Source of the DNA: Aminobacter sp. AP02
GTDB taxonomy: Bacteria; Pseudomonadota; Alphaproteobacteria; Rhizobiales; Rhizobiaceae
Assembly (NCBI RefSeq): GCF_003148805.1
Contig: NZ_QGGX01000025.1
Location: 1 to 62,900 of the forward strand
DNA length: 62,900 bases
Reading direction: 5' to 3'
The notes below the pieces were generated by a model. That model was not told the origin of the DNA, did not search any database, and was given only the letters and a program-made list of their open reading frames with translations. Both the position numbers and the translations under genes were made by a program. Positions 1 through 62,900 of this stretch are shown piece after piece. Position 1 is the first letter of the stretch. Each line of letters opens with the position of its first letter.

Positions 1-205
1 CGGTGGTGAAGACGATGCGCCCCGCCGCATGGTTTTCGCGCACCAGCGCCTCGAGCCCCGGCTCGAAGATCGGGATGAACCCCTGGTTCAGCCGCACGAC
101 CTTGGCCGCATCGACATCGACGCAGACCACGTCATGGCCGACCTCGGCCAGAACCGCAGCCTGCACAAGCCCGACATAGCCAATTCCAAATACCGTCAAG
201 TTCAT
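1..205 (-). CDS. ugd: UDP-glucose 6-dehydrogenase, N-terminal fragment (runs off left edge)
   Basis: Reading leftwards from an ATG at 205 gives 68 codons with no stop before the window edge. The protein begins MNLTVFGIGYVGLVQAAVLA and continues with CVDVDAAKV and IFEPGLEALV. The GxGxVG dinucleotide-binding loop at residues 7-12, the acidic end of the second beta strand (VDVD) and the conserved P-x-x-EPGLE segment identify the UDP-glucose/GDP-mannose dehydrogenase family. The enzyme oxidises UDP-glucose to UDP-glucuronate for surface polysaccharides. The catalytic cysteine lies beyond the edge, so a related UDP-sugar dehydrogenase cannot be excluded. Confidence 0.85.
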   Translation of the reverse strand, partial: MNLTVFGIGYVGLVQAAVLAEVGHDVVCVDVDAAKVVRLNQGFIPIFEPGLEALVRENHAAGRIVFTT

Positions 206-210
206 CCCGT

Positions 211-259
211 CAAATCCTGCTACCGACCACCGCCATGCATGGCGGTGATACAGGATTTG
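211..259. repeat. nested inverted repeat between hemN and ugd
   Basis: The inner part is a perfect 20-bp palindrome at 228-247 (CACCGCCATGCATGGCGGTG). It is flanked by a second pair of perfect 9-bp arms, 211-219 and 251-259 (CAAATCCTG and CAGGATTTG). The whole could fold as a long two-part hairpin in the 86-bp gap after hemN and before ugd. No T-tract follows on either strand, so a classical terminator is not evident. It may be a dispersed intergenic palindrome or an operator. Confidence 0.6.
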
Positions 260-291
260 CTACGGCCCACCAATCGGAACGTTGGTTCGCC

Positions 292-1641
292 TCATACCGC
301 AATCGAATGACGTGCCGTACCCTCGCCCAGATAGGAGTCGAAGGCAGCGGAGATCGAACGGACGAAGGGTTTGCCCGGTTCGGTGACGACAAAGCGGTTG
401 CCGGCGCGGACAAAGACGCCGTCGCGATCGCTGGCGGCAAGCAGCTCGGCCTCGGCGACGACGTTTCGCGCCGCCTCGCCGAACAGGTCGAGCAGTTCAC
501 AGCGCGAGAAGGAAAAATCGCACATGAGCCGCTCGATGACCCATGCGCGCATGCGGTCGGCATTCGAAAGCGCGAAGCCACGCACCGTGGCGAGGCCGCC
601 AGCCAGCACGCGGCGCTCATACTCGCCGGTCGCCGGCATGTTCTGGACATAGCCTTGCGGCAGCAGGCCGATCGAGGATGCGCCGAGGCCGATCAGCGCA
701 TCGGCCTGGTCGGTGGTATAGCCCTGGAAATTGCGCCGCAAGGCGCCGGAGCGCGCGGCAACCGCGAGGCTGTCCGTGGGCAGCGCGAAATGGTCCATGC
801 CGACGGCCTCGTAACCAGCGGCCAGAATGAGTTGTGTCGCCGCTTCGGCCTGCTCGAGCCTGGCGCAGGCATCGGGAAGCAGCGCCTCGTCGATCATCGT
901 CTGGTGCTTTTTCATCCACGGTACGTGGGCATAGCCGAACAGCGCGATGCGGTCCGGCCGTAATGAAAGGAGCTTGTCCGTCGTCGAAACGATGCTTTCG
1001 AGCGTCTGGTGCGGCAAGCCGTAGAGCATGTCCAGATTGACCGAACGCACGCTGCGCGCGCGAACCCCGTCGACCACCGACTTCGTCTGCTCGAAAGTCT
1101 GTTCGCGGTTGATCGCCTGCTGCACGCGCTCGTCGAAATCCTGCACGCCGAGGCTGGCACGCGTCATGCCGATGCTGGCCAGCGCATCGAAGCGCGCTTC
1201 GTCCATGTCGTTAGGATCCATCTCGACGCTGATCTCGGCATCGGATGTAAAGGCAAACCTGTCCCGCAGCCTCCGCCCAAGCGAAAGGATGTGCTCCGCC
1301 TTGAGCATCGTCGGCGATCCGCCTCCGAAGTGCAGCGCGTTGACCTTCAGCCGGCTTCCGCAAAGTGCCGCCACGGTGTCGATCTCGGCGGCCAGAGCTG
1401 TGAGGTAGCTGACGAGCGGATCGTATTTCCGCGTCTGCTTGGTGTGGCAGGCACAGAACCAGCACAGCCGGTCGCAATAGGGAATATGGACATAGAGCGA
1501 TGCGGAGGCGCCCTTCGGCAGCGCGCGCAGCCAGCTGCCATAGGTGGTCGCCGAGATTGCCGCGTTGAAATGCGGCGCTGTCGGATAGCTGGTGTAGCGC
1601 GGTACCGGCGCGGCATATTTTTCGACGAGTGTCCTGTCCAT
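292..1641 (-). CDS. hemN: oxygen-independent coproporphyrinogen III dehydrogenase
   Basis: This 449-residue radical-SAM enzyme decarboxylates coproporphyrinogen III to protoporphyrinogen IX without oxygen. The N-terminus (VPRYTSYPTAPHF) is typical of true HemN. The radical-SAM cluster motif CxxxCxxC is at C56, C60 and C63 (YCDRLCWFCACH), followed by GGGSPT. The frame stays open up to 1725, but I chose the ATG at 1641: a GGAG lies 6 nt before it, the family begins with this sequence, and an anaerobox at 1691-1704 would otherwise be inside the gene. It diverges from fnrN and is probably induced by it at low oxygen, supplying heme for the cbb3 oxidase encoded next door. Confidence 0.95.
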   Translation of the reverse strand: MDRTLVEKYAAPVPRYTSYPTAPHFNAAISATTYGSWLRALPKGASASLYVHIPYCDRLCWFCACHTKQTRKYDPLVSYLTALAAEIDTVAALCGSRLKVNALHFGGGSPTMLKAEHILSLGRRLRDRFAFTSDAEISVEMDPNDMDEARFDALASIGMTRASLGVQDFDERVQQAINREQTFEQTKSVVDGVRARSVRSVNLDMLYGLPHQTLESIVSTTDKLLSLRPDRIALFGYAHVPWMKKHQTMIDEALLPDACARLEQAEAATQLILAAGYEAVGMDHFALPTDSLAVAARSGALRRNFQGYTTDQADALIGLGASSIGLLPQGYVQNMPATGEYERRVLAGGLATVRGFALSNADRMRAWVIERLMCDFSFSRCELLDLFGEAARNVVAEAELLAASDRDGVFVRAGNRFVVTEPGKPFVRSISAAFDSYLGEGTARHSIAV

Positions 1642-1690
1642 GATCGTCTCCATCAACGACCAAGGATCGGACGCACGCTGCGTCAGCGCC

Positions 1691-1704
1691 TTGACCTGGA
1701 TCAA
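1691..1704. promoter_or_regulatory. FNR/FixK-type anaerobox shared by hemN and fnrN
   Basis: The sequence TTGACCTGGATCAA fits the TTGA-N6-TCAA anaerobox bound by FnrN, FixK and FNR. It lies 49 nt before the hemN start on the minus strand and 86 nt before the fnrN start on the plus strand. Activation of hemN and autoregulation of fnrN are inferred from this position and from known rhizobial FnrN circuits. Confidence 0.85.
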
Positions 1705-1790
1705 TAGCTCGTCGTCAGCGGACACAATGACACGTTCCTTTTACCGTCCTTGATCCCTAGGTTGGGCAAATCAGACGGTCGGACAACGCG

Positions 1791-2516
1791 ATGACCCTTC
1801 GGCAGGACATACATAATTCGGAGATACCCGTGCTGTGCCGAGCTTGCGAGGCGCGGCACCGCGGCGTTTGCGGGGCATTGTCGCCCGAGCAGCTGATGGA
1901 ACTCAGCCGCCACTCGACCAAGCGCAAGATCGAGTCCGGTACCGAACTCGTTTCTGATGCCGGCAGCATCGACAGCTATGCCAACATCCTGGCTGGTGTC
2001 GTCAAGCTGACCAAGACCCTGCCCGATGGCCGTCAGCAGATCGTCGGCCTGCAGTTCGCACCCGATTTCATCGGCCGGCCGTTCAAGCGCGAAAGCACGA
2101 TCAGCGCCGAGGCCGCTACCACCGTTTCCGTCTGCGCGTTTCCAAAGACATCGCTCGACCGGATGATCGAGCGGGCGCCTGAACTCGGCCACCGGCTGCA
2201 CCTGCAGGCGCTCGACGAACTCGACGAGGCGCGCGACTGGATGCTGACGCTCGGCCGCAAGACGGCGGCAGAGCGCGTCGCCTCATTCCTATATCTCATC
2301 GCCCGACACGGGAATCCGGAAGCTGAAAGTGAAGGCAAGGTCAGTTTCGACTTGCCGTTGACACGCGCCGACATCGCCGATTTTCTCGGGCTGACCATCG
2401 AGACTGTAAGCCGGCAATTGACCAAGCTGCGCAAGGACGGGCTGATCACGGTCGAAAACAACCGACACATCACCGTCTTCGACGTAACCAAGCTGGAACG
2501 CCGCGCCAACGTCTGA
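1791..2516 (+). CDS. fnrN: FNR-type oxygen-sensing transcription regulator FnrN
   Basis: This 241-residue Crp/Fnr-family activator carries the N-terminal cluster ligands C16-x2-C19-x7-C27. A further cysteine, C115, sits in the sensor domain. Together these match the four cysteines that hold the oxygen-labile [4Fe-4S] cluster of FNR and FnrN. The C-terminal winged helix (about 188-215, ADIADFLGLTIETVSRQL) has E204, S207 and R208, the residue set that reads TTGAT half-sites. Unlike FixK it therefore senses oxygen directly. It diverges from hemN, and its target boxes precede hemN, ccoN and ccoG in this window. The start lacks a strong ribosome binding site, but the family alignment supports it. 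Confidence 0.93.
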   Translation: MTLRQDIHNSEIPVLCRACEARHRGVCGALSPEQLMELSRHSTKRKIESGTELVSDAGSIDSYANILAGVVKLTKTLPDGRQQIVGLQFAPDFIGRPFKRESTISAEAATTVSVCAFPKTSLDRMIERAPELGHRLHLQALDELDEARDWMLTLGRKTAAERVASFLYLIARHGNPEAESEGKVSFDLPLTRADIADFLGLTIETVSRQLTKLRKDGLITVENNRHITVFDVTKLERRANV

Positions 2517-2525
2517 CCAGAAAGG

Positions 2526-3005
2526 TCAACCCGGCGGCGACAGCTGGGCCAGCACGTGGTCGCGCTCGAAGGCGACGTGTCGGCGCACCGCGCCGAAAAA
2601 GCCGCGCAGCATGAAACCAAGGGTTTCGGGATTCTGCGCCCGGCGCCAGCGCGCAGCGAACCGCAAGGCATCGCGCAATTCGGCGGCATACCCTTCGTCT
2701 TCGAAATGCTCGTGCTTCAGCCGCGCGACAGTCTTTCGCGCTTCGGCGCTTTGGCCGAGGCTTGCAGCGAAGTGCGGATAGATCTCGATCTCCTCGAAGC
2801 GGTGGGTCTCGGCCATCCCGGGCCCAAGCGCGCGCGCCGCCAGCAGGCATTCGCGACGGTTGAGCCCTGCAGGCAACGAGTCGGCAATCGCCTCCAGCCT
2901 GTCGCAAAGGGCAAGCTTTGCCACATGGGCGCGCCGCATGACGGCAACAGCGTCGAGCATGGCTGCTTGCTCCGATCCGGCCGTTATTTCGTCACGCGCA
3001 TTCAT
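2526..3005 (-). CDS. hemerythrin-like HHE-domain protein
   Basis: This 159-residue, mainly helical protein has spaced His and Glu residues typical of the hemerythrin/HHE cation-binding fold: H27, H68 with E71/E72, H78, H98, H100, and H143-x3-E147-x2-H150. Such proteins hold a di-iron centre that binds oxygen, NO or reactive species, or act in iron-sulfur repair; the role here is not fixed by the sequence. The gene converges on fnrN with a 9-bp gap and diverges from ccoN. The shared anaerobox at 3062-3075 lies 56 nt before its ATG, so induction at low oxygen is likely. Confidence 0.8.
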   Translation of the reverse strand: MNARDEITAGSEQAAMLDAVAVMRRAHVAKLALCDRLEAIADSLPAGLNRRECLLAARALGPGMAETHRFEEIEIYPHFAASLGQSAEARKTVARLKHEHFEDEGYAAELRDALRFAARWRRAQNPETLGFMLRGFFGAVRRHVAFERDHVLAQLSPPG

Positions 3006-3061
3006 ATTGTCTTGTTTTTCCCTTCGTACCCTAAGGCTGTTCTGGCACGCGCCGCTTGACC

Positions 3062-3075
3062 TTGATCCAGATCAA
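3062..3075. promoter_or_regulatory. anaerobox between hemerythrin-like gene and ccoN
   Basis: TTGATCCAGATCAA is a perfect FNR/FixK box (TTGAT-N4-ATCAA). It lies 83 nt before the chosen ccoN start and 56 nt before the divergent hemerythrin-like start, so a single palindromic site could serve both promoters. Confidence 0.92.
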
Positions 3076-3158
3076 GGCAGTGTGTGTAATTGTCATGGAT
3101 GTGTGCCGTCTGGCGCCGACGCGAGCTTTCGGCGCTCAGCTACCGTCGGGGATCGCTC

Positions 3159-4775
3159 ATGAAATACGGATTCGAAGTCATCTTGCTGGCACTGGGGGCG
3201 TTCATCGCCTTACTGGGTGTCGCTTTCGCGCATGACAGCCAGTTCGGCGCCCATATGTGGGTGCTGTTTTTTGCGCTGGCGGCAGGCGCCATCGTCTTGA
3301 TGCGCACCAGCAGCTACTCGCCTGTCGATATTCTGGCCGAGGACAAGTCGGCCTACATGGACGGGCCCGTGCGCTATGGCGTCGTCGCCACCGTTTTCTG
3401 GGGCGTCGCGGGCCTGCTCGTTGGCGTGATCGTCGCAGCCCAGCTTGCGTTCCCCGACCTCAACATCGAGCCGTGGCTGAACCTGGGACGCCTGCGCCCG
3501 CTGCACACGTCGGCGGTCATCTTCGCCTTCGGCGGCAACGCTCTGATCGCTACGTCCTTCTACGTCGTCCAGCGTACCTCGCGTGCCCGCCTCTTCGGCG
3601 GCGACCTCGCCTGGTACGTGTTCTGGGGTTACCAGCTGTTCATCGTCATGGCGGCGACAGGTTATCTGCTCGGCATCACCCAGAGCCGCGAATATGCCGA
3701 GCCCGAATGGTATGTCGACATCTTCCTGACGATCGTCTGGGTCGCCTATCTCATCGTCTTCCTGGGCACGATCCTGAACCGCAAGGAGCCGCATATCTAT
3801 GTGGCCAACTGGTTCTATCTGTCCTTCATCATCACCATCGCGATGCTGCACGTCGTCAACAACCTCGCCGTGCCGGCGTCTTTCCTCGGCTCGAAGAGTT
3901 ATTCGCTGTTCGCTGGCGTGCAGGACGCGCTGACGCAATGGTGGTACGGCCATAACGCCGTCGGCTTCTTCCTGACCGCCGGCTTCCTCGGCATGATGTA
4001 CTATTTCGTGCCCAAGCAGGCCAACCGCCCGGTCTATTCGTACCGCCTGTCGATCATCCACTTCTGGTCGCTGATCTTCCTCTACATCTGGGCTGGTCCG
4101 CACCATCTGCACTACACCGCCCTGCCCGACTGGGCGCAGACGCTCGGCATGGTGTTTTCGATCATGCTGTGGATGCCTTCATGGGGTGGCATGATCAACG
4201 GCCTGATGACGCTGTCCGGCGCATGGGACAAGATCCGCACCGATCCGATCATCCGCATGATGGTCATCGCCATCGCCTTCTACGGCATGTCGACCTTCGA
4301 AGGCCCGATGATGTCGATCAAGGCGGTCAACTCGCTCAGCCACTATACCGAGTGGACCATCGGCCACGTCCATTCCGGCGCGCTTGGCTGGAACGGCATG
4401 ATCACCTTCGGCGCCATCTACTTCCTTGTTCCGCGTCTTTGGGGCCGCGAACGGCTCTATTCGATGCGGATGGTGACCTGGCACTTCTGGCTCGCAACCC
4501 TCGGCATCGTCGTCTACGCCGCCGTCATGTGGGTCGCCGGCATCACGCAGGGGCTGATGTGGCGCGAGTACAACGAGCAGGGTTTCCTGGTCTATTCCAT
4601 CGCCGAAAGCGTGGCCGCCATGAAGCCCTACTACATCGTCCGCACCATCGGCGGCCTGATGTACCTCGCCGGCGCGCTGGTCATGGCCTGGAACATCTAC
4701 ATGACGATCCGCGGACACGTGCGCGAGGAAGAGCCGATGCCCGGCGCCGCACCAGTCCTCCAGCCTGCCCAGTAA
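3159..4775 (+). CDS. ccoN: cytochrome c oxidase cbb3-type subunit I
   Basis: This 538-residue polytopic membrane protein is the catalytic heme-copper subunit of the high-affinity cbb3 oxidase. Expected metal-ligand regions are visible: [13 protein letters not shown] (heme b His), [11 protein letters not shown] (CuB His), [14 protein letters not shown] (CuB His pair) and [15 protein letters not shown] (heme ligands). An upstream GTG-type start at 3090 is open in frame, but the ATG at 3159 has GGGGA 8 nt before it and gives the normal family N-terminus. It is first in ccoNOQP, 83 nt after a perfect anaerobox. Confidence 0.97.
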
Positions 4776-4785
4776 GGAGCCCGAC

Positions 4786-5517
4786 ATGGCACTGCTCGAC
4801 AAACACAAGATCATCGAGAAGAACGCGACGCTCCTGCTGGTCGGCACGCTGCTGGTCGTCAGCATCGGTGGTATCGTCCAGATCGCGCCCCTCTTCTATC
4901 TCGAAAACACCATCGAAAAAGTCGAAGGCATGCGCCCCTACTCGCCATTGGAGCTGGCGGGGCGCAACATCTACATCCGCGAAGGCTGCTACCTCTGCCA
5001 CAGCCAGATGATCCGCCCGTTCCGTGACGAGGTGGAGCGTTACGGCCACTACAGCCTGGCGGCCGAGTCGATGTACGACCATCCCTTCCAGTGGGGATCG
5101 AAGCGCACCGGCCCGGACCTCGCCCGTGTGGGCGACCGCTACTCCAACGAATGGCACGTCCAGCATCTCATCGAGCCGCGCTCGGTGGTGCCTGAATCGA
5201 TCATGCCGCGTTATGCCTTCCTCAAGGAGACGCCGGTCGAGGTGAAGAACATCAGCTACGACCTGATCGCCAATCGCCGCGTCGGCGTGCCTTACAGCGA
5301 CGACATGATCGCCAATGCCGAGGCTGACATGAAGGCCCAGGCTGACCCCAATGCCGATACGTCAGGTCTTCTGGCGCGCTATCCCAAGGCCAAGCTTGGC
5401 GATTTCGACGGCAACCCGGCAGCGCTGACCGAGATGGACGCGCTTGTCGCCTATCTGCAGATGCTCGGCACGTTGGTCGACTTCTCGACCTACGACCCGG
5501 CCAAAGGCTACCGCTAG
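4786..5517 (+). CDS. ccoO: cytochrome c oxidase cbb3-type subunit II (mono-heme)
   Basis: This 243-residue protein is anchored by one N-terminal membrane helix (about 15-34) with a periplasmic cytochrome c domain. The heme-binding motif is C68-Y-L-C71-H72 ([14 protein letters not shown]), and methionines such as that in [11 protein letters not shown] can act as axial ligand. It passes electrons from CcoP towards CcoN. It starts 10 bp after ccoN with AAGGAG upstream. Length and order match the family. Confidence 0.97.
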
Positions 5518-5527
5518 GAGATCTGTC

Positions 5528-5677
5528 ATGGACTACAATACCTTGAGGCATTTCGCCGACAGCTGGGGGCTGCTGGCGATGACCGTCTTCTTCATCGGCG
5601 CGGTTCTTTTCGCGCTTCGCCCCGGCAGCCGAGAATCGGCCGAACAGGCCGCACAAATTCCGCTCAAGGAGGACTGA
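5528..5677 (+). CDS. ccoQ: cbb3-type oxidase small subunit CcoQ
   Basis: This 49-residue single-helix protein (MDYNTLRHFADSWGLLAMTV...) is the assembly/stability subunit of the cbb3 oxidase. The frame is open further upstream inside ccoO, but the ATG at 5528 has AGGAG next to the ccoO stop and yields the family N-terminus. Its membrane helix spans about residues 13-31 and the tail is short and charged. Its place between ccoO and ccoP is diagnostic. Confidence 0.92.
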   Translation: MDYNTLRHFADSWGLLAMTVFFIGAVLFALRPGSRESAEQAAQIPLKED

Positions 5678-5680
5678 TCT

Positions 5681-6544
5681 GTGAGCGAAAAGCATATCGA
5701 CGAACTGTCCGGCGTCGAGACCACCGGACATGAATGGGATGGCATCCAGGAACTCAACAATCCGATGCCGCGCTGGTGGTTGTGGACTTTCTACGCCACC
5801 ATCGTCTGGGCGTTGGCTTACACCATCGCCTACCCTGCCTGGCCGATGCTTCGCAGCGCGACCACTGGCGTCCTGGGCTATTCCAGCCGCGCCGACGTCC
5901 AGGCCGACCTGACAGCCGCCGAAGACGCCAAGAGCGCCTATGTCGAGGCGGTGAAGAGCAAGAGCGTCGACGAGATCATGGCCGACGAGAACCTGCGCCA
6001 GTTCGCAACGGCTGCGGGTTCGGCGGCGTTCAAGGTCAACTGCATCCAGTGCCACGGCTCGGGTGCTCAGGGTTCGCCCGGCTTTCCCAACCTGAACGAT
6101 GACGAATGGCTTTGGGGCGGCAAGGTCGACCAGATCTACCAGACAATTTCCCATGGCGTCCGCTTCGCCGGCGACGAAGAGACGCATGTATCGGAGATGC
6201 CGGCTTTCGCCGAGGTCCTCGAACCGCAGCAGATCAACGAGGTTGCGGCCTATGTCGCAAGTCTTGCCGGCACGGCCGACACGCCCGATCTGGTGCGTGC
6301 CGGCGCCAAGGTCTTCGCCGACAATTGCGCCGCATGCCACGGCGAAAATGCCAAGGGCAACAAGGAGTTGGGCGCCCCGGACCTGACCGACGCGATCTTC
6401 CTTTATGCCTCCGGGCAGAACGCGATCGCCCAGCAGGTGCGCCATCCCAAGCACGGAGTCATGCCCGCCTGGGGTTCGCGGCTTGGCGACGTGAAGGTCA
6501 AGGAGCTTGCCGTCTTCGTCTATTCGCTGGGCGGCGGCGAATAG
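5681..6544 (+). CDS. ccoP: cytochrome c oxidase cbb3-type subunit III (di-heme)
   Basis: This 287-residue subunit has an N-terminal membrane helix (about 32-52) and two cytochrome c domains with CxxCH at C121-x2-C124-H125 and C216-x2-C219-H220. M173 (SEMPAF) and M261 (GVMPAWG) are the probable axial methionines. It accepts electrons from soluble or membrane cytochromes and hands them to CcoO. It starts with GTG, supported by AAGGAGG 8 nt upstream and a 3-bp gap after ccoQ. Confidence 0.97.
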   Translation: MSEKHIDELSGVETTGHEWDGIQELNNPMPRWWLWTFYATIVWALAYTIAYPAWPMLRSATTGVLGYSSRADVQADLTAAEDAKSAYVEAVKSKSVDEIMADENLRQFATAAGSAAFKVNCIQCHGSGAQGSPGFPNLNDDEWLWGGKVDQIYQTISHGVRFAGDEETHVSEMPAFAEVLEPQQINEVAAYVASLAGTADTPDLVRAGAKVFADNCAACHGENAKGNKELGAPDLTDAIFLYASGQNAIAQQVRHPKHGVMPAWGSRLGDVKVKELAVFVYSLGGGE

Positions 6545-6632
6545 TCCTCTATTCGCCGACGGGGGAATGGGCGAAAGGCAAGATGGGGGCTCGGCAGCAA
6601 TGCCGGGTCTCGCCGCGTAGAAAACCCCGGGG

Positions 6633-6646
6633 TTGACCTGGGTCAA
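6633..6646. promoter_or_regulatory. anaerobox upstream of ccoG
   Basis: TTGACCTGGGTCAA fits TTGA-N6-TCAA. It lies 64 nt before the ccoG ATG in the 166-bp gap after ccoP. It suggests that the assembly operon ccoG-fixHIS has its own FnrN-controlled promoter besides any readthrough from ccoNOQP. Confidence 0.82.
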
Positions 6647-6710
6647 GGCCGGTTGCCAGCCGACCAAGCATAACGGGCATACCCGGAGTTCGGGGGTGCA
6701 GGAGATAAAA

Positions 6711-8267
6711 ATGCTTGACGACACGGAAGTCGAGAGGCTCGAAGTAGAGGCGGTCAACTCCGCCAAGACCCGCCAACCGCTTTACACTGCGCGCAAGAAG
6801 GTCTTTCCCAAGCGTGCCTCCGGTCGTTTCCGTCAGTTCAAGTGGCTGATCATGGCGATCACCCTCGGCATCTACTATCTGACACCGTGGATCAGGTGGG
6901 ATCGCGGTCCCTACGCACCCGACCAGGCGGTTCTGCTCGACATCGCAAACAGGCGTTTCTACTTCTTCGCAATCGAAATCTGGCCCCAGGAATTCTACTA
7001 CGTCGCCGGCCTGCTGGTCATGGCCGGCATCGGGCTTTTCCTAGTCACCTCGACGGTCGGCCGCGCCTGGTGCGGATACACCTGCCCGCAGACGGTATGG
7101 GTCGACCTGTTCCTCGTCGTCGAACGTGGCATCGAAGGCGACCGCAATGCCCGCATCAAGCTCGACGCGGCGCCGATGTCCGCAAGCAAGCTCGCCAAGC
7201 GCGTCGCCAAGCACGCCGTCTGGCTCGTCATCGCGGTTGCCACCGGCGGCGCCTGGATCTTCTATTTCGCCGACGCGCCTACCCTGCTCGCGGACTTCGT
7301 TACCGGCCACGCCGAGCCTGTCGCCTACATCACCGTCGCCATCCTCACCGCCACCACCTATCTCTTCGGCGGGCTGATGCGCGAACAGGTCTGCACCTAC
7401 ATGTGCCCGTGGCCGCGAATCCAGGCTGCGATGCTCGACGAAAACTCGCTGACGGTCACCTATAACGACTGGCGTGGCGAACCCCGTTCGCGCCATGCCA
7501 AGAAGGCTGCCGCCGAAGGCCTTACCGTTGGCGATTGCGTCGACTGCAACGCTTGCGTTGCCGTCTGTCCGATGGGCATCGACATTCGCGATGGCCAGCA
7601 GCTCGAATGCATTACCTGCGCGCTCTGCATCGACGCCTGTGACAGTGTCATGGACAAGATCGGCAAGGAGCGCGGCCTCATCTCCTATGCCACCCTCGCC
7701 GATTACCAGTCGAACATGGCAATCGCCACGGATCCGGCAACCAAGACCATCGACCCGAAGCGGGTGCGCGACGACAAAGGCAAGCTCAGCGCGGCAATTG
7801 CGCACTTCCGGCTCAGCCGGATATTCCGCCCGCGCACGTTCGTCTACGCAGCCGCCTGGAGCCTGATTGGCATTGCCTTGCTGTTTGCCCTGCTCAGCCG
7901 CGACCGGCTCGAGGTCAACGTGCTGCAGGACCGCAATCCGCAATATGTCCGCCTGTCAGACGGTTCGATCCGAAACGGCTATACCGTCAAGCTGCTCAAC
8001 ATGGTGCCGCAGCCGCGCAATTTCGAACTCAGCATCGAAGGCTTGGCCGGTGCCAACATGAGCGTCGTGGGCCTTGACCAGCCCGAGAGCCGTTCCATCA
8101 CCACCGAGGTTGAGGCCGACAAGCTGAAGACGATCAGGGTTTATGTCCGCCAGCCGCTCGAAAACCTGGCGGAGGGGCAGAGCTTCAAGTTCGTCGTCGT
8201 GGACAAGGCGGGTTCCGAAAGAGCCTCTTATGTCGCAAAGTTCAATGTTCCGGAGACAGGTCGATGA
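6711..8267 (+). CDS. ccoG: cbb3 oxidase maturation iron-sulfur protein CcoG/FixG
   Basis: This 518-residue membrane ferredoxin has several N-terminal membrane helices with CGYTCPQ and CTYMCPWP motifs. Two [4Fe-4S] motifs follow: C276-x2-C279-x2-C282-x3-C286 and C300-x2-C303-x2-C306-x3-C310. A C-terminal Ig-like FixG domain ends the protein. The family is linked to Cu(II) reduction during cbb3 oxidase assembly. The ATG at 6711 has GGAGA 5 nt before it; upstream in-frame codons fall in the anaerobox and are not credible starts. Its TGA overlaps the fixH ATG. Confidence 0.95.
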   Translation: MLDDTEVERLEVEAVNSAKTRQPLYTARKKVFPKRASGRFRQFKWLIMAITLGIYYLTPWIRWDRGPYAPDQAVLLDIANRRFYFFAIEIWPQEFYYVAGLLVMAGIGLFLVTSTVGRAWCGYTCPQTVWVDLFLVVERGIEGDRNARIKLDAAPMSASKLAKRVAKHAVWLVIAVATGGAWIFYFADAPTLLADFVTGHAEPVAYITVAILTATTYLFGGLMREQVCTYMCPWPRIQAAMLDENSLTVTYNDWRGEPRSRHAKKAAAEGLTVGDCVDCNACVAVCPMGIDIRDGQQLECITCALCIDACDSVMDKIGKERGLISYATLADYQSNMAIATDPATKTIDPKRVRDDKGKLSAAIAHFRLSRIFRPRTFVYAAAWSLIGIALLFALLSRDRLEVNVLQDRNPQYVRLSDGSIRNGYTVKLLNMVPQPRNFELSIEGLAGANMSVVGLDQPESRSITTEVEADKLKTIRVYVRQPLENLAEGQSFKFVVVDKAGSERASYVAKFNVPETGR

Positions 8268-8761
8268 GCTCTCGCGCCGCTCAGCCCAAGCCATTCACTG
8301 GTTGGCATATGCTGGCCATCATGGTCGCGTTCTTCGGCGTCATCATCGCCGTCAATCTGCTCATGGCCACCCTGGCCAATACGAGCTGGACGGGCCTCGT
8401 CGTGCAAAACACCTATGTCGCCAGCCAGCAGTTCAATGAACAAGTGGCAGAAGCCCGGGCCCAGGCGGCACTTGGCTGGAAGGGAACGCTGACCATCGCC
8501 AATGGCGAGATTCGCTATGGTCTGGTCGACGCATCGGGCACGCCGATTCATGCCGAGAGCGTCACAGTGACCTTCCGCCGGCCCGCTTACGAGGCCGAGG
8601 ACTGGCAGGCAACGCTTAAACGCAACACCGACAGTACCTTCTCGGCCACCGCCGCCATCCGCGACGGCATCTGGATCGTCAACACCGAAGCCAAGCTGAG
8701 CGATGGCACGCCATATCACGAGGCGCGGCGCCTCATCGTTACCGCGGGAGACGCGAAATGA
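8264..8761 (+). CDS. fixH: FixH-like cbb3 oxidase assembly protein
   Basis: This 165-residue protein has one membrane helix (about 16-38) and a periplasmic domain matching FixH, needed with FixG, FixI and FixS for cbb3 oxidase biogenesis. Its molecular activity is not known from sequence. It overlaps ccoG and fixI by ATGA at both ends, so it is translationally coupled within the assembly operon. Confidence 0.92.
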   Translation: MSSRAAQPKPFTGWHMLAIMVAFFGVIIAVNLLMATLANTSWTGLVVQNTYVASQQFNEQVAEARAQAALGWKGTLTIANGEIRYGLVDASGTPIHAESVTVTFRRPAYEAEDWQATLKRNTDSTFSATAAIRDGIWIVNTEAKLSDGTPYHEARRLIVTAGDAK

Positions 8762-11031
8762 GCTGCTGCGCGCCTGACGTCGACGCCGCGCTCGGGCTTG
8801 CGGCAAGTGCACCCAAGGGGCCGTCCCGCGACGAGCTGACGCTGTCGAGCCGCAGCCTTCCCGGCGGCCTGCGTCAGACCGACCTTTCCGTTCCGGGCGT
8901 GCATTGCGGCGCCTGCATGACCAATATCGAGTCGGCGCTTGGCAAGCTCGACGGCGTCGAACAGGCGCGGGTCAATCTTTCGACCAAGCGGGTTTCCATT
9001 CGCTGGCGCGAAAACGCGGGGGCGCCACCCATTGCCGAAGCACTAGGCAAGCTTGGCTACGAGAGCCATTTGTTTGAGCAGGACGCCGACGAAAGGGACG
9101 AAACACTGGCCGAATTGATCCGCGGCCTCGGTATCGCCGGCTTCGCCGCCGGCAACGTCATGTTGCTTTCGGTCTCGGTTTGGTCGGGCGCGCAAGATTC
9201 CACCCGTGATCTGTTTCACTGGCTTTCCGCGCTGATCGCGCTTCCGGCGCTCGCCTACTCCGGTCGCATCTTCTTCCGTTCCGCCTGGGGTGCGCTACGC
9301 AATGGCCGCACCAACATGGACGTGCCGATCTCGATCGGCGTCCTCCTCGCCTACGGCATGAGCCTCTATGAGACGGCCAATCACGGCCCGCATGCCTATT
9401 TCGACGCTTCGGCGTCGCTGCTCTTCTTTTTGCTCATCGGCCGCACACTAGACCATGTCATGCGCGAGCGCGCCCGTGTCGCGGTCAAGGGCTTGGCGCG
9501 GCTTGCCGCCCGTGGCGCGACGGTGCTTCTGCCCGACGGCACCAGTGCCTATGTCCCGGTGAGCGACATCAAGCCGGGCACACACATACTGCTTTCGGCC
9601 GGCGATCGCGTGCCTGTCGACGCCAAGGTGCTCAAGGGCCGTTCGGAGCTCGATTGCGCCATCGTATCGGGCGAAAGCGATCCCGTTGCGGTAGGGTCAG
9701 GTGCTGAGCTGCGTGCCGGCACGCTGAACCTGACCGGACCTCTGACCATCGAGGCGACCGCTGCAGCGCAGGATTCGTTCCTTGCCGAAATGATGCGCCT
9801 GATGGAGGCCGCCGAAAGCGGGCGAGGCGGATACCGCCGCATCGCCGACCGCGCGTCGGCACTTTATGCTCCAGTCGTGCATCTGACCGCGTTCCTGGCG
9901 TTCATTGGCTGGATGGTCGCCGCCGGCAACTGGCATCAGGCCATCACCATCGCCATTGCGGTGCTCATCATCACCTGTCCCTGCGCACTCGGCCTAGCTG
10001 TACCGATCGTTCAGGTCGCTGCAGCCCGGCGCCTGTTCGAGAACGGCATCATGGTCAAGGACGGCTCCGCCATGGAACGGCTCGCCGAGATCGACACAGT
10101 CGTTTTCGACAAGACCGGAACATTGACGTTGGGCATGCCCAGGCTCGTCAATGCGAGCAAGATCTCTCCCGAAATACTCTCCCTCGCCGGGGCCATGGCG
10201 CTGCATTCGCGCCATCCTGTGTCGCGGGCTCTCGCCGAAGCTGGCGGCAATGCGTCAACGCGCCAATGGGCCTTCGACAGCGTCGAAGAGATCCCCGGCT
10301 TCGGACTGCAGGCCCGGCTCGGCTCCGACATCTACCGGCTTGGACGGGCGCCCTGGGCACTTGGCCAGGAAGGTTCGATCGGCGGCACGGTGCTGTCGCA
10401 GAATGGCTCGGGGATCGCCGAATTCGCGTTCGACGACCGGCCTCGCGCGGGTGCGGCCGCGGCTGTCGCCGAATTGCGCAAGCAGGGCCTCGCCGTCGAG
10501 ATCGTCTCCGGCGATCGCCCCGAAGCCGTAGCTTCCGTCGCCGCGACACTGGGCATTGAACAGACCTCTGCCCAGGTCCTGCCGAGCGGCAAGGTCGACA
10601 GACTCACCGCGCTCAAGGCGCAGGGCCGCAAGGTGCTGATGGTCGGCGATGGTCTCAACGACGCGCCGGCCCTGGCTGCCGCCCACATCTCCATGGCGCC
10701 GGCGAGTGCTGCCGACATCGGCCGCGCCGCCGCCGACTTCGTCTTCCTGCGCGAAAGCCTGTCTGCCATTCCCCTGACCCTGGCAACATCCAGGAAAGCG
10801 AACCAGCTGATCCGGCAAAACCTCGTGCTGGCCGTGGTCTACAACGCAATCGCCGTGCCCATTGCCCTGTTTGGCTATGTGACACCACTGGTAGCCGCGT
10901 TGGCGATGTCGCTGTCATCGGTTATTGTCATCGCAAATGGGTTGCGGCTCAGTGCGGGCAAGGACAGTGCGCCGAAGCCTGCCGCAACCAAGGGGCAAGC
11001 CTTTCCAGGCAAGGAGGCCATGGCGTCATGA
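8758..11031 (+). CDS. fixI: P1B-type copper-transporting ATPase FixI/CcoI
   Basis: This 757-residue P-type ATPase supplies copper for the cbb3 oxidase. An N-terminal heavy-metal domain has C50-G-A-C53 (GVHCGACMTNIE). The transmembrane metal site is C407-P-C409, the phosphorylated residue is D451 in DKTGTLT, the HP motif is in HSRHPVSRAL, and the hinge is GDGLNDAPAL. A short Cys pair (SCC) begins the protein. Start and end overlap fixH and fixS by ATGA. CPC with a single heavy-metal domain fits the slow copper exporters of the FixI/CtpA group. Confidence 0.96.
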   Translation: MSCCAPDVDAALGLAASAPKGPSRDELTLSSRSLPGGLRQTDLSVPGVHCGACMTNIESALGKLDGVEQARVNLSTKRVSIRWRENAGAPPIAEALGKLGYESHLFEQDADERDETLAELIRGLGIAGFAAGNVMLLSVSVWSGAQDSTRDLFHWLSALIALPALAYSGRIFFRSAWGALRNGRTNMDVPISIGVLLAYGMSLYETANHGPHAYFDASASLLFFLLIGRTLDHVMRERARVAVKGLARLAARGATVLLPDGTSAYVPVSDIKPGTHILLSAGDRVPVDAKVLKGRSELDCAIVSGESDPVAVGSGAELRAGTLNLTGPLTIEATAAAQDSFLAEMMRLMEAAESGRGGYRRIADRASALYAPVVHLTAFLAFIGWMVAAGNWHQAITIAIAVLIITCPCALGLAVPIVQVAAARRLFENGIMVKDGSAMERLAEIDTVVFDKTGTLTLGMPRLVNASKISPEILSLAGAMALHSRHPVSRALAEAGGNASTRQWAFDSVEEIPGFGLQARLGSDIYRLGRAPWALGQEGSIGGTVLSQNGSGIAEFAFDDRPRAGAAAAVAELRKQGLAVEIVSGDRPEAVASVAATLGIEQTSAQVLPSGKVDRLTALKAQGRKVLMVGDGLNDAPALAAAHISMAPASAADIGRAAADFVFLRESLSAIPLTLATSRKANQLIRQNLVLAVVYNAIAVPIALFGYVTPLVAALAMSLSSVIVIANGLRLSAGKDSAPKPAATKGQAFPGKEAMAS

Positions 11032-11168
11032 CCAATCTGCTGTTTCTTCTACCGGTCGCGCTGTTTCTCGGCGGCCTTGGCCTTGCAGCCTTCCTCTGGT
11101 CGCTGCGCAGCGGCCAGTATGACGACATGGATGGAGCTGCCGAGCGCATTCTGGTCGACGACGACTAG
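11028..11168 (+). CDS. fixS: cbb3 oxidase maturation protein FixS/CcoS
   Basis: This 46-residue protein (MTNLLFLLPVALFLGGLGLA...) has one membrane helix followed by the family segment WSLRSGQYDDMDGAAERIL, typical of FixS/CcoS. Its ATG overlaps the fixI stop (ATGA). The family is essential for cofactor insertion into CcoN in other bacteria. The gene is short enough to be missed by length-filtered gene calling. It closes the ccoG-fixHIS operon. Confidence 0.93.
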   Translation: MTNLLFLLPVALFLGGLGLAAFLWSLRSGQYDDMDGAAERILVDDD

Positions 11169-11250
11169 GGCAATTTCGTTCGGCCTTGCCGGTGCGCCAG
11201 CGCGGACAAAAATGCTGCGGCACTGCAAATGCCTGTGCTAACAGAACGGC

Positions 11251-12300
11251 ATGGCGCAAAAGAAAGCTCACGAGGTCGATTCCTGGCTCGCACGCCCAGC
11301 CCCCGAGGCGGTGATCGTGCTTATCTATGGCCCTGATCGCGGCCTTGTTTCCGAGCGGGCGGCAGCTTTCGCCGCCAAGACGGGCCTTCCCCTCGACGAT
11401 CCGTTCTCCGTGGTGAAGATCGACGCCGCCGATGTCGAACGCGACAGCGGCCGCCTTGTCGACGAAGCCCGTACGGTGCCGATGTTTTCGCCGCGCCGCC
11501 TGATCTGGGTGCGCAATGCGGCAGCGCAGAAGAGCCTGGCCGACGACGTCAAGGCGCTGGTCGCAGAGCCGCCACGAGACGCCATCATCCTGATCGAGGC
11601 GCAGGATCTGAAGAAGGGTGCGCCACTGCGCACGGTCATTGAAGGCGCCTTTGCCGGCATGGCCTTGCCTTGCTATGGCGACGAAGCGCGCGACATCGAG
11701 TCCGTCATCGACGACGAACTCCGCGCCGCCGGACTGACGATGGCGATGGACGCCCGCAATGCGTTGCGCCGCAGTCTCGGCGGCGACCGCTTGGCCACGC
11801 GGGGCGAAGTCCAGAAACTGACGCTTTATGCCATGGGACGCGGCGCAATCAGTCTCGAAGACGTCAGGGACATGACCGGTGACGTCTCCGCGCTGTCTCT
11901 AGACGACGCCATCGACGCAGCCCTTGGCGGCAACATCGCCGAGTTCGACGCCGCCTTCACCAAACAGTGTCAGACCGGAAGCCAGGCAGCACAATTGCTG
12001 GCTACTGCCACTCGCCACCTGCAGAACATCCATCTGATGCGCGGCGAGATGGAAGGCGGGGGCCGCAATGCCGCAGCGATCATAGCAGCCGCAAGGCCGC
12101 CGGTGTTCTTCGCTCGCCGCCGTGCAGTGGAGCGAACTCTGACGTCATGGAACTCGGCCGCCCTCACCCGTGCGTTGGCGCGGCTGCAGTCGACGACGCT
12201 TCAGACACGGCGCAGGCCAGACCTTGCGGTCGCACTGGCCCGGCAGGCGATGCTGGGCATCGCTGTCGAAGGTGCTCGTCTCGCCGGCGGCCGGCGCTGA
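11251..12300 (+). CDS. holA: DNA polymerase III delta subunit
   Basis: This 349-residue protein matches HolA, the clamp-loader subunit that opens the beta sliding clamp. The N-terminal ATPase-like fold (VIVLIYGPDRGLVSERA) lacks a full Walker motif, as expected for delta. Middle and C-terminal helical parts (RNALRRSLGGDRLATRGEVQKLTLY, ARRRAVERTLTSWNSAALTRALARLQ) match the family. In many relatives holA follows lptE; here it follows fixS by 82 bp and converges on parB. Confidence 0.93.
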   Translation: MAQKKAHEVDSWLARPAPEAVIVLIYGPDRGLVSERAAAFAAKTGLPLDDPFSVVKIDAADVERDSGRLVDEARTVPMFSPRRLIWVRNAAAQKSLADDVKALVAEPPRDAIILIEAQDLKKGAPLRTVIEGAFAGMALPCYGDEARDIESVIDDELRAAGLTMAMDARNALRRSLGGDRLATRGEVQKLTLYAMGRGAISLEDVRDMTGDVSALSLDDAIDAALGGNIAEFDAAFTKQCQTGSQAAQLLATATRHLQNIHLMRGEMEGGGRNAAAIIAAARPPVFFARRRAVERTLTSWNSAALTRALARLQSTTLQTRRRPDLAVALARQAMLGIAVEGARLAGGRR

Positions 12301-12308
12301 AAACAAAA

Positions 12309-12330
12309 ACGCCGGCTAACAAGCCGGCGT
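12309..12330 (-). terminator. intrinsic terminator after parB
   Basis: A 9-bp GC-rich stem (ACGCCGGCT with AGCCGGCGT, 4-nt loop) is followed on the minus strand by GTTTTTGTTT. It fits termination of the mnmE-mnmG-rsmG-parA-parB transcript. It may also stop holA from the other side, less efficiently. Confidence 0.85.
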
Positions 12331-12358
12331 CTCCATCTTCAAACATCAATAGAATCAA

Positions 12359-13240
12359 TCACATATGTTCGCTTTTCAGGCGGCGGCAAAGATCGTCCAG
12401 CTGTTCGAGCGACCGGTAGCTTATGCGTAGTTCGCCGCCTTTTTCCTTGTGGGCGATCGAAATCTTCATGCCGACGACATCGGTCAGAAGCTTTTCCAGC
12501 GCGATTGTATCCGGATCCTTCTCCACAGGACGCGTTGGCTGCTTTTCCACGATCGCATCCGCCGGCAACTGCGCCAAGGCCTCGGCCTGGCGAACCGACA
12601 GGCCTTCTTCCACGATCCTCTTGGCAAGACCGGCCGGATCCTGCGCCGTGATCAGCGCGCGCGCGTGACCGGCGGACAATTCGCCGTTAATCAGCATATC
12701 GCGCACGACATCCGGCAGCTTAAGCAGCCGCAGCGTGTTGGCCACGTGGCTACGGCTCTTGCCGATGACCTGGCCGAGATCCGCCTGGGTATAGCTGTGA
12801 TCGTCGATCAGTTGCTGATAGCCCATCGCCTCTTCGATGGCGTTGAGATCGGTACGTTGCACGTTCTCGATGATGGCGAGTTCGAGCGCGGTCCGATCAT
12901 TGACATCGCGAACAAGGACCGGGATCTCGTTGACCCCTGCGCGCTGCGCTGCGCGCCAGCGCCGCTCCCCAGCGATGATCTCGTAACGGCCGGACTGTGC
13001 TGCGGGGCGGACAACGACAGGCTGAACCAGCCCATGCTCGCGGATCGACTGAGCGAGATCGGCGAGATCGGCCTCGGCAAAATGCCGGCGTGGGTTGCGC
13101 GGGTTCGGACTGACGAACTCGATAGGTACGCGTCCGTCGGCCGGTGCAGCCGGCTTTTCCGGTGCGGCTGGCTTGTCCATCTCGCCGATAAGGGCGGCGA
13201 GTCCTCGCCCAAGGCGCTTTCTGGAAAGGTCTTCGTTCAT
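12359..13240 (-). CDS. parB: chromosome partitioning protein ParB
   Basis: This 293-residue CTPase clamp binds parS and spreads on origin-proximal DNA. The CTP-binding motif GERRW is at residues 91-95, ENVQRTDLN follows near 124, and a helix-turn-helix covers about 150-178 (QADLGQVIGKSRSHVANTLRLLKLP). The N-terminal KRLGRGLAALIGE is the ParA-stimulating segment. It sits 33 bp after parA in the conserved rsmG-parA-parB order. Six candidate parS sites lie in this window. Confidence 0.97.
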   Translation of the reverse strand: MNEDLSRKRLGRGLAALIGEMDKPAAPEKPAAPADGRVPIEFVSPNPRNPRRHFAEADLADLAQSIREHGLVQPVVVRPAAQSGRYEIIAGERRWRAAQRAGVNEIPVLVRDVNDRTALELAIIENVQRTDLNAIEEAMGYQQLIDDHSYTQADLGQVIGKSRSHVANTLRLLKLPDVVRDMLINGELSAGHARALITAQDPAGLAKRIVEEGLSVRQAEALAQLPADAIVEKQPTRPVEKDPDTIALEKLLTDVVGMKISIAHKEKGGELRISYRSLEQLDDLCRRLKSEHM

Positions 13241-13273
13241 GTCTAGTCCAGCTTGTTTCGAGTCCGAATCGAT

Positions 13274-14071
13274 TCATGCCGCCCGGAGTTTACGTTCGCG
13301 CCTGATGACTTCCGAGGCGAGCTGCAGATAGGCTTGACTGCCGGAGCACTTCAAATCGTAGAGGATCGCCGGCTTGCCATAGGATGGTGCCTCCGAGATG
13401 CGCACATTACGCGGAATCACCGTGTCGTAGACCTTTTCACCCATATGGGCGCGCACGTCTTCGACCACCTGGTTGGCCAAATTGTTACGGCCATCGAACA
13501 TCGTCAGCACGATGCCCTGGATCGTCAGATCCGGATTGATGGACCTACGCACCTGATCCACCGTCTCGAGCAACTGACTCAAGCCTTCGAGCGCAAAGAA
13601 TTCGCACTGCAACGGCACCAGGACGGAATCCGCCGCGGCCATCGAGTTCAACGTCAATAGGTTGAGCGATGGCGGGCAATCGATCAGCACATAGCTGTAG
13701 CCAGCGGAGCGCTCCGACGAGGCGCGCAAGGCGTTGCGCAGCTTCAGCACCCGATCCGGCGCTGAAGCGATTTCCATTTCGATTCCAAGCAGATCGAGCG
13801 TCGACGGGATGATCGAAAGCCCCGGCACCGCCGTTTCCAGCGCGGCCTGCTCGATCTCGAGTTCGCCCGTCAGCACGTCATATGAGGACACGCTGCGATC
13901 CTTGCGGTCGATGCCGAGACCCGTGCTGGCGTTGCCTTGTGGGTCGAGGTCGATGATGAGCACGCGCTCGCCGATGGCAGCAAGTGCCGTCGCCAGATTG
14001 ATTGCCGTGGTGGTTTTACCGACCCCGCCCTTCTGATTGGCGACTGTGATGATTCTAGGTGTGATCTTCAT
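13274..14071 (-). CDS. parA: chromosome partitioning ATPase ParA
   Basis: This 265-residue deviant-Walker ATPase moves the ParB-parS complex. The motif KGGVGKT is at residues 14-20, with signature Lys15, and DLDPQGNAS and DCPPSLNLLT follow. The frame stays open upstream to 14197, but that would overlap rsmG by 85 bp. The ATG at 14071 starts directly before the ATPase core (MKITPRIITVANQKGG), as in the family, and leaves 41 bp after rsmG. Confidence 0.96.
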   Translation of the reverse strand: MKITPRIITVANQKGGVGKTTTAINLATALAAIGERVLIIDLDPQGNASTGLGIDRKDRSVSSYDVLTGELEIEQAALETAVPGLSIIPSTLDLLGIEMEIASAPDRVLKLRNALRASSERSAGYSYVLIDCPPSLNLLTLNSMAAADSVLVPLQCEFFALEGLSQLLETVDQVRRSINPDLTIQGIVLTMFDGRNNLANQVVEDVRAHMGEKVYDTVIPRNVRISEAPSYGKPAILYDLKCSGSQAYLQLASEVIRRERKLRAA

Positions 14072-14112
14072 GGCTCGACTGCTGTTTTCCGTCTCGTCAC
14101 TTGGCGCCACAA

Positions 14113-14745
14113 TCAGAGGCGGCGCAGGTTCCGAATCTCGAGGATGACTCCCTGCGCGTCGGTCAGGCTCGGATGTTCTACCAGATCGAATCCCCACTGA
14201 TGAGAGCTATCTTCGATTTCCTGGCGGTAATCCCGGCCTTTGTGGAAAAGCGCCTTGGTTCCCCCTTGCAACCAGGGCGCCGACAACTCCAGTAACAGCG
14301 GAAGTGGCGCCAATGCCCGGGCGCTCAAGATCTCAGGCGCGCGGATGCTGCCATGGACGTCTTCGATTCGCTTGGCATGAACTCGCGCCGGCAAGCGAAG
14401 CTCCCCCACTACGGCCTGTAGGAACCCCGCCTTCTTGCGATTGCTTTCTACGAGATCGATGGAGGCCCCTGCGCGCTCTGCAATCATCGAGCCGATGATA
14501 AGTCCCGGGAACCCGCCACCGGAGCCGATATCGAGCCAGTTTTTTGCGTCGCCACCAAGTTTCACGACCTGGGCACTGTCGAGGATATGGCGCTCCCAGA
14601 CATCGTCCAAGGTGGACGGTGCAACGAGATTGATGCGCTGCGCCCACTTACGCAACACGGTTTGGAATGCGATCAGCTTGTCAAATGTTTCACGTGAAAC
14701 GGGACCTGCGACTTCTTGCAACCTTGCATAGGCGTCAGTTTTCAA
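14113..14745 (-). CDS. rsmG: 16S rRNA (guanine527-N7)-methyltransferase
   Basis: This 210-residue SAM-dependent methyltransferase (GidB) methylates G527 of 16S rRNA. The SAM-binding motif [11 protein letters not shown] is at about residues 71-81. Its ATG overlaps the mnmG stop by ATGA, so the two are coupled. The codons for PVSRET (residues 15-20) contain a perfect parS core, so the coding sequence also acts as a probable ParB site. Confidence 0.96.
14687..14700. other. parS site 1 (inside rsmG)
   Basis: GTTTCACGTGAAAC is the exact 14-bp parS core recognised by chromosomal ParB. It is embedded in the rsmG N-terminal codons, about 1.4 kb from parB. Confidence 0.9.
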
Positions 14746-16616
14746 GCGACGCCCCTGCGTGACTGTGCTTCTGAATTGCGAACATGGGCCAGGATGATGG
14801 CCAAAGCAGCCGGCGTCATGCCGTCGATACGCTGTGCTTCAGCCAGGGAACGCGGGCGACGCAACCGCATTTTCTGGCGCAATTCGTTCGAAAGGCCAGG
14901 AACCGACTCAAAATCAAGAGCTTCGGGGATCACCCTCTCCTCTTCCTTGAGCATCAAGGCTGCATCGGCCTTCTGCCGATCCAGGTAGACGGCATATTTC
15001 GCTTCCGTTTCAATGGCTTCCGCCGTCTTGGCGTCAATCGACGCCAGTTCTGGTAAGATCTTAACAAGTTGGGTGAGCTGCATATCGGGGTAAGCCAGGA
15101 GCTCGTATAGTGAGCGCTTGACCCCATCGAGGTTGACTTCAATGCCATGGCGCCGCGCCTCATTGGGAGACAGCGTATGAGACTTGGCCAACATCCTGGC
15201 GGCATCGATGCGTGTGGTCATTTCGTCAAAGCGCTTCTCGCGTGTCGACGAAGCGATGCCCAGTTCCCTTGCCAAGGGCGTCAACCGCACGTCGGCATTG
15301 TCGGCGCGGAGCGAGAGGCGGAACTCGGCCCGCGACGTGAACATACGGTAAGGTTCACTGATCCCGCGGCTCGTCAGATCATCGATCATCACACCGATAT
15401 AGGCCTGAGCACGGCTTAGGATCAGCTGCTCGCTATTGCCAGCAAGACGGGCCGCATTGATGCCTGCAAGCAGGCCTTGCGCGCCGGCTTCCTCATAACC
15501 CGTCGTGCCATTGATCTGTCCGGCGAGAAAGAGGCCGCCTACGCGCTTGCATTCAAGCGTCGGCTCCAGTTCACGCGGATCAATATGGTCGTACTCGATC
15601 GCGTAGCCGGGCTGAAGCATCGCCGCTCGCTCCAGACCCGGAATCGATTTGAGGATTTCCAGTTGGACATCTTCTGGCAACGAGGTCGAAATTCCGTTCG
15701 GATAGACCGTATGGTCATCAAGTCCTTCAGGCTCGAGGAAGATCTGATGTCCCTCGCGATCCCCGAACTTGACGATCTTGTCTTCGATCGACGGACAATA
15801 GCGTGGCCCGATACCTTCAATGGAGCCCGAATACATCGCTGATCGGCCAAGATTCTCGCGAATGATCTGGTGCGTGGCGCCTGTCGTACGCGTGATGCCG
15901 CATTCGATCTGCCGATTGGTGATCTTCTCAGTAAGCAGCGAGAAGGGTACCGGATCTTCGTCCGCCGCCTGCGTTTCGAGCGACGCCCAGTCGATCGTTC
16001 GCCCGTCGAGTCGCGGTGGCGTTCCAGTCTTCAGGCGACCGAGCCGCAAGCCCGCACGCTTCAATGTTTCGGAAAGCCCCGTCGATGCCTGTTCATTCAT
16101 ACGACCAGCGGGAAACTTGCGCTCGCCAATGTGGATCAACCCGCGCAGGAACGTGCCGGTGGTCAGAACGACAGCCGCGCAGGGAAGCAGGCGGCCGTCA
16201 CCGAGGGCGACAGCGCTCAGCCGGCCATTATCTATAATAAAATCAGATACTTCCGCCTCAACCACGGTAAGATTAGGTTGCGCGGCAATGGCCTCCTGCA
16301 TTGCAAGCCGATAGAGCTTGCGATCGGCTTGAGTGCGTGGCCCGCGCACCGCCGGACCTTTGCGACGATTGAGCAGGCGAAACTGAATGCCGGCAGCGTC
16401 AGCCACACGGCCCATCAGCCCATCAAGCGCGTCGATTTCGCGGACAAGATGCCCCTTGCCGAGACCACCGATCGCCGGATTGCAGGACATCACCCCGATC
16501 GTGTCCTGACGAAGGGTTACCAGCGCAGTTTTGGCGCCAGCTCGTGCTGAAGCAGAAGCCGCTTCGCAACCGGCATGGCCTCCGCCAACCACGACGACGT
16601 CGTAGCTTTCACTCAT
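14742..16616 (-). CDS. mnmG: tRNA uridine-5-carboxymethylaminomethyl modification enzyme MnmG
   Basis: This 624-residue FAD-binding enzyme (GidA) works with MnmE to modify U34 of certain tRNAs. The N-terminal FAD motif GGGHAG is at about residues 11-16. [24 protein letters not shown] and [21 protein letters not shown] are highly conserved family blocks. An in-frame GTG lies one codon before the ATG at 16616, so the protein could be one residue longer. The 168-bp gap from mnmE holds three parS sites. Confidence 0.97.
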
Positions 16617-16692
16617 CACGGTCTCCAGGAAACATTTGCCGAGACAGATGTCTCCATCTCAGCCTTATGTCAAGAGAATCGCTGGGGTGGTG

Positions 16693-16706
16693 GTTTCACG
16701 TGAAAC
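16693..16706. other. parS site 2 (mnmE-mnmG gap)
   Basis: GTTTCACGTGAAAC, an exact parS core, lies in the non-coding gap upstream of mnmG. It is the first of three sites in under 100 bp. Confidence 0.92.
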
Positions 16707-16740
16707 AACCTGGCCGCGCGACGGGCGAGTCAACCTCCAT

Positions 16741-16754
16741 GTTTCACGTGAATC
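16741..16754. other. parS site 3 (one-base variant)
   Basis: GTTTCACGTGAATC differs from the palindromic parS core at one outer position. The CACGTG centre is intact. Confidence 0.82.
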
Positions 16755-16775
16755 ATGGCCATCCACTGCCAGGAT

Positions 16776-16789
16776 GTTTCACGTGAATC
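16776..16789. other. parS site 4 (one-base variant, touches mnmE stop)
   Basis: GTTTCACGTGAATC, the same variant as site 3, overlaps the last two bases of the mnmE stop codon. The centre-to-centre spacing between sites 3 and 4 is 35 bp. Confidence 0.82.
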
Positions 16790-18107
16790 ATTTTCCAATG
16801 CAGAATTGCGAAAATATCACGTCGAGCAGGTCTTCTACGTCAACCGCCCCGGACAACTTACCGATTCGGTCGCTGGCAAGGCGAAGATTTTCTGCCTTCA
16901 GCTCCAGCATCGCGTCCGAAGCCTGAAGTGCTGAGCCAAGATAGTCTTGTGCCTCGTTGAGCAACTCAACGTGGCGTAGCCGCGAAGGTAGCACATCGCC
17001 GCGTTTTCCAACCGCGTCGCCAGCCCTCTTGCTGATCATTTCCAGCAAATCGTCAATCCCTTGTCCCGTCGCACTGGAGATCATAAGCGCATAACGGTCG
17101 TCCTGGCCGGCATTTGGAAAACGGTCGAGCTTGGTGCCTATTGCAATAAAAGGCACGTCCGATGGGGGATTCAATTCACCCGGCGCTGAGATGTCTTCCA
17201 GGAAAAGCACCAGATCAGCGCCCCTTGCGCGCTCCTTGGCACGCTCGATACCAATCGCTTCCACCTTACCTGCGGGTTCGCGCAAGCCCGCGGTATCGGT
17301 AATGCGCACCTTTAGACCGTTGAGATCAAGAATGGCTTCAACCAGGTCGCGCGTGGTACCGGGTTCGTCGGTTACGATCGCCGCTTCACGTTGCAATAGC
17401 GCGTTAAGGAGGCTCGATTTTCCAGCATTTGGCGCGCCTAGGATGACGACGTCGAAGCCATCACGGATCATCTCGGCCTTACTGTAACTGTTGGCATGGC
17501 CGTTAATCTCTTCGATGAGCAACCGGACATCATCCCACACCTCGCCCGACACCGAGCCCGGTACGTCAGCCTCATCGGCAAAGTCCATCTCGGCTTCAAT
17601 CATCGCCCGCGCATGAATGAGGCGCTTGCGCCATCCCAGATAGAGCTCGCTCTGCGCACCGCTCGAATTCATCACGGCGAATTGACGCTGGGCTTCGGTC
17701 TCGGCATTGATCAGATCGGCAAGTGCTTCGGCCTCCAGGAGGTCCATCTTGCCGTTGAGAAAGGCACGTTTGGTAAATTCGCCGGCGTCCGCCTGCCTGA
17801 AACCGGCCAGCTTGCCAAGCTCGGCGAGCAACGAAGCCACCACGGCTCGGCCACCATGGACCTGGAATTCTCCGCAATCCTCTCCGGTAAAACTGTTGGG
17901 GCCCGGAAAAAACAATGTCAGCCCATGGTCGATCAGACCCCCGCCCCCTGCCCGCAAGGCGCCATAATGCGCTTGGCGTGGTTTAGGGACCAATCCGGAA
18001 ATCATTTCGAGGGCGAATCGAACATTCGGGCCGGAGATACGCACGATGGCCACCCCGGATGGCAGATGACCGCTGGAAAGTGCGGCGATCGAATCGGTGA
18101 ATAGCAT
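16788..18107 (-). CDS. mnmE: tRNA modification GTPase MnmE
   Basis: This 439-residue GTPase (TrmE) pairs with MnmG in tRNA wobble-uridine modification. The G-domain P-loop GAPNAGKS is at residues 224-231, with DEPGTTRD and DTAGLREPAGK (switch regions) after it. The protein ends FCIGK, the C-x-G-K motif needed for formyl transfer. The frame is open to 18254, but the ATG at 18107 gives the family N-terminus (MLFTDSIAALSSG) with a GAGAG upstream, and avoids overlap with the divergent DUF255 gene. Confidence 0.97.
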   Translation of the reverse strand: MLFTDSIAALSSGHLPSGVAIVRISGPNVRFALEMISGLVPKPRQAHYGALRAGGGGLIDHGLTLFFPGPNSFTGEDCGEFQVHGGRAVVASLLAELGKLAGFRQADAGEFTKRAFLNGKMDLLEAEALADLINAETEAQRQFAVMNSSGAQSELYLGWRKRLIHARAMIEAEMDFADEADVPGSVSGEVWDDVRLLIEEINGHANSYSKAEMIRDGFDVVILGAPNAGKSSLLNALLQREAAIVTDEPGTTRDLVEAILDLNGLKVRITDTAGLREPAGKVEAIGIERAKERARGADLVLFLEDISAPGELNPPSDVPFIAIGTKLDRFPNAGQDDRYALMISSATGQGIDDLLEMISKRAGDAVGKRGDVLPSRLRHVELLNEAQDYLGSALQASDAMLELKAENLRLASDRIGKLSGAVDVEDLLDVIFSQFCIGK

Positions 18108-18169
18108 TTGCCGGTCTCTCGGAAGCGCCCTAGATTGGGGCCAGATATCACTGTTTGGGCCGATTACGC

Positions 18170-20188
18170 ATGCTTGCGCAAGACAACCTGCTTCGCGACG
18201 AAGGTAGCCCCTATTTGCGCCAGCACGGAGACAACCCGGTGCATTGGCGCCCATGGTCCCCGGCGGCCCTAGCCGAAGCGAAGCGGCTTGATCGGCCGAT
18301 CCTGCTGTCGGTTGGTTACGCTGCCTGCCACTGGTGCCACGTCATGGCCCATGAGAGCTTCGAAAACGAAGAAGTTGCCGAGGTCATGAACCGCCTCTTC
18401 GTCAATATCAAGGTCGACCGCGAGGAGCGGCCCGATATCGACCAAATCTATATGGCTGCGTTGGCCAGCATGGGGGAACAAGGCGGCTGGCCGCTGACGA
18501 TGTTCTTGACCCCCGATGCCAAGCCGTTCTGGGGCGGAACCTATTTTCCGCGCGAAGCACGTTACGGAAGACCAGGCTTCATCCAGGTGCTCAATGCCGT
18601 TGATGCTGCATGGCGCGGCAAGCGCGCCAGCATCTTGCAGAGCGCTACAGAGCTTGCCCAGCATGTCGGCAAGCGCCTTGGTAGCAGCAGCGCCCCGGGC
18701 CAGATCTCGATCGACACGGCCAGGACGCTGGCTGCAGGCATCTACGACATGATCGACCGCGATCTGGGCGGACTTCGGGGTGCGCCAAAATTTCCGAATG
18801 CACCTTATATGCAGGCCCTGTGGCTATCGTGCTTGCGCTCCGACAATCGCGACCACCGCGATGCCGTCACTGACAGCATGCAACATATGCTCGGCGGCGG
18901 CATTTACGACCATGTCGGCGGGGGCTTGGCACGCTATTCGACCGATGCCCAATGGCTGGTCCCCCATTTCGAAAAGATGCTGTATGACAATGCCCAGCTG
19001 ATCCGTCAGGCCAATTGGGCGTTTGCCGCAACTGGCAACCAACTGTTCCGGATGCGAATCGAAGACAGCATCGACTGGCTGCTGCGCGAAATGCGCCTGC
19101 CCGACGGTACATTCGCATCAAGCCTTGACGCCGACAGCGAAGGCGAGGAAGGCCTGTTCTATACCTGGACAGCCGATGGCGTCTCTGCCGTCCTGGGTGA
19201 CGATTCCCCTATATTTTTCAAATACTTCACGATCACCAAGCCCGATAGCTGGGAAGGCGATCCGATCATTCACCAAACAGCGATCCAGGCCGTGCAGTCA
19301 GTTGAAAACCGCGAGCTCGTTTCCAAGATCACATCGCGTCTGCTGGAGGCGCGAGAAGCGCGTGTACGGCCAGGCCGAGATGACAAGGCCCTGACCGATT
19401 GGAACGGCCTTGCCATCGTCGCACTCGCCGAGGCCGGCCGGAGCCTCGAGCGGAAGGATTGGGTGGATGCGGCGGCAACCGCATTTGACGCGATTTGGGC
19501 TTCCTCGACGCCTGAGGGCCGGTTGCCGCATTCAACTCTCGGTGAAAAGCGGCTCTACCCGGCCTTGTCGAGCGATTATGCCGCTATGATCAATGCGTCC
19601 ATCTCGCTCTTCGAGGCGACCAGCGATACGCGATATCTCGATCACGGAGCCCATTTCCTAAAGATGCTTGAAAGCTGGCACGCGGATGCCGACAAGACGG
19701 GCCATTATCTTACTGCGTCCGACAGCGCCGACGTGCCGATGCGTATTCGTGGCGATATCGACGAAGCGATTCCTTCGGCAACCAGCCAGATTATTGAAGC
19801 CGTGGTACGGCTGGCGAACATCACCGGCGACATCGAGCTGCAGCAGCGCGCCTGGACGATCGCCGAACACGCCTCCGGTCGCATCCAGAACCAGCAATAT
19901 GGCCAGGCCGGCATCGTTAACGCCTGTGTTCTCGCGCTCGAACCGTCCAAGCTGATTGTCGTGGAGGATCCAGCAAAGCCGGTACTTGTTTCGGTAGCGA
20001 ATCGGAATCCAGATCCGCGCCGTGTCTATATTTTCTTGGCGCTTGGCCAAGACGCGACGCTCGCAAAACTGCCTGGCGACGCTCTGCCGGACACGAAAAA
20101 GGCAGGTGCCTATCTGTGCACCGGCCTCATCTGTCTGCCTGTGATCAGCGACCCGGCGAAGCTTGAAGAAGCGCTCCGCCGCCGCTGA
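18170..20188 (+). CDS. DUF255 thioredoxin-domain protein (YyaL/SSP411 family)
   Basis: This 672-residue protein begins with a thioredoxin-like domain bearing C53-H-W-C56-H (AACHWCHVMAHESFENEEVA). An alpha/alpha barrel related to N-acylglucosamine 2-epimerases follows (LPHSTLGEKRL, LSSDYAAMINASISLFEAT). The family runs from bacteria to human SPATA20, but its substrate is not established. I chose the ATG at 18170 over a TTG five codons earlier. It diverges from mnmE with a 62-bp gap and converges on rho. Confidence 0.9.
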   Translation: MLAQDNLLRDEGSPYLRQHGDNPVHWRPWSPAALAEAKRLDRPILLSVGYAACHWCHVMAHESFENEEVAEVMNRLFVNIKVDREERPDIDQIYMAALASMGEQGGWPLTMFLTPDAKPFWGGTYFPREARYGRPGFIQVLNAVDAAWRGKRASILQSATELAQHVGKRLGSSSAPGQISIDTARTLAAGIYDMIDRDLGGLRGAPKFPNAPYMQALWLSCLRSDNRDHRDAVTDSMQHMLGGGIYDHVGGGLARYSTDAQWLVPHFEKMLYDNAQLIRQANWAFAATGNQLFRMRIEDSIDWLLREMRLPDGTFASSLDADSEGEEGLFYTWTADGVSAVLGDDSPIFFKYFTITKPDSWEGDPIIHQTAIQAVQSVENRELVSKITSRLLEAREARVRPGRDDKALTDWNGLAIVALAEAGRSLERKDWVDAAATAFDAIWASSTPEGRLPHSTLGEKRLYPALSSDYAAMINASISLFEATSDTRYLDHGAHFLKMLESWHADADKTGHYLTASDSADVPMRIRGDIDEAIPSATSQIIEAVVRLANITGDIELQQRAWTIAEHASGRIQNQQYGQAGIVNACVLALEPSKLIVVEDPAKPVLVSVANRNPDPRRVYIFLALGQDATLAKLPGDALPDTKKAGAYLCTGLICLPVISDPAKLEEALRRR

Positions 20189-20198
20189 CCGGACTTTA

Positions 20199-21464
20199 TC
20201 AGGTATTCATCGAATCGAAGAAGTCGGCGTTGGTCTTGGTCTGCTTCAGCTTGTCGATAAGGAACTCGATCGCATCGGTGGTGCCCATCGGCGCCAGGAT
20301 ACGACGCAGCACGAAGATCTTCTGCAGGTCTTGGCGTGCGACCAGCAGATCTTCCTTACGAGTTCCGGACTTGAGGATGTCCATCGCCGGATAGATGCGC
20401 TTGTCGGCAACCTTGCGGTCGAGCACGATTTCCGAGTTGCCGGTACCCTTGAACTCTTCGAAGATGACTTCGTCCATGCGGCTGCCGGTGTCGATCAGCG
20501 CCGTTGCGATGATGGTCAGCGAACCACCCTCTTCGATGTTACGGGCGGCACCGAAGAAGCGCTTCGGGCGCTGCAACGCGTTGGCGTCGACACCGCCGGT
20601 CAGGACCTTGCCGGATGAAGGCACAACGGTGTTGTAAGCGCGGCCGAGGCGGGTGATCGAATCGAGCAGGATGACGACGTCGCGGCCATGCTCGACCAGC
20701 CGCTTGGCCTTTTCGATGACCATTTCGGCAACCTGCACGTGGCGGACGGCCGGTTCGTCGAAGGTCGAGGACACGACCTCGCCCTTCACCGAGCGCTGCA
20801 TGTCGGTCACTTCTTCCGGACGCTCGTCGATCAGAAGCACGATCAGGTAGCATTCGGGGTGATTGGTGGTGATCGAGTGCGCGATGTTCTGCAGCAGCAC
20901 GGTCTTACCGGTGCGCGGCTGCGCCACGATCAGGGCGCGCTGGCCCTTGCCGAGCGGTGCCACCAGGTCGATGACGCGGGGCGAAATGTCCTTCGTCGTC
21001 GGGTTCTCGACCTCCATCTTGAGCCGCGAAGTCGGGTATAGCGGCGTCAGATTGTCGAAATGGATCTTGTGACGGATCTTTTCGGGATCGTCGAAATTGA
21101 TGGTGTTGACCTTCAGCAGCGCGAAATAGCGTTCGCCTTCCTTCGGGCTGCGGATCGGACCTTCAACCGTATCGCCGGTCTTCAGCGAAAAGCGCCGGAT
21201 CTGCGAAGGCGAAATGTAGATGTCGTCGGGACCCGGAAGGTAGTTGGCGTTGGCCGAACGCAGGAAGCCGAAGCCGTCCTGCAGCACCTCGACGACGCCA
21301 TCGCCGATGATCTCGATGTCCTGCGCCGCCAGCTTCTTGAGGATCGCGAACATCAGTTCCTGCTTGCGCATGACGCTGGCGTTTTCGACTTCAAGCGATT
21401 CGGCGAACGCGATCAGGTCGGTCGGCTTCTTGTTCTTGAAATCTTGTAGTTTCATTTCCTGCAT
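20199..21464 (-). CDS. rho: transcription termination factor Rho
   Basis: This 421-residue hexameric RNA helicase ends transcription at unstructured RNA. It has the N-terminal Rho helix bundle, the cold-shock-like RNA-binding domain ([29 protein letters not shown]), the P-loop AQPRTGKT and the Walker B region [16 protein letters not shown]. The frame is open to 21605, but the ATG at 21464 ([17 protein letters not shown]) matches the family start. It lies downstream of hemE-hemJ on the same strand after 162 bp. Confidence 0.97.
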
Positions 21465-21626
21465 GGACGGACTCTGAGCGTGGGGAAGTTGGCTATCGGC
21501 GTTTTGCGATAAGCGCCGAGCGCGGCCAGTCAATGGAAATGGGGCGGCGCATGGCGGGAAGGAAGAATTGCCTTTTAGCTCTCCCGAAATGAAAGAGCAA
21601 GGCACAGTCCATGAAATTTAAGGCGT

Positions 21627-22166
21627 TCAGAACGGCTTTACAACCACCAAGATGACGATGACGATCATCAGCACGGTCGGAACCTCGTTGACGATGCGCC
21701 AATGCCGCGACGGTTTTTCGTTGCGGTCCTCGGTAAAACGGCGAACCGACGCCGAGAGATAGCCGTGCACGCCTGAAAGCAGCAGTACGGCCGCGATCTT
21801 GGCATGCAGCCAGCCGCCGGCAAAGCCAAAGCCTTTCCAGGCCAGCCACAGTCCGAACACCCAAGTGACGATCATCGCCGGATTGATGATCGCACGCAGC
21901 AGACGTCGCTCCATGACCTTGAAGGTCTCTGATTGAGCAGAGCCGGTTTCCGCCTCGGCATGATAGACGAACAGCCGCGGCAGATAGAGCATGCCGGCCA
22001 TCCACGAAATCACCGCGATGACATGGATCGCCTTGGCCCAGAGATAGAAGCCGTCGGGCGCAACAGCGAAAAGCAGCGCCGTCAGTGCGGCCAGGATGAT
22101 GACGGAGATGACCGCCCTTTTTCCGGCCGTGGCACCGCTCGACGACCGGGCGCTTTGACCGCTCAT
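21627..22166 (-). CDS. hemJ: protoporphyrinogen oxidase HemJ
   Basis: This 179-residue membrane protein has about four helices and the family block [27 protein letters not shown], whose histidine and following residues are conserved in HemJ (YfeX-unrelated, UPF0093). It oxidises protoporphyrinogen IX to protoporphyrin IX in bacteria lacking HemG and HemY. It overlaps hemE by ATGA, so two heme-synthesis steps are coupled next to the origin. Confidence 0.92.
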
Positions 22167-23197
22167 CGCTGGGTTGCCTTTCGCACCTGGCGTACCATCG
22201 CCTCGACATGCGCCACCGGCGTCTCAGGCGTGATACCGTGGCCAAGGTTGAAGATCAGCGGACCGGAGCCAAGCGCGTTGAGGATGGCGTCCACGCCCTC
22301 TTCCAGAGCCTTACCGCCAACAACGAGCCTGAGCGGGTCGAGATTGCCTTGCACGGCCCCAGCGGCCTGCAGTCGCTGCGCCTGCGACAAGGGTACCGTC
22401 CAGTCGAGGCCAAGGCCGGTGACGCCGGTGCGCTGCCTGTAGCTGTCGAGCTGAGCCCCGGCTCCCTTCGGGAAGCCGATGATCGGAACGTCCGGATAGA
22501 CCGCACGAACCTTGCGCACGATTTCCGCGACCGGCTTGACGCAGCAGACCTCGAAAGTCGCCTCGTCAAGCACACCCGACCAGGAATCGAAGATCTGCAC
22601 CACGTCCGCGCCGGCTTCGATCTGGCGGATGAGATAGGCAGCCGAATGGTTGGCGAGTATCGACAGCAGACGCGCCATCGCTTCGGGCTCGCGATATGCA
22701 AAGAGCCGCGCCGGGGCCTGGTCCGGCGTGCCATGCCCGGCGATCATGTAGGTGGCAACCGTCCAGGGCGCGCCACAGAAGCCGATCAGCGTCGTTTTCT
22801 CGGGCAATTCGCGGCGCAACCGACGCACGGTTTCGTAGACAGGTTCGAGATTCACGTGAAACTTTGAGCCGTCGAGGGCCGCGACACCGTCGGCAGTAAT
22901 TGGCGTCATCATCGGACCCCTGCCTTCCTCGAAGCGCAGGTCGCGGCCGAGCGCATGCGGAACGACCAGAATGTCCGAAAAAAGGATCGAGGCGTCGAAG
23001 TCGAAGCGGCGGATCGGCTGCAGCGTCACCTCAACGGCGAAATCGGGATTGTAGCAGAGGTCGAGGAAGCTTCCGGCCTTCTTCCGCGCTTCGCGATACT
23101 CAGGGAGATAGCGGCCTGCCTGGCGCATCATCCAGAGCGGGGGAACCTCCAGGCTCTCGCCTTTCAGGACTTGGAGCAGAGCGCGTTTCACGGGCAT
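22163..23197 (-). CDS. hemE: uroporphyrinogen decarboxylase
   Basis: This 344-residue enzyme decarboxylates the four acetates of uroporphyrinogen III. Family blocks [44 protein letters not shown] and [15 protein letters not shown] are intact. It begins at the left edge of the putative oriC and is transcribed away from it, as in Caulobacter. The codons for FHVNL hold a parS-like site at 22849-22862. Confidence 0.97.
22849..22862. other. parS site 5 (inside hemE)
   Basis: GATTCACGTGAAAC is the reverse complement of the variant at sites 3 and 4 and differs from the parS core at one outer base. It lies 336 bp from the hemE-ppsR origin region. Confidence 0.75.
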
Positions 23198-23597
23198 CAG
23201 GTCTGCCTTTCCTTGAGCCTTCTATAAACAAAAATTTATATCGAAGGATTCTTCTAATTCTTAGAGTCTGTTGGAATCGAGAATTACGAACTGTCCATAG
23301 GCGGCCTGAGATATCCACTTGTCATAGTGACGCGCAGCCGTTTTCGCCAGCATGGAAAACGTTGGGCAAGAGGCGGATTCGTCGATTTGAATCAGGAATC
23401 TAGCCCGGCGCGTACCATCTGCCGAATCTGTGGATGGACAGGGACAAAAAAACTATCCCCACAATACTCCTCACCCCGGATTCAAAACAGACAGCGAGGC
23501 GAATTGTGGACAAGTCGGCATCTGATACAGTCGCGCCGGCTGCTTCGAGCCAAACCCGCCGTTTATCCACATTTGACCACAGACCCAGGCGCCCGCT
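23198..23597. other. oriC: putative chromosomal replication origin (oriC) between hemE and ppsR
   Basis: This 400-bp non-coding region separates divergent hemE and ppsR (RP001/DUF299), the context of the mapped origin in Caulobacter crescentus and of rhizobial origins. It holds one perfect DnaA box TTATCCACA (23563-23571). Weaker boxes lie at 23505-23513 (reverse TTGTCCACA, 8/9), 23429-23437 (reverse CCATCCACA, 7/9), 23311-23319 (ATATCCACT, 7/9) and 23597-23605 (reverse TTGTTCACA). An AT-rich stretch spans about 23221-23265. Seven GANTC sites lie between 23247 and 23483. No perfect CtrA box TTAA-N7-TTAA was found. parS sites and parAB nearby agree. Confidence 0.82.
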
Positions 23598-24419
23598 GTG
23601 AACAAACCCCAAAGCTTCTTCCATCTGCACCTGATTTCGGACGCTACCGGCGAGACGCTGTTGGCTGCGGGGCGTGCTGCCTCGGCCCAATACAAGGACG
23701 CACGCGCGATCGAGCACATCTACCCGCTGATCCGCACCGAAAAGCAGCTGATGAAGGTGTTCGACGACATCGAGGAAGAGCCGGGCATTGTGCTCTACAC
23801 TGTCGTCGACCAGCACCTTGCCGGCATCATCGACAGCCGCTGCGCGTCGATGGGACTGCCGTGCGTTTCCGTGCTCGAGCCGGTGCTGACGGTCTTCCAG
23901 TCTTATCTCGGCACGCCGGCGGGCCGCCGTGTCGGTGCCCAGCACGTTCTTGACGCTGAGTATTTCCGTCGCATCGATGCGCTCAACTTCACCATGGAGC
24001 ACGATGACGGCCAATTGCCGATCGACATGGAGCAGGCCGACGTGGTCCTGATCGGTATTTCCAGGACATCAAAGACGCCGACCAGCATCTATCTCGCCAA
24101 TCGCGGCATCAAGACGGCCAATATCCCGATCGTGCTGGGCGTTCCCGTACCCGACAGTCTGGTCAAGGCCGAAAAACCGCTGGTCGTGGGTTTGATCGCC
24201 ACCGCCGAGCGCATCTCGCATGTGCGCCAGAACCGGATACTGGGCACGACCATGGCATTCGACGCCCAGGAATATGTAGATCGAGCATCGATCACGGAAG
24301 AGCTGGCTTATGCCCGCAAGATCTGCACGAGGCACAACTGGCCGATGATCGATGTCAGTCGCCGTTCGATCGAAGAGACTGCGGCCGCGATCGTCGCGTT
24401 GCGCAACAAGAGCAGATAG
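23598..24419 (+). CDS. ppsR: pyruvate, phosphate dikinase regulatory protein (DUF299/RP001)
   Basis: This 273-residue bifunctional Ser/Thr kinase-pyrophosphorylase family protein controls PPDK or PEP synthase by reversible phosphorylation. The phosphate-binding loop is [15 protein letters not shown], and [14 protein letters not shown] starts the fold. The start is GTG at 23598, inside a DnaA-box-like sequence at the right edge of oriC. No other in-frame start precedes the conserved N-terminus. Rhizobial PPDK is the likely target, but it is not encoded here. Confidence 0.9.
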
Positions 24420-24463
24420 GCGAAGGGCTAGGCGCGAACCGGCGGCGCTATGCGTGGTCGAAA

Positions 24464-24487
24464 ATCGATTCCGCTTTACGGATCGAT
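24464..24487. repeat. imperfect hairpin, possible dispersed rhizobial intergenic repeat
   Basis: ATCGATTCCG and CGGATCGAT form near-perfect arms around a 5-nt spacer in the 134-bp gap between ppsR and maf. The motif recalls short palindromic intergenic elements common in rhizobial genomes. Without the rest of the genome I cannot show that it is repeated. Confidence 0.35.
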
Positions 24488-24553
24488 ACGCTAGGACCAA
24501 TCCTGTTTCGGTGAGTTCACCAGCTTGCCTGCAAAGAAATCGGGAGAAATGCC

Positions 24554-25153
24554 GTGACCGAGAAATTGATCCTGGCCTCTGGAAGTCCCTTCCGCAAAAA
24601 GATGCTTGAAAGTGCCGGCGTCGAGGTTGAAGCGATCCCGGCTGAACTCGATGAGCGCGCACTGGAGGCGCCGCTTGCCGAGAGCGGGGCATCACCCGAG
24701 GACCTGGCGCTGGTCCTGGCCGAAGCCAAGGCTGTCGCGGTTAGCGAGGCGCATCCTGGCCGCCTGGTGCTCGGCTGCGACCAGACGCTTTCTCTGGACG
24801 ACGAGGTTTTTCACAAGCCGGCCGACATGGAGGCCGCACGTCGCCATCTGCTCAAGCTGTCGGGACGGACGCACCAGTTGAACAGCGCCGCCGTTCTTGT
24901 CCGCGACGGCGAGCCGCTTTGGCGTCACGTGGCTGTCGCATCGATGACCATGCGCCACCTGGAGCCCGCCTTCATCGGTCGCCACCTTGCTCGCGTTGGC
25001 GACAAGGCGCTATCGAGCGTCGGCGCCTTTCAGATCGAAGGTGAAGGGATCCAGCTCTTCGAAAAGATCGAGGGCGATTATTTTACGATCGTCGGGCTGC
25101 CGCTGTTGGCGGTACTGGCGGAACTGAGGAAATTGGGCGCGATTGATGGGTGA
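24554..25153 (+). CDS. maf: Maf-family nucleotide pyrophosphatase
   Basis: This 199-residue protein starts [14 protein letters not shown], the Maf signature, and has GCDQTL, closer to the YceF (7-methyl-GTP pyrophosphatase) subgroup than to the dTTP/UTP subgroup. It is likely a house-cleaning enzyme for modified nucleotides. The start is GTG with GGAG upstream. It overlaps aroE by 8 bp and heads maf-aroE-coaE. Confidence 0.9.
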
Positions 25154-25988
25154 ACCGGACTTGAAGGCATTTGTTTGCGGCCATCCAATCGCGCATTCCC
25201 GCTCGCCGATCATTCACGGCCATTGGCTGGATAGCTATGGCATCGACGGCAGCTATGCCGCGATCGATGTGGCGCCGGCTGATTTGTTGAACTTCCTGGG
25301 AGGACTGGCCGCAGCGGGATATCGCGGCGGTAATGTCACCATTCCGCACAAGGAAGTTGCGTTCGCTTCGGTCCAGCGCCGCGACGAAGCGGCCGAACAG
25401 ATCGGAGCGGTCAACACGCTGTGGTTCGAGGATGGCGTTCTGTGGGGAGGCAACACTGACGCCTACGGTTTTGCCGCCAATCTCGATCATCTGGCGCCCG
25501 GCTGGACGAAGGGCGATGTGGCGGTCGTGCTAGGCGCCGGTGGCGCGTCGCGGGCGATCATCCATGCGCTCAAGCAGCGCGGTTTCAAGGATATCCGCAT
25601 CGTCAACCGGACGGTTGGCCGCGCCAGGGAACTTGTTGACCAGTTTGGAGCGGGCGTCAGCGCACATGCGCAGGCGGCAACGACGGAATTGCTTGTCGAT
25701 GCCTCCCTGCTGGTCAACACGACGGCACTCGGCATGCACGGCAATGAGGGCCTGCCCGCCGATCCAGCCTCACTGCCCGGCCACGCTATCGTCACCGACA
25801 TCGTCTATGTGCCGCTCGAAACCCCACTGCTTGCCGCTGCCAAGGCGCGCGGGCTGAAGACTGTGGACGGGCTGGGCATGCTGTTGCACCAGGCCGTTCC
25901 TGGTTTCGAACTCTGGTTCGGCCATCGGCCAGAAGTGAGCGCTAAACTGCGCGACCTCATTGTCGCCGATCTGGACAAGGCAAAATGA
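25146..25988 (+). CDS. aroE: shikimate dehydrogenase (NADP+)
   Basis: This 280-residue enzyme reduces 3-dehydroshikimate to shikimate in aromatic amino acid synthesis. Conserved parts are [11 protein letters not shown] (substrate), GNVTIPHKE (catalytic Lys), NTDAYGF and the NADP loop GAGGASRAI. The ATG at 25146 overlaps the end of maf; a TTG one codon earlier is less likely. It overlaps coaE by ATGA. Confidence 0.96.
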
Positions 25989-26581
25989 TCGTTCTTGGGC
26001 TGACCGGGTCGATCGGAATGGGCAAGTCGACCACGGCGAAGATGTTCGCCGACGCTGGTGTTCCGGTTCACGATTCCGATGAGGCGGTGCATCGGCTATA
26101 TGCCGGCGAGGCTGCTCATTTGATCGAAGAGGCTTTCCCGGGAACAGTGAAGAACGGGGTCGTCGACCGCACCGAGCTTTCCCACCATGTGCTCGGCGAT
26201 GCAGCTGCCCTGAAGAAACTCGAAGCGATCATTCATCCACTTGTCCGGGCAGATGCCAGCGCGTTTCTCGACCGTAGCCGTGCTGCCGGTGCGCCGATTG
26301 CACTCCTCGATATACCGCTTTTGTTCGAGACCAACGGCCGGAGTCGCGTCGACAAGGTGGTGGTGGTCACGGCATCGGACGAGGTCCAGCGCGAACGCGT
26401 GCTCGCGCGGCCCGGCATGACCGAACAGAAATTCGCAGCGATTCTCGCCAAGCAGGTTCCCGACGCTGAAAAGCGCAAGCTGGCTGACTACGTGGTCGAT
26501 ACTGGCAACGGCCTTGCCGCGGCGCGTCAGGCAGTCCTGGCTGTGATCAACGATTTGACGGTGGGAAAGCCGGCGTCGTAG
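25985..26581 (+). CDS. coaE: dephospho-CoA kinase
   Basis: This 198-residue P-loop kinase performs the last step of coenzyme A synthesis. The Walker A motif is [12 protein letters not shown] near the N-terminus, and [11 protein letters not shown] and LDIPLLFET are family blocks. It starts within the aroE stop (ATGA). The common maf-aroE-coaE-dnaQ order of Alphaproteobacteria is kept. Confidence 0.96.
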
Positions 26582-26644
26582 GTAGCCTAGGTCTGTTCAG
26601 GCGCAAGTGGCGGGGCCATGCTTGCGCCAAGGAGAATCAACAAA

Positions 26645-27367
26645 TTGCGCGAGATCATTTTCGATACCGAAACGACCGGGCTGGATTCACGCGAGGATCG
26701 CGTGATCGAGATCGGCGCCATCGAGATGATCAACCGCTTCCCGACCGGCAACACCTTCCACAAATACATCAATCCGCAGGGGCGCCAGGTCCATCCGGAC
26801 GCCCAGGAGGTGCATGGCATCTCCAATGCCGACCTCGAGGGCAAGCCGACCTTCCCGGAGATCGTCGACGAGTTCATCGACTTCATCGATGGGGCCAAGC
26901 TTGTCGCGCATAACGGCAACTTCGACCTTGGCTTCATCAATGCCGAGTTTGCCAGGCTCGACCAGCCGGCCGTCGATCCAAGTCGCCTGATCGATACCTT
27001 GGCGCTCGCCCGCCGCAAGCATCCGATGGGTCCGAATTCGCTCGACGCACTGTGCCGTCGCTATGGCATCGACAATGGCCGCCGCACCAAGCACGGCGCG
27101 CTTCTCGACTCCGAGCTGTTGGCCGAGGTCTATATCGAGCTGATCGGCGGCAAGCAGTCGGCACTGGTGCTGGAAAGCTTTTCGTCTGCGAATGGCGGCG
27201 GCAACACCAGGCAGATCGAGATCGCAATCTTGCCGCGACCGGAGCCCCTACCCTCGCGCCTCAGCGAGGCTGAGCTGGCGGCGCATGAAAAGCTGGTGGG
27301 ATCGCTCGGCGAAAAGGCGATCTGGGCAAAGCTGCTTGCGCCCGCCGAACCGACCGAAATCCAGTAA
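26645..27367 (+). CDS. dnaQ: DNA polymerase III epsilon subunit (proofreading 3'-5' exonuclease)
   Basis: This DEDDh exonuclease has motif I FDTETTGL, motif II HNGNFDLGF and motif III KHGALLDSELLAEVY, giving the catalytic acids and histidine. It proofreads DNA synthesis as part of the polymerase III core. I prefer the TTG at 26645 (240 residues, MREIIFDTETTGL) because AGGAG lies 10 nt before it and family members begin so. An ATG at 26618 in frame would add nine residues. A terminator follows at once. Confidence 0.95.
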   Translation: MREIIFDTETTGLDSREDRVIEIGAIEMINRFPTGNTFHKYINPQGRQVHPDAQEVHGISNADLEGKPTFPEIVDEFIDFIDGAKLVAHNGNFDLGFINAEFARLDQPAVDPSRLIDTLALARRKHPMGPNSLDALCRRYGIDNGRRTKHGALLDSELLAEVYIELIGGKQSALVLESFSSANGGGNTRQIEIAILPRPEPLPSRLSEAELAAHEKLVGSLGEKAIWAKLLAPAEPTEIQ

Positions 27368-27385
27368 CCTTCAGCCAGAAATGAA

Positions 27386-27410
27386 AAAGCCCGGCACGAG
27401 GCCGGGCTTT
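27386..27410. terminator. bidirectional intrinsic terminator between dnaQ and secB
   Basis: A 10-bp stem AAAGCCCGGC/GCCGGGCTTT with a 5-nt loop has A-rich sequence on the left (T-rich on the minus strand) and TTT on the right. It can end both convergent transcripts. Confidence 0.88.
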
Positions 27411-27435
27411 CGAATGCGATGTCGCAAGGACGGTC

Positions 27436-27930
27436 TTAGCTGACCTTGACCTTGGAGGCGGCCTGTTCCTCGGCGATCTTCTGCTGGAACATCTGCGCGA
27501 AATCGATCGGGTCGAGCATCAGCGGCGGGAAGCCACCGTTGCGGGTCGCTTCGGCAATGATCTGGCGTGCGAAGGGGAACAGCAAGCGCGGGCACTCGAT
27601 GAAGAGCAGCGGCAGCATGTGCTCCTGCGGGAAGCCGTCGATGCGGAACACGCCGCCATAGACCAGCTCGACGTTGAACAGCACGTCCTTGTCGAAGGCG
27701 GCCTTGGCGCTCAACGTCAGGTTGACGTCGAACTGCTTGTCCGTCATCGGGTTGGCGTTGACGTTGACATTGATGTTGATGCCAGGAGCCTTGTCGCGGC
27801 CGCGCAGCGAGTTAGGCGCGCCAGGGCTCTCGAAGGACAGATCCTTCACATACTGGGCCAGCACGTTGAGCGTCGGCTGAGTTGCGTTACCGTTGCCGTT
27901 GGCGCCTTCCGGCGCTTCATTAGTGGCCAT
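27436..27930 (-). CDS. secB: protein-export chaperone SecB
   Basis: This 164-residue acidic chaperone keeps preproteins unfolded for SecA. The conserved core [23 protein letters not shown] and [33 protein letters not shown] is complete. The N-terminal Asn/Gly-rich tail and C-terminal KIAEEQ end are usual in Alphaproteobacteria. It converges on dnaQ. Confidence 0.96.
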
Positions 27931-28039
27931 AAGCCCATGTCCTCTTGGCTCGGCCGCGCGCGGCCTATTGGAAGTGGCGCGTTGGCTACCATGCTCGGCC
28001 CGTCAAGACAAGGTTTTGCCTGTTGCAGAGGCCCGCAGC

Positions 28040-28513
28040 CTACTCGTCGCGGATGGAGCGCCAGGGTGAATTCGGGTTGGGCTGGCGCGAAAAGTCGTCC
28101 TCGTCGAGATCGATGGTCTTGCCGCCGGCGGGGCCGCCACGGCGGGCAAACCCGCCGATGTTGGAGCTGAAACGTACCCGCTTGCTGAGGAATCGCCAGG
28201 CTAGAGCCCGCACAGGCGGCAGGAACAACAGGATGCCGACGATGTCGCTGATGAACCCGGGGATGACCAGCAGTATGCCGGCGAGCACGATCATCGCACC
28301 GTTGGCGAGTTCCTTCGACGGATCGCGGCCGGCTTCCATTTCGGTTCGGATACGGGTCATGACGCCAAAACCCTGCACGCGAAGCAGGACAGAGCCCACG
28401 ACAGCACTGAGCAGGACAAGCCCAATGGTCGACAGCACGCCGATTTCGCTGCCCACCAGCACAAAGCCGGCTATTTCGAGCAAAGGCAGGGCAAGAAGCA
28501 GGAGGGGCAGCAT
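28040..28513 (-). CDS. fxsA: FxsA-family membrane protein
   Basis: This 157-residue protein has several membrane helices and the FxsA core (LPLLEIAGFVLVGSEIG, GAMIVLAGILLVIPGFISDIVGILLFLPPVR). FxsA is an inner-membrane protein named for effects on phage exclusion in E. coli; its normal function is unclear. The C-terminal tail is polar. It lies between secB and a divergent Tim44-domain gene, an arrangement common in rhizobia. Confidence 0.88.
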   Translation of the reverse strand: MLPLLLLALPLLEIAGFVLVGSEIGVLSTIGLVLLSAVVGSVLLRVQGFGVMTRIRTEMEAGRDPSKELANGAMIVLAGILLVIPGFISDIVGILLFLPPVRALAWRFLSKRVRFSSNIGGFARRGGPAGGKTIDLDEDDFSRQPNPNSPWRSIRDE

Positions 28514-28535
28514 CTAGAGCGTCGATCCGATCCGG
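28512..28535. repeat. possible remnant of a short intergenic repeat
   Basis: CTAGAGCGTCGATCCGATCCG just outside fxsA resembles the short CTAGAGC-headed elements seen again at 31482. It sits in a 217-bp divergent gap before the Tim44-domain gene; nothing else is evident there. Copy number cannot be tested here. Confidence 0.3.
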
Positions 28536-28730
28536 TTTGAGTTGACGTGACAGTCATATGCGGTCACAGGCATAGCGCATACATCTTTAGATAGGACGCT
28601 GCGCCTTTGATTTGAATGATCGGCGCATGCGTTCTATATGCAAGGCTAACGGGCACCGCACAGATGCGGCGCCGGCGAATGGCACATAAGCTGGCTTCGG
28701 CCGCGAACAAGGGACGGATCGGCGGAAGAT

Positions 28731-29441
28731 ATGGAATTCTTCGATTTAGGCACGATTTTCTTTCTGATCGCAGCAGTGGTGATCTTTTTCCAGCTGCGCA
28801 ACGTGCTTGGACGCCGCACAGGCAATGAACGTCCGCCGTTCGATCCCTATACGGCGGCCCGCACCAAGCCGCAGGACGCCAACGGCAAGCCAGAGAACGT
28901 GGTCTCCCTGCCGCAGCGCAAGCGTGCTGCCGGCGAGCCGGCTGAGGACGCCTATGTTGCGATCGACGCATTTGCCAAGCCAGGCACCGACCTGAACAAG
29001 GGCCTGCGCGCGATCAAGGACGCTGATCCTTCCTTCGAGCCCAAGGGCTTCGTAGAAGGTGCAAAGATGGCCTACGAAATGATCGTCATGGCCTATGCCG
29101 ACGGCGACAGGAAGACGCTCAAGAACCTGCTGTCGCGTGAAGTCTTCGACGGCTTCGTTGCCGCGATCGCCGATCGCGAAGGCCGTTCGGAAAAGATCCA
29201 GTCGTCTTTCGTCGGCATCGACAAGGCCGATATCGTTTCGGCGGAGATGAAGGGCGGCGAGGCCCATGTCACCTTGCGCATCGTCAGCGAGCTGATTTCA
29301 GCGACGCGCGACAAGGCAGGTGAGGTCATCGATGGCGATCCCGAGACCGTTGCCGAGGTCAAGGATGTCTGGACCTTTGCCCGCGATACTCGTTCGCGCG
29401 ACCCGAACTGGAAGCTTGTCGCCACCGAGGAAGAAGACTGA
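28731..29441 (+). CDS. Tim44/TimA-domain inner-membrane protein
   Basis: This 236-residue protein has one N-terminal membrane helix (about 6-22), a polar linker and a C-terminal Tim44-like domain (about 85-230: FVEGAKMAYEMIVMAYADGDRKTLKNLLSREVFDGF). The bacterial homologue TimA is thought to act at the inner membrane, related to mitochondrial Tim44, which anchors an import motor. Its place beside secB and fxsA fits an export or membrane-quality role, but that is inference. Confidence 0.88.
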   Translation: MEFFDLGTIFFLIAAVVIFFQLRNVLGRRTGNERPPFDPYTAARTKPQDANGKPENVVSLPQRKRAAGEPAEDAYVAIDAFAKPGTDLNKGLRAIKDADPSFEPKGFVEGAKMAYEMIVMAYADGDRKTLKNLLSREVFDGFVAAIADREGRSEKIQSSFVGIDKADIVSAEMKGGEAHVTLRIVSELISATRDKAGEVIDGDPETVAEVKDVWTFARDTRSRDPNWKLVATEEED

Positions 29442-29463
29442 CCGCGCCTGGCGGGCGAAGCCC

Positions 29464-30564
29464 GTGTTGCTCTCGCCTGCATTTGCCCCGGTCGGTTTCG
29501 CCGACCTGCCGGGCTGGCTGGAAGATGACCATCTGGCAGCCTTCGAGGCCTTCCGGCGCTCCGCCTTTCATGCCCTGATCAAGCCATATCGAAGCGGCGC
29601 CCTTGGCGTCGCTTTCGACGCATTTGACGCTGCCTACACCGAGGCGCGCGAGCGGCCGGTGACTAGTGTCGTCGATGCCCGTGCGTTCTTCGAACGTCAT
29701 TTCCAGCCTGCTTTTGTCGTTCCGGAAGGCCGCGAGAGGGGTTTTGTCACCGGGTTTTATGAACCTGAAGTCGAGGCCTCTTCCGTCAGGACGGAGGTCT
29801 TCCGGGTTCCGCTTTTCTCGCGACCGGCCGACTTGATCGACATTGACGATCAAAACCGCCCCGCCGGCATGGATCCTTATCTCGCATTCGCCCGGCAGAC
29901 GGCTGACGGGCTGGTCGAATATTTCGACCGTCCCGCGATCGAACAGGGCGTGCTTTCGGGCAAGGGTCTGGAGATCGCCTGGCTTGCCGATCCCGTCGAT
30001 GCGTTCTTCGTCCATGTCCAGGGCGCTGCCCGGCTGAACATGACCGATGGCTCGCGCCGGCGGGTCACCTATGCCGCCAAATCCGGCCAACGGTTCACCG
30101 GCCCAGGCGGGGTTCTGGCCGAAATCGGTGAGATTCCGCTGGAAAAAGTGACGATGCAATCGATCCGCGCCTGGTTCAAAGCCAATTTGCACCGCGTCGA
30201 CGAGATTTTGTGGCGCAACCGCTCCTACATCTTCTTCCGCGATGCGGAGGTCGACGACCCGACGCTTGGGCCGATCGCAGCAGCAAAAGTTCCGCTGACG
30301 CCGGGGCGCTCCGTCGCCGTCGATCGCCTGCTGCATACGTTTGGCACGCCATTCTTCATTGCTGCCCCTGCCCTCACCGCATTTGATGGCAAGCCCTTTG
30401 CCCGGCTGATGATCGCCCAGGATACCGGCTCGGCGATCACCGGCCCCGCGCGGGGCGACCTGTTTGCCGGATCGGGCTCCGACGCCGGCGAGGTTGCTGG
30501 CGTGGTCCGCAACGACGCGGACTTCTTTGCTTTGCTGCCCCTGTTTGCCGGTGGGGCACAATGA
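29464..30564 (+). CDS. mltA: membrane-bound lytic murein transglycosylase A-like
   Basis: This 366-residue protein has the MltA domain (GFVTGFYEPEVEASSVRTEVFRVPLFSRP, IEQGVLSGKGLEIAWLADPVDAFFVHVQGAARL). The C-terminal 3D domain (MIAQDTGSAITGPARGDLFAGSG) carries the conserved aspartates. It cleaves peptidoglycan glycan strands. I see no lipobox and only a weak signal sequence. The frame opens far upstream within the Tim44-domain gene, so I chose the GTG at 29464, 22 bp after that gene; a TTG at 29467 is also possible. It overlaps the smr gene by ATGA. Confidence 0.9.
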   Translation: MLLSPAFAPVGFADLPGWLEDDHLAAFEAFRRSAFHALIKPYRSGALGVAFDAFDAAYTEARERPVTSVVDARAFFERHFQPAFVVPEGRERGFVTGFYEPEVEASSVRTEVFRVPLFSRPADLIDIDDQNRPAGMDPYLAFARQTADGLVEYFDRPAIEQGVLSGKGLEIAWLADPVDAFFVHVQGAARLNMTDGSRRRVTYAAKSGQRFTGPGGVLAEIGEIPLEKVTMQSIRAWFKANLHRVDEILWRNRSYIFFRDAEVDDPTLGPIAAAKVPLTPGRSVAVDRLLHTFGTPFFIAAPALTAFDGKPFARLMIAQDTGSAITGPARGDLFAGSGSDAGEVAGVVRNDADFFALLPLFAGGAQ

Positions 30565-31106
30565 GCACACGCCGCGACCGCAAGCTAAGCGAAGAAGAGC
30601 GCGTGCTGTGGAACGTCATTGCCCGCACGACCTCGCCGCTCAAGGGCCGGCGGGCGGTCGAGATACCCGAATTGCCGACACCCGCACCGGAAAAGCTGCC
30701 CGCCACGCCGGTTCAGTCGGCCCAGGTTCTCACTCCGGCGAGCCTGACACCACCGAAACGCCAATATGTCGCCCATTCGCTCGACGAGCCGACGCGCGAC
30801 AAGCTGTCGAAAGGCCGACTGCCGATCGAAGGCCGGGTCGATCTCCACGGCATGACCCAGGACGAGGCCTATTCGCTGCTTTTGCATTTCCTGGCGCGGG
30901 CGCATGCCGGCGGCGTGCGTTACGTGCTGGTCATCACCGGCAAGGGCAATTCCAAGGGCGGTGACGGCGTTTTGCGCCGCATGGTTCCGGCCTGGCTGAA
31001 CACAGCGCCGTTCCGCATGCTTGTCTCCAGCCATGACCATGCCGCCCGCCATCATGGCGGCTCGGGCGCGATCTATATAAGGCTGCGGCGGAGGACGGGA
31101 ATTTGA
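30561..31106 (+). CDS. Smr-domain protein
   Basis: This 181-residue protein has a basic N-terminus and a C-terminal Smr (MutS2-related) domain: VDLHGMTQDEAYSLL, VLVITGKG and GGSGAIYIRLRR are the three conserved blocks. Smr domains bind or nick nucleic acid, and some cut mRNA on stalled ribosomes; the role here is unknown. It overlaps mltA by ATGA and the XRE gene by TTGA. Confidence 0.9.
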   Translation: MSTRRDRKLSEEERVLWNVIARTTSPLKGRRAVEIPELPTPAPEKLPATPVQSAQVLTPASLTPPKRQYVAHSLDEPTRDKLSKGRLPIEGRVDLHGMTQDEAYSLLLHFLARAHAGGVRYVLVITGKGNSKGGDGVLRRMVPAWLNTAPFRMLVSSHDHAARHHGGSGAIYIRLRRRTGI

Positions 31107-31477
31107 CCCCGCTCGGCGAACGTATCCGCGAGCTGAGACGTGAACGCGGCGTCAGCCAGAAGGACATGGCCGCAAGCATGGGCGTCAGTGCCGCCTATCT
31201 CTCGGCGCTCGAGCACGGACATCGCGGCGTGCCGACCTGGGCGATGATCCAGAAGATCATCGGCTACTTCAATGTCATCTGGGACGATGCCGAGGAGCTG
31301 CAGAAGCTGGCCGAAGGCTCTCGTCCACGCGTCGTGGTCGATACGGCCGGGCTTTCGCCCGCCGCCACCGAGCTTGCCAATCTGATGGCTCAAGCTGTGG
31401 GAGAGTTGAACGAGGCCGAGCTCGCCGCCCTCAATGCCCAGGTGCGTGAAGCGATCGCCCGAAAGAAGCGCGGCTAG
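31103..31477 (+). CDS. XRE-family helix-turn-helix regulator
   Basis: This 124-residue protein has an N-terminal Cro/C1-type DNA-binding domain (about 5-60: IRELRRERGVSQKDMAASMGVSAAYLSALEHGHRGVP) and a helical C-terminus. Start is TTG overlapping the smr stop, so it ends the mltA-smr-xre transcript. Targets are unknown; cell-envelope genes nearby are possible. Confidence 0.88.
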   Translation: MTPLGERIRELRRERGVSQKDMAASMGVSAAYLSALEHGHRGVPTWAMIQKIIGYFNVIWDDAEELQKLAEGSRPRVVVDTAGLSPAATELANLMAQAVGELNEAELAALNAQVREAIARKKRG

Positions 31478-31481
31478 CTAG

Positions 31482-31512
31482 AGCCGGTTTTCGGACAAGA
31501 TCATGCTCAAAT
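31482..31512. repeat. possible short dispersed intergenic repeat
   Basis: CTAGAGCCGGTTTTCGGACA followed by AGATCATGCTC fills the 35-bp gap between two convergent genes. Similar gatcatgctcaaa tails occur widely in rhizobial intergenic regions to my knowledge, but repetition cannot be verified within this window. Confidence 0.3.
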
Positions 31513-32472
31513 CTAAAACAGCGCCTCGAGCTCGGCCAGCTTGTCGTTGACCAGCCAGCCGTAATAATTCTCCTCCGGTTGCTTGGCTGGCTCGCCGGCG
31601 GCGGCGCGCCTTTCGTTTTCGGCCTTGAGCGCATGGGCGCGCGCCTCGGGACTGCCGACATTGTAGAGCGTGGCGGTAAGCCCTGGATTGCCTGAAATAT
31701 CGAAGCCGGCAATGCTTTTGTAGGCCTCGATGGAGGTCTTGATGGTCGCTGCGACGTAAGGCAGCGTCAGGTCGGGATCCATGATGGTCTTGTAGACGTC
31801 GTTCGGATCGCCGGCATCGAGCCTGGGCAGCCGCGAGACCTTGTGGACGAGATCGCTCATCTGCAGCGCGGTCAGCGGATTGAGCTGACCGATGCCAAAG
31901 GTCTGGCCGGCATAAAACGGCTGGAAGAAGGTAGCGCTGAAGCGGTCATTGGGAAAACTGGCGCCACCGACTGTGGTGCCGCGGAAACTGTTGTTCCAAA
32001 CCGTTTCGCGGCATTCCCAAAGGTCGTAGCTGTCCGATTTCCCGGCGCATTCGGCGAATTCCGGGCGCTTGATGAAGTCGGTAATGTCTTCGCCATTGTA
32101 GGCAAAGCGCAGATTGCTGGTGAGGTAGGATACTGCCTTGACGTAGTAGGTCTGCAGCCGGTCGTAGGCATCGACATTGTAGGTGTGCTCGCCAACGATG
32201 GCGCCGACGATGTGGATCGGTTCGATGTCATAGGCGCGCGCGACCGTCTTGATCTTGCCGCGCAGCTCGGCGTCGCTTTTCAGCAGCGCGTAGACCTTGC
32301 GGTACTTGGCGTCGAAAGTGGTCCTGCCTGCCTTGGTGCGCTTGGACGAAGCACCGGGCACGTCGGGCTGTTCGGCGTGGACATTGCCGGCCGCGACCAT
32401 GGTCGTGGCCGATGCATGGGTAAAGCCAAGGGCCGTCGCCAGAAGAATTGCCGAGAGAAATACGCGTTTCAT
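31513..32472 (-). CDS. DUF1402 secreted protein with lytic-transglycosylase-like motifs
   Basis: This 319-residue protein has a clear signal peptide (MKRVFLSAILLATALGFTHA). It matches DUF1402, without an assigned function. I notice three motifs in SLT order: AIVGEHTYN with E95 as catalytic-Glu candidate, GIGQLNPLTA at 193-202 resembling GLMQLMPATA, and LYNVGSP at 269-275 resembling YNAGP. A periplasmic peptidoglycan lytic role is therefore inferred. The frame is open to 32586, but the ATG at 32472 begins the signal peptide. It converges with the mltA cluster. Confidence 0.82.
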   Translation of the reverse strand: MKRVFLSAILLATALGFTHASATTMVAAGNVHAEQPDVPGASSKRTKAGRTTFDAKYRKVYALLKSDAELRGKIKTVARAYDIEPIHIVGAIVGEHTYNVDAYDRLQTYYVKAVSYLTSNLRFAYNGEDITDFIKRPEFAECAGKSDSYDLWECRETVWNNSFRGTTVGGASFPNDRFSATFFQPFYAGQTFGIGQLNPLTALQMSDLVHKVSRLPRLDAGDPNDVYKTIMDPDLTLPYVAATIKTSIEAYKSIAGFDISGNPGLTATLYNVGSPEARAHALKAENERRAAAGEPAKQPEENYYGWLVNDKLAELEALF

Positions 32473-32599
32473 ATGCTGATGTTGCCCAAGCGTTACCGGG
32501 GGCAAACTAGAAAAAGCACCCGGCTTAGTCGAGGGCGATATCGCCCGGCGGTCGCGAAAGGTGGTCAGATGGTTCCATTCGGCCACATGTCGCTGGCTG

Positions 32600-32625
32600 C
32601 CGGCGCGGGCCGTAACCCGCGCCGG
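32600..32625 (-). terminator. strong hairpin downstream of hslU
   Basis: A perfect 10-bp GC stem (CCGGCGCGGG/CCCGCGCCGG, 6-nt loop) lies 9 bp after the hslU stop. No T-run follows, so termination may be partial or need Rho. Confidence 0.5.
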
Positions 32626-32634
32626 AACCGCGCT

Positions 32635-33942
32635 TTAAAGGATAAAACGCGACAAATCTGTGTTCCTGGAGAGATCGCCGACGTGCTTTTCGACATAGTC
32701 GGCATCGATCTTGACAGTCGTGCCGTTGCGATCGGGCGCATCGTAGGAAATCTCGTCGAGCACACGCTCCATCACCGTCTGCAGACGCCGTGCGCCGATA
32801 TTCTCGACGCTGGCGTTGAGGTCGACAGCTATGCCAGCAAGCGCATCGATGGCGTTGTCGGTGAATTCGAGGTTGACGCCTTCGGTCGCCATGAGCGCGA
32901 TATACTGCTTGATCAGGCTGGCTTCCGTCTCCGTCAGGATGCGGCGGAAGTCATCCTTCTCCAGTGCCCGCAGTTCGACACGGATCGGGAGGCGGCCCTG
33001 CAACTCCGGCAGGAGGTCGGAAGGCTTGGAGACGTGGAAGGCACCGGAAGCGATGAACAGGATATGATCGGTCTTCACCGGCCCGTATTTGGTTGCAACC
33101 GTCGTGCCTTCTACAAGCGGCAGCAGGTCACGCTGGACGCCTTCACGCGAGGGACCGCCATGGACGTCGCCACGCGCGATCTTGTCGATCTCGTCGAGGA
33201 AGACGATGCCTTCGTTTTCGGTCACCTCTAGCGCCCGCCGCACGACCTCGTCCTGATCGAGCAGCTTGTCGGACTCGTCGCCGATCAGCAGCGCGTAGGA
33301 TTCCTTGACGGTGGTCTTGCGCGTCTTGGTGCGCTGGCCGCCCATCGCCTTCTGCAGCATGTCGTTGATGTTGAGCACGCCGATATTGCCGCCGGGCATG
33401 CCGGGGATGTCGAAGCCGGGCATGCCGCCGTTGCCGGTATCGGCGACATCGACCTCGATTTCCTTGTCGTCGAGCTCGCCGTCGCGCAGCTTCTTGCGGA
33501 ACGAGTCACGCGTCGCCGGGCTTGCCGTCTTCCCGACGAGAGCCTCAAGCACGCGCTCCTCGGCATTGACATGGGCGCGCGCCTTGACGTCTTCGCGCAT
33601 CTTTTCGCGCACCAGGCCAATGGCGATTTCCACCAGGTCGCGGATGATCTGCTCGACGTCGCGGCCGACATAGCCGACCTCGGTGAACTTGGTCGCCTCG
33701 ACCTTGACGAAGGGCGCGCCGGCGAGCTTGGCCAGTCGACGCGAAATCTCGGTCTTGCCGACGCCGGTGGGTCCGATCATCAGGATGTTCTTGGGCATGA
33801 CCTCTTCGCGCATCTGGCCTTCCAGCTGCTGGCGGCGCCAGCGGTTGCGCAGGGCGATGGCCACGGCGCGCTTGGCGTCCTTCTGGCCGATGATGAAGCG
33901 GTCGAGTTCGGAAACGATCTCACGGGGAGAGAATGTGGACAT
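32635..33942 (-). CDS. hslU: ATP-dependent protease ATPase subunit HslU
   Basis: This 435-residue AAA+ unfoldase feeds substrates to HslV. The Walker A GPTGVGKT is at 57-64, [10 protein letters not shown] is Walker B, the I-domain with a Gly-rich segment ([19 protein letters not shown]) is in the middle, and the protein ends RFIL, the tail that docks into HslV. The frame is open to 34329, but the ATG at 33942 ([20 protein letters not shown]) is the family start. hslV lies 2.2 kb upstream on the same strand, separated by three genes. Confidence 0.97.
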
Positions 33943-33971
33943 AGCGATACTCTTGAATACTCGGTTGTGGC

Positions 33972-35042
33972 TTATGTATGGGCTGGAAGCCGGCGCGCAA
34001 GGGCACCGGGCACCAGCGGTACAAGGCCCCGGCGTAGCGTATGCCAGCCGGCGCTGAGCAGCAGCACAAGAGCGCCGAGCACCAGCATGGTGAGCGGCAC
34101 GACGCTGTCCGAAAGGCCTGCCTTGACGACCAGCGCACCGAAGGCGAAGCCGGCATAAGACAGGCCCGAGACCAAAATGGCCCGCCTGTCGACCACAAGG
34201 GCAACGAAGGCCAGCCCGACGAAGATCGCCAGGATGCTCCAGGCCGAGACCGTTTCGGAACCGCCCTCGCCGACGAGGCCGCTGACAAGCGGATGCACGA
34301 TCAGCGGTGCCGCCAGCATGTGCAGCCAAAATGCGATGTCGGTGCGCCGGGTCTGGCGCTGCGGATCGCTCAGGTCGAAACGCATGGCAAGCGTGAATAC
34401 GGCAAGGCCGCAGGCCAGCAGCAGAGGCTTGGCCGCCTGGGCGGCGAAATCCGGCGCGGCCATGAAAAGGAGCCCCACCGCAGAGGCGACAAGGGCCGCA
34501 ACGCCGGCTGCGATCGTTACGGGCACGCGGAATCGTCGGTAGTGCAACACGGTTGCCCCGGCGGTTACCAGACCGGCGACGACAATCGGCAAGCCTCCGT
34601 GGTTACCCAGGCCCATGCCGAAGCTCTGGCTGGGGTTGAAGGCTTCCGCTACCGCCGAAAAGACTGCTCCCGCATAGACCAGCAACAGCACGATGCTGGG
34701 CAGCGCCATGCGCTGCTTGCGGGTGAAGTACTCGGCCAGAAGCCAGCTTGCTACGGCGATGACGGCGAACATGCCGGCGTTGCCGACCATGTCGCCGGAG
34801 AAATAGCCAAGCGCGCTCAAAAACAGCCCGAGGCCGATCGTTACGAAGATGTCGCTGAAACCGCTGATGAAACGAAACCTCTCGTCGTCATGCGGTTCCC
34901 CGTCGAAGGCGGGCGTCCTGGCGCTTTCCAGATCGCGCAAGCCTTGCGCCTGGTCGGCGCTCACAAGTCCGCTTGCAACGGCGGCGCCCAGCGCCTCGGG
35001 TGAAATGGCCAGCATGTCAGGCGGCGTCGAAGACTTGGTCAC
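33972..35042 (-). CDS. polytopic membrane protein of unknown function
   Basis: This 356-residue protein has a soluble N-terminal part with a short helical region ([30 protein letters not shown]) followed by about ten hydrophobic helices. I do not recognise a family with confidence; the N-terminal helix resembles those before DUF2157-type membrane regions. I chose the GTG at 35042, which overlaps the upstream TAG as TAGTG; a TTG at 35063 is also in frame. It ends 29 bp before hslU, probably in one operon. Confidence 0.75.
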
Positions 35043-35641
35043 TACAGGATCCCTGCCTGCCAATGCTTGATCGTATCGAGCGGATAAACCAGCATGATGA
35101 CGTTGAGCGTCAGGTTGTCACGGATGACGTGGCCGACGCCGATTTCGAAGATGAGGGCCAAGGCAACGACACTCCACACCGGAAGCCGCGCGGCCATGAA
35201 AAAACCCAGCACCATGGCCAGCGTGTCGAACACCGAATTCACGACGCTGTCGCCGTAATAGTCGAGGGAAATGGTGCCCTCGCGGTAACGGTTGATGATG
35301 AAGTCGCTGTTTTCGACCAATTCCCACGCCACTTCGATGCCGATGGCGACGGCCAGGCGGAAGCCGAGCGAGCTTTTGGGCGCGAGCCAGGTGAGCAGCG
35401 CGTAAAAAAGGAAACCGTGGATGATGTGCGAGAAGGTGTACCAGTCGGAGATGTGCTGGGAGTTCTCCGAGCTCATCACCACGCCATGCCACAGCTTGAC
35501 GTAGCCGCATTTGCAGATTGCCGGGTGGCCCATCCAGTAAAGAGCCACGGCCTGCCCTGCGATCAGCACGGCCGCGGCCAGCAGCCACCAGCCCAGCTTC
35601 TCGCGTTGCCGGGCTGTCTCCTCCCCCTGCGCAAGCATCAT
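35042..35641 (-). CDS. DUF2585 membrane protein
   Basis: This 199-residue protein with about five membrane helices matches DUF2585: [69 protein letters not shown] and [16 protein letters not shown]. The function is unknown. The frame is open to 36088 across the GNAT gene, but the ATG at 35641 overlaps the GNAT stop by ATGA and gives the family length. Conserved His, Cys and acidic residues near the membrane suggest a catalytic or metal site, which is speculation. Confidence 0.88.
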
Positions 35642-36159
35642 TCGTCGAAATCCCCCTCTTCGGCATCGCGCGCCATCATCAGCGCGGGACCATAGATCGA
35701 CGTTCGCGTATCGAAGGCCACGAAGCCAGCCTTTTCGTAGGCGCGGATGGCGCGTTTGTTGGCGGGGTTCGGATCTATGATCACCCGCGGCACGCCTTCT
35801 TCGAACAGCTCTTCGACGAACTGCCGGATGATCGCCGAACCATGACCCTTGCCGATCAGATCCGGCACGCCGATCGACAAGTCGATGCCGAGCGTGCCGA
35901 ATGGCTGGTCCTGGTAGGGGTGATCGTCCTCCATGTGGGGGTCGTAGCTCTGGAGGTAGCCGATGGGCTTGCCGTTCAGCTCGACGATCAGCGGCTCGAC
36001 CGAGATGCTGTCGATATGCTCCTCGATCGCGGCGATCTCGTCTTCTGGACGGCCCCACCATTCGGAGACATGCGGCTGGGCCAACCATACCCTGATCATC
36101 GGCAGGTCGGCCCTGGTCACCGGACGGAAGTCGTAGCGCGCGGTTGCCTCAATCGGCAT
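35638..36159 (-). CDS. GNAT-family N-acetyltransferase (AAC(6')-like)
   Basis: This 173-residue protein has the GNAT fold. The N-terminus [26 protein letters not shown] is like AAC(6') aminoglycoside acetyltransferases and siderophore lysine acyltransferases. The acetyl-CoA loop is [14 protein letters not shown], and [17 protein letters not shown] is the usual C-terminal block. The substrate cannot be told from sequence. It overlaps hslV by 11 bp and DUF2585 by 4 bp. Confidence 0.88.
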
Positions 36160-36697
36160 CGAGCGTTTCGATCACGAAGCTGTGGTTGGTGTAGACGCAA
36201 ATGTCGGCCGCGATCTGCATCGCCTTGCGGGCGATCTCTTCGGCGTCCTTGTCGGTGTCCATCAGGGCGCGGGCCGCGGCCAGCGCGTAGTTGCCGCCCG
36301 AGCCGATGGCCATGACGCCGAATTCCGGCTCCAGCACGTCGCCGGTGCCGGTCAGCGCCAGCGAAACATTCTTGTCGGCGACCAGCATCATCGCTTCGAG
36401 GCGGCGCAAATAGCGGTCGGTGCGCCAGTCCTTGGCGAGCTCGACGCAGGCGCGCGTCAGCTGGTCGGGATACTGTTCGAGCTTGGCCTCGAGGCGTTCG
36501 AGAAGGGTGAAGGCGTCGGCGGTGGCGCCGGCGAAACCGGCGATGACATTGCCCTTGCCGAGGCGGCGGACCTTGCGGGCATTGCCCTTCATGATGGTCT
36601 GGCCGAGGCTGACCTGGCCGTCGCCGGCGATGACCACCTTGTTGCCCTTGCGCACGGTCACGATGGTCGTGGCGTGCATGCTCTGTTCACTGGACAT
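36149..36697 (-). CDS. hslV: ATP-dependent protease catalytic subunit HslV
   Basis: This 182-residue proteasome-beta-like peptidase forms the HslUV core. Removal of about nine residues would expose the catalytic Thr of [25 protein letters not shown]; the family block [22 protein letters not shown] follows. I chose the ATG at 36697 for its GGAG 6 nt upstream; ATG 36679 is also in frame. It diverges from hisB across 191 bp, where I could not identify a convincing sigma-32 promoter. Confidence 0.96.
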
Positions 36698-36888
36698 ATG
36701 TTGCTCCGATGGCGCGCGGCCCCTTTGCGGCAGCTTGCGCGTTACGAGTGGAAGTTCGATCTTATGTATGACGCGGCGCAAGGAATGCAAATCCTCGGCG
36801 GCTATGACGAAATGCCCTTTAGCGGCGATTGGCAATGGGGCGTTCATGCTGTTATTAGGCTGACGTTTTTAAGGACAAGGATCCGCCA

Positions 36889-37488
36889 ATGGCCCCCCGT
36901 TCCGCCGAAGTCAGCCGCAAGACCAAGGAAACCGAGATCACCGTCTCGGTCCATGTCGACGGCACCGGCCGTTCGGAAATGTCGACCGGCGTCGGCTTCT
37001 TCGACCATATGCTCGACCAGCTCTCCAGGCATTCGCTGATCGATATGAAGGTCGAGGCCAAGGGCGATCTGCACATCGACGACCACCACACCGTCGAAGA
37101 TTGCGGGATCGCCATTGGCCAGGCGTTGTCCAAGGCGCTCGGCGAGCGTCGTGGCATCATGCGCTACGCCTCGATCGACCTTGCCATGGACGAGACGCTG
37201 ACACGTGCGGCGATCGATGTGTCGGGCCGCCCGTTCCTGGTCTGGAACGTGAATTTCTCAGCACCCAAGATCGGCACCTTCGACACCGAGCTGGTGCGCG
37301 AATTCTTCCAGGCCTTGGCCCAGAACGCCGGCATCACCTTGCATGTCACCAACCATTACGGCGCCAACAACCATCATATCGCCGAAACCTGCTTCAAGGC
37401 CGTTGCGCGCGCGCTGCGCATGGCCCTTGAAAGCGACCCGCGCCAGCCTGACGCAGTACCCTCGACCAAGGGCAGCCTGAAGGGATAG
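36889..37488 (+). CDS. hisB: imidazoleglycerol-phosphate dehydratase
   Basis: This 199-residue monofunctional HisB removes water from imidazole glycerol phosphate. Metal-binding repeats [46 protein letters not shown] and the C-terminal STKG are complete. It is the first gene of a hisB-DUF2628-hisH-hisA-hisF-hisE-coaA run typical of rhizobia. Confidence 0.97.
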
Positions 37489-37490
37489 CC

Positions 37491-37970
37491 ATGGCCATCC
37501 ATGTCGTCATGGAGCCGCCCGCCTCAGCGGGAAAAAACGCTTCGGAAGCTGCCGTCTTCATCCGCGACGGCTTTTATGTCCTGGGTTTCATCGTGCCGCT
37601 GCTTTGGCTGTTGTGGCACCGGCTCTGGCTCGAAGCCGCAGTCACGCTTGCCGTCACCATGGCGCTCGCCGTCGCAAGCGAGGCTGCCGGACTGACTTTC
37701 GCCGCGCCGCTGCTGCCGCTCTTGATCTCGCTTTACGTCGGGCTCGAAGGCGGTGCCTTGCGTATCGCCGCCCTGCGCCGTGCCGGCTGGCGCCAGTGGG
37801 GGGTGATCGAGGCTGATAACCTTGAGGATGCCGAGACGCGCTACCTATTCAACGGTGAAACTGACGACGCCCCGGCCCCGGCGGCGGTCGCCATCGCCTC
37901 CCCTGCCACGCCCCGGCCTCAACCTGCTGGCGGAGCGCTCGGCCTGCTGCACTATCCCGGAAGACACTGA
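37491..37970 (+). CDS. DUF2628 membrane protein
   Basis: This 159-residue protein has two or three membrane helices (about 28-90: [22 protein letters not shown]...) followed by a polar tail with AWRQWGV-like DUF2628 elements ([23 protein letters not shown]). Function is unknown. It lies 2 bp after hisB and 1 bp before hisH, a conserved place in alphaproteobacterial his operons, so it is co-transcribed with histidine genes without an obvious link. Confidence 0.87.
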
Positions 37971-37971
37971 C

Positions 37972-38622
37972 ATGCGTGTTGCCATCATTGACTACGGCTC
38001 GGGCAATCTGCGCTCGGCGACCAAGGCCTTCGAGCGAGCCGCTCGGGAAGCCGGCATAACGGCCGAGATCGATCTCACCGCCGATGCGAACCGCGTGCTC
38101 ACAGCCGACCGCATCGTGCTGCCCGGCGTCGGTGCCTATGCCGATTGCGCGCGTGGCCTGCGCGCCGTTGACGGCATGTGGGAGGCGGTCGAGGAAGTCG
38201 CCATCCGCAGGGCGCATCCCTTCCTCGGGATCTGCGTCGGCATGCAGCTGATGTCGGAGCACGGGCTCGAAAAGACCGTCACGCAAGGCTTTGGCTGGAT
38301 TGCGGGCGACGTCAAGGAGATCACGCCCTCCGACCCGTCGCTCAAGATTCCGCAGATCGGCTGGAACACGATTCACGTGAAACATGCCCATCCGGTGTTC
38401 GATGGCATCGCCACCGGCCCCACGGGCCTGCACGCCTATTTCGTGCATTCCTACCATCTCGACGCGACAAACGAGAAGCAGGTGCTGGCGACCGCCGACT
38501 ATGGCGGCCAGGTCACCGCTGCGGTTTCGCGCGACAACCTTGTCGGCACGCAGTTTCATCCCGAAAAGAGCCAGGCGCTGGGCCTGGCCCTCATCGCCAA
38601 TTTCCTGAGGTGGAAGCCATGA
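37972..38622 (+). CDS. hisH: imidazole glycerol phosphate synthase glutaminase subunit
   Basis: This 216-residue class-I glutamine amidotransferase supplies ammonia to HisF. The nucleophile Cys is in [10 protein letters not shown], and His-Glu of the triad are in TQFHPEKSQ. The frame is open upstream in DUF2628, but the ATG at 37972 ([15 protein letters not shown]) is the family start. Codons for IHVKH hold a parS-like site. It overlaps hisA by ATGA. Confidence 0.97.
38370..38383. other. parS-like site 6 (inside hisH)
   Basis: GATTCACGTGAAAC is identical to site 5, one base off the parS core, but lies about 15 kb on the other side of the putative oriC. A chance match in coding DNA is possible. 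Confidence 0.6.
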
Positions 38623-39383
38623 TCCTTTTTCCGGCCATCGACCTCAAGGACGGCCAGTGCGTGCGCCTCAAGCTCGGCGACATGGATCAGGCAACCGTCT
38701 ACAATGACGACCCCGGCGCTCAGGCGAAAGCCTTCGAGGACCAGGGCTTTGAGTGGCTGCATGTGGTCGACCTCAACGGCGCCTTCGCCGGCGAGAGCGT
38801 CAATGGCGCAGCCGTCGAGGCGATCCTCAAGGTGACAAGGAACCCGGTGCAGCTCGGCGGCGGTATCCGCACGCTCGACCATATCGAGAGCTGGCTTTCC
38901 AAGGGCCTCGCCCGCGTCATCTTGGGCACGGTCGCTGTGCGCGATCCGGAACTGGTCAGGCAAGCCTGCAAAAAATTCCCCGGCAAGGTCGCCGTCGGAA
39001 TCGACGCCAAGGGCGGCAAGGTTGCCGTCGAAGGCTGGGCCGAGGCCTCCAGCCTCGGCGTCATCGAGCTGGCGAAGAAGTTCGAGGGCGCAGGCGTTGC
39101 CGCGATCATCTACACCGACATCGACCGTGACGGCGTACTGGCCGGCATCAACTGGGATTCGACCATCGATCTCGCCGAAGCCGTATCGATCCCCGTCATC
39201 GCCTCGGGCGGCCTTGCCTCGCTTGCCGATATCGTGCGCATGACGATGCCTGACGCCAAGAAGCTCGAAGGTGCCATCTCCGGCCGCGCGCTCTATGACG
39301 GTCGCATCGATCCAACTCAGGCGCTCGCGATCCTGCGCCGCGAGTTGAAACCAGAGCCCGGCCTGTTCGAGGAACGGACATGA
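38619..39383 (+). CDS. hisA: phosphoribosylformimino-AICAR ribotide isomerase
   Basis: This 254-residue (beta/alpha)8-barrel enzyme performs the Amadori rearrangement of ProFAR in histidine synthesis. [19 protein letters not shown] carries the catalytic Asp, VQLGGGIRT and [10 protein letters not shown] bind phosphate. The ATG at 38619 lies in the hisH stop (ATGA); longer frames upstream are out of register with hisH. It overlaps hisF by ATGA. Confidence 0.97.
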
Positions 39384-40165
39384 CCCTCAAAGCCCGCGTG
39401 ATTCCCTGTCTCGACGTCAAGGACGGCCGCGTCGTCAAGGGCGTCCAATTCGTCGACCTGATCGACGCCGGCGATCCGGTCGAGGCGGCCAAGGCTTATG
39501 ACGCCGCCGGTGCGGACGAACTCTGTTTCCTTGACATCACCGCCTCGTCGGACAATCGCGAGACCATCTTCGACGTCATCGCCCGCACGGCCGAACAGTG
39601 CTTCATGCCGCTGACCGTCGGCGGCGGCCTGCGTCAGGTTGCCGACATCCGCAAGCTGCTCCTGGCAGGTGCCGACAAGGTTTCGATCAACACGGCGGCG
39701 GTGAAGAACCCCTCCTTCGTTGCCGAGGCGGCCGACAAGTTCGGCAACCAGTGCATCGTCGTTGCCATCGACGCCAAGAAGGTTTCGGCAGCCAACGAGG
39801 CCGACCGCTGGGAAATCTTCACCCACGGGGGGCGCGAGCGTACCGGCATCGACGCCGTCGAATTCGCCCGCAAGGTCGTCGACCTCGGCGCCGGCGAAAT
39901 CCTGCTCACCTCGATGGACCGCGACGGGACCAAGATCGGTTACGACATCGCGCTCACCCGCGCTGTAGCGGACGCTGTACGCGCGCCGGTCATCGCTTCG
40001 GGCGGCGTCGGCAATCTCGACCACATGGTCGATGGTATCCGCGAGGGCCACGCGACCGCGGTGCTTGCCGCCTCGATCTTCCATTTTGGCACCTACACCA
40101 TTGCCGAGGCCAAGGCCCACATGGCAAAAGCGGGCTTGCCGATGCGGCTCGATCCCATTGGCTGA
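39380..40165 (+). CDS. hisF: imidazole glycerol phosphate synthase cyclase subunit
   Basis: This 261-residue barrel enzyme forms imidazole glycerol phosphate and AICAR with His[23 protein letters not shown] holds the first catalytic Asp, [14 protein letters not shown] the second, and the phosphate loops TVGGGLRQ and [11 protein letters not shown] are intact. Confidence 0.98.
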
Positions 40166-40177
40166 CCTGCCGAGGCA

Positions 40178-40507
40178 ATGATGAGCGCATTCTCCCTTTC
40201 CGATCTTGAGAAGATTGTTTCCGAGCGCGCGCGTTCGGGCGACGCCAATTCATGGACGGCGAAGCTCTACCAGAGCGGAATGGAGCGGGCGGCCAAGAAG
40301 CTCGGCGAAGAGGCGGTCGAAACCGTCATAGCCGCAGTCAAGGGTGACGACAGCGCCCTCGTTTCGGAAAGTGCCGATCTCCTTTATCATTGGCTCGTCG
40401 TGCTGGCCATTGCCGGCATTCCGATGGCGGATGTGATGGCTGAACTCGAGCGCCGCACGTCGCAATCCGGAATTGCCGAAAAGGCCTCGCGGAAGAACGA
40501 GGGCTGA
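40178..40507 (+). CDS. hisE: phosphoribosyl-ATP pyrophosphatase
   Basis: This 109-residue all-alpha pyrophosphatase hydrolyses phosphoribosyl-ATP, the second histidine step. The metal-binding [10 protein letters not shown] and [11 protein letters not shown] blocks are complete. Two ATG codons lie in tandem; the second, at 40181, is better spaced from GAGG. It is not fused to hisI, which is absent from this window. Confidence 0.95.
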
Positions 40508-40537
40508 CCGCTGGTCAGGTCCCGCAGGGGAGGTTCG

Positions 40538-41500
40538 ATGGATCAGCTCGCGCCGGCGGAGAAATATTCTCCATACTGGTTCTTCTCGGCCGAGCACTGG
40601 GCCGGCTTCGGCGCGGATATGTCGATGACCCTGACCAAGGACGAGGTCAGCCGGTTGAGTTCGATGTACGAGCCGATCGACCTTGAGGAAGTCAGGCGAA
40701 TCTATCTGTCGCTGTCGCGTCTCCTGTCGGCCCATGTCGAGACCAGCCAGCAGCTCTTCCGCCAGCGCCAGCGCTTTTTCAATTCCGAGAAGAAAGGCAC
40801 CAAGACACCTTTTATCATCGGCATGGCCGGCTCGGTCGCGGTCGGCAAGTCCACCACCGCGCGTATTCTTCAGGAACTGCTCACGCGTTGGCCGTCGAGC
40901 CCGAAGGTCGACCTGGTCACCACAGACGGCTTCCTCTACCCAAACGATGTTTTGCGGCGCGACAACCTGATGGAGCGCAAGGGTTTCCCCGACAGCTACG
41001 ATGTCGGCGCCCTGTTGCGCTTTCTCTCGGGCATCAAGTCGGGCCAGCCAAATGTGCGGGCACCCGTTTATTCGCACCTGACCTATGACGTCATGCCCGG
41101 CGAATTCGTCACGGTCGACCGGCCGGACATCCTGATCTTCGAGGGCATCAACGTGCTGCAGCCGCGCGAATTGCCCAAGGACGGCAAGTTCGTGCCCTTC
41201 GTGTCCGACTTCTTCGACTTCTCGATCTATATCGATGCCGAGGAACAGCTGATCCACGAGTGGTACATCGATCGCTTCATGCGGCTGCGCGAGACCGCCT
41301 TCCGCAACCCGCAATCATTCTTCCATCGCTACTCGCAGCTGTCGGAAGACGCCGCGCGCGCCATCGCCGAGGGGCTTTGGGCCAACATCAATCTCAAGAA
41401 CCTGCGCGAGAACATTCTTCCCACGCGTCCGCGCGCCGACCTGATCCTCAAGAAGGGCGCCGGCCATCTGGTCGAGGAAGTGGCGATCCGCAAGCTCTGA
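40538..41500 (+). CDS. coaA: type I pantothenate kinase
   Basis: This 320-residue kinase begins coenzyme A synthesis. P-loop GSVAVGKS is at 98-105, and [17 protein letters not shown] and [13 protein letters not shown] are family blocks. It follows hisE by 30 bp, and with coaE nearby gives two CoA steps in the window. The type I family is subject to feedback by CoA. Confidence 0.97.
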
Positions 41501-41515
41501 GGCTGCGCCCGGCGG

Positions 41516-42136
41516 TCACGCCGCCGGTTCCGTCACGCGCCTCAGCGTCAGGTTGATCCGCCCGCCCTGCTTCAAGAGCCCCGAAGTCATCGGATAGATG
41601 CGGCCGACGCCGTGGAAGGCAAGTCGCCCTTCCCCGCCCAGTACCACGACATCGCCGCTTTCCAGCCTGAATGAAACGGTCCGGTCGTCGCGCCTGGTTC
41701 CGCCGACGCGGAACAGGCAGGCATCGCCCAGCGACACCGATACCACCGGTGCGGCGAACTCGCGTTCGTCGCGGTCCTGGTGAAGGCCCATCTTGGCGGC
41801 GTCGGTGTAGAAGTTGACCAGGCAGGCTTCAGGCGGATGCGGATAGCCGGCAACCTCGCGCCATAGCGCCAGAAGCGCTTTGGGGATCGGCGGCCATGGT
41901 TCGCCCGTCACGGGATGCTCGGGCTGGTAGCGATATCCGCGCTCCTTGTCGGTGACCCAGCCGAGCGAGCCGCAATTGGTCATGCGCACGCTCATTTCCT
42001 TGCCGGTTTTCGGCATGGCCGGCGTATAAAGCGGTGCCGCTTTCACCACCTCGCGTATGGTTTCGACCAGGCCCTCCTGCACTTCCCGCGAGAGAAAGCC
42101 GGGCATATGGCGAACGCCTTTGGGCAATACGAGCAC
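41516..42136 (-). CDS. alkB: AlkB-like alpha-ketoglutarate-dependent dioxygenase
   Basis: This 206-residue Fe(II)/2-oxoglutarate enzyme probably repairs alkylated bases by oxidative demethylation. The iron ligands are in LHQDRDE (HxD) and AFHGVGRI (His), and the 2-oxoglutarate Arg is in RINLTLRR. SVRMTNCGSLGWVTD is the nucleotide-lid region. The start is GTG; an ATG ten codons later is possible. It converges on coaA with 15 bp between. Confidence 0.92.
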   Translation of the reverse strand: MLVLPKGVRHMPGFLSREVQEGLVETIREVVKAAPLYTPAMPKTGKEMSVRMTNCGSLGWVTDKERGYRYQPEHPVTGEPWPPIPKALLALWREVAGYPHPPEACLVNFYTDAAKMGLHQDRDEREFAAPVVSVSLGDACLFRVGGTRRDDRTVSFRLESGDVVVLGGEGRLAFHGVGRIYPMTSGLLKQGGRINLTLRRVTEPAA

Positions 42137-42187
42137 GGCTACCTACCTCGCCTGATCTGGTCGTCCAGAATGCCAGCTGAAATGCAA

Positions 42188-42211
42188 AACGGCGACCCGA
42201 AAGCCGCCGTT
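42188..42211 (-). terminator. intrinsic terminator after the BON-LysM gene
   Basis: Arms AACGGCG and CGCCGTT enclose a 10-nt loop, followed on the minus strand by TTTTGCATTT. It lies in the 98-bp gap before alkB. Confidence 0.6.
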
Positions 42212-42234
42212 CCGCATCGAGGTGAAATTTTGGG

Positions 42235-42750
42235 TCAGGCGGTTGCGATGTCGGGGATGCGCAGCACCTGGCCGGGATAGATCTTGTCGGGGTGCGTCAG
42301 CATCAGTTTGTTGGCCTCGAAGATGACCGTGTACTTCGATGCCTTGCCCTTGCCGTACTGTGCTTCGGCGATTTTCGACAGGTTGTCGCCCTTCTTGACC
42401 GTGTAGAACACCGGAGCCTTGGCCGGGGTCGCGGCCTTGACCAGTTCGGTCATGTCGACCTTGCCGTCGAGCTTGAGGCCGGAATCCGGCGCCACGACCT
42501 TGAGTTCGTCGGCCTGGACCTTGGAAACGCCCAGCGTGTTGCCCACCGCGATGACGGCCTTTTCGAATATCGACTGGTCCTTGACCACGCCGGTTAGAAC
42601 AGCCGTGTCGCCCTTGACCACGACCTGGACGTTGTCGGTGCCGAGCTTGTGCGAGTCGAGTTCCTTCTTCAGCGTGTCGGCACTCGGCGCTTCGTCATCG
42701 CCGAAACCAAGCTTCTTGCCGACATTTTTCACGAAATCGAACATGCCCAT
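42235..42750 (-). CDS. BON and LysM domain protein (Kbp/YgaU-like)
   Basis: This 171-residue protein has a BON domain (about 25-90: LKKELDSHKLGTDNVQVVVKGDTAVLTGVVKDQSIFEKAVIAVGNT) and a C-terminal LysM (about 122-168: FYTVKKGDNLSKIAEAQYG...IYPGQVLRIP). The E. coli homologue Kbp (YgaU) binds potassium in the cytoplasm. No signal peptide is seen, in agreement. The ATG at 42750 has GGGAG upstream. Confidence 0.9.
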   Translation of the reverse strand: MGMFDFVKNVGKKLGFGDDEAPSADTLKKELDSHKLGTDNVQVVVKGDTAVLTGVVKDQSIFEKAVIAVGNTLGVSKVQADELKVVAPDSGLKLDGKVDMTELVKAATPAKAPVFYTVKKGDNLSKIAEAQYGKGKASKYTVIFEANKLMLTHPDKIYPGQVLRIPDIATA

Positions 42751-42821
42751 TCGTGGTCTCCCTTGCTGTGACAATCATCCGAGCTTGGCACCTGCAAATC
42801 CAAATTGGAAGCAGCTTTGAT

Positions 42822-43271
42822 CTATTCGCCGTCGACCCTGCCGCGCAGCTTCTTGACTGTCGAACGCCCCGACTTGGACTTGAGGCGCCGTTCGACCGAG
42901 CCTTTCGTGGGCCTGGTCTTCTTGCGCGGCGGCGGCGGCGGTTCGGCCGCCTTGGCGACAAGTGCCGTGAGCCTTGCCCTTGCGTCGGCCCGGTTTTGCT
43001 CCTGGGTGCGGTAGCGCCCGGCCTCGATGACGATGACGCCGTCCTTGGTGGCGCGCTGGCCAGCTAGCTTGATGGTGCGTTCGCGCACTCGATCCGGGAG
43101 GCCGGGCGCATTCAATGCATCGAAGCGCAGTTGTACCGCCGTCGCCACCTTGTTGACGTTCTGGCCACCCGGGCCTGAGGAGCGGATGAAGTTCTCCTCG
43201 ATGTCATCGGGGTGGATGACCACGTCGTTGGCTATGATGATCTTGTCGTCGGCGCTCATGCGCCAAGTCAT
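42822..43271 (-). CDS. arfB: alternative ribosome-rescue peptidyl-hydrolase ArfB
   Basis: This 149-residue protein has the catalytic GGQ motif in IRSSGPGGQNVNKVATAVQLRFD. Its basic C-terminal tail (KKTRPTKGSVERRLKSKSGRSTVKKLRGR) enters the mRNA channel of stalled ribosomes. It frees stalled peptides without a stop codon (YaeJ/ICT1 family). A second ATG at 43259 is an alternative start. Confidence 0.94.
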   Translation of the reverse strand: MTWRMSADDKIIIANDVVIHPDDIEENFIRSSGPGGQNVNKVATAVQLRFDALNAPGLPDRVRERTIKLAGQRATKDGVIVIEAGRYRTQEQNRADARARLTALVAKAAEPPPPPRKKTRPTKGSVERRLKSKSGRSTVKKLRGRVDGE

Positions 43272-43295
43272 GCCGTGGCGGGGCCAAAAAGAAAA

Positions 43296-43316
43296 GGCCC
43301 GGCTTTTGGCCGGGCC
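43296..43316 (-). terminator. intrinsic terminator after pckA
   Basis: The 8-bp stem GGCCCGGC/GCCGGGCC with a 5-nt loop is followed on the minus strand by TTTTCTTTTT. It is a strong rho-independent signal 28 bp after pckA. Confidence 0.88.
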
Positions 43317-43343
43317 CGACTGAGGTTCCTAACTTAGCGCCGA

Positions 43344-44954
43344 TTACTCGGCTGCTTGCCGCGCATACGGGGCAGCACCGCGGACGGCAGCATCGACATG
43401 GCCTTCGAACTTGCCGAAATTGTCGATGAACATCGACACGAGCTTCTTGGCCTGGCGGTCATAGGCGGCAACATCTGCCCAGGTCGAGCGCGGATCGAGG
43501 ATCTTGGCGTCGACGCCGGGAACCGAAACCGGCACGGCAAAGCCGAAATTGGCGTCGGTGCGGAACTCGACCGAATTCAGCGAGCCATCGAGGGCTGCCG
43601 ACAAAAGCGCGCGCGTCGCCTTGATCGGCATGCGCGAGCCAACGCCGTAGGCGCCGCCGGTCCAGCCGGTGTTGACCAGCCAGCAGTCGACGCCGTGATC
43701 GGCGATCAACTGGCGCAGCAGATTACCGTATTCGGACGGGTGGCGCGGCATGAAGGGTGCGCCGAAGCAGGTCGAAAAGGTAGCTTCCGGCTCAGTCACG
43801 CCGCGTTCGGTGCCGGCAACCTTGGCGGTGTAACCAGATAAGAAGTGGTACATCGCCTGCGCCGGGGTCAGCTTGGCGATCGGCGGCATCACGCCGAAGG
43901 CGTCCGCCGTCAGCATGATGATGTTCTTGGGGTGGCTGGCCTGGCCAGTGGCGCTGGCATTCGGAATGAAGTCGAGCGGATAGGCGCAGCGGGTGTTTTC
44001 CGTGCGCGATCCGTCGTTGAAGTCGGGAACGCGGTTTTCGTCCAGAACGACGTTTTCGAGCACGGTGCCGAAGCGCTGCGTCGTTGCGAAGATTTCCGGC
44101 TCGGCTTCTTCCGACAGGCGAATGGTCTTGGCGTAGCAGCCGCCTTCGAAGTTGAAGATGCCATCCGGGCCCCAGCCATGCTCGTCGTCGCCGATCAGCG
44201 TGCGCGTGGGATCGGCCGACAGAGTCGTCTTGCCGGTGCCCGAAAGACCGAAGAACACGGCGGCGTCGCCGTCGGGGCCTTCATTGGCCGAGCAGTGCAT
44301 CGGCATTACGCCGCCCGCCGGCAGGATGTAATTGAGCGCGGTGAACACCGACTTTTTCATTTCGCCGGCATATTGGGTGCCGCCGATCAGAACGATCATG
44401 CGCGTCAGGTCGACGGCGATCAGCGTTTCGCTGCGGCCGCCATGCCGAGCCTTGTCGGCGCGGAACGACGGCAGGTCGATGATCGTCATCTTCGGCACGA
44501 AGCCCGCAAGCTCCGCCTCGTCGGGACGGATCAGCAGGTTGCGAATGAACATCGAATGCCAGGCATATTCGGTGACGACGCGCGTCGGTAGGCACAGCGA
44601 GCGGTCGGCGCCGCCGATCAGGTCCTGGACGAACAGGTCCTTGTCGGCCGCATGGGCCAGGAAGTCGGCGTGCAGGGCGTCGAACTGCGCCCTCGTCATC
44701 GCGTTATTGTTGTCCCACCAGACCTGTGCCTCGGTGTTTTCGTCGCGCACGACGAATTTGTCCTTGGGCGAGCGGCCGGTGTACTGGCCGGTGTCGGCGA
44801 CGAGCGCGCCATGTGCGGTCAGCTGGGCCTCGCCGCGGCGGATCGCCTCTTCGACGAGCAGTGCCGGGCGAAAGTTGTAACGGACGGTGCCTGAGGTTTT
44901 GAGCCCTGCCGTTTCAATCCCGCAGTTGGGATTGCGCTTACCGATTTCCGACAT
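43344..44954 (-). CDS. pckA: phosphoenolpyruvate carboxykinase (ATP)
   Basis: This 536-residue enzyme makes PEP from oxaloacetate and ATP, the entry to gluconeogenesis on dicarboxylates. [13 protein letters not shown], the kinase loop [19 protein letters not shown] and FEGGCYAK are conserved. It diverges from chvI across 361 bp with a separate AT-rich region. In Sinorhizobium, pckA is needed on C4 acids and repressed by the LacI-type PckR. Confidence 0.97.
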
Positions 44955-45315
44955 TCGGGAACCCTCGTTCGATTTGACGCCAATGTCCGGTCTGCGGGCC
45001 GGACGCCGCTGTCCCGAGGGACTGAAGCCAGCCAGAAACAGAAAAGACGAGCGATTTCAAATCATTAATCGATTTAAAAATTTTGAAATCTATCTAAATC
45101 GTTTAAAAGGGGAGAGAGAGCCGAACATCGACCAAGCAGGGGGAAGGTTTTTTGTTCGAGGTTCCGCTCCGGCACCCCATATAGCAAGGGCACCGGTAGT
45201 GGCGGTTGCGCTCCTGGCGATCGGAGGGTATGCCACATTTTGTACCTAATTTGTCCTGCAGAAGCCCTGCTCGAAAGCAGGAAGGGACACCCCGCTCATG
45301 AGGGAGCCACTGGAA
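44955..45315. promoter_or_regulatory. pckA-chvI divergent regulatory region with LacI-like operators
   Basis: No gene is seen in these 361 bp. The AT-rich core at 45053-45108 contrasts with its GC-rich surroundings. It contains AATCGATT (45067-45074) and AATCGTTT (45097-45104), both matching the AAxCGxTT core of LacI-family operators. They are 30 bp apart centre to centre. A 9-bp inverted repeat GATTTCAAA/TTTGAAATC (45053-45061, 45082-45090) overlaps them. They lie 100-150 bp upstream of pckA, so control by a PckR-like repressor is plausible but inferred. Confidence 0.55.
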
Positions 45316-46017
45316 ATGGCAACGATCGCGCTTGTCGATGACGACCGCAATATTTTGACATCGGTCTCGATCGCGCTCGAGTCCGAGGGCTACCGCGTCG
45401 AGACCTACACCGACGGTGCTTCGGCACTCGAAGGCCTGGCCGCGCGTCCGCCGAACCTTGCTATCCTCGACATCAAGATGCCGCGCATGGACGGTATGGA
45501 GCTGTTGCGCAGGCTGCGCCAGAAGACCGACCTTCCCGTGATCTTCCTGACATCCAAGGATGACGAGATCGACGAACTGTTCGGTCTCAAGATGGGCGCG
45601 GACGACTTCATCCGCAAACCATTCTCGCAGCGCTTGCTGGTCGAACGCGTGCGTGCGGTGCTGCGGCGGGCAAGTGCGCGTGAGGCAGCGACCAAGGCGC
45701 CGACCCAGCAGGCGCGTTCGCTCGAACGTGGCCAGCTGGTGATGGACCAGGAACGCCACACCTGCACCTGGAAGGGCGAGCCGGTCGTGCTCACCGTCAC
45801 CGAATTCCTGATCCTGCACTCGCTGGCGCAGCGCCCCGGCGTCGTCAAAAGCCGCGACGCATTGATGGATTCGGCTTATGATGAGCAGGTCTATGTCGAT
45901 GACCGTACCATCGACAGCCACATCAAGCGGCTGCGCAAGAAGTTCAAGGCCGTCGATGACGACTTCGAGATGATCGAAACGCTCTATGGTGTCGGCTACA
46001 GATTCCGCGAAGCGTGA
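45316..46017 (+). CDS. chvI: two-component response regulator ChvI
   Basis: This 233-residue OmpR-family regulator has a receiver domain with acidic pocket DDD at residues 8-10, phosphorylated D52 ([13 protein letters not shown]), T/S and K105 region (FLTSKDD, IRKPFS), and a winged helix ([14 protein letters not shown]...[12 protein letters not shown]). The N-terminus [22 protein letters not shown] is nearly diagnostic of ChvI. I chose ATG 45316 over 45298 from family length. ChvG-ChvI controls the acid/envelope response, exopolysaccharide and symbiosis or virulence. Confidence 0.95.
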
Positions 46018-46039
46018 TATCGGCGGGGGCTGAGATCAC

Positions 46040-47821
46040 ATGGCGATGGAAGCAGAGATCAGCAAACCGGCGGCCGCCTCAAAGCGGACGCGCGGACGCC
46101 TGCTGTTTCTCGACCGGGCGAGGATCCGGCTAAGCCGGTTTCTCGGCCACTACTTCTTTTCGAGCCTCACCCGCCGCATCCTGTTTCTCAACCTAGCCGG
46201 ACTGGCGGTTCTCGTCGGCGGCATCCTCTACCTCAACACCTTCCGCGACGGCCTGATCGGCGCTCGCGTCGAAAGCCTGATGACGCAGGGCGAGATCATC
46301 GCTGGCGCCATCGCCTCTTCGGCGACGGTCGAGACCGACTCGATCAGCATCGATCCCGAGAAGCTTCTCGAGCTGCAGGCGGGAGAAACCTTGGGACCCA
46401 GTTCGGACCAGCTCGACAGCCTCGACTTTCCGATCAATCCGGAGCGCGTCGCGCCGCTGTTGCGGCGGCTGATCTCGCCGACCCAGACCCGTGCCCGGAT
46501 TTACGATCGCGACGCCAACCCATTGCTCGATTCCCGCCACCTCTACTCGCGCGGCCAGATCCTTCGCTACGACCTCCCCCCTGTCGAGGAAGAGCAGCCG
46601 ACCTTCTTGGAACGGGCGCAGAAGTTTGTTTTCGGCTTTTTTCGTGACAGCGCGCTGCCGGTCTACAAGGAACAGCCAGGCGGCAATGGCGCTGCCTTCC
46701 CCGAAGTTATGCAGGCGTTGACTGGCAGCCCGGCAACCATCGTCAGGGTCAGCGAGCAGGGCGAGCAGATCGTTTCCGTCGCGATCCCGATCCAGCGTTT
46801 CCGCGCGGTCCTCGGCGTGCTCATGCTGTCGACCGAAGGCGGCGACATCGACAAGATCGTTGCCGCCGAACAAAAGGCCATCCTGCGCGTGTTCGGCGTG
46901 GCGGCGCTGGTGACGGCCATCTTGTCGATGCTGCTCGCTTCCACCATCGCCAACCCGCTGCGCCGTCTTTCCGCGGCAGCAAATCGGGTCCGGCGCGGCG
47001 GCAAGAGCCGCGAGGAGATTCCCGATTTCTCCGACCGCCAGGACGAGATCGGCAATCTGTCGGTCGCCATACGCGACATGACCAACGCGCTTTATGCGCG
47101 CATCGAGGCGATCGAGAGTTTCGCCGCGGATGTCTCGCATGAACTCAAGAACCCGCTGACCTCGCTGCGCAGCGCGGTCGAGACGTTGCCGCTGGCCAAG
47201 AATGAAAGCTCGCGCGAGCGCCTGATGGAGATCATCCAGCACGACGTCCGTCGCCTCGACCGGTTGATCACCGACATCTCCGACGCATCCCGCCTCGACG
47301 CCGAACTGGCGCGCGAGGATGCCGGCAAGGTCGACCTCAAGAAGTTCATCGGCGACCTGGTTTCGGTGTCGCGCGAGACCAGCCGCCACAAGAAGCCGGT
47401 CGAGATCGCGTTCAATGTCGCCAAGCTGCCGGCCGGGGTGAGGAACTACAATGTTGCCGGCCACGATCTGCGCATCGGCCAGGTCATCACCAACCTGATC
47501 GAGAACGCCCGTTCCTTCGTGCCGGACGAACATGGCCATGTCGCCATTTCGCTGGCGCGGGTCAGCAAGTTCAATGTCGTCACCGTCGAAGACAACGGTC
47601 CGGGTATCCGAGCGGAAAACATCGACCGAATCTTCGAGCGCTTCTACACCGACCGACCGGCCGGCGAGGCCTTCGGTCAGAATTCGGGTCTTGGCTTGTC
47701 GATCAGCCGACAGATCGTTGAAGCCCATGGTGGCACGCTGACGGCCGAAAACATCGCCGGCACCAAGCCGGGCGAGATCAAGGGCGCCCGCTTTGTTGTC
47801 GCCTTCCCGGCGGAAAACTGA
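46040..47821 (+). CDS. chvG: sensor histidine kinase ChvG (ExoS)
   Basis: This 593-residue membrane kinase has a first helix at about 47-66, a periplasmic sensor region to about 285, a second helix (about 288-310), HAMP (NPLRRLSAAANRVRRGG), and a kinase core. The phospho-accepting H367 is in DVSHELKNPLTSLRSAVE, and N-, G1- and G2-boxes are NLIENARSF, EDNGPGI and GLGLSISRQI. In rhizobia the periplasmic repressor ExoR binds this sensor. It follows chvI by 22 bp and precedes hprK by 3 bp. Confidence 0.96.
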   Translation: MAMEAEISKPAAASKRTRGRLLFLDRARIRLSRFLGHYFFSSLTRRILFLNLAGLAVLVGGILYLNTFRDGLIGARVESLMTQGEIIAGAIASSATVETDSISIDPEKLLELQAGETLGPSSDQLDSLDFPINPERVAPLLRRLISPTQTRARIYDRDANPLLDSRHLYSRGQILRYDLPPVEEEQPTFLERAQKFVFGFFRDSALPVYKEQPGGNGAAFPEVMQALTGSPATIVRVSEQGEQIVSVAIPIQRFRAVLGVLMLSTEGGDIDKIVAAEQKAILRVFGVAALVTAILSMLLASTIANPLRRLSAAANRVRRGGKSREEIPDFSDRQDEIGNLSVAIRDMTNALYARIEAIESFAADVSHELKNPLTSLRSAVETLPLAKNESSRERLMEIIQHDVRRLDRLITDISDASRLDAELAREDAGKVDLKKFIGDLVSVSRETSRHKKPVEIAFNVAKLPAGVRNYNVAGHDLRIGQVITNLIENARSFVPDEHGHVAISLARVSKFNVVTVEDNGPGIRAENIDRIFERFYTDRPAGEAFGQNSGLGLSISRQIVEAHGGTLTAENIAGTKPGEIKGARFVVAFPAEN

Positions 47822-47824
47822 TCC

Positions 47825-48271
47825 GTGCAGCCAACCAACATGCATGCCACAGCGGTCGTGCTTGGCGATCGCGGTGTGCTGGTGTCGGGCCCGTCGGGGT
47901 CCGGCAAGACCGCGCTGGCTTTGGCACTGGTCGAGAAACTTCGCAGCTCGGGTCGTTTCGCCCGGCTGGTCGCCGACGACCAGGTCTTTCTTTCGGCGCA
48001 CCGGAGCAGGCTTGTGTGCCACGCACCGCCAACGATCGCCGGCCTCGCCGAAGTTCGCGGGCTCGGCCCCGTCCCTGTCGCGTATGAGCCGGCTGCCGCG
48101 GTCGACCTGCTGGTCAGGCTTGTTCCGGCCGCCGAGACGGAGCGATTGCCCGAGGCCACGAGCGAACTTCTCTTGGGTTGCAGCGTCCCCAAGGTCATGC
48201 TCGCAGAGCGAGAAACAGGCGCGGCTGTGCCCGCCATACTTGCCCTGCTCGGCATCGGGCTGTTCACTTGA
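47825..48271 (+). CDS. hprK: HPr kinase/phosphorylase, short alphaproteobacterial form
   Basis: This 148-residue protein holds only the C-terminal kinase domain: P-loop GPSGSGKT at 22-29 and the C-terminal part around VPKVMLAERETGAAVPAI. Firmicute HprK has about 310 residues with an extra N-terminal domain. It phosphorylates the Ser of HPr. The start is GTG 3 bp after chvG; an ATG five codons later is possible. Its location links the regulatory PTS to ChvGI. Confidence 0.9.
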   Translation: MQPTNMHATAVVLGDRGVLVSGPSGSGKTALALALVEKLRSSGRFARLVADDQVFLSAHRSRLVCHAPPTIAGLAEVRGLGPVPVAYEPAAAVDLLVRLVPAAETERLPEATSELLLGCSVPKVMLAERETGAAVPAILALLGIGLFT

Positions 48272-48434
48272 GGTTGCCCGTTATTCTTGCTGCATTGCGT
48301 CAAAATGGCATGTCGTGCCGAAAATTGGGGCTTGTAAACGCCCTCCGCCTCGACAAGATAGCGCTCCCGCCCTCCGCGAAGGCGGCAAAAATACTGCGCG
48401 GCTGTGAAAGTGCCATGACGGGAGCCATGACAGA

Positions 48435-48836
48435 ATGATCGGACTCGTGCTTGTAACGCACGGTCAACTGGCTGAAGAGTTCCGCCACGCGGTGGAACAC
48501 GTCGTCGGACCGCAGGAGAATTTCGAGACCGTTTCGATCGGTGCCGATGATGACATGGCGCAGCGCCGCAGCGACATCATCAATGCTGTCGAGCGCGCCG
48601 ACACTGGCACGGGCGTGGTCGTTTTGACCGACATGTTCGGCGGTACGCCCTCAAACCTTGCCATTTCGGTGATGGAAGCGGGGCGAGTCGAGGTCATCGC
48701 CGGCATGAACCTGCCGATGCTGATCAAGCTGACCAGCGTGCGCAAGGCCGACAACATGGCGGGCGCTCTCGACGAGGCACAGGCGGCGGGACGTAAATAC
48801 ATCAATGTGGCAAGCCAGGTGCTGAGCGGCAAATGA
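48435..48836 (+). CDS. manX: PTS EIIA component, mannose family
   Basis: This 133-residue protein has the phosphorylated H9 in GLVLVTHGQLAEEF and the family block VVVLTDMFGGTPSNLAISVM. No EIIB, EIIC or EIID gene is near. In Alphaproteobacteria such EIIA proteins belong to a regulatory phosphorelay (PtsP-HPr-EIIA) rather than sugar transport. It is 163 bp after hprK, a gap in which I see no gene, and overlaps HPr by ATGA. Confidence 0.93.
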   Translation: MIGLVLVTHGQLAEEFRHAVEHVVGPQENFETVSIGADDDMAQRRSDIINAVERADTGTGVVVLTDMFGGTPSNLAISVMEAGRVEVIAGMNLPMLIKLTSVRKADNMAGALDEAQAAGRKYINVASQVLSGK

Positions 48837-49135
48837 GCGGTATGCCCTTCTCGCCCGAAGAGGGCCACGTCGTCCGCGACCTCGCCATCGTCAACCAGCG
48901 TGGCCTGCATGCGCGCGCCTCGGCCAAGTTTGTGCAGATCGCTGGCGAGTTCCAGGCCTCGGTCAGCGTCGAGAAGGACGGCATTTCCGTAGGCGGCACC
49001 TCGATCATGGGCCTGATGATGCTGGCCGCAAGCCCCGGCTGCACCATTCGGGTTACCGCCAGCGGCCCCGAAGCCAATGAGGCGATGGAAGCGCTCGCGG
49101 CACTGGTCGCCGCGCGCTTCGGCGAGGAGTGCTGA
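48833..49135 (+). CDS. ptsH: phosphocarrier protein HPr
   Basis: This 100-residue HPr has H26 (NQRGLHARASAKF), phosphorylated by EI, and S57 (GGTSIMGLMMLAAS), the likely target of HprK. The N-terminal extension of about 12 residues is usual in the group. Overlap with the EIIA gene keeps their output equal. EI (PtsP) is not encoded here. Confidence 0.95.
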   Translation: MSGMPFSPEEGHVVRDLAIVNQRGLHARASAKFVQIAGEFQASVSVEKDGISVGGTSIMGLMMLAASPGCTIRVTASGPEANEAMEALAALVAARFGEEC

Positions 49136-49168
49136 TCGCCAGGTATCAGGTCCGAGCGATATGCACGA

Positions 49169-49184
49169 ATAAAGATTTCTTTAT
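49169..49184. promoter_or_regulatory. palindromic operator-like site upstream of ahcY
   Basis: ATAAAGATTTCTTTAT has 7-bp arms around a 2-bp centre, 104 bp before ahcY. It resembles operators that I associate with ArsR/SahR-type SAH-responsive regulators of methionine-cycle genes in Proteobacteria. The assignment is from memory and needs a motif scan. A GCCTGA/TCAGGC hairpin at 49203-49222 lies between it and the gene. Confidence 0.5.
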
Positions 49185-49288
49185 GTCCCATTTACGATTG
49201 CTGCCTGATCTGGTAGTCAGGCCGCTCTTTCGCGCGCCCTCATCAGGCCTCCCGCGCCGGCGCGCAGTAACAGGAATCGGAGCAAGCC

Positions 49289-50689
<1,401 letters not shown>

Positions 50690-50716
50690 CCATAGCGCAT
50701 AAACATACAAGATGTT

Positions 50717-50747
50717 GAAGCCGGGCGATTGACTTTCGCCCGGCTTC
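50717..50747 (+). terminator. intrinsic terminator after ahcY
   Basis: The perfect 12-bp stem GAAGCCGGGCGA/TCGCCCGGCTTC has a 7-nt loop and is followed by TCTTTTTG. Confidence 0.93.
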
Positions 50748-50885
50748 TCTTTTTGCGCAAACGCCTTCTTCACGGCGATTCGCCCAGCGGCTATTGTGGC
50801 GTGATTCGCCACGCGCCCGTTCTCGGCGGGAATTTTGGGGCGCATCAGGGCGGTCTTGCATTCAGGCGGCGGAGAGGAACAAGAC

Positions 50886-53435
50886 ATGCCGGGGGAATAC
50901 CCGCTTCTAGCGGGACAGGCCGTTTCCGGCGGCCACCAGGATTCGCAGATGGCCCCTTCGAGCGGCAGATGGCAGACCGTGCGCCGGCTCGGCAGCGGCG
51001 CCGCCGTGGCCCTGCTCGGTGCCACCGCTCTTTGCACGCCGTTCGGATTTGCTCATGCCCAGCAGGCAGCCGTCGCCGGCCTGCCCGTCGGCACCGCCGA
51101 TGTCATCCAGATCGCCACGTTCGTCGGCGTCATGGGCGCTGCCTTGATCTCTGCCGTCGCGCTGATCCGCGAAAAAGCGCGTACCGGCGCGGAGAATGCC
51201 GAGCTTCGCGGACGCGTTGCCGACCTCAACGCTTCGTTGCAACGTTCCGAAGCCCTGCTCAATCTGCGCGACCAGCGCGTCATTGTCTGGGCCAGCGAAA
51301 ACAAGAAGCCTGAACTGGTAGGTTCGCTGCCGATCGATACCGGAGCGCCGGACGAACGCGCAGCCTTTCTCGGCTTTGGCCGCTGGCTGATGCCGCGTTC
51401 GGCGGCAGCACTCGAAAACGCCATCGCTGCCCTGCGCGACAAGGGCACCGCTTTCGAATTGATCGCCGAGACCCATGCTGGCGCAGCTCTTGAAGTCCAG
51501 GGACGCAAGAGCGGCGCCCATGTCATCGTCCGGTTCATTTCGATTTCCGAGGCACAGCGTGGCCAGGCGCGGCTGAAACTCGACAACCAGCGCCTCAGCT
51601 CGGAATTCGAAACGCTGGTCGCCCTGATCGACGCAGTCGACATGCCGTTTTGGATGCGCGACGCCGATGGACGTCTGAAATGGGTCAACAAGGCTTTTGC
51701 CAGAGCCGTCGAAGCAGTGGATTCCGCCGCAGCCATCCGAGACGGCAAGGAGTTTCTGGGTACCCAGTCCCGCGAAGCAATCGCCCAGCAGCACATCTCG
51801 CGGCCTGTGTTCCAGCAGACGCTGTCGACAGTCATCGACGGTGACCGCAAGATGTTCGCCGTGACGGACGTCGTTGGCAAGGAAGGCTCGGCCGGCATCG
51901 CTGCCGACATGAGCGCTGCCGAAGCCATCCGCGAGGAATACAGCCAGGTCGTGCGCAGCCACGCTGACACGCTCGATCAGGTCGCGACCGCTGTTGCCAC
52001 CTTCGACGCCAACCAGAAGCTGCGCTTCTACAACAATGCCTTCCAGAAGCTCTGGGACCTCGACGCCGGTTACATCTCGAGCGCGCCCGACAATGCGCTG
52101 CTGCTCGACCGGCTGCGCAGCGAACGCAAGCTGCCGGAGCAGCCGGAATGGCGCCGCTGGAAGGAGAACCTTCTTTCCGCCTATCGCACCGTCGATCCGC
52201 AGGAGCATCTGTGGCATCTACCCGATGGCCGCACCATCCGCGTCGTCGCCAACCCGCAGCCCAAGGGCGGCGTGACCTGGGTGTTTGAGAACCTGACCGA
52301 GAAGATCGATCTCGAAAGCCGCTACACAACAGCGGTGCGCGTGCAGGGCGAAACGCTCGATAATCTCGCCGAAGGCGTGGTCGTTTTTGGTCCCGACGGC
52401 CGTATCCGCCTGTTCAATCCGGCCTTCGGCCAGCTCTGGGGCGTCTCGCCTGATGCGCTTCGCCAGAGCACGCATATCTCGGCCATTCGCGCCGAATGCG
52501 ACACGCGCGCCGAAAATAGCCCTTGGGGTGATTTCGTCGCTGCCGTCACCGGCTTCGACGAGCGCAGCGATCGCCACGGCCAGACCGAACTCAGGAACGG
52601 TTCGGTGCTTCAGCACGCCGTCATCCACCTGCCCAACGGCCAGGTGATGCTGACCTTTGTCGACGTCACCGACAGCGTCAATGTCGAGCGCGCACTGAAG
52701 GACAAAAACGAGGCGCTGCAACGCGCCGACCAGATCAAGAACGAGTTCGTCCAGCACGTTTCCTACGAGCTGCGTTCGCCGCTCACCAATATCATCGGCT
52801 TCACCGAGCTGCTGTCGCTGCCCGGCACCGGGCCGCTGTCGCAGCGCCAGCGCGAATATGTCGAGCATATTGGCTCGTCGTCGGGCGTGCTTTTGACCAT
52901 CGTCAACGACATCCTCGACCTCGCCACCGTCGATGCCGGCATCATGCAGCTCGAGATCGCCGAGGTGCATGTCGATCGCTCCATCGAGGCCGCAGCCGAC
53001 CTCGTCGCCGACCGGCTGGAAGAGCATTCGATCAAGCTTGCCATCGACACCAGAAGCGCGCCCAAGAGCTTCAATGGCGACGAAACGCGCGTGCGCCAGA
53101 TCCTCTACAATCTGCTCAGCAATGCCGTGAATTACGCGCCCGCCGCGAGCACCATCACGCTCGCCTGTCGCCAGCGTGCCGAGGGCGTCGAGTTCTCGAT
53201 TCATGACGACGGTCCCGGCATGCCGCCGGAAGTGCTCGACACGATGTTCCAGCGCTTTGAATCCCGCGTCAATGGCGGCCGCAAGCGCGGTGCCGGCCTC
53301 GGCCTGTCGATCGTCAAGAGCTTCGTCGAACTGCATGGCGGCTCGGTCCGCATCGACAGCGGCAAGGACCTCGGCACCACTGTCGTCTGCCTGTTCCCAG
53401 ACGTGCCCGCCGGCGTCCGCGTCGCGGCGGAGTAG
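50886..53435 (+). CDS. divL: DivL-type PAS sensor kinase with Tyr at the phosphorylation site
   Basis: This 849-residue protein has two N-terminal hydrophobic segments (about 37-60 and 72-93), PAS-like regions near 245-330, 363-470 and 490-600, a HisKA region and HATPase (NLLSNAVNYA, HDDGPGMP, RGAGLGLSIVKSF). The H-box reads FVQHVSYELRSPLTNIIGF: the usual SHELRTPL His is replaced by Y627, while H624 is three residues earlier. This is the hallmark of DivL, which in Caulobacter binds DivK and controls CckA-CtrA. ATG 50886 has GGAGAGGAA upstream; an open frame from 50835 is less likely. Confidence 0.88.
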   Translation: MPGEYPLLAGQAVSGGHQDSQMAPSSGRWQTVRRLGSGAAVALLGATALCTPFGFAHAQQAAVAGLPVGTADVIQIATFVGVMGAALISAVALIREKARTGAENAELRGRVADLNASLQRSEALLNLRDQRVIVWASENKKPELVGSLPIDTGAPDERAAFLGFGRWLMPRSAAALENAIAALRDKGTAFELIAETHAGAALEVQGRKSGAHVIVRFISISEAQRGQARLKLDNQRLSSEFETLVALIDAVDMPFWMRDADGRLKWVNKAFARAVEAVDSAAAIRDGKEFLGTQSREAIAQQHISRPVFQQTLSTVIDGDRKMFAVTDVVGKEGSAGIAADMSAAEAIREEYSQVVRSHADTLDQVATAVATFDANQKLRFYNNAFQKLWDLDAGYISSAPDNALLLDRLRSERKLPEQPEWRRWKENLLSAYRTVDPQEHLWHLPDGRTIRVVANPQPKGGVTWVFENLTEKIDLESRYTTAVRVQGETLDNLAEGVVVFGPDGRIRLFNPAFGQLWGVSPDALRQSTHISAIRAECDTRAENSPWGDFVAAVTGFDERSDRHGQTELRNGSVLQHAVIHLPNGQVMLTFVDVTDSVNVERALKDKNEALQRADQIKNEFVQHVSYELRSPLTNIIGFTELLSLPGTGPLSQRQREYVEHIGSSSGVLLTIVNDILDLATVDAGIMQLEIAEVHVDRSIEAAADLVADRLEEHSIKLAIDTRSAPKSFNGDETRVRQILYNLLSNAVNYAPAASTITLACRQRAEGVEFSIHDDGPGMPPEVLDTMFQRFESRVNGGRKRGAGLGLSIVKSFVELHGGSVRIDSGKDLGTTVVCLFPDVPAGVRVAAE

Positions 53436-53443
53436 CACCTTTG

Positions 53444-54955
53444 ATGACGGCCAGATCGCTGGAGCTTTTCCTCCCCGACGATGTCGCGACCACGCGGCTG
53501 GGCGAGGACCTGGCGCTGGCGCTCAAAGCCGGCGACGTGCTTCTGCTCGACGGCGATCTGGGGGCGGGCAAGACGACATTGGCGCGTGGCCTGATCCGCG
53601 CGCTGGCCGACGACCCGATGCACGAGGTGCCGAGCCCGACCTTCACGCTGGTGCAGAGCTACGACACGCCGCTGCCTGTCCATCATTTCGATCTGTATCG
53701 ACTGTCTTCGGCCGACGAGCTTGAAGAACTCGGTTTTGATGAAGCAATCTCCTCTGGCGTGGCGCTGGTCGAATGGCCCGAGCGCGCGGCGGACGCCATG
53801 CCCGCGACCAGCCTGCGCGTGGCGCTCGACCATCAGGGCGATGGCCGCAGAGTGACGATATCGGGCACAGGTACCGCCTTCGATCGTGTTGCCCGCTCGC
53901 TTGCCACGCGTGCATTTCTCGTCGCCTCCGGCTGGGGCGAGGCTCGCCGCGCCCGTTTCATGGGCGACGCCTCGGCCCGAGCTTACGAAACGGTCGCACG
54001 CGACGGCAGCGATCCGCTGGTGCTGATGAACTCGCCACGGCTGGTGCTCGGGCCACCGGTGCGCGATGGCAAGCCCTACGCCGAAATCGCCCACACGGCG
54101 CAGTCGGTGACAGCTTTCGTTGGCATTGACCGGGCGCTCGCCGCAGGCGGTGTCTCGGTGCCCGGCATCGTTGCCCAGGATCTCGACCGGGGCTTTTTGC
54201 TCCTCGAACACCTCGGCAATGGTGCCTTCCTCGACCCGGATGGCAATCCCATCGCCGAGCGCTATGCTGCCGCCGCCGAAGTGCTGGCAATGATTCACGG
54301 GAAACATTTTCCCGATCACATGGAGGCTGCCCCCGCCGTCTTCCACGACGTGCCGCCTTTCGATCGCGACGCCTTGATGATCGAGGTCGAGCTGCTGGTC
54401 GACTGGTATGTGCCGGCTGTCACAGGCGCGCCGGCGTCCGAAGCGCTGCGCGAAGGCTACCGTGCCGCCTGGAACTCTGTTTTCGATCGCCTCGCGGACA
54501 AGCAATACGGGCTGGTCCTGCGCGACTACCATTCGCCCAACATCATCTGGCGCGGCGACCGCAAGGGCCACGACCGGCTCGGCATCATCGATTTCCAGGA
54601 TGCGCTGATTGGCCCGGTTGCCTATGACGTCGCCTCGCTCGCCATGGACGCGCGGGTAACCGTTGCCGAAGATCTCGAACACAGCACCATCGATGCCTAT
54701 GTCGCCGCCCGCCATGCCGCTGGCAACTTCGACGAGGCGGCCTTCCGAGAAGCTTATGCCATCATGGCGGCGCAGCGCAATTCGAAGATACTCGGCATCT
54801 TCGTCCGCCTCGACCGGCGCGATGGCAAGCCGCAATATCTGAAGCACTTGCCGCGCATCCGCGACTATCTCGGCCGCGCCCTTTCCCATCCGGCGCTCGC
54901 CGAACTGTGCGATTTCTACCGGAAAAACCGCCTGCTCGAGGAATTCGACACGTGA
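53444..54955 (+). CDS. tsaE: bifunctional TsaE - AmgK-like sugar kinase
   Basis: This 503-residue protein joins two domains. Residues 1-150 are TsaE, with P-loop GDLGAGKT at 37-44 and PSPTFTLVQSY...HFDLYRL, an ATPase needed for t6A tRNA modification. Residues about 160-500 form an APH-type kinase (LRDYHSPNIIWRG and IIDFQDALIGP hold the catalytic Asp and Asn), like AmgK, which phosphorylates MurNAc/GlcNAc at C1 in wall recycling. A TTG lies one codon upstream of the chosen ATG. It is 8 bp after divL and overlaps the murU-like gene by GTGA. Confidence 0.9.
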   Translation: MTARSLELFLPDDVATTRLGEDLALALKAGDVLLLDGDLGAGKTTLARGLIRALADDPMHEVPSPTFTLVQSYDTPLPVHHFDLYRLSSADELEELGFDEAISSGVALVEWPERAADAMPATSLRVALDHQGDGRRVTISGTGTAFDRVARSLATRAFLVASGWGEARRARFMGDASARAYETVARDGSDPLVLMNSPRLVLGPPVRDGKPYAEIAHTAQSVTAFVGIDRALAAGGVSVPGIVAQDLDRGFLLLEHLGNGAFLDPDGNPIAERYAAAAEVLAMIHGKHFPDHMEAAPAVFHDVPPFDRDALMIEVELLVDWYVPAVTGAPASEALREGYRAAWNSVFDRLADKQYGLVLRDYHSPNIIWRGDRKGHDRLGIIDFQDALIGPVAYDVASLAMDARVTVAEDLEHSTIDAYVAARHAAGNFDEAAFREAYAIMAAQRNSKILGIFVRLDRRDGKPQYLKHLPRIRDYLGRALSHPALAELCDFYRKNRLLEEFDT

Positions 54956-55686
54956 GTGGAGCGAAAATTCCGTCCGTCGCCATGGTTCTCGCTGCCGGTC
55001 TCGGCAAGCGCATGCGGCCGATTACGGACACGATTCCAAAGCCGCTGGTGCGGATATCAGGCAAGACCCTGCTAGACTGGGGGCTCGACAGCATCGCCGA
55101 AGCTGGCGTCGAACGTGCCGTAGTCAACGTCCACTATCTGCCCGACCAGATAGTTGAGCATGTCGCTTCGCGCCACGCGCCGCGCATCGAAATCTCCGAC
55201 GAGCGCGACGGGCTTCTCGATTCCGCCGGCGGCATCGTCAGGGCATTGCCCCGGCTTGGCACGGCACCGTTCTACATCGTCAACGCCGACACCTTCTGGA
55301 TCGACCACGGCACGCCGAACCTGACCCGCCTCGCCCTTGCCTGGGATGCCGGCCGCATGGATATTCTCCTGATGCTCGCGGACCTAGAACAGGCGACCGG
55401 ACACTCTGGTGGCACCGACTTCCTCGTCGCGTCGGACGGAACGTTGCGCCGTGCCAAGGGCGCACCCGAAGGCCTGATCTATGCCGGTGCGGCGATCGTC
55501 CATCCGCGCCTCTTCGCCAACGCTTCTGAGGCGCCGCATTCTCTCAATCGCTATTTCGACGAGGCCATATCAGCCGGCCGCCTGTTCGGCATGCATATGC
55601 AAGGCAGCTGGATCACGGTCGGCACGCCCGACGCCATCCCGCAGGCGGAAGCCGCGGTGAAAAGGGCATTGGCGGAGGCCCAATGA
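54952..55686 (+). CDS. murU: nucleotidyltransferase, MurU-like (MurNAc-1-phosphate uridylyltransferase)
   Basis: This 244-residue sugar-phosphate nucleotidyltransferase begins with MVLAAGLGKRMRPITDTIPKPLV, the NTP-binding signature. NVHYLPDQI, DGLLDSAGGIVRALP and YIVNADTFWID follow. Together with the AmgK-like kinase it would make UDP-MurNAc directly, the anabolic recycling route known in Pseudomonas. The GTG start overlaps the previous stop, so coupling is tight. Its TGA overlaps addB by ATGA. Confidence 0.88.
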   Translation: MSGAKIPSVAMVLAAGLGKRMRPITDTIPKPLVRISGKTLLDWGLDSIAEAGVERAVVNVHYLPDQIVEHVASRHAPRIEISDERDGLLDSAGGIVRALPRLGTAPFYIVNADTFWIDHGTPNLTRLALAWDAGRMDILLMLADLEQATGHSGGTDFLVASDGTLRRAKGAPEGLIYAGAAIVHPRLFANASEAPHSLNRYFDEAISAGRLFGMHMQGSWITVGTPDAIPQAEAAVKRALAEAQ

Positions 55687-58600
55687 GCGGCCGTGCGTCG
55701 CCACGCGTTTATTCGATCCCGCCAGGCATTCCTTTCCTGCCGACGTTGGCGCAGGCGCTGCTCGATGGCCGGCTGATCCCTGATTTCCGCTACGCCGGCG
55801 ATCCGCTCTCGCTCGCCGATGTCACCATCTATGTGCCGACGCGCCGCGCCGCGCGTGCTCTGCGCGGTGTCTTTGTCGATGCCGCCGGCGGTGGTTCGGC
55901 CATCCTGCCGGTCATCAAGCCGCTGGGCGAGTTCGACGAGGACGAGGCGGCGTTCGAGGCCGAGGGCAGCGGCGCGCTCGACCTTGCCCCGCCTGTCTCG
56001 TCCACCGACCGCCTGCTGTTGCTTGCGCCTTTGGTGCGCGCCTGGAAGCGTCGACTGCCGGCTCATGTCGCGGCGCTGTTCGAAGAAGAGATTGTCGTTC
56101 CGGCATCCGCCGCTGACGCCATCTGGCTGGCGCGCGATCTTGCCGGGCTGATGGACGAGATCGAAACCGAAGGCTCCGACTGGTCGCGGCTCGCCGGGCT
56201 GGTTACAGGCGAATTGTCCGGCTGGTGGCAGGTCACGCTCGACTTCCTCTCTATCGTCACCAGAGCCTGGCCGGAGATGCTGAAGGAGCGCGGCCAATCC
56301 AACCCTGCTGCGCACCGCAGCGCGTTGATCCGCCTTGAGGCCGAAAGGCTGAAGCGCAACCCGCCCGCCGGGCCGGTCATCGCCGCCGGTTCCACCGGCT
56401 CTATCCCGGCCACAGCCGAGCTGCTCGCCGCGATTGCGCGCCTGCCGCGCGGGGCGGTTGTGCTGCCCGGGCTGGACGCCACACTCGACCAGCGTGCCTA
56501 TGAGACCATCACCGAAGGCGCCAGGGCGTCGGTGCTCGGCCATCCGCAATATGGCTTGGCCAAGCTGCTCGGCAAGATCGGCATTCTTCGCCACGACGTC
56601 GAGGACCTCGCCATACCGTCCCAAGCGATGGTGCGGCGGGCGTCCATTGTCGGCGAGGCACTGCGGCCGGCCGAAACCACCGACGCCTGGGCCGACAAGC
56701 GCGGCGCCGTCGATGATGCCGAGATCGCGGATGCTCTTGCAGGCGTCACCTTGCTCGAAGCGGCGCATGAACGCGACGAGGCGGCCGCCATTGCCATTGC
56801 ACTTCGCCAGGCCGTCGCCGAGCCGGGCCATCGCGCAGCTCTGGTCACCGGCGACCGCAATCTGGCGCGCCGTGTCGCGTCCGAACTGCGGCGCTTCGGC
56901 ATTCAGGCCGACGATTCCGGCGGCATGCCGCTTGCCAATACGCCGCCCGCCGCGCTGTTGCGTACGATGCTCGATGCCGCCTTCCGCCCCGGCGACCCGG
57001 TCGCGGTGCTGTCGCTGCTCAAGCACCCTCTGCTGCGGCTTGGCCTGCAGCGGGCGGCGGTTCGGCGCGCCGCCGAGACGCTGGAGCTCGTCGTCCTGCG
57101 CGGCGGCGTTGGTCGGCCTGACATTGCCGGGCTGGCCGAAGCCTTCGACGGCAGGATGACCGATGTCGCCGGTGGATCGCGAAAGCCGTTCTGGTTCGAT
57201 CGCATCACCGTGCGCCGCATCGAAGAGGCCCGCGACATCGCCACAAGGCTCGTCACTGGCCTCGCGCCGCTGTTTGCCTTCCGAGGCGATGCGTCGGTCG
57301 AACTCGCGGCGATCGTCAAGGCAACGGTCGAAGCGCTCGAAAATCTCGGCCGCGATGAGCTTGGCGGCCTTGGTACGCTCTGTGACGGCGACGCCGGCGC
57401 CAAGCTCGCGGAAGCACTTCGCTCGCTGGTCGCGGCGCAAGCGTCATTCACCTTCGCCGCCGACGAATGGCCCGACGTCATGGACGCGCTGGTGGCGCCC
57501 GAGGCGGTCAAGCCGGCGCAAGGTGCCGACCGCGCCATCGCGATCTGGGGTGCGCTCGAAGCCCGTTTGCAGACCGTCGACACGCTGGTCATCGGCGGGC
57601 TCAACGAGGGCAGCTGGCCGCGCAAGGCCGAGGCCGACCGCTTCATGTCGCGCGTCATGAAATCAGGCATCGACCTAGAGCCGCCAGAGCGCCGCATCGG
57701 CCTCGCCGCCCATGATTTCCAGATGGCGATGGGTGCGAAAAACGTCGTGCTGTCTCGCTCGGCGCGTTCGGGCGATGCGCCTGCGGTGCCATCACGCTGG
57801 CTGCAGCGGCTGTTGACCTACACCGGCCCCGACCATGCCGCGATATTGCGCAAGCGCGGTGAAAAGCTGCTGCATTGGGCGCGTGCGCTCGATGCTGGCC
57901 AAAAGACCGATTTCGCCGCCCGGCCCGACCCCAAGCCGCCGGTGGCCGTCAGGCCGCGCCGCTTCAGCATCACCGAGATCGAAACACTTCGCCGCGACCC
58001 CTACGCCGTTTATGCCAGGCGTATCCTTGGCCTGTCGGCGATCGACCCGCTGGTGCGCGACCCGGGTGCCGCCGAGCGCGGCACGCTCTTCCACGATATC
58101 CTGCATCTGTTTTCCTCGACCATCGTCGATCCGCGCGCGCCCAATGCGTTCGAGGCCCTTATCGCCGCTGGCCGCCACTGCTTTGCCGAAGCTGCCCTTC
58201 CCGCGGATGTCGAGGCCGTCTGGTGGCCGCGCTTCGAGCGGCTGGCGGTCAACATCCTTGTGTGGGAACGCAGCCGCGCCGAGGCCGTAGCCAGCCGCCA
58301 CGCCGAAGAAGGCGCCTCCGCCGTCGAGGTCGGCCTCACCGGCATAACCCTGTCGGGCCGCGCCGACCGCATCGACGTTCTCGCCGGTGGCATGGCCGAT
58401 ATCCTCGACTACAAGACGGGTTCGTCGCCGTCCAAGGCACAGGCGCATACGCTGGTCTCGCCGCAGCTGGCGCTCGAAGGCGCCCTGCTCCGGCGCGGTG
58501 CCTTCCGCGAGCTTGGCCAGCGCGAGCCCTCGCAATTGGCCTTCGTCAGGCTGAAGCCCAACGGTGAGGTGTTCGAGGAATCGATCCTCGAACACAACCG

Positions 58601-58805
58601 AAAGCCGAAATCGGCCATCGAGCTGTCCGAAGAGGCATGGACCCGGCTGGAGCAGCTCTTGCTGCACTACAACGATCCAACCACCGGTTATCTCTCCCGT
58701 GCCCTGCCCTTCCGCGAAGGCGAGACGGACGGCGACTACGACCATCTCGCCCGCGTGCTCGAATGGTCGGCCGGCGGTGACGGCGGTGCGGAGGGCGAGG
58801 AATGA
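55683..58805 (+). CDS. addB: double-strand break repair protein AddB
   Basis: This 1040-residue protein is the AddB subunit of the alphaproteobacterial AddAB helicase-nuclease. The N-terminal part is helicase-like but its P-loop is degenerate (FLPTLAQALLDGRL, VYVPTRRAARALRG). The C-terminal RecB-type nuclease has GTLFHDILHLF and ILDYKTGSSPSKAQAHTLVSPQLALEGALL. I see only one cysteine around the nuclease (RHCFAEA), so the iron-sulfur staple of Bacillus AddB seems absent. It overlaps murU and addA by 4 bp each. Confidence 0.96.
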   Translation: MSGRASPRVYSIPPGIPFLPTLAQALLDGRLIPDFRYAGDPLSLADVTIYVPTRRAARALRGVFVDAAGGGSAILPVIKPLGEFDEDEAAFEAEGSGALDLAPPVSSTDRLLLLAPLVRAWKRRLPAHVAALFEEEIVVPASAADAIWLARDLAGLMDEIETEGSDWSRLAGLVTGELSGWWQVTLDFLSIVTRAWPEMLKERGQSNPAAHRSALIRLEAERLKRNPPAGPVIAAGSTGSIPATAELLAAIARLPRGAVVLPGLDATLDQRAYETITEGARASVLGHPQYGLAKLLGKIGILRHDVEDLAIPSQAMVRRASIVGEALRPAETTDAWADKRGAVDDAEIADALAGVTLLEAAHERDEAAAIAIALRQAVAEPGHRAALVTGDRNLARRVASELRRFGIQADDSGGMPLANTPPAALLRTMLDAAFRPGDPVAVLSLLKHPLLRLGLQRAAVRRAAETLELVVLRGGVGRPDIAGLAEAFDGRMTDVAGGSRKPFWFDRITVRRIEEARDIATRLVTGLAPLFAFRGDASVELAAIVKATVEALENLGRDELGGLGTLCDGDAGAKLAEALRSLVAAQASFTFAADEWPDVMDALVAPEAVKPAQGADRAIAIWGALEARLQTVDTLVIGGLNEGSWPRKAEADRFMSRVMKSGIDLEPPERRIGLAAHDFQMAMGAKNVVLSRSARSGDAPAVPSRWLQRLLTYTGPDHAAILRKRGEKLLHWARALDAGQKTDFAARPDPKPPVAVRPRRFSITEIETLRRDPYAVYARRILGLSAIDPLVRDPGAAERGTLFHDILHLFSSTIVDPRAPNAFEALIAAGRHCFAEAALPADVEAVWWPRFERLAVNILVWERSRAEAVASRHAEEGASAVEVGLTGITLSGRADRIDVLAGGMADILDYKTGSSPSKAQAHTLVSPQLALEGALLRRGAFRELGQREPSQLAFVRLKPNGEVFEESILEHNRKPKSAIELSEEAWTRLEQLLLHYNDPTTGYLSRALPFREGETDGDYDHLARVLEWSAGGDGGAEGEE

Positions 58806-61800
58806 AGAAGAAGTTCTTCGTGCCCCAGGAGACCGCGGACCGTCAGGCGCGCGCCTCCGATCCGGGCAACTCGGTCTGGGTGTCGGCCAATGCCGGCTCG
58901 GGCAAGACGCACGTGCTGTCGCAACGTGTGATGCGGCTTCTGCTGCGCGGCACCGACCCCTCGAAGATCCTGTGCCTGACCTATACGCGTGCCGCCGCCG
59001 CCAACATGTCGAACCGCGTCTTTGCCAACCTGTCCGAATGGACCATGCTGCCCGACGCCGATCTGGCCGAGCGCATAGCGGCTCTCGATGGCGCTCGTCC
59101 TGACGCGGCCAAGCTGCGCCGTGCAAGGCGGCTGTTTGCCGAGGCGCTGGAAACACCTGGTGGCCTCAAGATCCAGACCATCCACGCCTTCTGCGAGTCG
59201 GTGCTGCACCAGTTTCCGCTCGAGGCCAACATTGCCGCCCATTTCGAGATGCTCGACGCGCAAATGGAGGCGACCCTGTTCGCCACCGCGCGCCGTGACA
59301 TGGTCACCGGTGCCGGCGAGCGCAATCCGGAGCTCGCCGAGGCCTTCGCCAAGGTGCTGGAGCGCGGCGGCGAAGCCGGGCTCGACGCGCTGCTTGCCGA
59401 GATCGTGCGCAAGCGCGACGGCCTGCGCGCCTTCATCGCCCAGGTCCAGGATTTCAGCTGGCCGTTCGGTGCGCTCTACGAAGAGTTCGGGTTTTCGCCC
59501 GACGACAGTGCTGAAGCCATCGCCGCTTCGATCTGGCCACTGCCGGGGTTCGAGCCGGCATTCTTCAATACTTTCGCTGCCGCTGCCGAAGCAACCGACG
59601 CGCGCAGCGTGCTCAACAACATCCTGCCCTATGCTCGCCTCGCTTATGCCGAAGCCGACCCCGTCCGCCGGCTTTCGCTCCTGCGCGATGCCTTCCTCAA
59701 GGCCGACGGCGACCCCTACAATCCCTCCAGCGCCTTCAAGAAGGCGCTGCTCGACCGGCTGCCCGATCTGGCGGAGCGCTATGCGGCGACGGCAACCGCC
59801 ATCATCGACGCTGCCGACCGGCTGGCCCATTTCCGCATGCTGGAAGCGACACAGGCAGCGCTGACCATCGCCGATTGGCTGATTGCCCGTTACCAGCGGC
59901 TGAAGACAGGGCGCGGCTTGCTCGACTTCAACGATCTCATCACCCGCACCGTCAACTTGCTGGCGCGGCCCGACGCCGGGCCATGGGTGCAATACAAGCT
60001 CGACAAGGGCATCGACCACATCCTGCTCGACGAAGCGCAAGACACGAGCCCGGATCAATGGGACGTGGTGAAGCGTCTTGCCGCAGAGTTCTTCTCGGGC
60101 TTCAGCGCCCGCGACAACGTCCACCGCACTATCTTTGCCGTCGGCGACGAAAAGCAGTCCATCTATTCGTTCCAGGGTGCCGCACCCGAATCCTTCGACA
60201 ATTCCAAGCATGAATTCGCCGCCCGCATTCGCGATGCCGATGCTCGTTTCGAGGACGTCACGCTGACATGGTCGTTCCGTTCGACCGACGACGTGCTCTC
60301 GGCTGTCGACCGAGTCTTTGAAGATACCAGCGTCCGTCGTGGCGTCACCCGCGCGCCCGAGCCGCCGAGCCACAAGGCGATCCGAGCCGGTGCTCCCGGT
60401 TATGCCGAGGTCTGGCCCTCGGTCGGCGCCGATGCCGTCGACGAGCCCGACGACTGGCGCAAGCCCATCGACCACACCCATGCCCCGGCCGTGGTCGTCG
60501 CCGAACAGGTCGCTGCCACCATCCGAAAATGGCTCGACGAGCGCGAAATCATCGAAGGCACCGGCAAGCGCCTGCGCGCCGGCGACGTCATGGTTCTGGT
60601 GCGCAAGCGCGACCGCTTCGTGCATGCGCTGTCACGCGCGCTGAAGCGCCGCGACATCCCCGTTGCCGGTGCCGACCGGCTGAGCCTGCCTGGGCACATA
60701 GCGGTCAAGGACCTGATCGCGCTTGGACGTTTCCTGATCCAGCCCGAAGACGACCTGTCGCTGGCCGCCGTGCTGCGCAGTCCGATCTTCGGCCTGTCGG
60801 AGGACGCGCTGTTTGTCCTTTCGGCCAATCGCGGTACCGGACGGTCGCTGATCGCCTCGCTGCGCGACCAGGCGGAAACCGACGCAGGGTTCAAGGCGGT
60901 TGCCGACCAGTTGGAAGCCTGGGCGACGGAAGCCGCATTCCGGCCGATCTTCGAGTTCTATTCCGGCGTGTTGTCAGGCGGCCGCGACCTTGATGGCGTG
61001 CGCAAGAAGATGATTTCGCGCCTTGGCCAGGAGGCTGGCGACATCCTCGACGAGTTCCTCAATTTCTGCCTGGCGGAGGAGCGGACTGGCCTTCCGGGCC
61101 TCGAATCCTTCCTGTCGACGCTGGAAAACGCCGGTCCCGAGATCAAGCGCGAGATGGACCAGACGCGCGACGAGGTCCGCATCATGACCGTGCACGCCGC
61201 CAAGGGCCTGGAGGCGCCGGTGGTGTTTCTGGTCGACAGCGGCTCGGCTCCGTTCAGCGACCAGCATCTGCCGCGCCTGATGCCGTTTGTGCCGCGTGGA
61301 AAACACTGGCAGGGCAAGGGCTATCTCTGGCGTGCCGGTTCCGATGTCGCCAACGCCTTTTCGAAAGGCGCAAGCGCCTTGGCCAAGGACCTCGCCGACG
61401 ACGAGTACCGACGGCTGCTCTATGTCGGCATGACGCGCGCCGAAGACCGGCTGATCGTCTGCGGTTATCACGGCAAGCGCCAGCCGGGCCTGAACACCTG
61501 GCATTCGATCGTCAGCCGCGCGCTGTCTGTGGCGCCCGAGAGCGAGGAGCGTGGCCATCCTGTCATCACCGACAAGGTGGTACATCGCTTCCGCGTCACC
61601 CCCTTGCCCAAGACGCCGCTTGTGGCAGCGGAACCGGAGGCTGGCGAAAGGTCGCCCGTCGAGCCGTTGCCGCAAAGCCTCTTTGCCGCGCCGCCGCCTT
61701 TCGAGGACCTGCCGCGGCCGCTGTCGCCGTCGGGCGCATCGGCTCTGATCGATGAAACGCGGGAAACGCTGATTTCAGGACGTTCGCCGGTGCTCGATGC

Positions 61801-62338
61801 CGATGGCGAGCCGGGCTTTGCCATCGCGCGTGGCTCGGCCTTGCATCGCCTGCTGCAGATGTTGCCGCGTCTTGACGCTGAGGACCGTGCGGCAGCCGCC
61901 GAGCGATACCTCTCCCGCGTCGGCCAGGACTGGCCGGAAAAGGAACGCATCGGCGCCATTGCCTCGGTGCTGGCCATTCTCGACGACCCGCGCTTTGCGC
62001 CACTTTTTTCGCCGACGTCGCGGGCCGAGGTGTCGATCATGGGCAGCCTCGATGTGCGCGGCAAACCGCGCTCTGTTTCGGGCAAGATCGACAGGCTGGC
62101 GATCGCCGATAACGAGGTTTTGATCGTCGACTACAAGACCAACCGCCCTCCACCGGCCACGATGGAGGAAGTGCCGGACGCCTATGTCGTGCAGCTTGCG
62201 CTTTATCGCGCTTTGCTCAAGCCGCTATATCCAGGCAAGCCGGTTTCGGCGGCACTTCTGTTCACGGAGGCGCCACGGCTGATCGCTGTTCCGGCCGAGG
62301 CGATGGACGCGGCGCTTGTTCGACTCGCCGAGGCGTGA
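58802..62338 (+). CDS. addA: double-strand break repair helicase AddA
   Basis: This 1178-residue UvrD-like helicase-nuclease processes DNA ends for RecA. Motif I is ANAGSGKTHVLSQRVMRLLL; LLDEAQDTSPDQW, GDEKQSIYSFQGA, TVHAAKGLEAPVVFLVD and LLYVGMTRAEDRLI are helicase motifs II, III, V and VI. The nuclease motif VLIVDYKTNRPPP is near the C-terminus, with GSALHRLLQ before it. It replaces RecBCD in this group. trxA follows after 75 bp. Confidence 0.97.
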   Translation: MKKKFFVPQETADRQARASDPGNSVWVSANAGSGKTHVLSQRVMRLLLRGTDPSKILCLTYTRAAAANMSNRVFANLSEWTMLPDADLAERIAALDGARPDAAKLRRARRLFAEALETPGGLKIQTIHAFCESVLHQFPLEANIAAHFEMLDAQMEATLFATARRDMVTGAGERNPELAEAFAKVLERGGEAGLDALLAEIVRKRDGLRAFIAQVQDFSWPFGALYEEFGFSPDDSAEAIAASIWPLPGFEPAFFNTFAAAAEATDARSVLNNILPYARLAYAEADPVRRLSLLRDAFLKADGDPYNPSSAFKKALLDRLPDLAERYAATATAIIDAADRLAHFRMLEATQAALTIADWLIARYQRLKTGRGLLDFNDLITRTVNLLARPDAGPWVQYKLDKGIDHILLDEAQDTSPDQWDVVKRLAAEFFSGFSARDNVHRTIFAVGDEKQSIYSFQGAAPESFDNSKHEFAARIRDADARFEDVTLTWSFRSTDDVLSAVDRVFEDTSVRRGVTRAPEPPSHKAIRAGAPGYAEVWPSVGADAVDEPDDWRKPIDHTHAPAVVVAEQVAATIRKWLDEREIIEGTGKRLRAGDVMVLVRKRDRFVHALSRALKRRDIPVAGADRLSLPGHIAVKDLIALGRFLIQPEDDLSLAAVLRSPIFGLSEDALFVLSANRGTGRSLIASLRDQAETDAGFKAVADQLEAWATEAAFRPIFEFYSGVLSGGRDLDGVRKKMISRLGQEAGDILDEFLNFCLAEERTGLPGLESFLSTLENAGPEIKREMDQTRDEVRIMTVHAAKGLEAPVVFLVDSGSAPFSDQHLPRLMPFVPRGKHWQGKGYLWRAGSDVANAFSKGASALAKDLADDEYRRLLYVGMTRAEDRLIVCGYHGKRQPGLNTWHSIVSRALSVAPESEERGHPVITDKVVHRFRVTPLPKTPLVAAEPEAGERSPVEPLPQSLFAAPPPFEDLPRPLSPSGASALIDETRETLISGRSPVLDADGEPGFAIARGSALHRLLQMLPRLDAEDRAAAAERYLSRVGQDWPEKERIGAIASVLAILDDPRFAPLFSPTSRAEVSIMGSLDVRGKPRSVSGKIDRLAIADNEVLIVDYKTNRPPPATMEEVPDAYVVQLALYRALLKPLYPGKPVSAALLFTEAPRLIAVPAEAMDAALVRLAEA

Positions 62339-62413
62339 CACAAGAACTGCTTGACCACGGGTCCGCCCACTACCACATATGGCGCGACAGCTAACCGCAA
62401 GAGGATCGGCATT

Positions 62414-62737
62414 ATGGCCACCGTCAAGATCGACAACAGCAATTTCAAGTCCGGCGTGCTCGAGGCCAAGGAGCCCGTCGTCGTCGATTTCTGGGCTGAA
62501 TGGTGCGGCCCCTGCAAGATGATCGGCCCGTCGCTCGAAGAGATTTCCAACGAGCTCGCCGGCAAGGTCAAGATCACCAAGGTCAACATCGACGAGAACC
62601 CCGAGATCGCCGCCCAGTTCGGCGTCCGCTCGATTCCGACGCTGATGATCTTCAAGGATGGCGAAGTCGCCGACATCAAGGTTGGCGCCGCCCCCAAGAC
62701 CGCGCTGTCGAGCTGGATCAACGGCAACGTCGCCTGA
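62414..62737 (+). CDS. trxA: thioredoxin 1
   Basis: This 107-residue redox protein has the active site WCGPCK ([21 protein letters not shown]), the cis-Pro in IPTLMIF and the usual NIDENPE turn. It reduces disulfides of ribonucleotide reductase and others. The frame opens at 62351, but ATG 62414 gives the family N-terminus. A terminator follows. Confidence 0.97.
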
Positions 62738-62766
62738 TACTTGCTGCGCAGTTCCCGAATGTGAAA

Positions 62767-62788
62767 AAGCCCGGTTGAGACCGGGCTT
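62767..62788 (+). terminator. intrinsic terminator after trxA
   Basis: Arms AAGCCCGG and CCGGGCTT with a 6-nt loop are followed by CTCTTTT; A-rich sequence on the other side may let it work both ways. To its right (62789-62900) I see no recognisable gene. Confidence 0.88.
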
Positions 62789-62900
62789 CTCTTTTGGGGC
62801 GGCACCTGTCAAGCACAGCTTTCCGCCCTGTGCTTGCGAGGCACATGCTGATTGTTTTGGTTGCGGTAGTTGTTGTCGATCTCTCGGCGCGTGCTGATCG

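Follow-up and report, generated by a model that had tools for sequence, protein, structure and literature searches.

Cori, the chromosomal origin of Caulobacter crescentus, was located experimentally between hemE and a gene of the COG1806/DUF299 family, as stated in the accessible part of PMC1914354. Descriptions available in excerpt give it a 40-bp AT-rich region, several mostly weak DnaA sites and GANTC motifs (PMC1914354, PMC4468827, PMC3973325), the DnaA sites being moderate G-boxes and very weak W-boxes (PMC4468827), together with five CtrA sites and an IHF site (PMC1914354). As far as these excerpts go, most other origins show no CtrA sites (PMC4468827) and some lack them altogether (PMC1914354), and for this reason they are not required of the hemE-type class. 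PMC1914354 also gives criteria for hemE-type alphaproteobacterial origins, eight of which were applied here: a position beside hemE and/or COG1806, an intergenic region of more than 300 bp with a cluster of DnaA boxes, AT content, uniqueness in the genome, a shift in GC skew, CtrA sites, an IHF site and higher homology than the surroundings. hemE serves as an indicator gene in Ori-Finder (PMC3794950); the available parts of PMC13342612, PMC4414408 and PMC7851589 contain nothing on hemE.

Here, we analysed a window of 62.9 kb, which is the whole of one contig (C25) of a 5.6-Mb Aminobacter draft genome in 72 contigs. A sequence-only reading of the window had placed oriC of the main chromosome in the gap between hemE and ppsR (23198-23597). 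This gap is very probably the main-chromosome oriC, of the hemE/ppsR type, of a member of the Rhizobiaceae near Mesorhizobium. The reading follows from a close pair of DnaA boxes that is unique in the genome, from parS-like sites in the neighbourhood, from a gap that is kept in relatives without ppsR and from an enrichment of boxes in the gaps of 64 named relatives (from the best 80 of 597 candidate loci), and on these grounds the earlier claim stands as a prediction. What was observed directly is the anatomy of the sequence, its conservation, the surrounding parS-like sites and an approximate match of strand bias in relatives. The locus would be an ordinary oriC at an already known address, its place and design being known in related bacteria. 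The chromosomal oriC of the related rhizobium Sinorhizobium meliloti reportedly adjoins hemE, as Sibley et al. are said to have found in 2006; the likeness lies in this adjacency.

The gap between hemE and ppsR contains an AT-rich stretch

The gap is flanked by hemE (uroporphyrinogen decarboxylase, 22163-23197, minus strand) and by ppsR (DUF299/COG1806, regulator of PEP synthase/PPDK, 23598-24419, plus strand, with a GTG start), which matched the families TIGR01464 and NF003742, respectively, both over the cut-offs. The sequence-only reading had described a 400-bp non-coding divergent gap with hemE and DUF299 as its flanks and had pointed to the same gene pair at the Caulobacter origin. The description of the gap agrees with the family matches and with the gene ends at 23197 and 23598, the gene pair at the Caulobacter origin is stated in the accessible part of PMC1914354, and the position beside hemE and COG1806 is that of a hemE-type origin.

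The GC content of the gap is 50.5% versus about 61% around it, as expected from the AT content of such origins. The AT-rich stretch that had been noticed in the sequence proved to be real: positions 23220-23319 have the lowest stability of any 100 bp in the window and form a probable DNA unwinding element with a core at about 23223-23262. Among 40-bp stretches of the 62.9-kb window, the one from 23223 is the second lowest in stability; the lowest is found within a 148-bp gap at 44955-45102, in which the numbers of CCACA cores and GANTC sites are both 0.

Genes that are typical neighbours of origins are present on both sides of the gap, namely parB, a parA-like gene, rsmG, mnmG, mnmE, rho and hemJ on one side and maf, aroE, coaE and dnaQ on the other, the maf-like gene being encoded at 24554-25153 on the plus strand. 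No tRNA was found in the window, and no Rfam family reached the gathering score there. Mechanical calling of window gaps of at least 100 bp yielded 14 gaps. Five CCACA cores and eight GANTC sites were counted in the hemE-ppsR gap, versus 0-2 cores and 0-3 GANTC sites in the gaps elsewhere. A divergent gap of 412 bp in the same window, used for comparison, contains 0 CCACA cores and 0 GANTC sites.

DnaA boxes are clustered and conserved

Two good DnaA boxes were found in the half of the gap that faces ppsR. The perfect box TTATCCACA (23563-23571, plus strand) is kept in nine of ten genus genomes, the tenth having TTTTCCACA, and the box TTGTCCACA (23505-23513, minus strand) is kept in all ten. 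They are accompanied by three weak DnaA-like sites: TTGACCACA (23573-23581, plus strand), identical in eight of the ten genomes; ATCCCCACA (23455-23463, plus strand), also identical in eight as judged by eye from the alignment; and CCATCCACA (23429-23437, minus strand), in which the CCACA core is present in all ten and the outer bases are variable. This makes five CCACA cores in all, versus 0.48 expected from the window's own rate, and matches the one perfect and four weaker boxes that had been claimed from the sequence. Beyond the five cores, two further weak sites are conserved, namely ATATCCACT (23311-23319, plus strand), identical in eight of the ten genomes, and TTGTTCACA (23597-23605, minus strand), which overlaps the ppsR start codon and is identical in all ten. 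Across the ten genus members, the conserved blocks in the gap coincide with the DnaA sites and the AT-rich stretch. In some distant relatives, one-mismatch boxes are situated at about the same place near the ppsR start.

When the motif TTRTCCACA was searched in the whole 5.6-Mb genome, 18 sites were obtained, and the reversed control gave 26. The only close pair among the 18 sites is the one in the hemE-ppsR gap, with a distance of 58 bp, and the two sites of the next closest pair are separated by 7.5 kb; for 18 sites placed at random in 5.6 Mb, the expected number of pairs within 100 bp is roughly 0.005. An intergenic region of 400 bp with five CCACA cores and this pair corresponds to the box cluster expected of hemE-type origins, and the pair is unique among the genome-wide matches to the box motif. 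The number of boxes in the whole window was rejected as evidence: six boxes with at most one mismatch were counted versus 3.73 expected, and 13 of 100 shuffles contained as many. Since this number is not beyond chance, clustering and conservation were used as evidence instead.

parS-like sites lie in the neighbourhood of the gap

Nearby parAB, rsmG and parS had also been claimed in support of an origin. On the minus strand, parB (ParB/RepB/Spo0J family) was identified at 12359-13240, a parA-like ATPase gene at 13274-14197 and rsmG at 14113-14745, so that the three genes occupy 12.4-14.7 kb; the family matches of the ParA-like protein are all below the cut-offs, and its name derives also from its place beside parB. 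The parS-like sites were confirmed. Four of them have one mismatch (14686-14701, 16692-16707, 16740-16755 and 16775-16790) and two have two mismatches (38369-38384 and 54291-54306). These six are the only parS-like sites with at most two mismatches in the whole draft genome, all of them on the contig analysed here, between 14.7 and 54.3 kb, and a control pattern gave 0 sites.

A similar arrangement is present in Mesorhizobium ciceri WSM1271 (L139, NC_014923.1). Its gap between hemE and ppsR is 404 bp long and contains the same pair of boxes (at -94 and -35) as well as six GANTC sites. All five of its parS-like sites are at 909.5-918.1 kb, within about 10 kb of the gap (ppsR starts at 908.8 kb), which resembles the parS neighbourhood in Aminobacter. 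This gap is likewise a predicted origin, and the sampled skew does not single out the locus.

The gap is kept in relatives with and without ppsR

To describe the locus in named relatives, the best 80 of 597 candidate ppsR loci were compared. Among these, the nearest PpsR matches were from Mesorhizobium, with up to 88%, and hemE is divergent beside ppsR in 64 of the 80. In these 64 loci (from the best 80 of 597), the gap is about 354-545 bp long, its ends being approximate because they were taken from protein matches, and its GC content is below that of the locus in 64 of 64 cases. Boxes with at most one mismatch add up to 129 in the 64 gaps (again from the best 80 of 597), versus 4.7 expected from a first-order Markov control; at least one box is present in 56 gaps, at least two in 40 and none in eight. 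Thinning to 44 dissimilar gaps, from the same best 80 of 597 loci, left 76 boxes versus 3.6 expected. In 16 of the best 80 of 597 loci, among them eight of Bradyrhizobium and three of Bartonella, hemE is absent within 2.5 kb of ppsR (L178, L182, L191-L193, L195-L197, L199, L201-L203, L205, L206, L210 and L215), and the origin flanks may be rearranged there.

Taken over its full length, the gap shows no higher conservation than its surroundings, its identity being 88% to the complete relative G002 (percentile 72) and 75% to the complete relative G009 (percentile 7); higher homology was found only for the conserved blocks.

Among 61 genomes, our own included, ppsR was unmatched in 12, and hemE was found in 11 of these 12. 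In nine of the 11, maf is located next to hemE, with a gap of 441-621 bp between them, whereas in the other two (G014 and G031) none of ppsR, maf, aroE and coaE was matched within 1.5 kb of hemE. The nine hemE-maf gaps contain at least one box with at most one mismatch in five cases and none in four. As the gap is kept without ppsR, it is not explained by a mere ppsR promoter, though hemE would still have its promoter there. In one relative (G032, locus L087), hemE has one TGA inside the matched stretch.

Strand bias in complete relatives is compatible with an origin at hemE

Because the window's own skew is ambiguous to the right of 35 kb, stretches of the complete genomes of G002, G009, G024 and M. 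ciceri were sampled. In the window, skew becomes negative again from 50 kb (50000-62900), and the minus strand carries all nine KOPS-like sites, six of them right of the gap, where plus would be expected. Gene order over 50000-62900 is collinear with G002 and G009 despite the contrary skew and KOPS.

In G009, skew was negative in nine of nine stretches between -132 and -2552 kb of ppsR and positive in eight of ten on the other side. KOPS-like sites followed the same division, with 1 plus and 27 minus on the first (negative-skew) side and 14 plus and 2 minus on the second; a stretch at -52 kb of ppsR is an exception and goes the opposite way. In G002, the strand-corrected third-position skew switches between about 680 and 760 kb, where ppsR is found (751 kb), with a contrary bin at 820 kb, and a second switch occurs between 3.2 and 3.5 Mb; skew is weak between dnaA (0.4 kb) and 0.6 Mb.

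A model with one origin and one terminus was fitted to the sampled stretches (40 in G002, 23 in G009, 17 in G024 and 20 in M. ciceri). The best origin in G002 was at 680 kb by both KOPS and skew, 72 kb off hemE (752 kb). For G009 (hemE at 5051 kb), KOPS placed it at 5080 kb, 29 kb off hemE, and skew at 5160 kb, about 110 kb off. In G024, KOPS gave 1660-2080 kb and skew about 1200 kb or less, in each case more than 100 kb off hemE (1549 kb), so that the agreement with a hemE origin is broad only. For M. ciceri (hemE at 909 kb), the best origin was at 980-1200 kb by KOPS, 70-290 kb off, and at about 5.4-5.5 Mb by skew, which does not fit the hemE locus. A shift in skew is found near hemE in G002, more loosely in G009 and broadly in G024, and is absent at the M. 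ciceri locus. When hemE and dnaA were compared as origins, hemE was ahead in G002 (KOPS 28 to 16, skew 8326 to 5618), dnaA was slightly ahead in G009 (KOPS 39 to 35, skew 6321 to 5213), and in G024 hemE was ahead by KOPS (39 to 29) and dnaA marginally by skew (4949 to 4835). With a resolution of some tens to hundreds of kilobases, strand bias in the relatives is compatible with hemE but coarse, and alone it can neither place the origin nor exclude dnaA.

GANTC sites are concentrated in the gap

The gap harbors eight sites for GANTC, the CcrM-type motif, versus 0.72 per 400 bp in the window, and is the densest 400 bp of the window. The gap is also the densest 400 bp among 460 kb of G002, where the next highest number is seven. 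Five sites are kept in all ten genus genomes (23247-23251, 23264-23268, 23376-23380, 23389-23393 and 23424-23428) and a sixth in nine of them (23274-23278), and the remaining two are kept in fewer than eight (23396-23400 and 23479-23483). Three of the conserved sites, those at 23247, 23264 and 23424, retain GANTC although the middle base is not the same in every species. Seven control motifs matched in composition occur 0-2 times in the gap, and 0-1 of their sites are kept in at least eight of the ten genomes, compared with six GANTC sites kept in at least nine. A second dense spot was seen in G002 (C1, about 758.7 kb), some 6-7 kb away from the predicted origin, with seven sites in 400 bp.

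In the 64 named gaps (from the best 80 of 597 loci), 275 GANTC sites were counted versus 99.7 expected from composition and 136 from the Markov control, and in the 44 thinned gaps from the same best 80 of 597 loci 188 were counted versus 94 expected. The number per genome across the named gaps (from the best 80 of 597) varies from 1 to 12, so a high density is not universal.

With respect to the proteins that could act on these sites, an ORF of 377 aa on contig C11 encodes a RAMA-domain methylase, a domain for which the search matched only Caulobacter among 14 control genomes; we infer GANTC as its specificity. GcrA was also matched in the genome, in a search that matched Sulfolobus among the controls as well. 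SeqA (PF03925) had no match in the genome.

Discussion

The anatomy of the locus suggests how replication might start. DnaA would first bind in the ppsR-side half of the gap, at the good boxes of 23505 and 23563, and would then spread over the weak sites at 23429, 23455, 23573 and 23597. Melting of the AT-rich stretch beside hemE (23220-23319) would presumably follow, the helicase would be loaded there and two forks would leave from this stretch, while ParB on the nearby parS sites would move the sister origins apart.

In its hemE/DUF299 flanks, AT-rich region, several mostly weak DnaA sites and GANTC motifs, the gap resembles Cori as described in the excerpts of PMC1914354, PMC4468827 and PMC3973325. 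Among the features applied from the accessible part of PMC1914354, position, box cluster and AT content were found as expected, whereas CtrA sites, an IHF site and higher homology of the whole gap were not. Neither TTAA-N7-TTAA nor TTWW-N7-TTWW, the patterns used for CtrA, occurs in the gap, nor does WATCAN5WTR for IHF, for which a diverged site is possible; Cori, in contrast, has sites for both. As no consensus site was found, CtrA is not expected to bind the gap directly. A further difference is the perfect TTATCCACA box of the Aminobacter gap, in contrast to the moderate and very weak boxes given for Cori in the excerpt of PMC4468827.

The same features could be read as a divergent promoter region that serves hemE and ppsR and whose transcription is regulated by DnaA, with replication starting elsewhere. 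Nine of 11 relatives without ppsR keep a gap of several hundred base pairs, which speaks against this, though hemE still needs a promoter there, and both the parS sites and the clustering of boxes point to the gap itself. A scan for sigma-70-type promoters between 23150 and 23650 likewise recovered 0 versus 0.3 expected, with a consensus that may not fit the host group, and we regard a promoter region alone as extremely improbable. The origin might instead be situated at dnaA, as in many bacteria. The genome has one Bac_DnaA match, on contig C10, and strand bias fits dnaA slightly better than hemE in G009 and marginally so, by skew, in G024; on the other hand, both measures favour hemE in G002 and KOPS favours it in G024, and the best KOPS fit in G009 is 29 kb from hemE and not at dnaA. 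Considering also that the parS sites are at hemE and that dnaA and ppsR are separated by about 0.75 Mb in G002 and, if the sequence is circular, by about 0.85 Mb in G009, an origin at dnaA is very unlikely.

The coarse resolution of strand bias would accommodate an origin close to the gap but outside it, for instance beside parAB or in a different gap at most tens of kilobases away, and the second low-stability stretch near 45.0 kb also speaks for such a site. Only the hemE-ppsR gap, however, combines a box cluster with eight GANTC sites among the 14 window gaps of at least 100 bp, and an origin elsewhere in the vicinity is exceedingly improbable. With oriC predicted in the hemE-ppsR gap, the origin of this draft genome is fixed to 400 bp, and analyses of replication arms, of gene dosage and of growth rate (by coverage ratio) become possible.

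The dense and conserved GANTC cluster, which has received less study than the rest of the design, is the only part of the locus that goes beyond routine annotation. According to the available text of PMC3973325, GANTC motifs occur in the Caulobacter origin and overproduction of CcrM leads to extra chromosomes, and cells without ccrM show normal initiation control, CcrM being reported as not required. A model from 2008, in which methylation of Cori is needed for initiation (PMC2217572, in excerpt), was not borne out by this deletion (PMC3973325). An excess of GANTC has been described at repABC origins (PMC6090056, PMC11514494), control of ori2 by hemimethylation was proposed (PMC11514494), and dysregulation of CcrM was proposed as a driver of endoreduplication in Ensifer bacteroids (PMC8725594), each in the parts of these papers that are available. 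Among the titles and opening lines of abstracts searched, which left subscription papers mostly outside, no paper counting GANTC in hemE-type origins of Hyphomicrobiales was found.

As a suggestion only, the state of the origin may depend on methylation at its eight CcrM sites. The crowding of many methylase sites at an origin has a speculative likeness to E. coli oriC with Dam and SeqA; dense, conserved sites and a presumably cognate methylase are present in Aminobacter, but the methylase would be of the CcrM type (GANTC) and a SeqA reader was not matched in the genome. It appears rather doubtful that GANTC methylation gates initiation at the hemE-type oriC in this order. What would be new is that gating holds in this order, the idea itself having been proposed earlier for Caulobacter. 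If it did hold, it would contrast with the negative result in Caulobacter and bear on the polyploidy of nodule bacteria, and the CcrM dysregulation proposed in the accessible part of PMC8725594 would have oriC as a direct target in cis. The roughly twofold excess over the expected GANTC number in the 64 Hyphomicrobiales gaps counted (from the best 80 of 597 loci), together with the three sites of this genus that are kept despite changes of their middle base, provides a testable lead.

A last observation concerns the perfect box outside the origin. TTATCCACA is rare in the 5.6-Mb genome, with four sites where the reversed pattern has 18, which looks like avoidance of perfect DnaA boxes. Apart from the one in the gap, one directly precedes a small Hpt-like ORF and one falls within a nitroreductase-like ORF, at its 3' end, both ORFs being named by eye. 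The last is near position 5360 of L033, about 0.54 kb upstream of an ORF that resembles the ribonucleotide reductase gene nrdJ (also named by eye), and DnaA might perhaps control nucleotide supply through this box.
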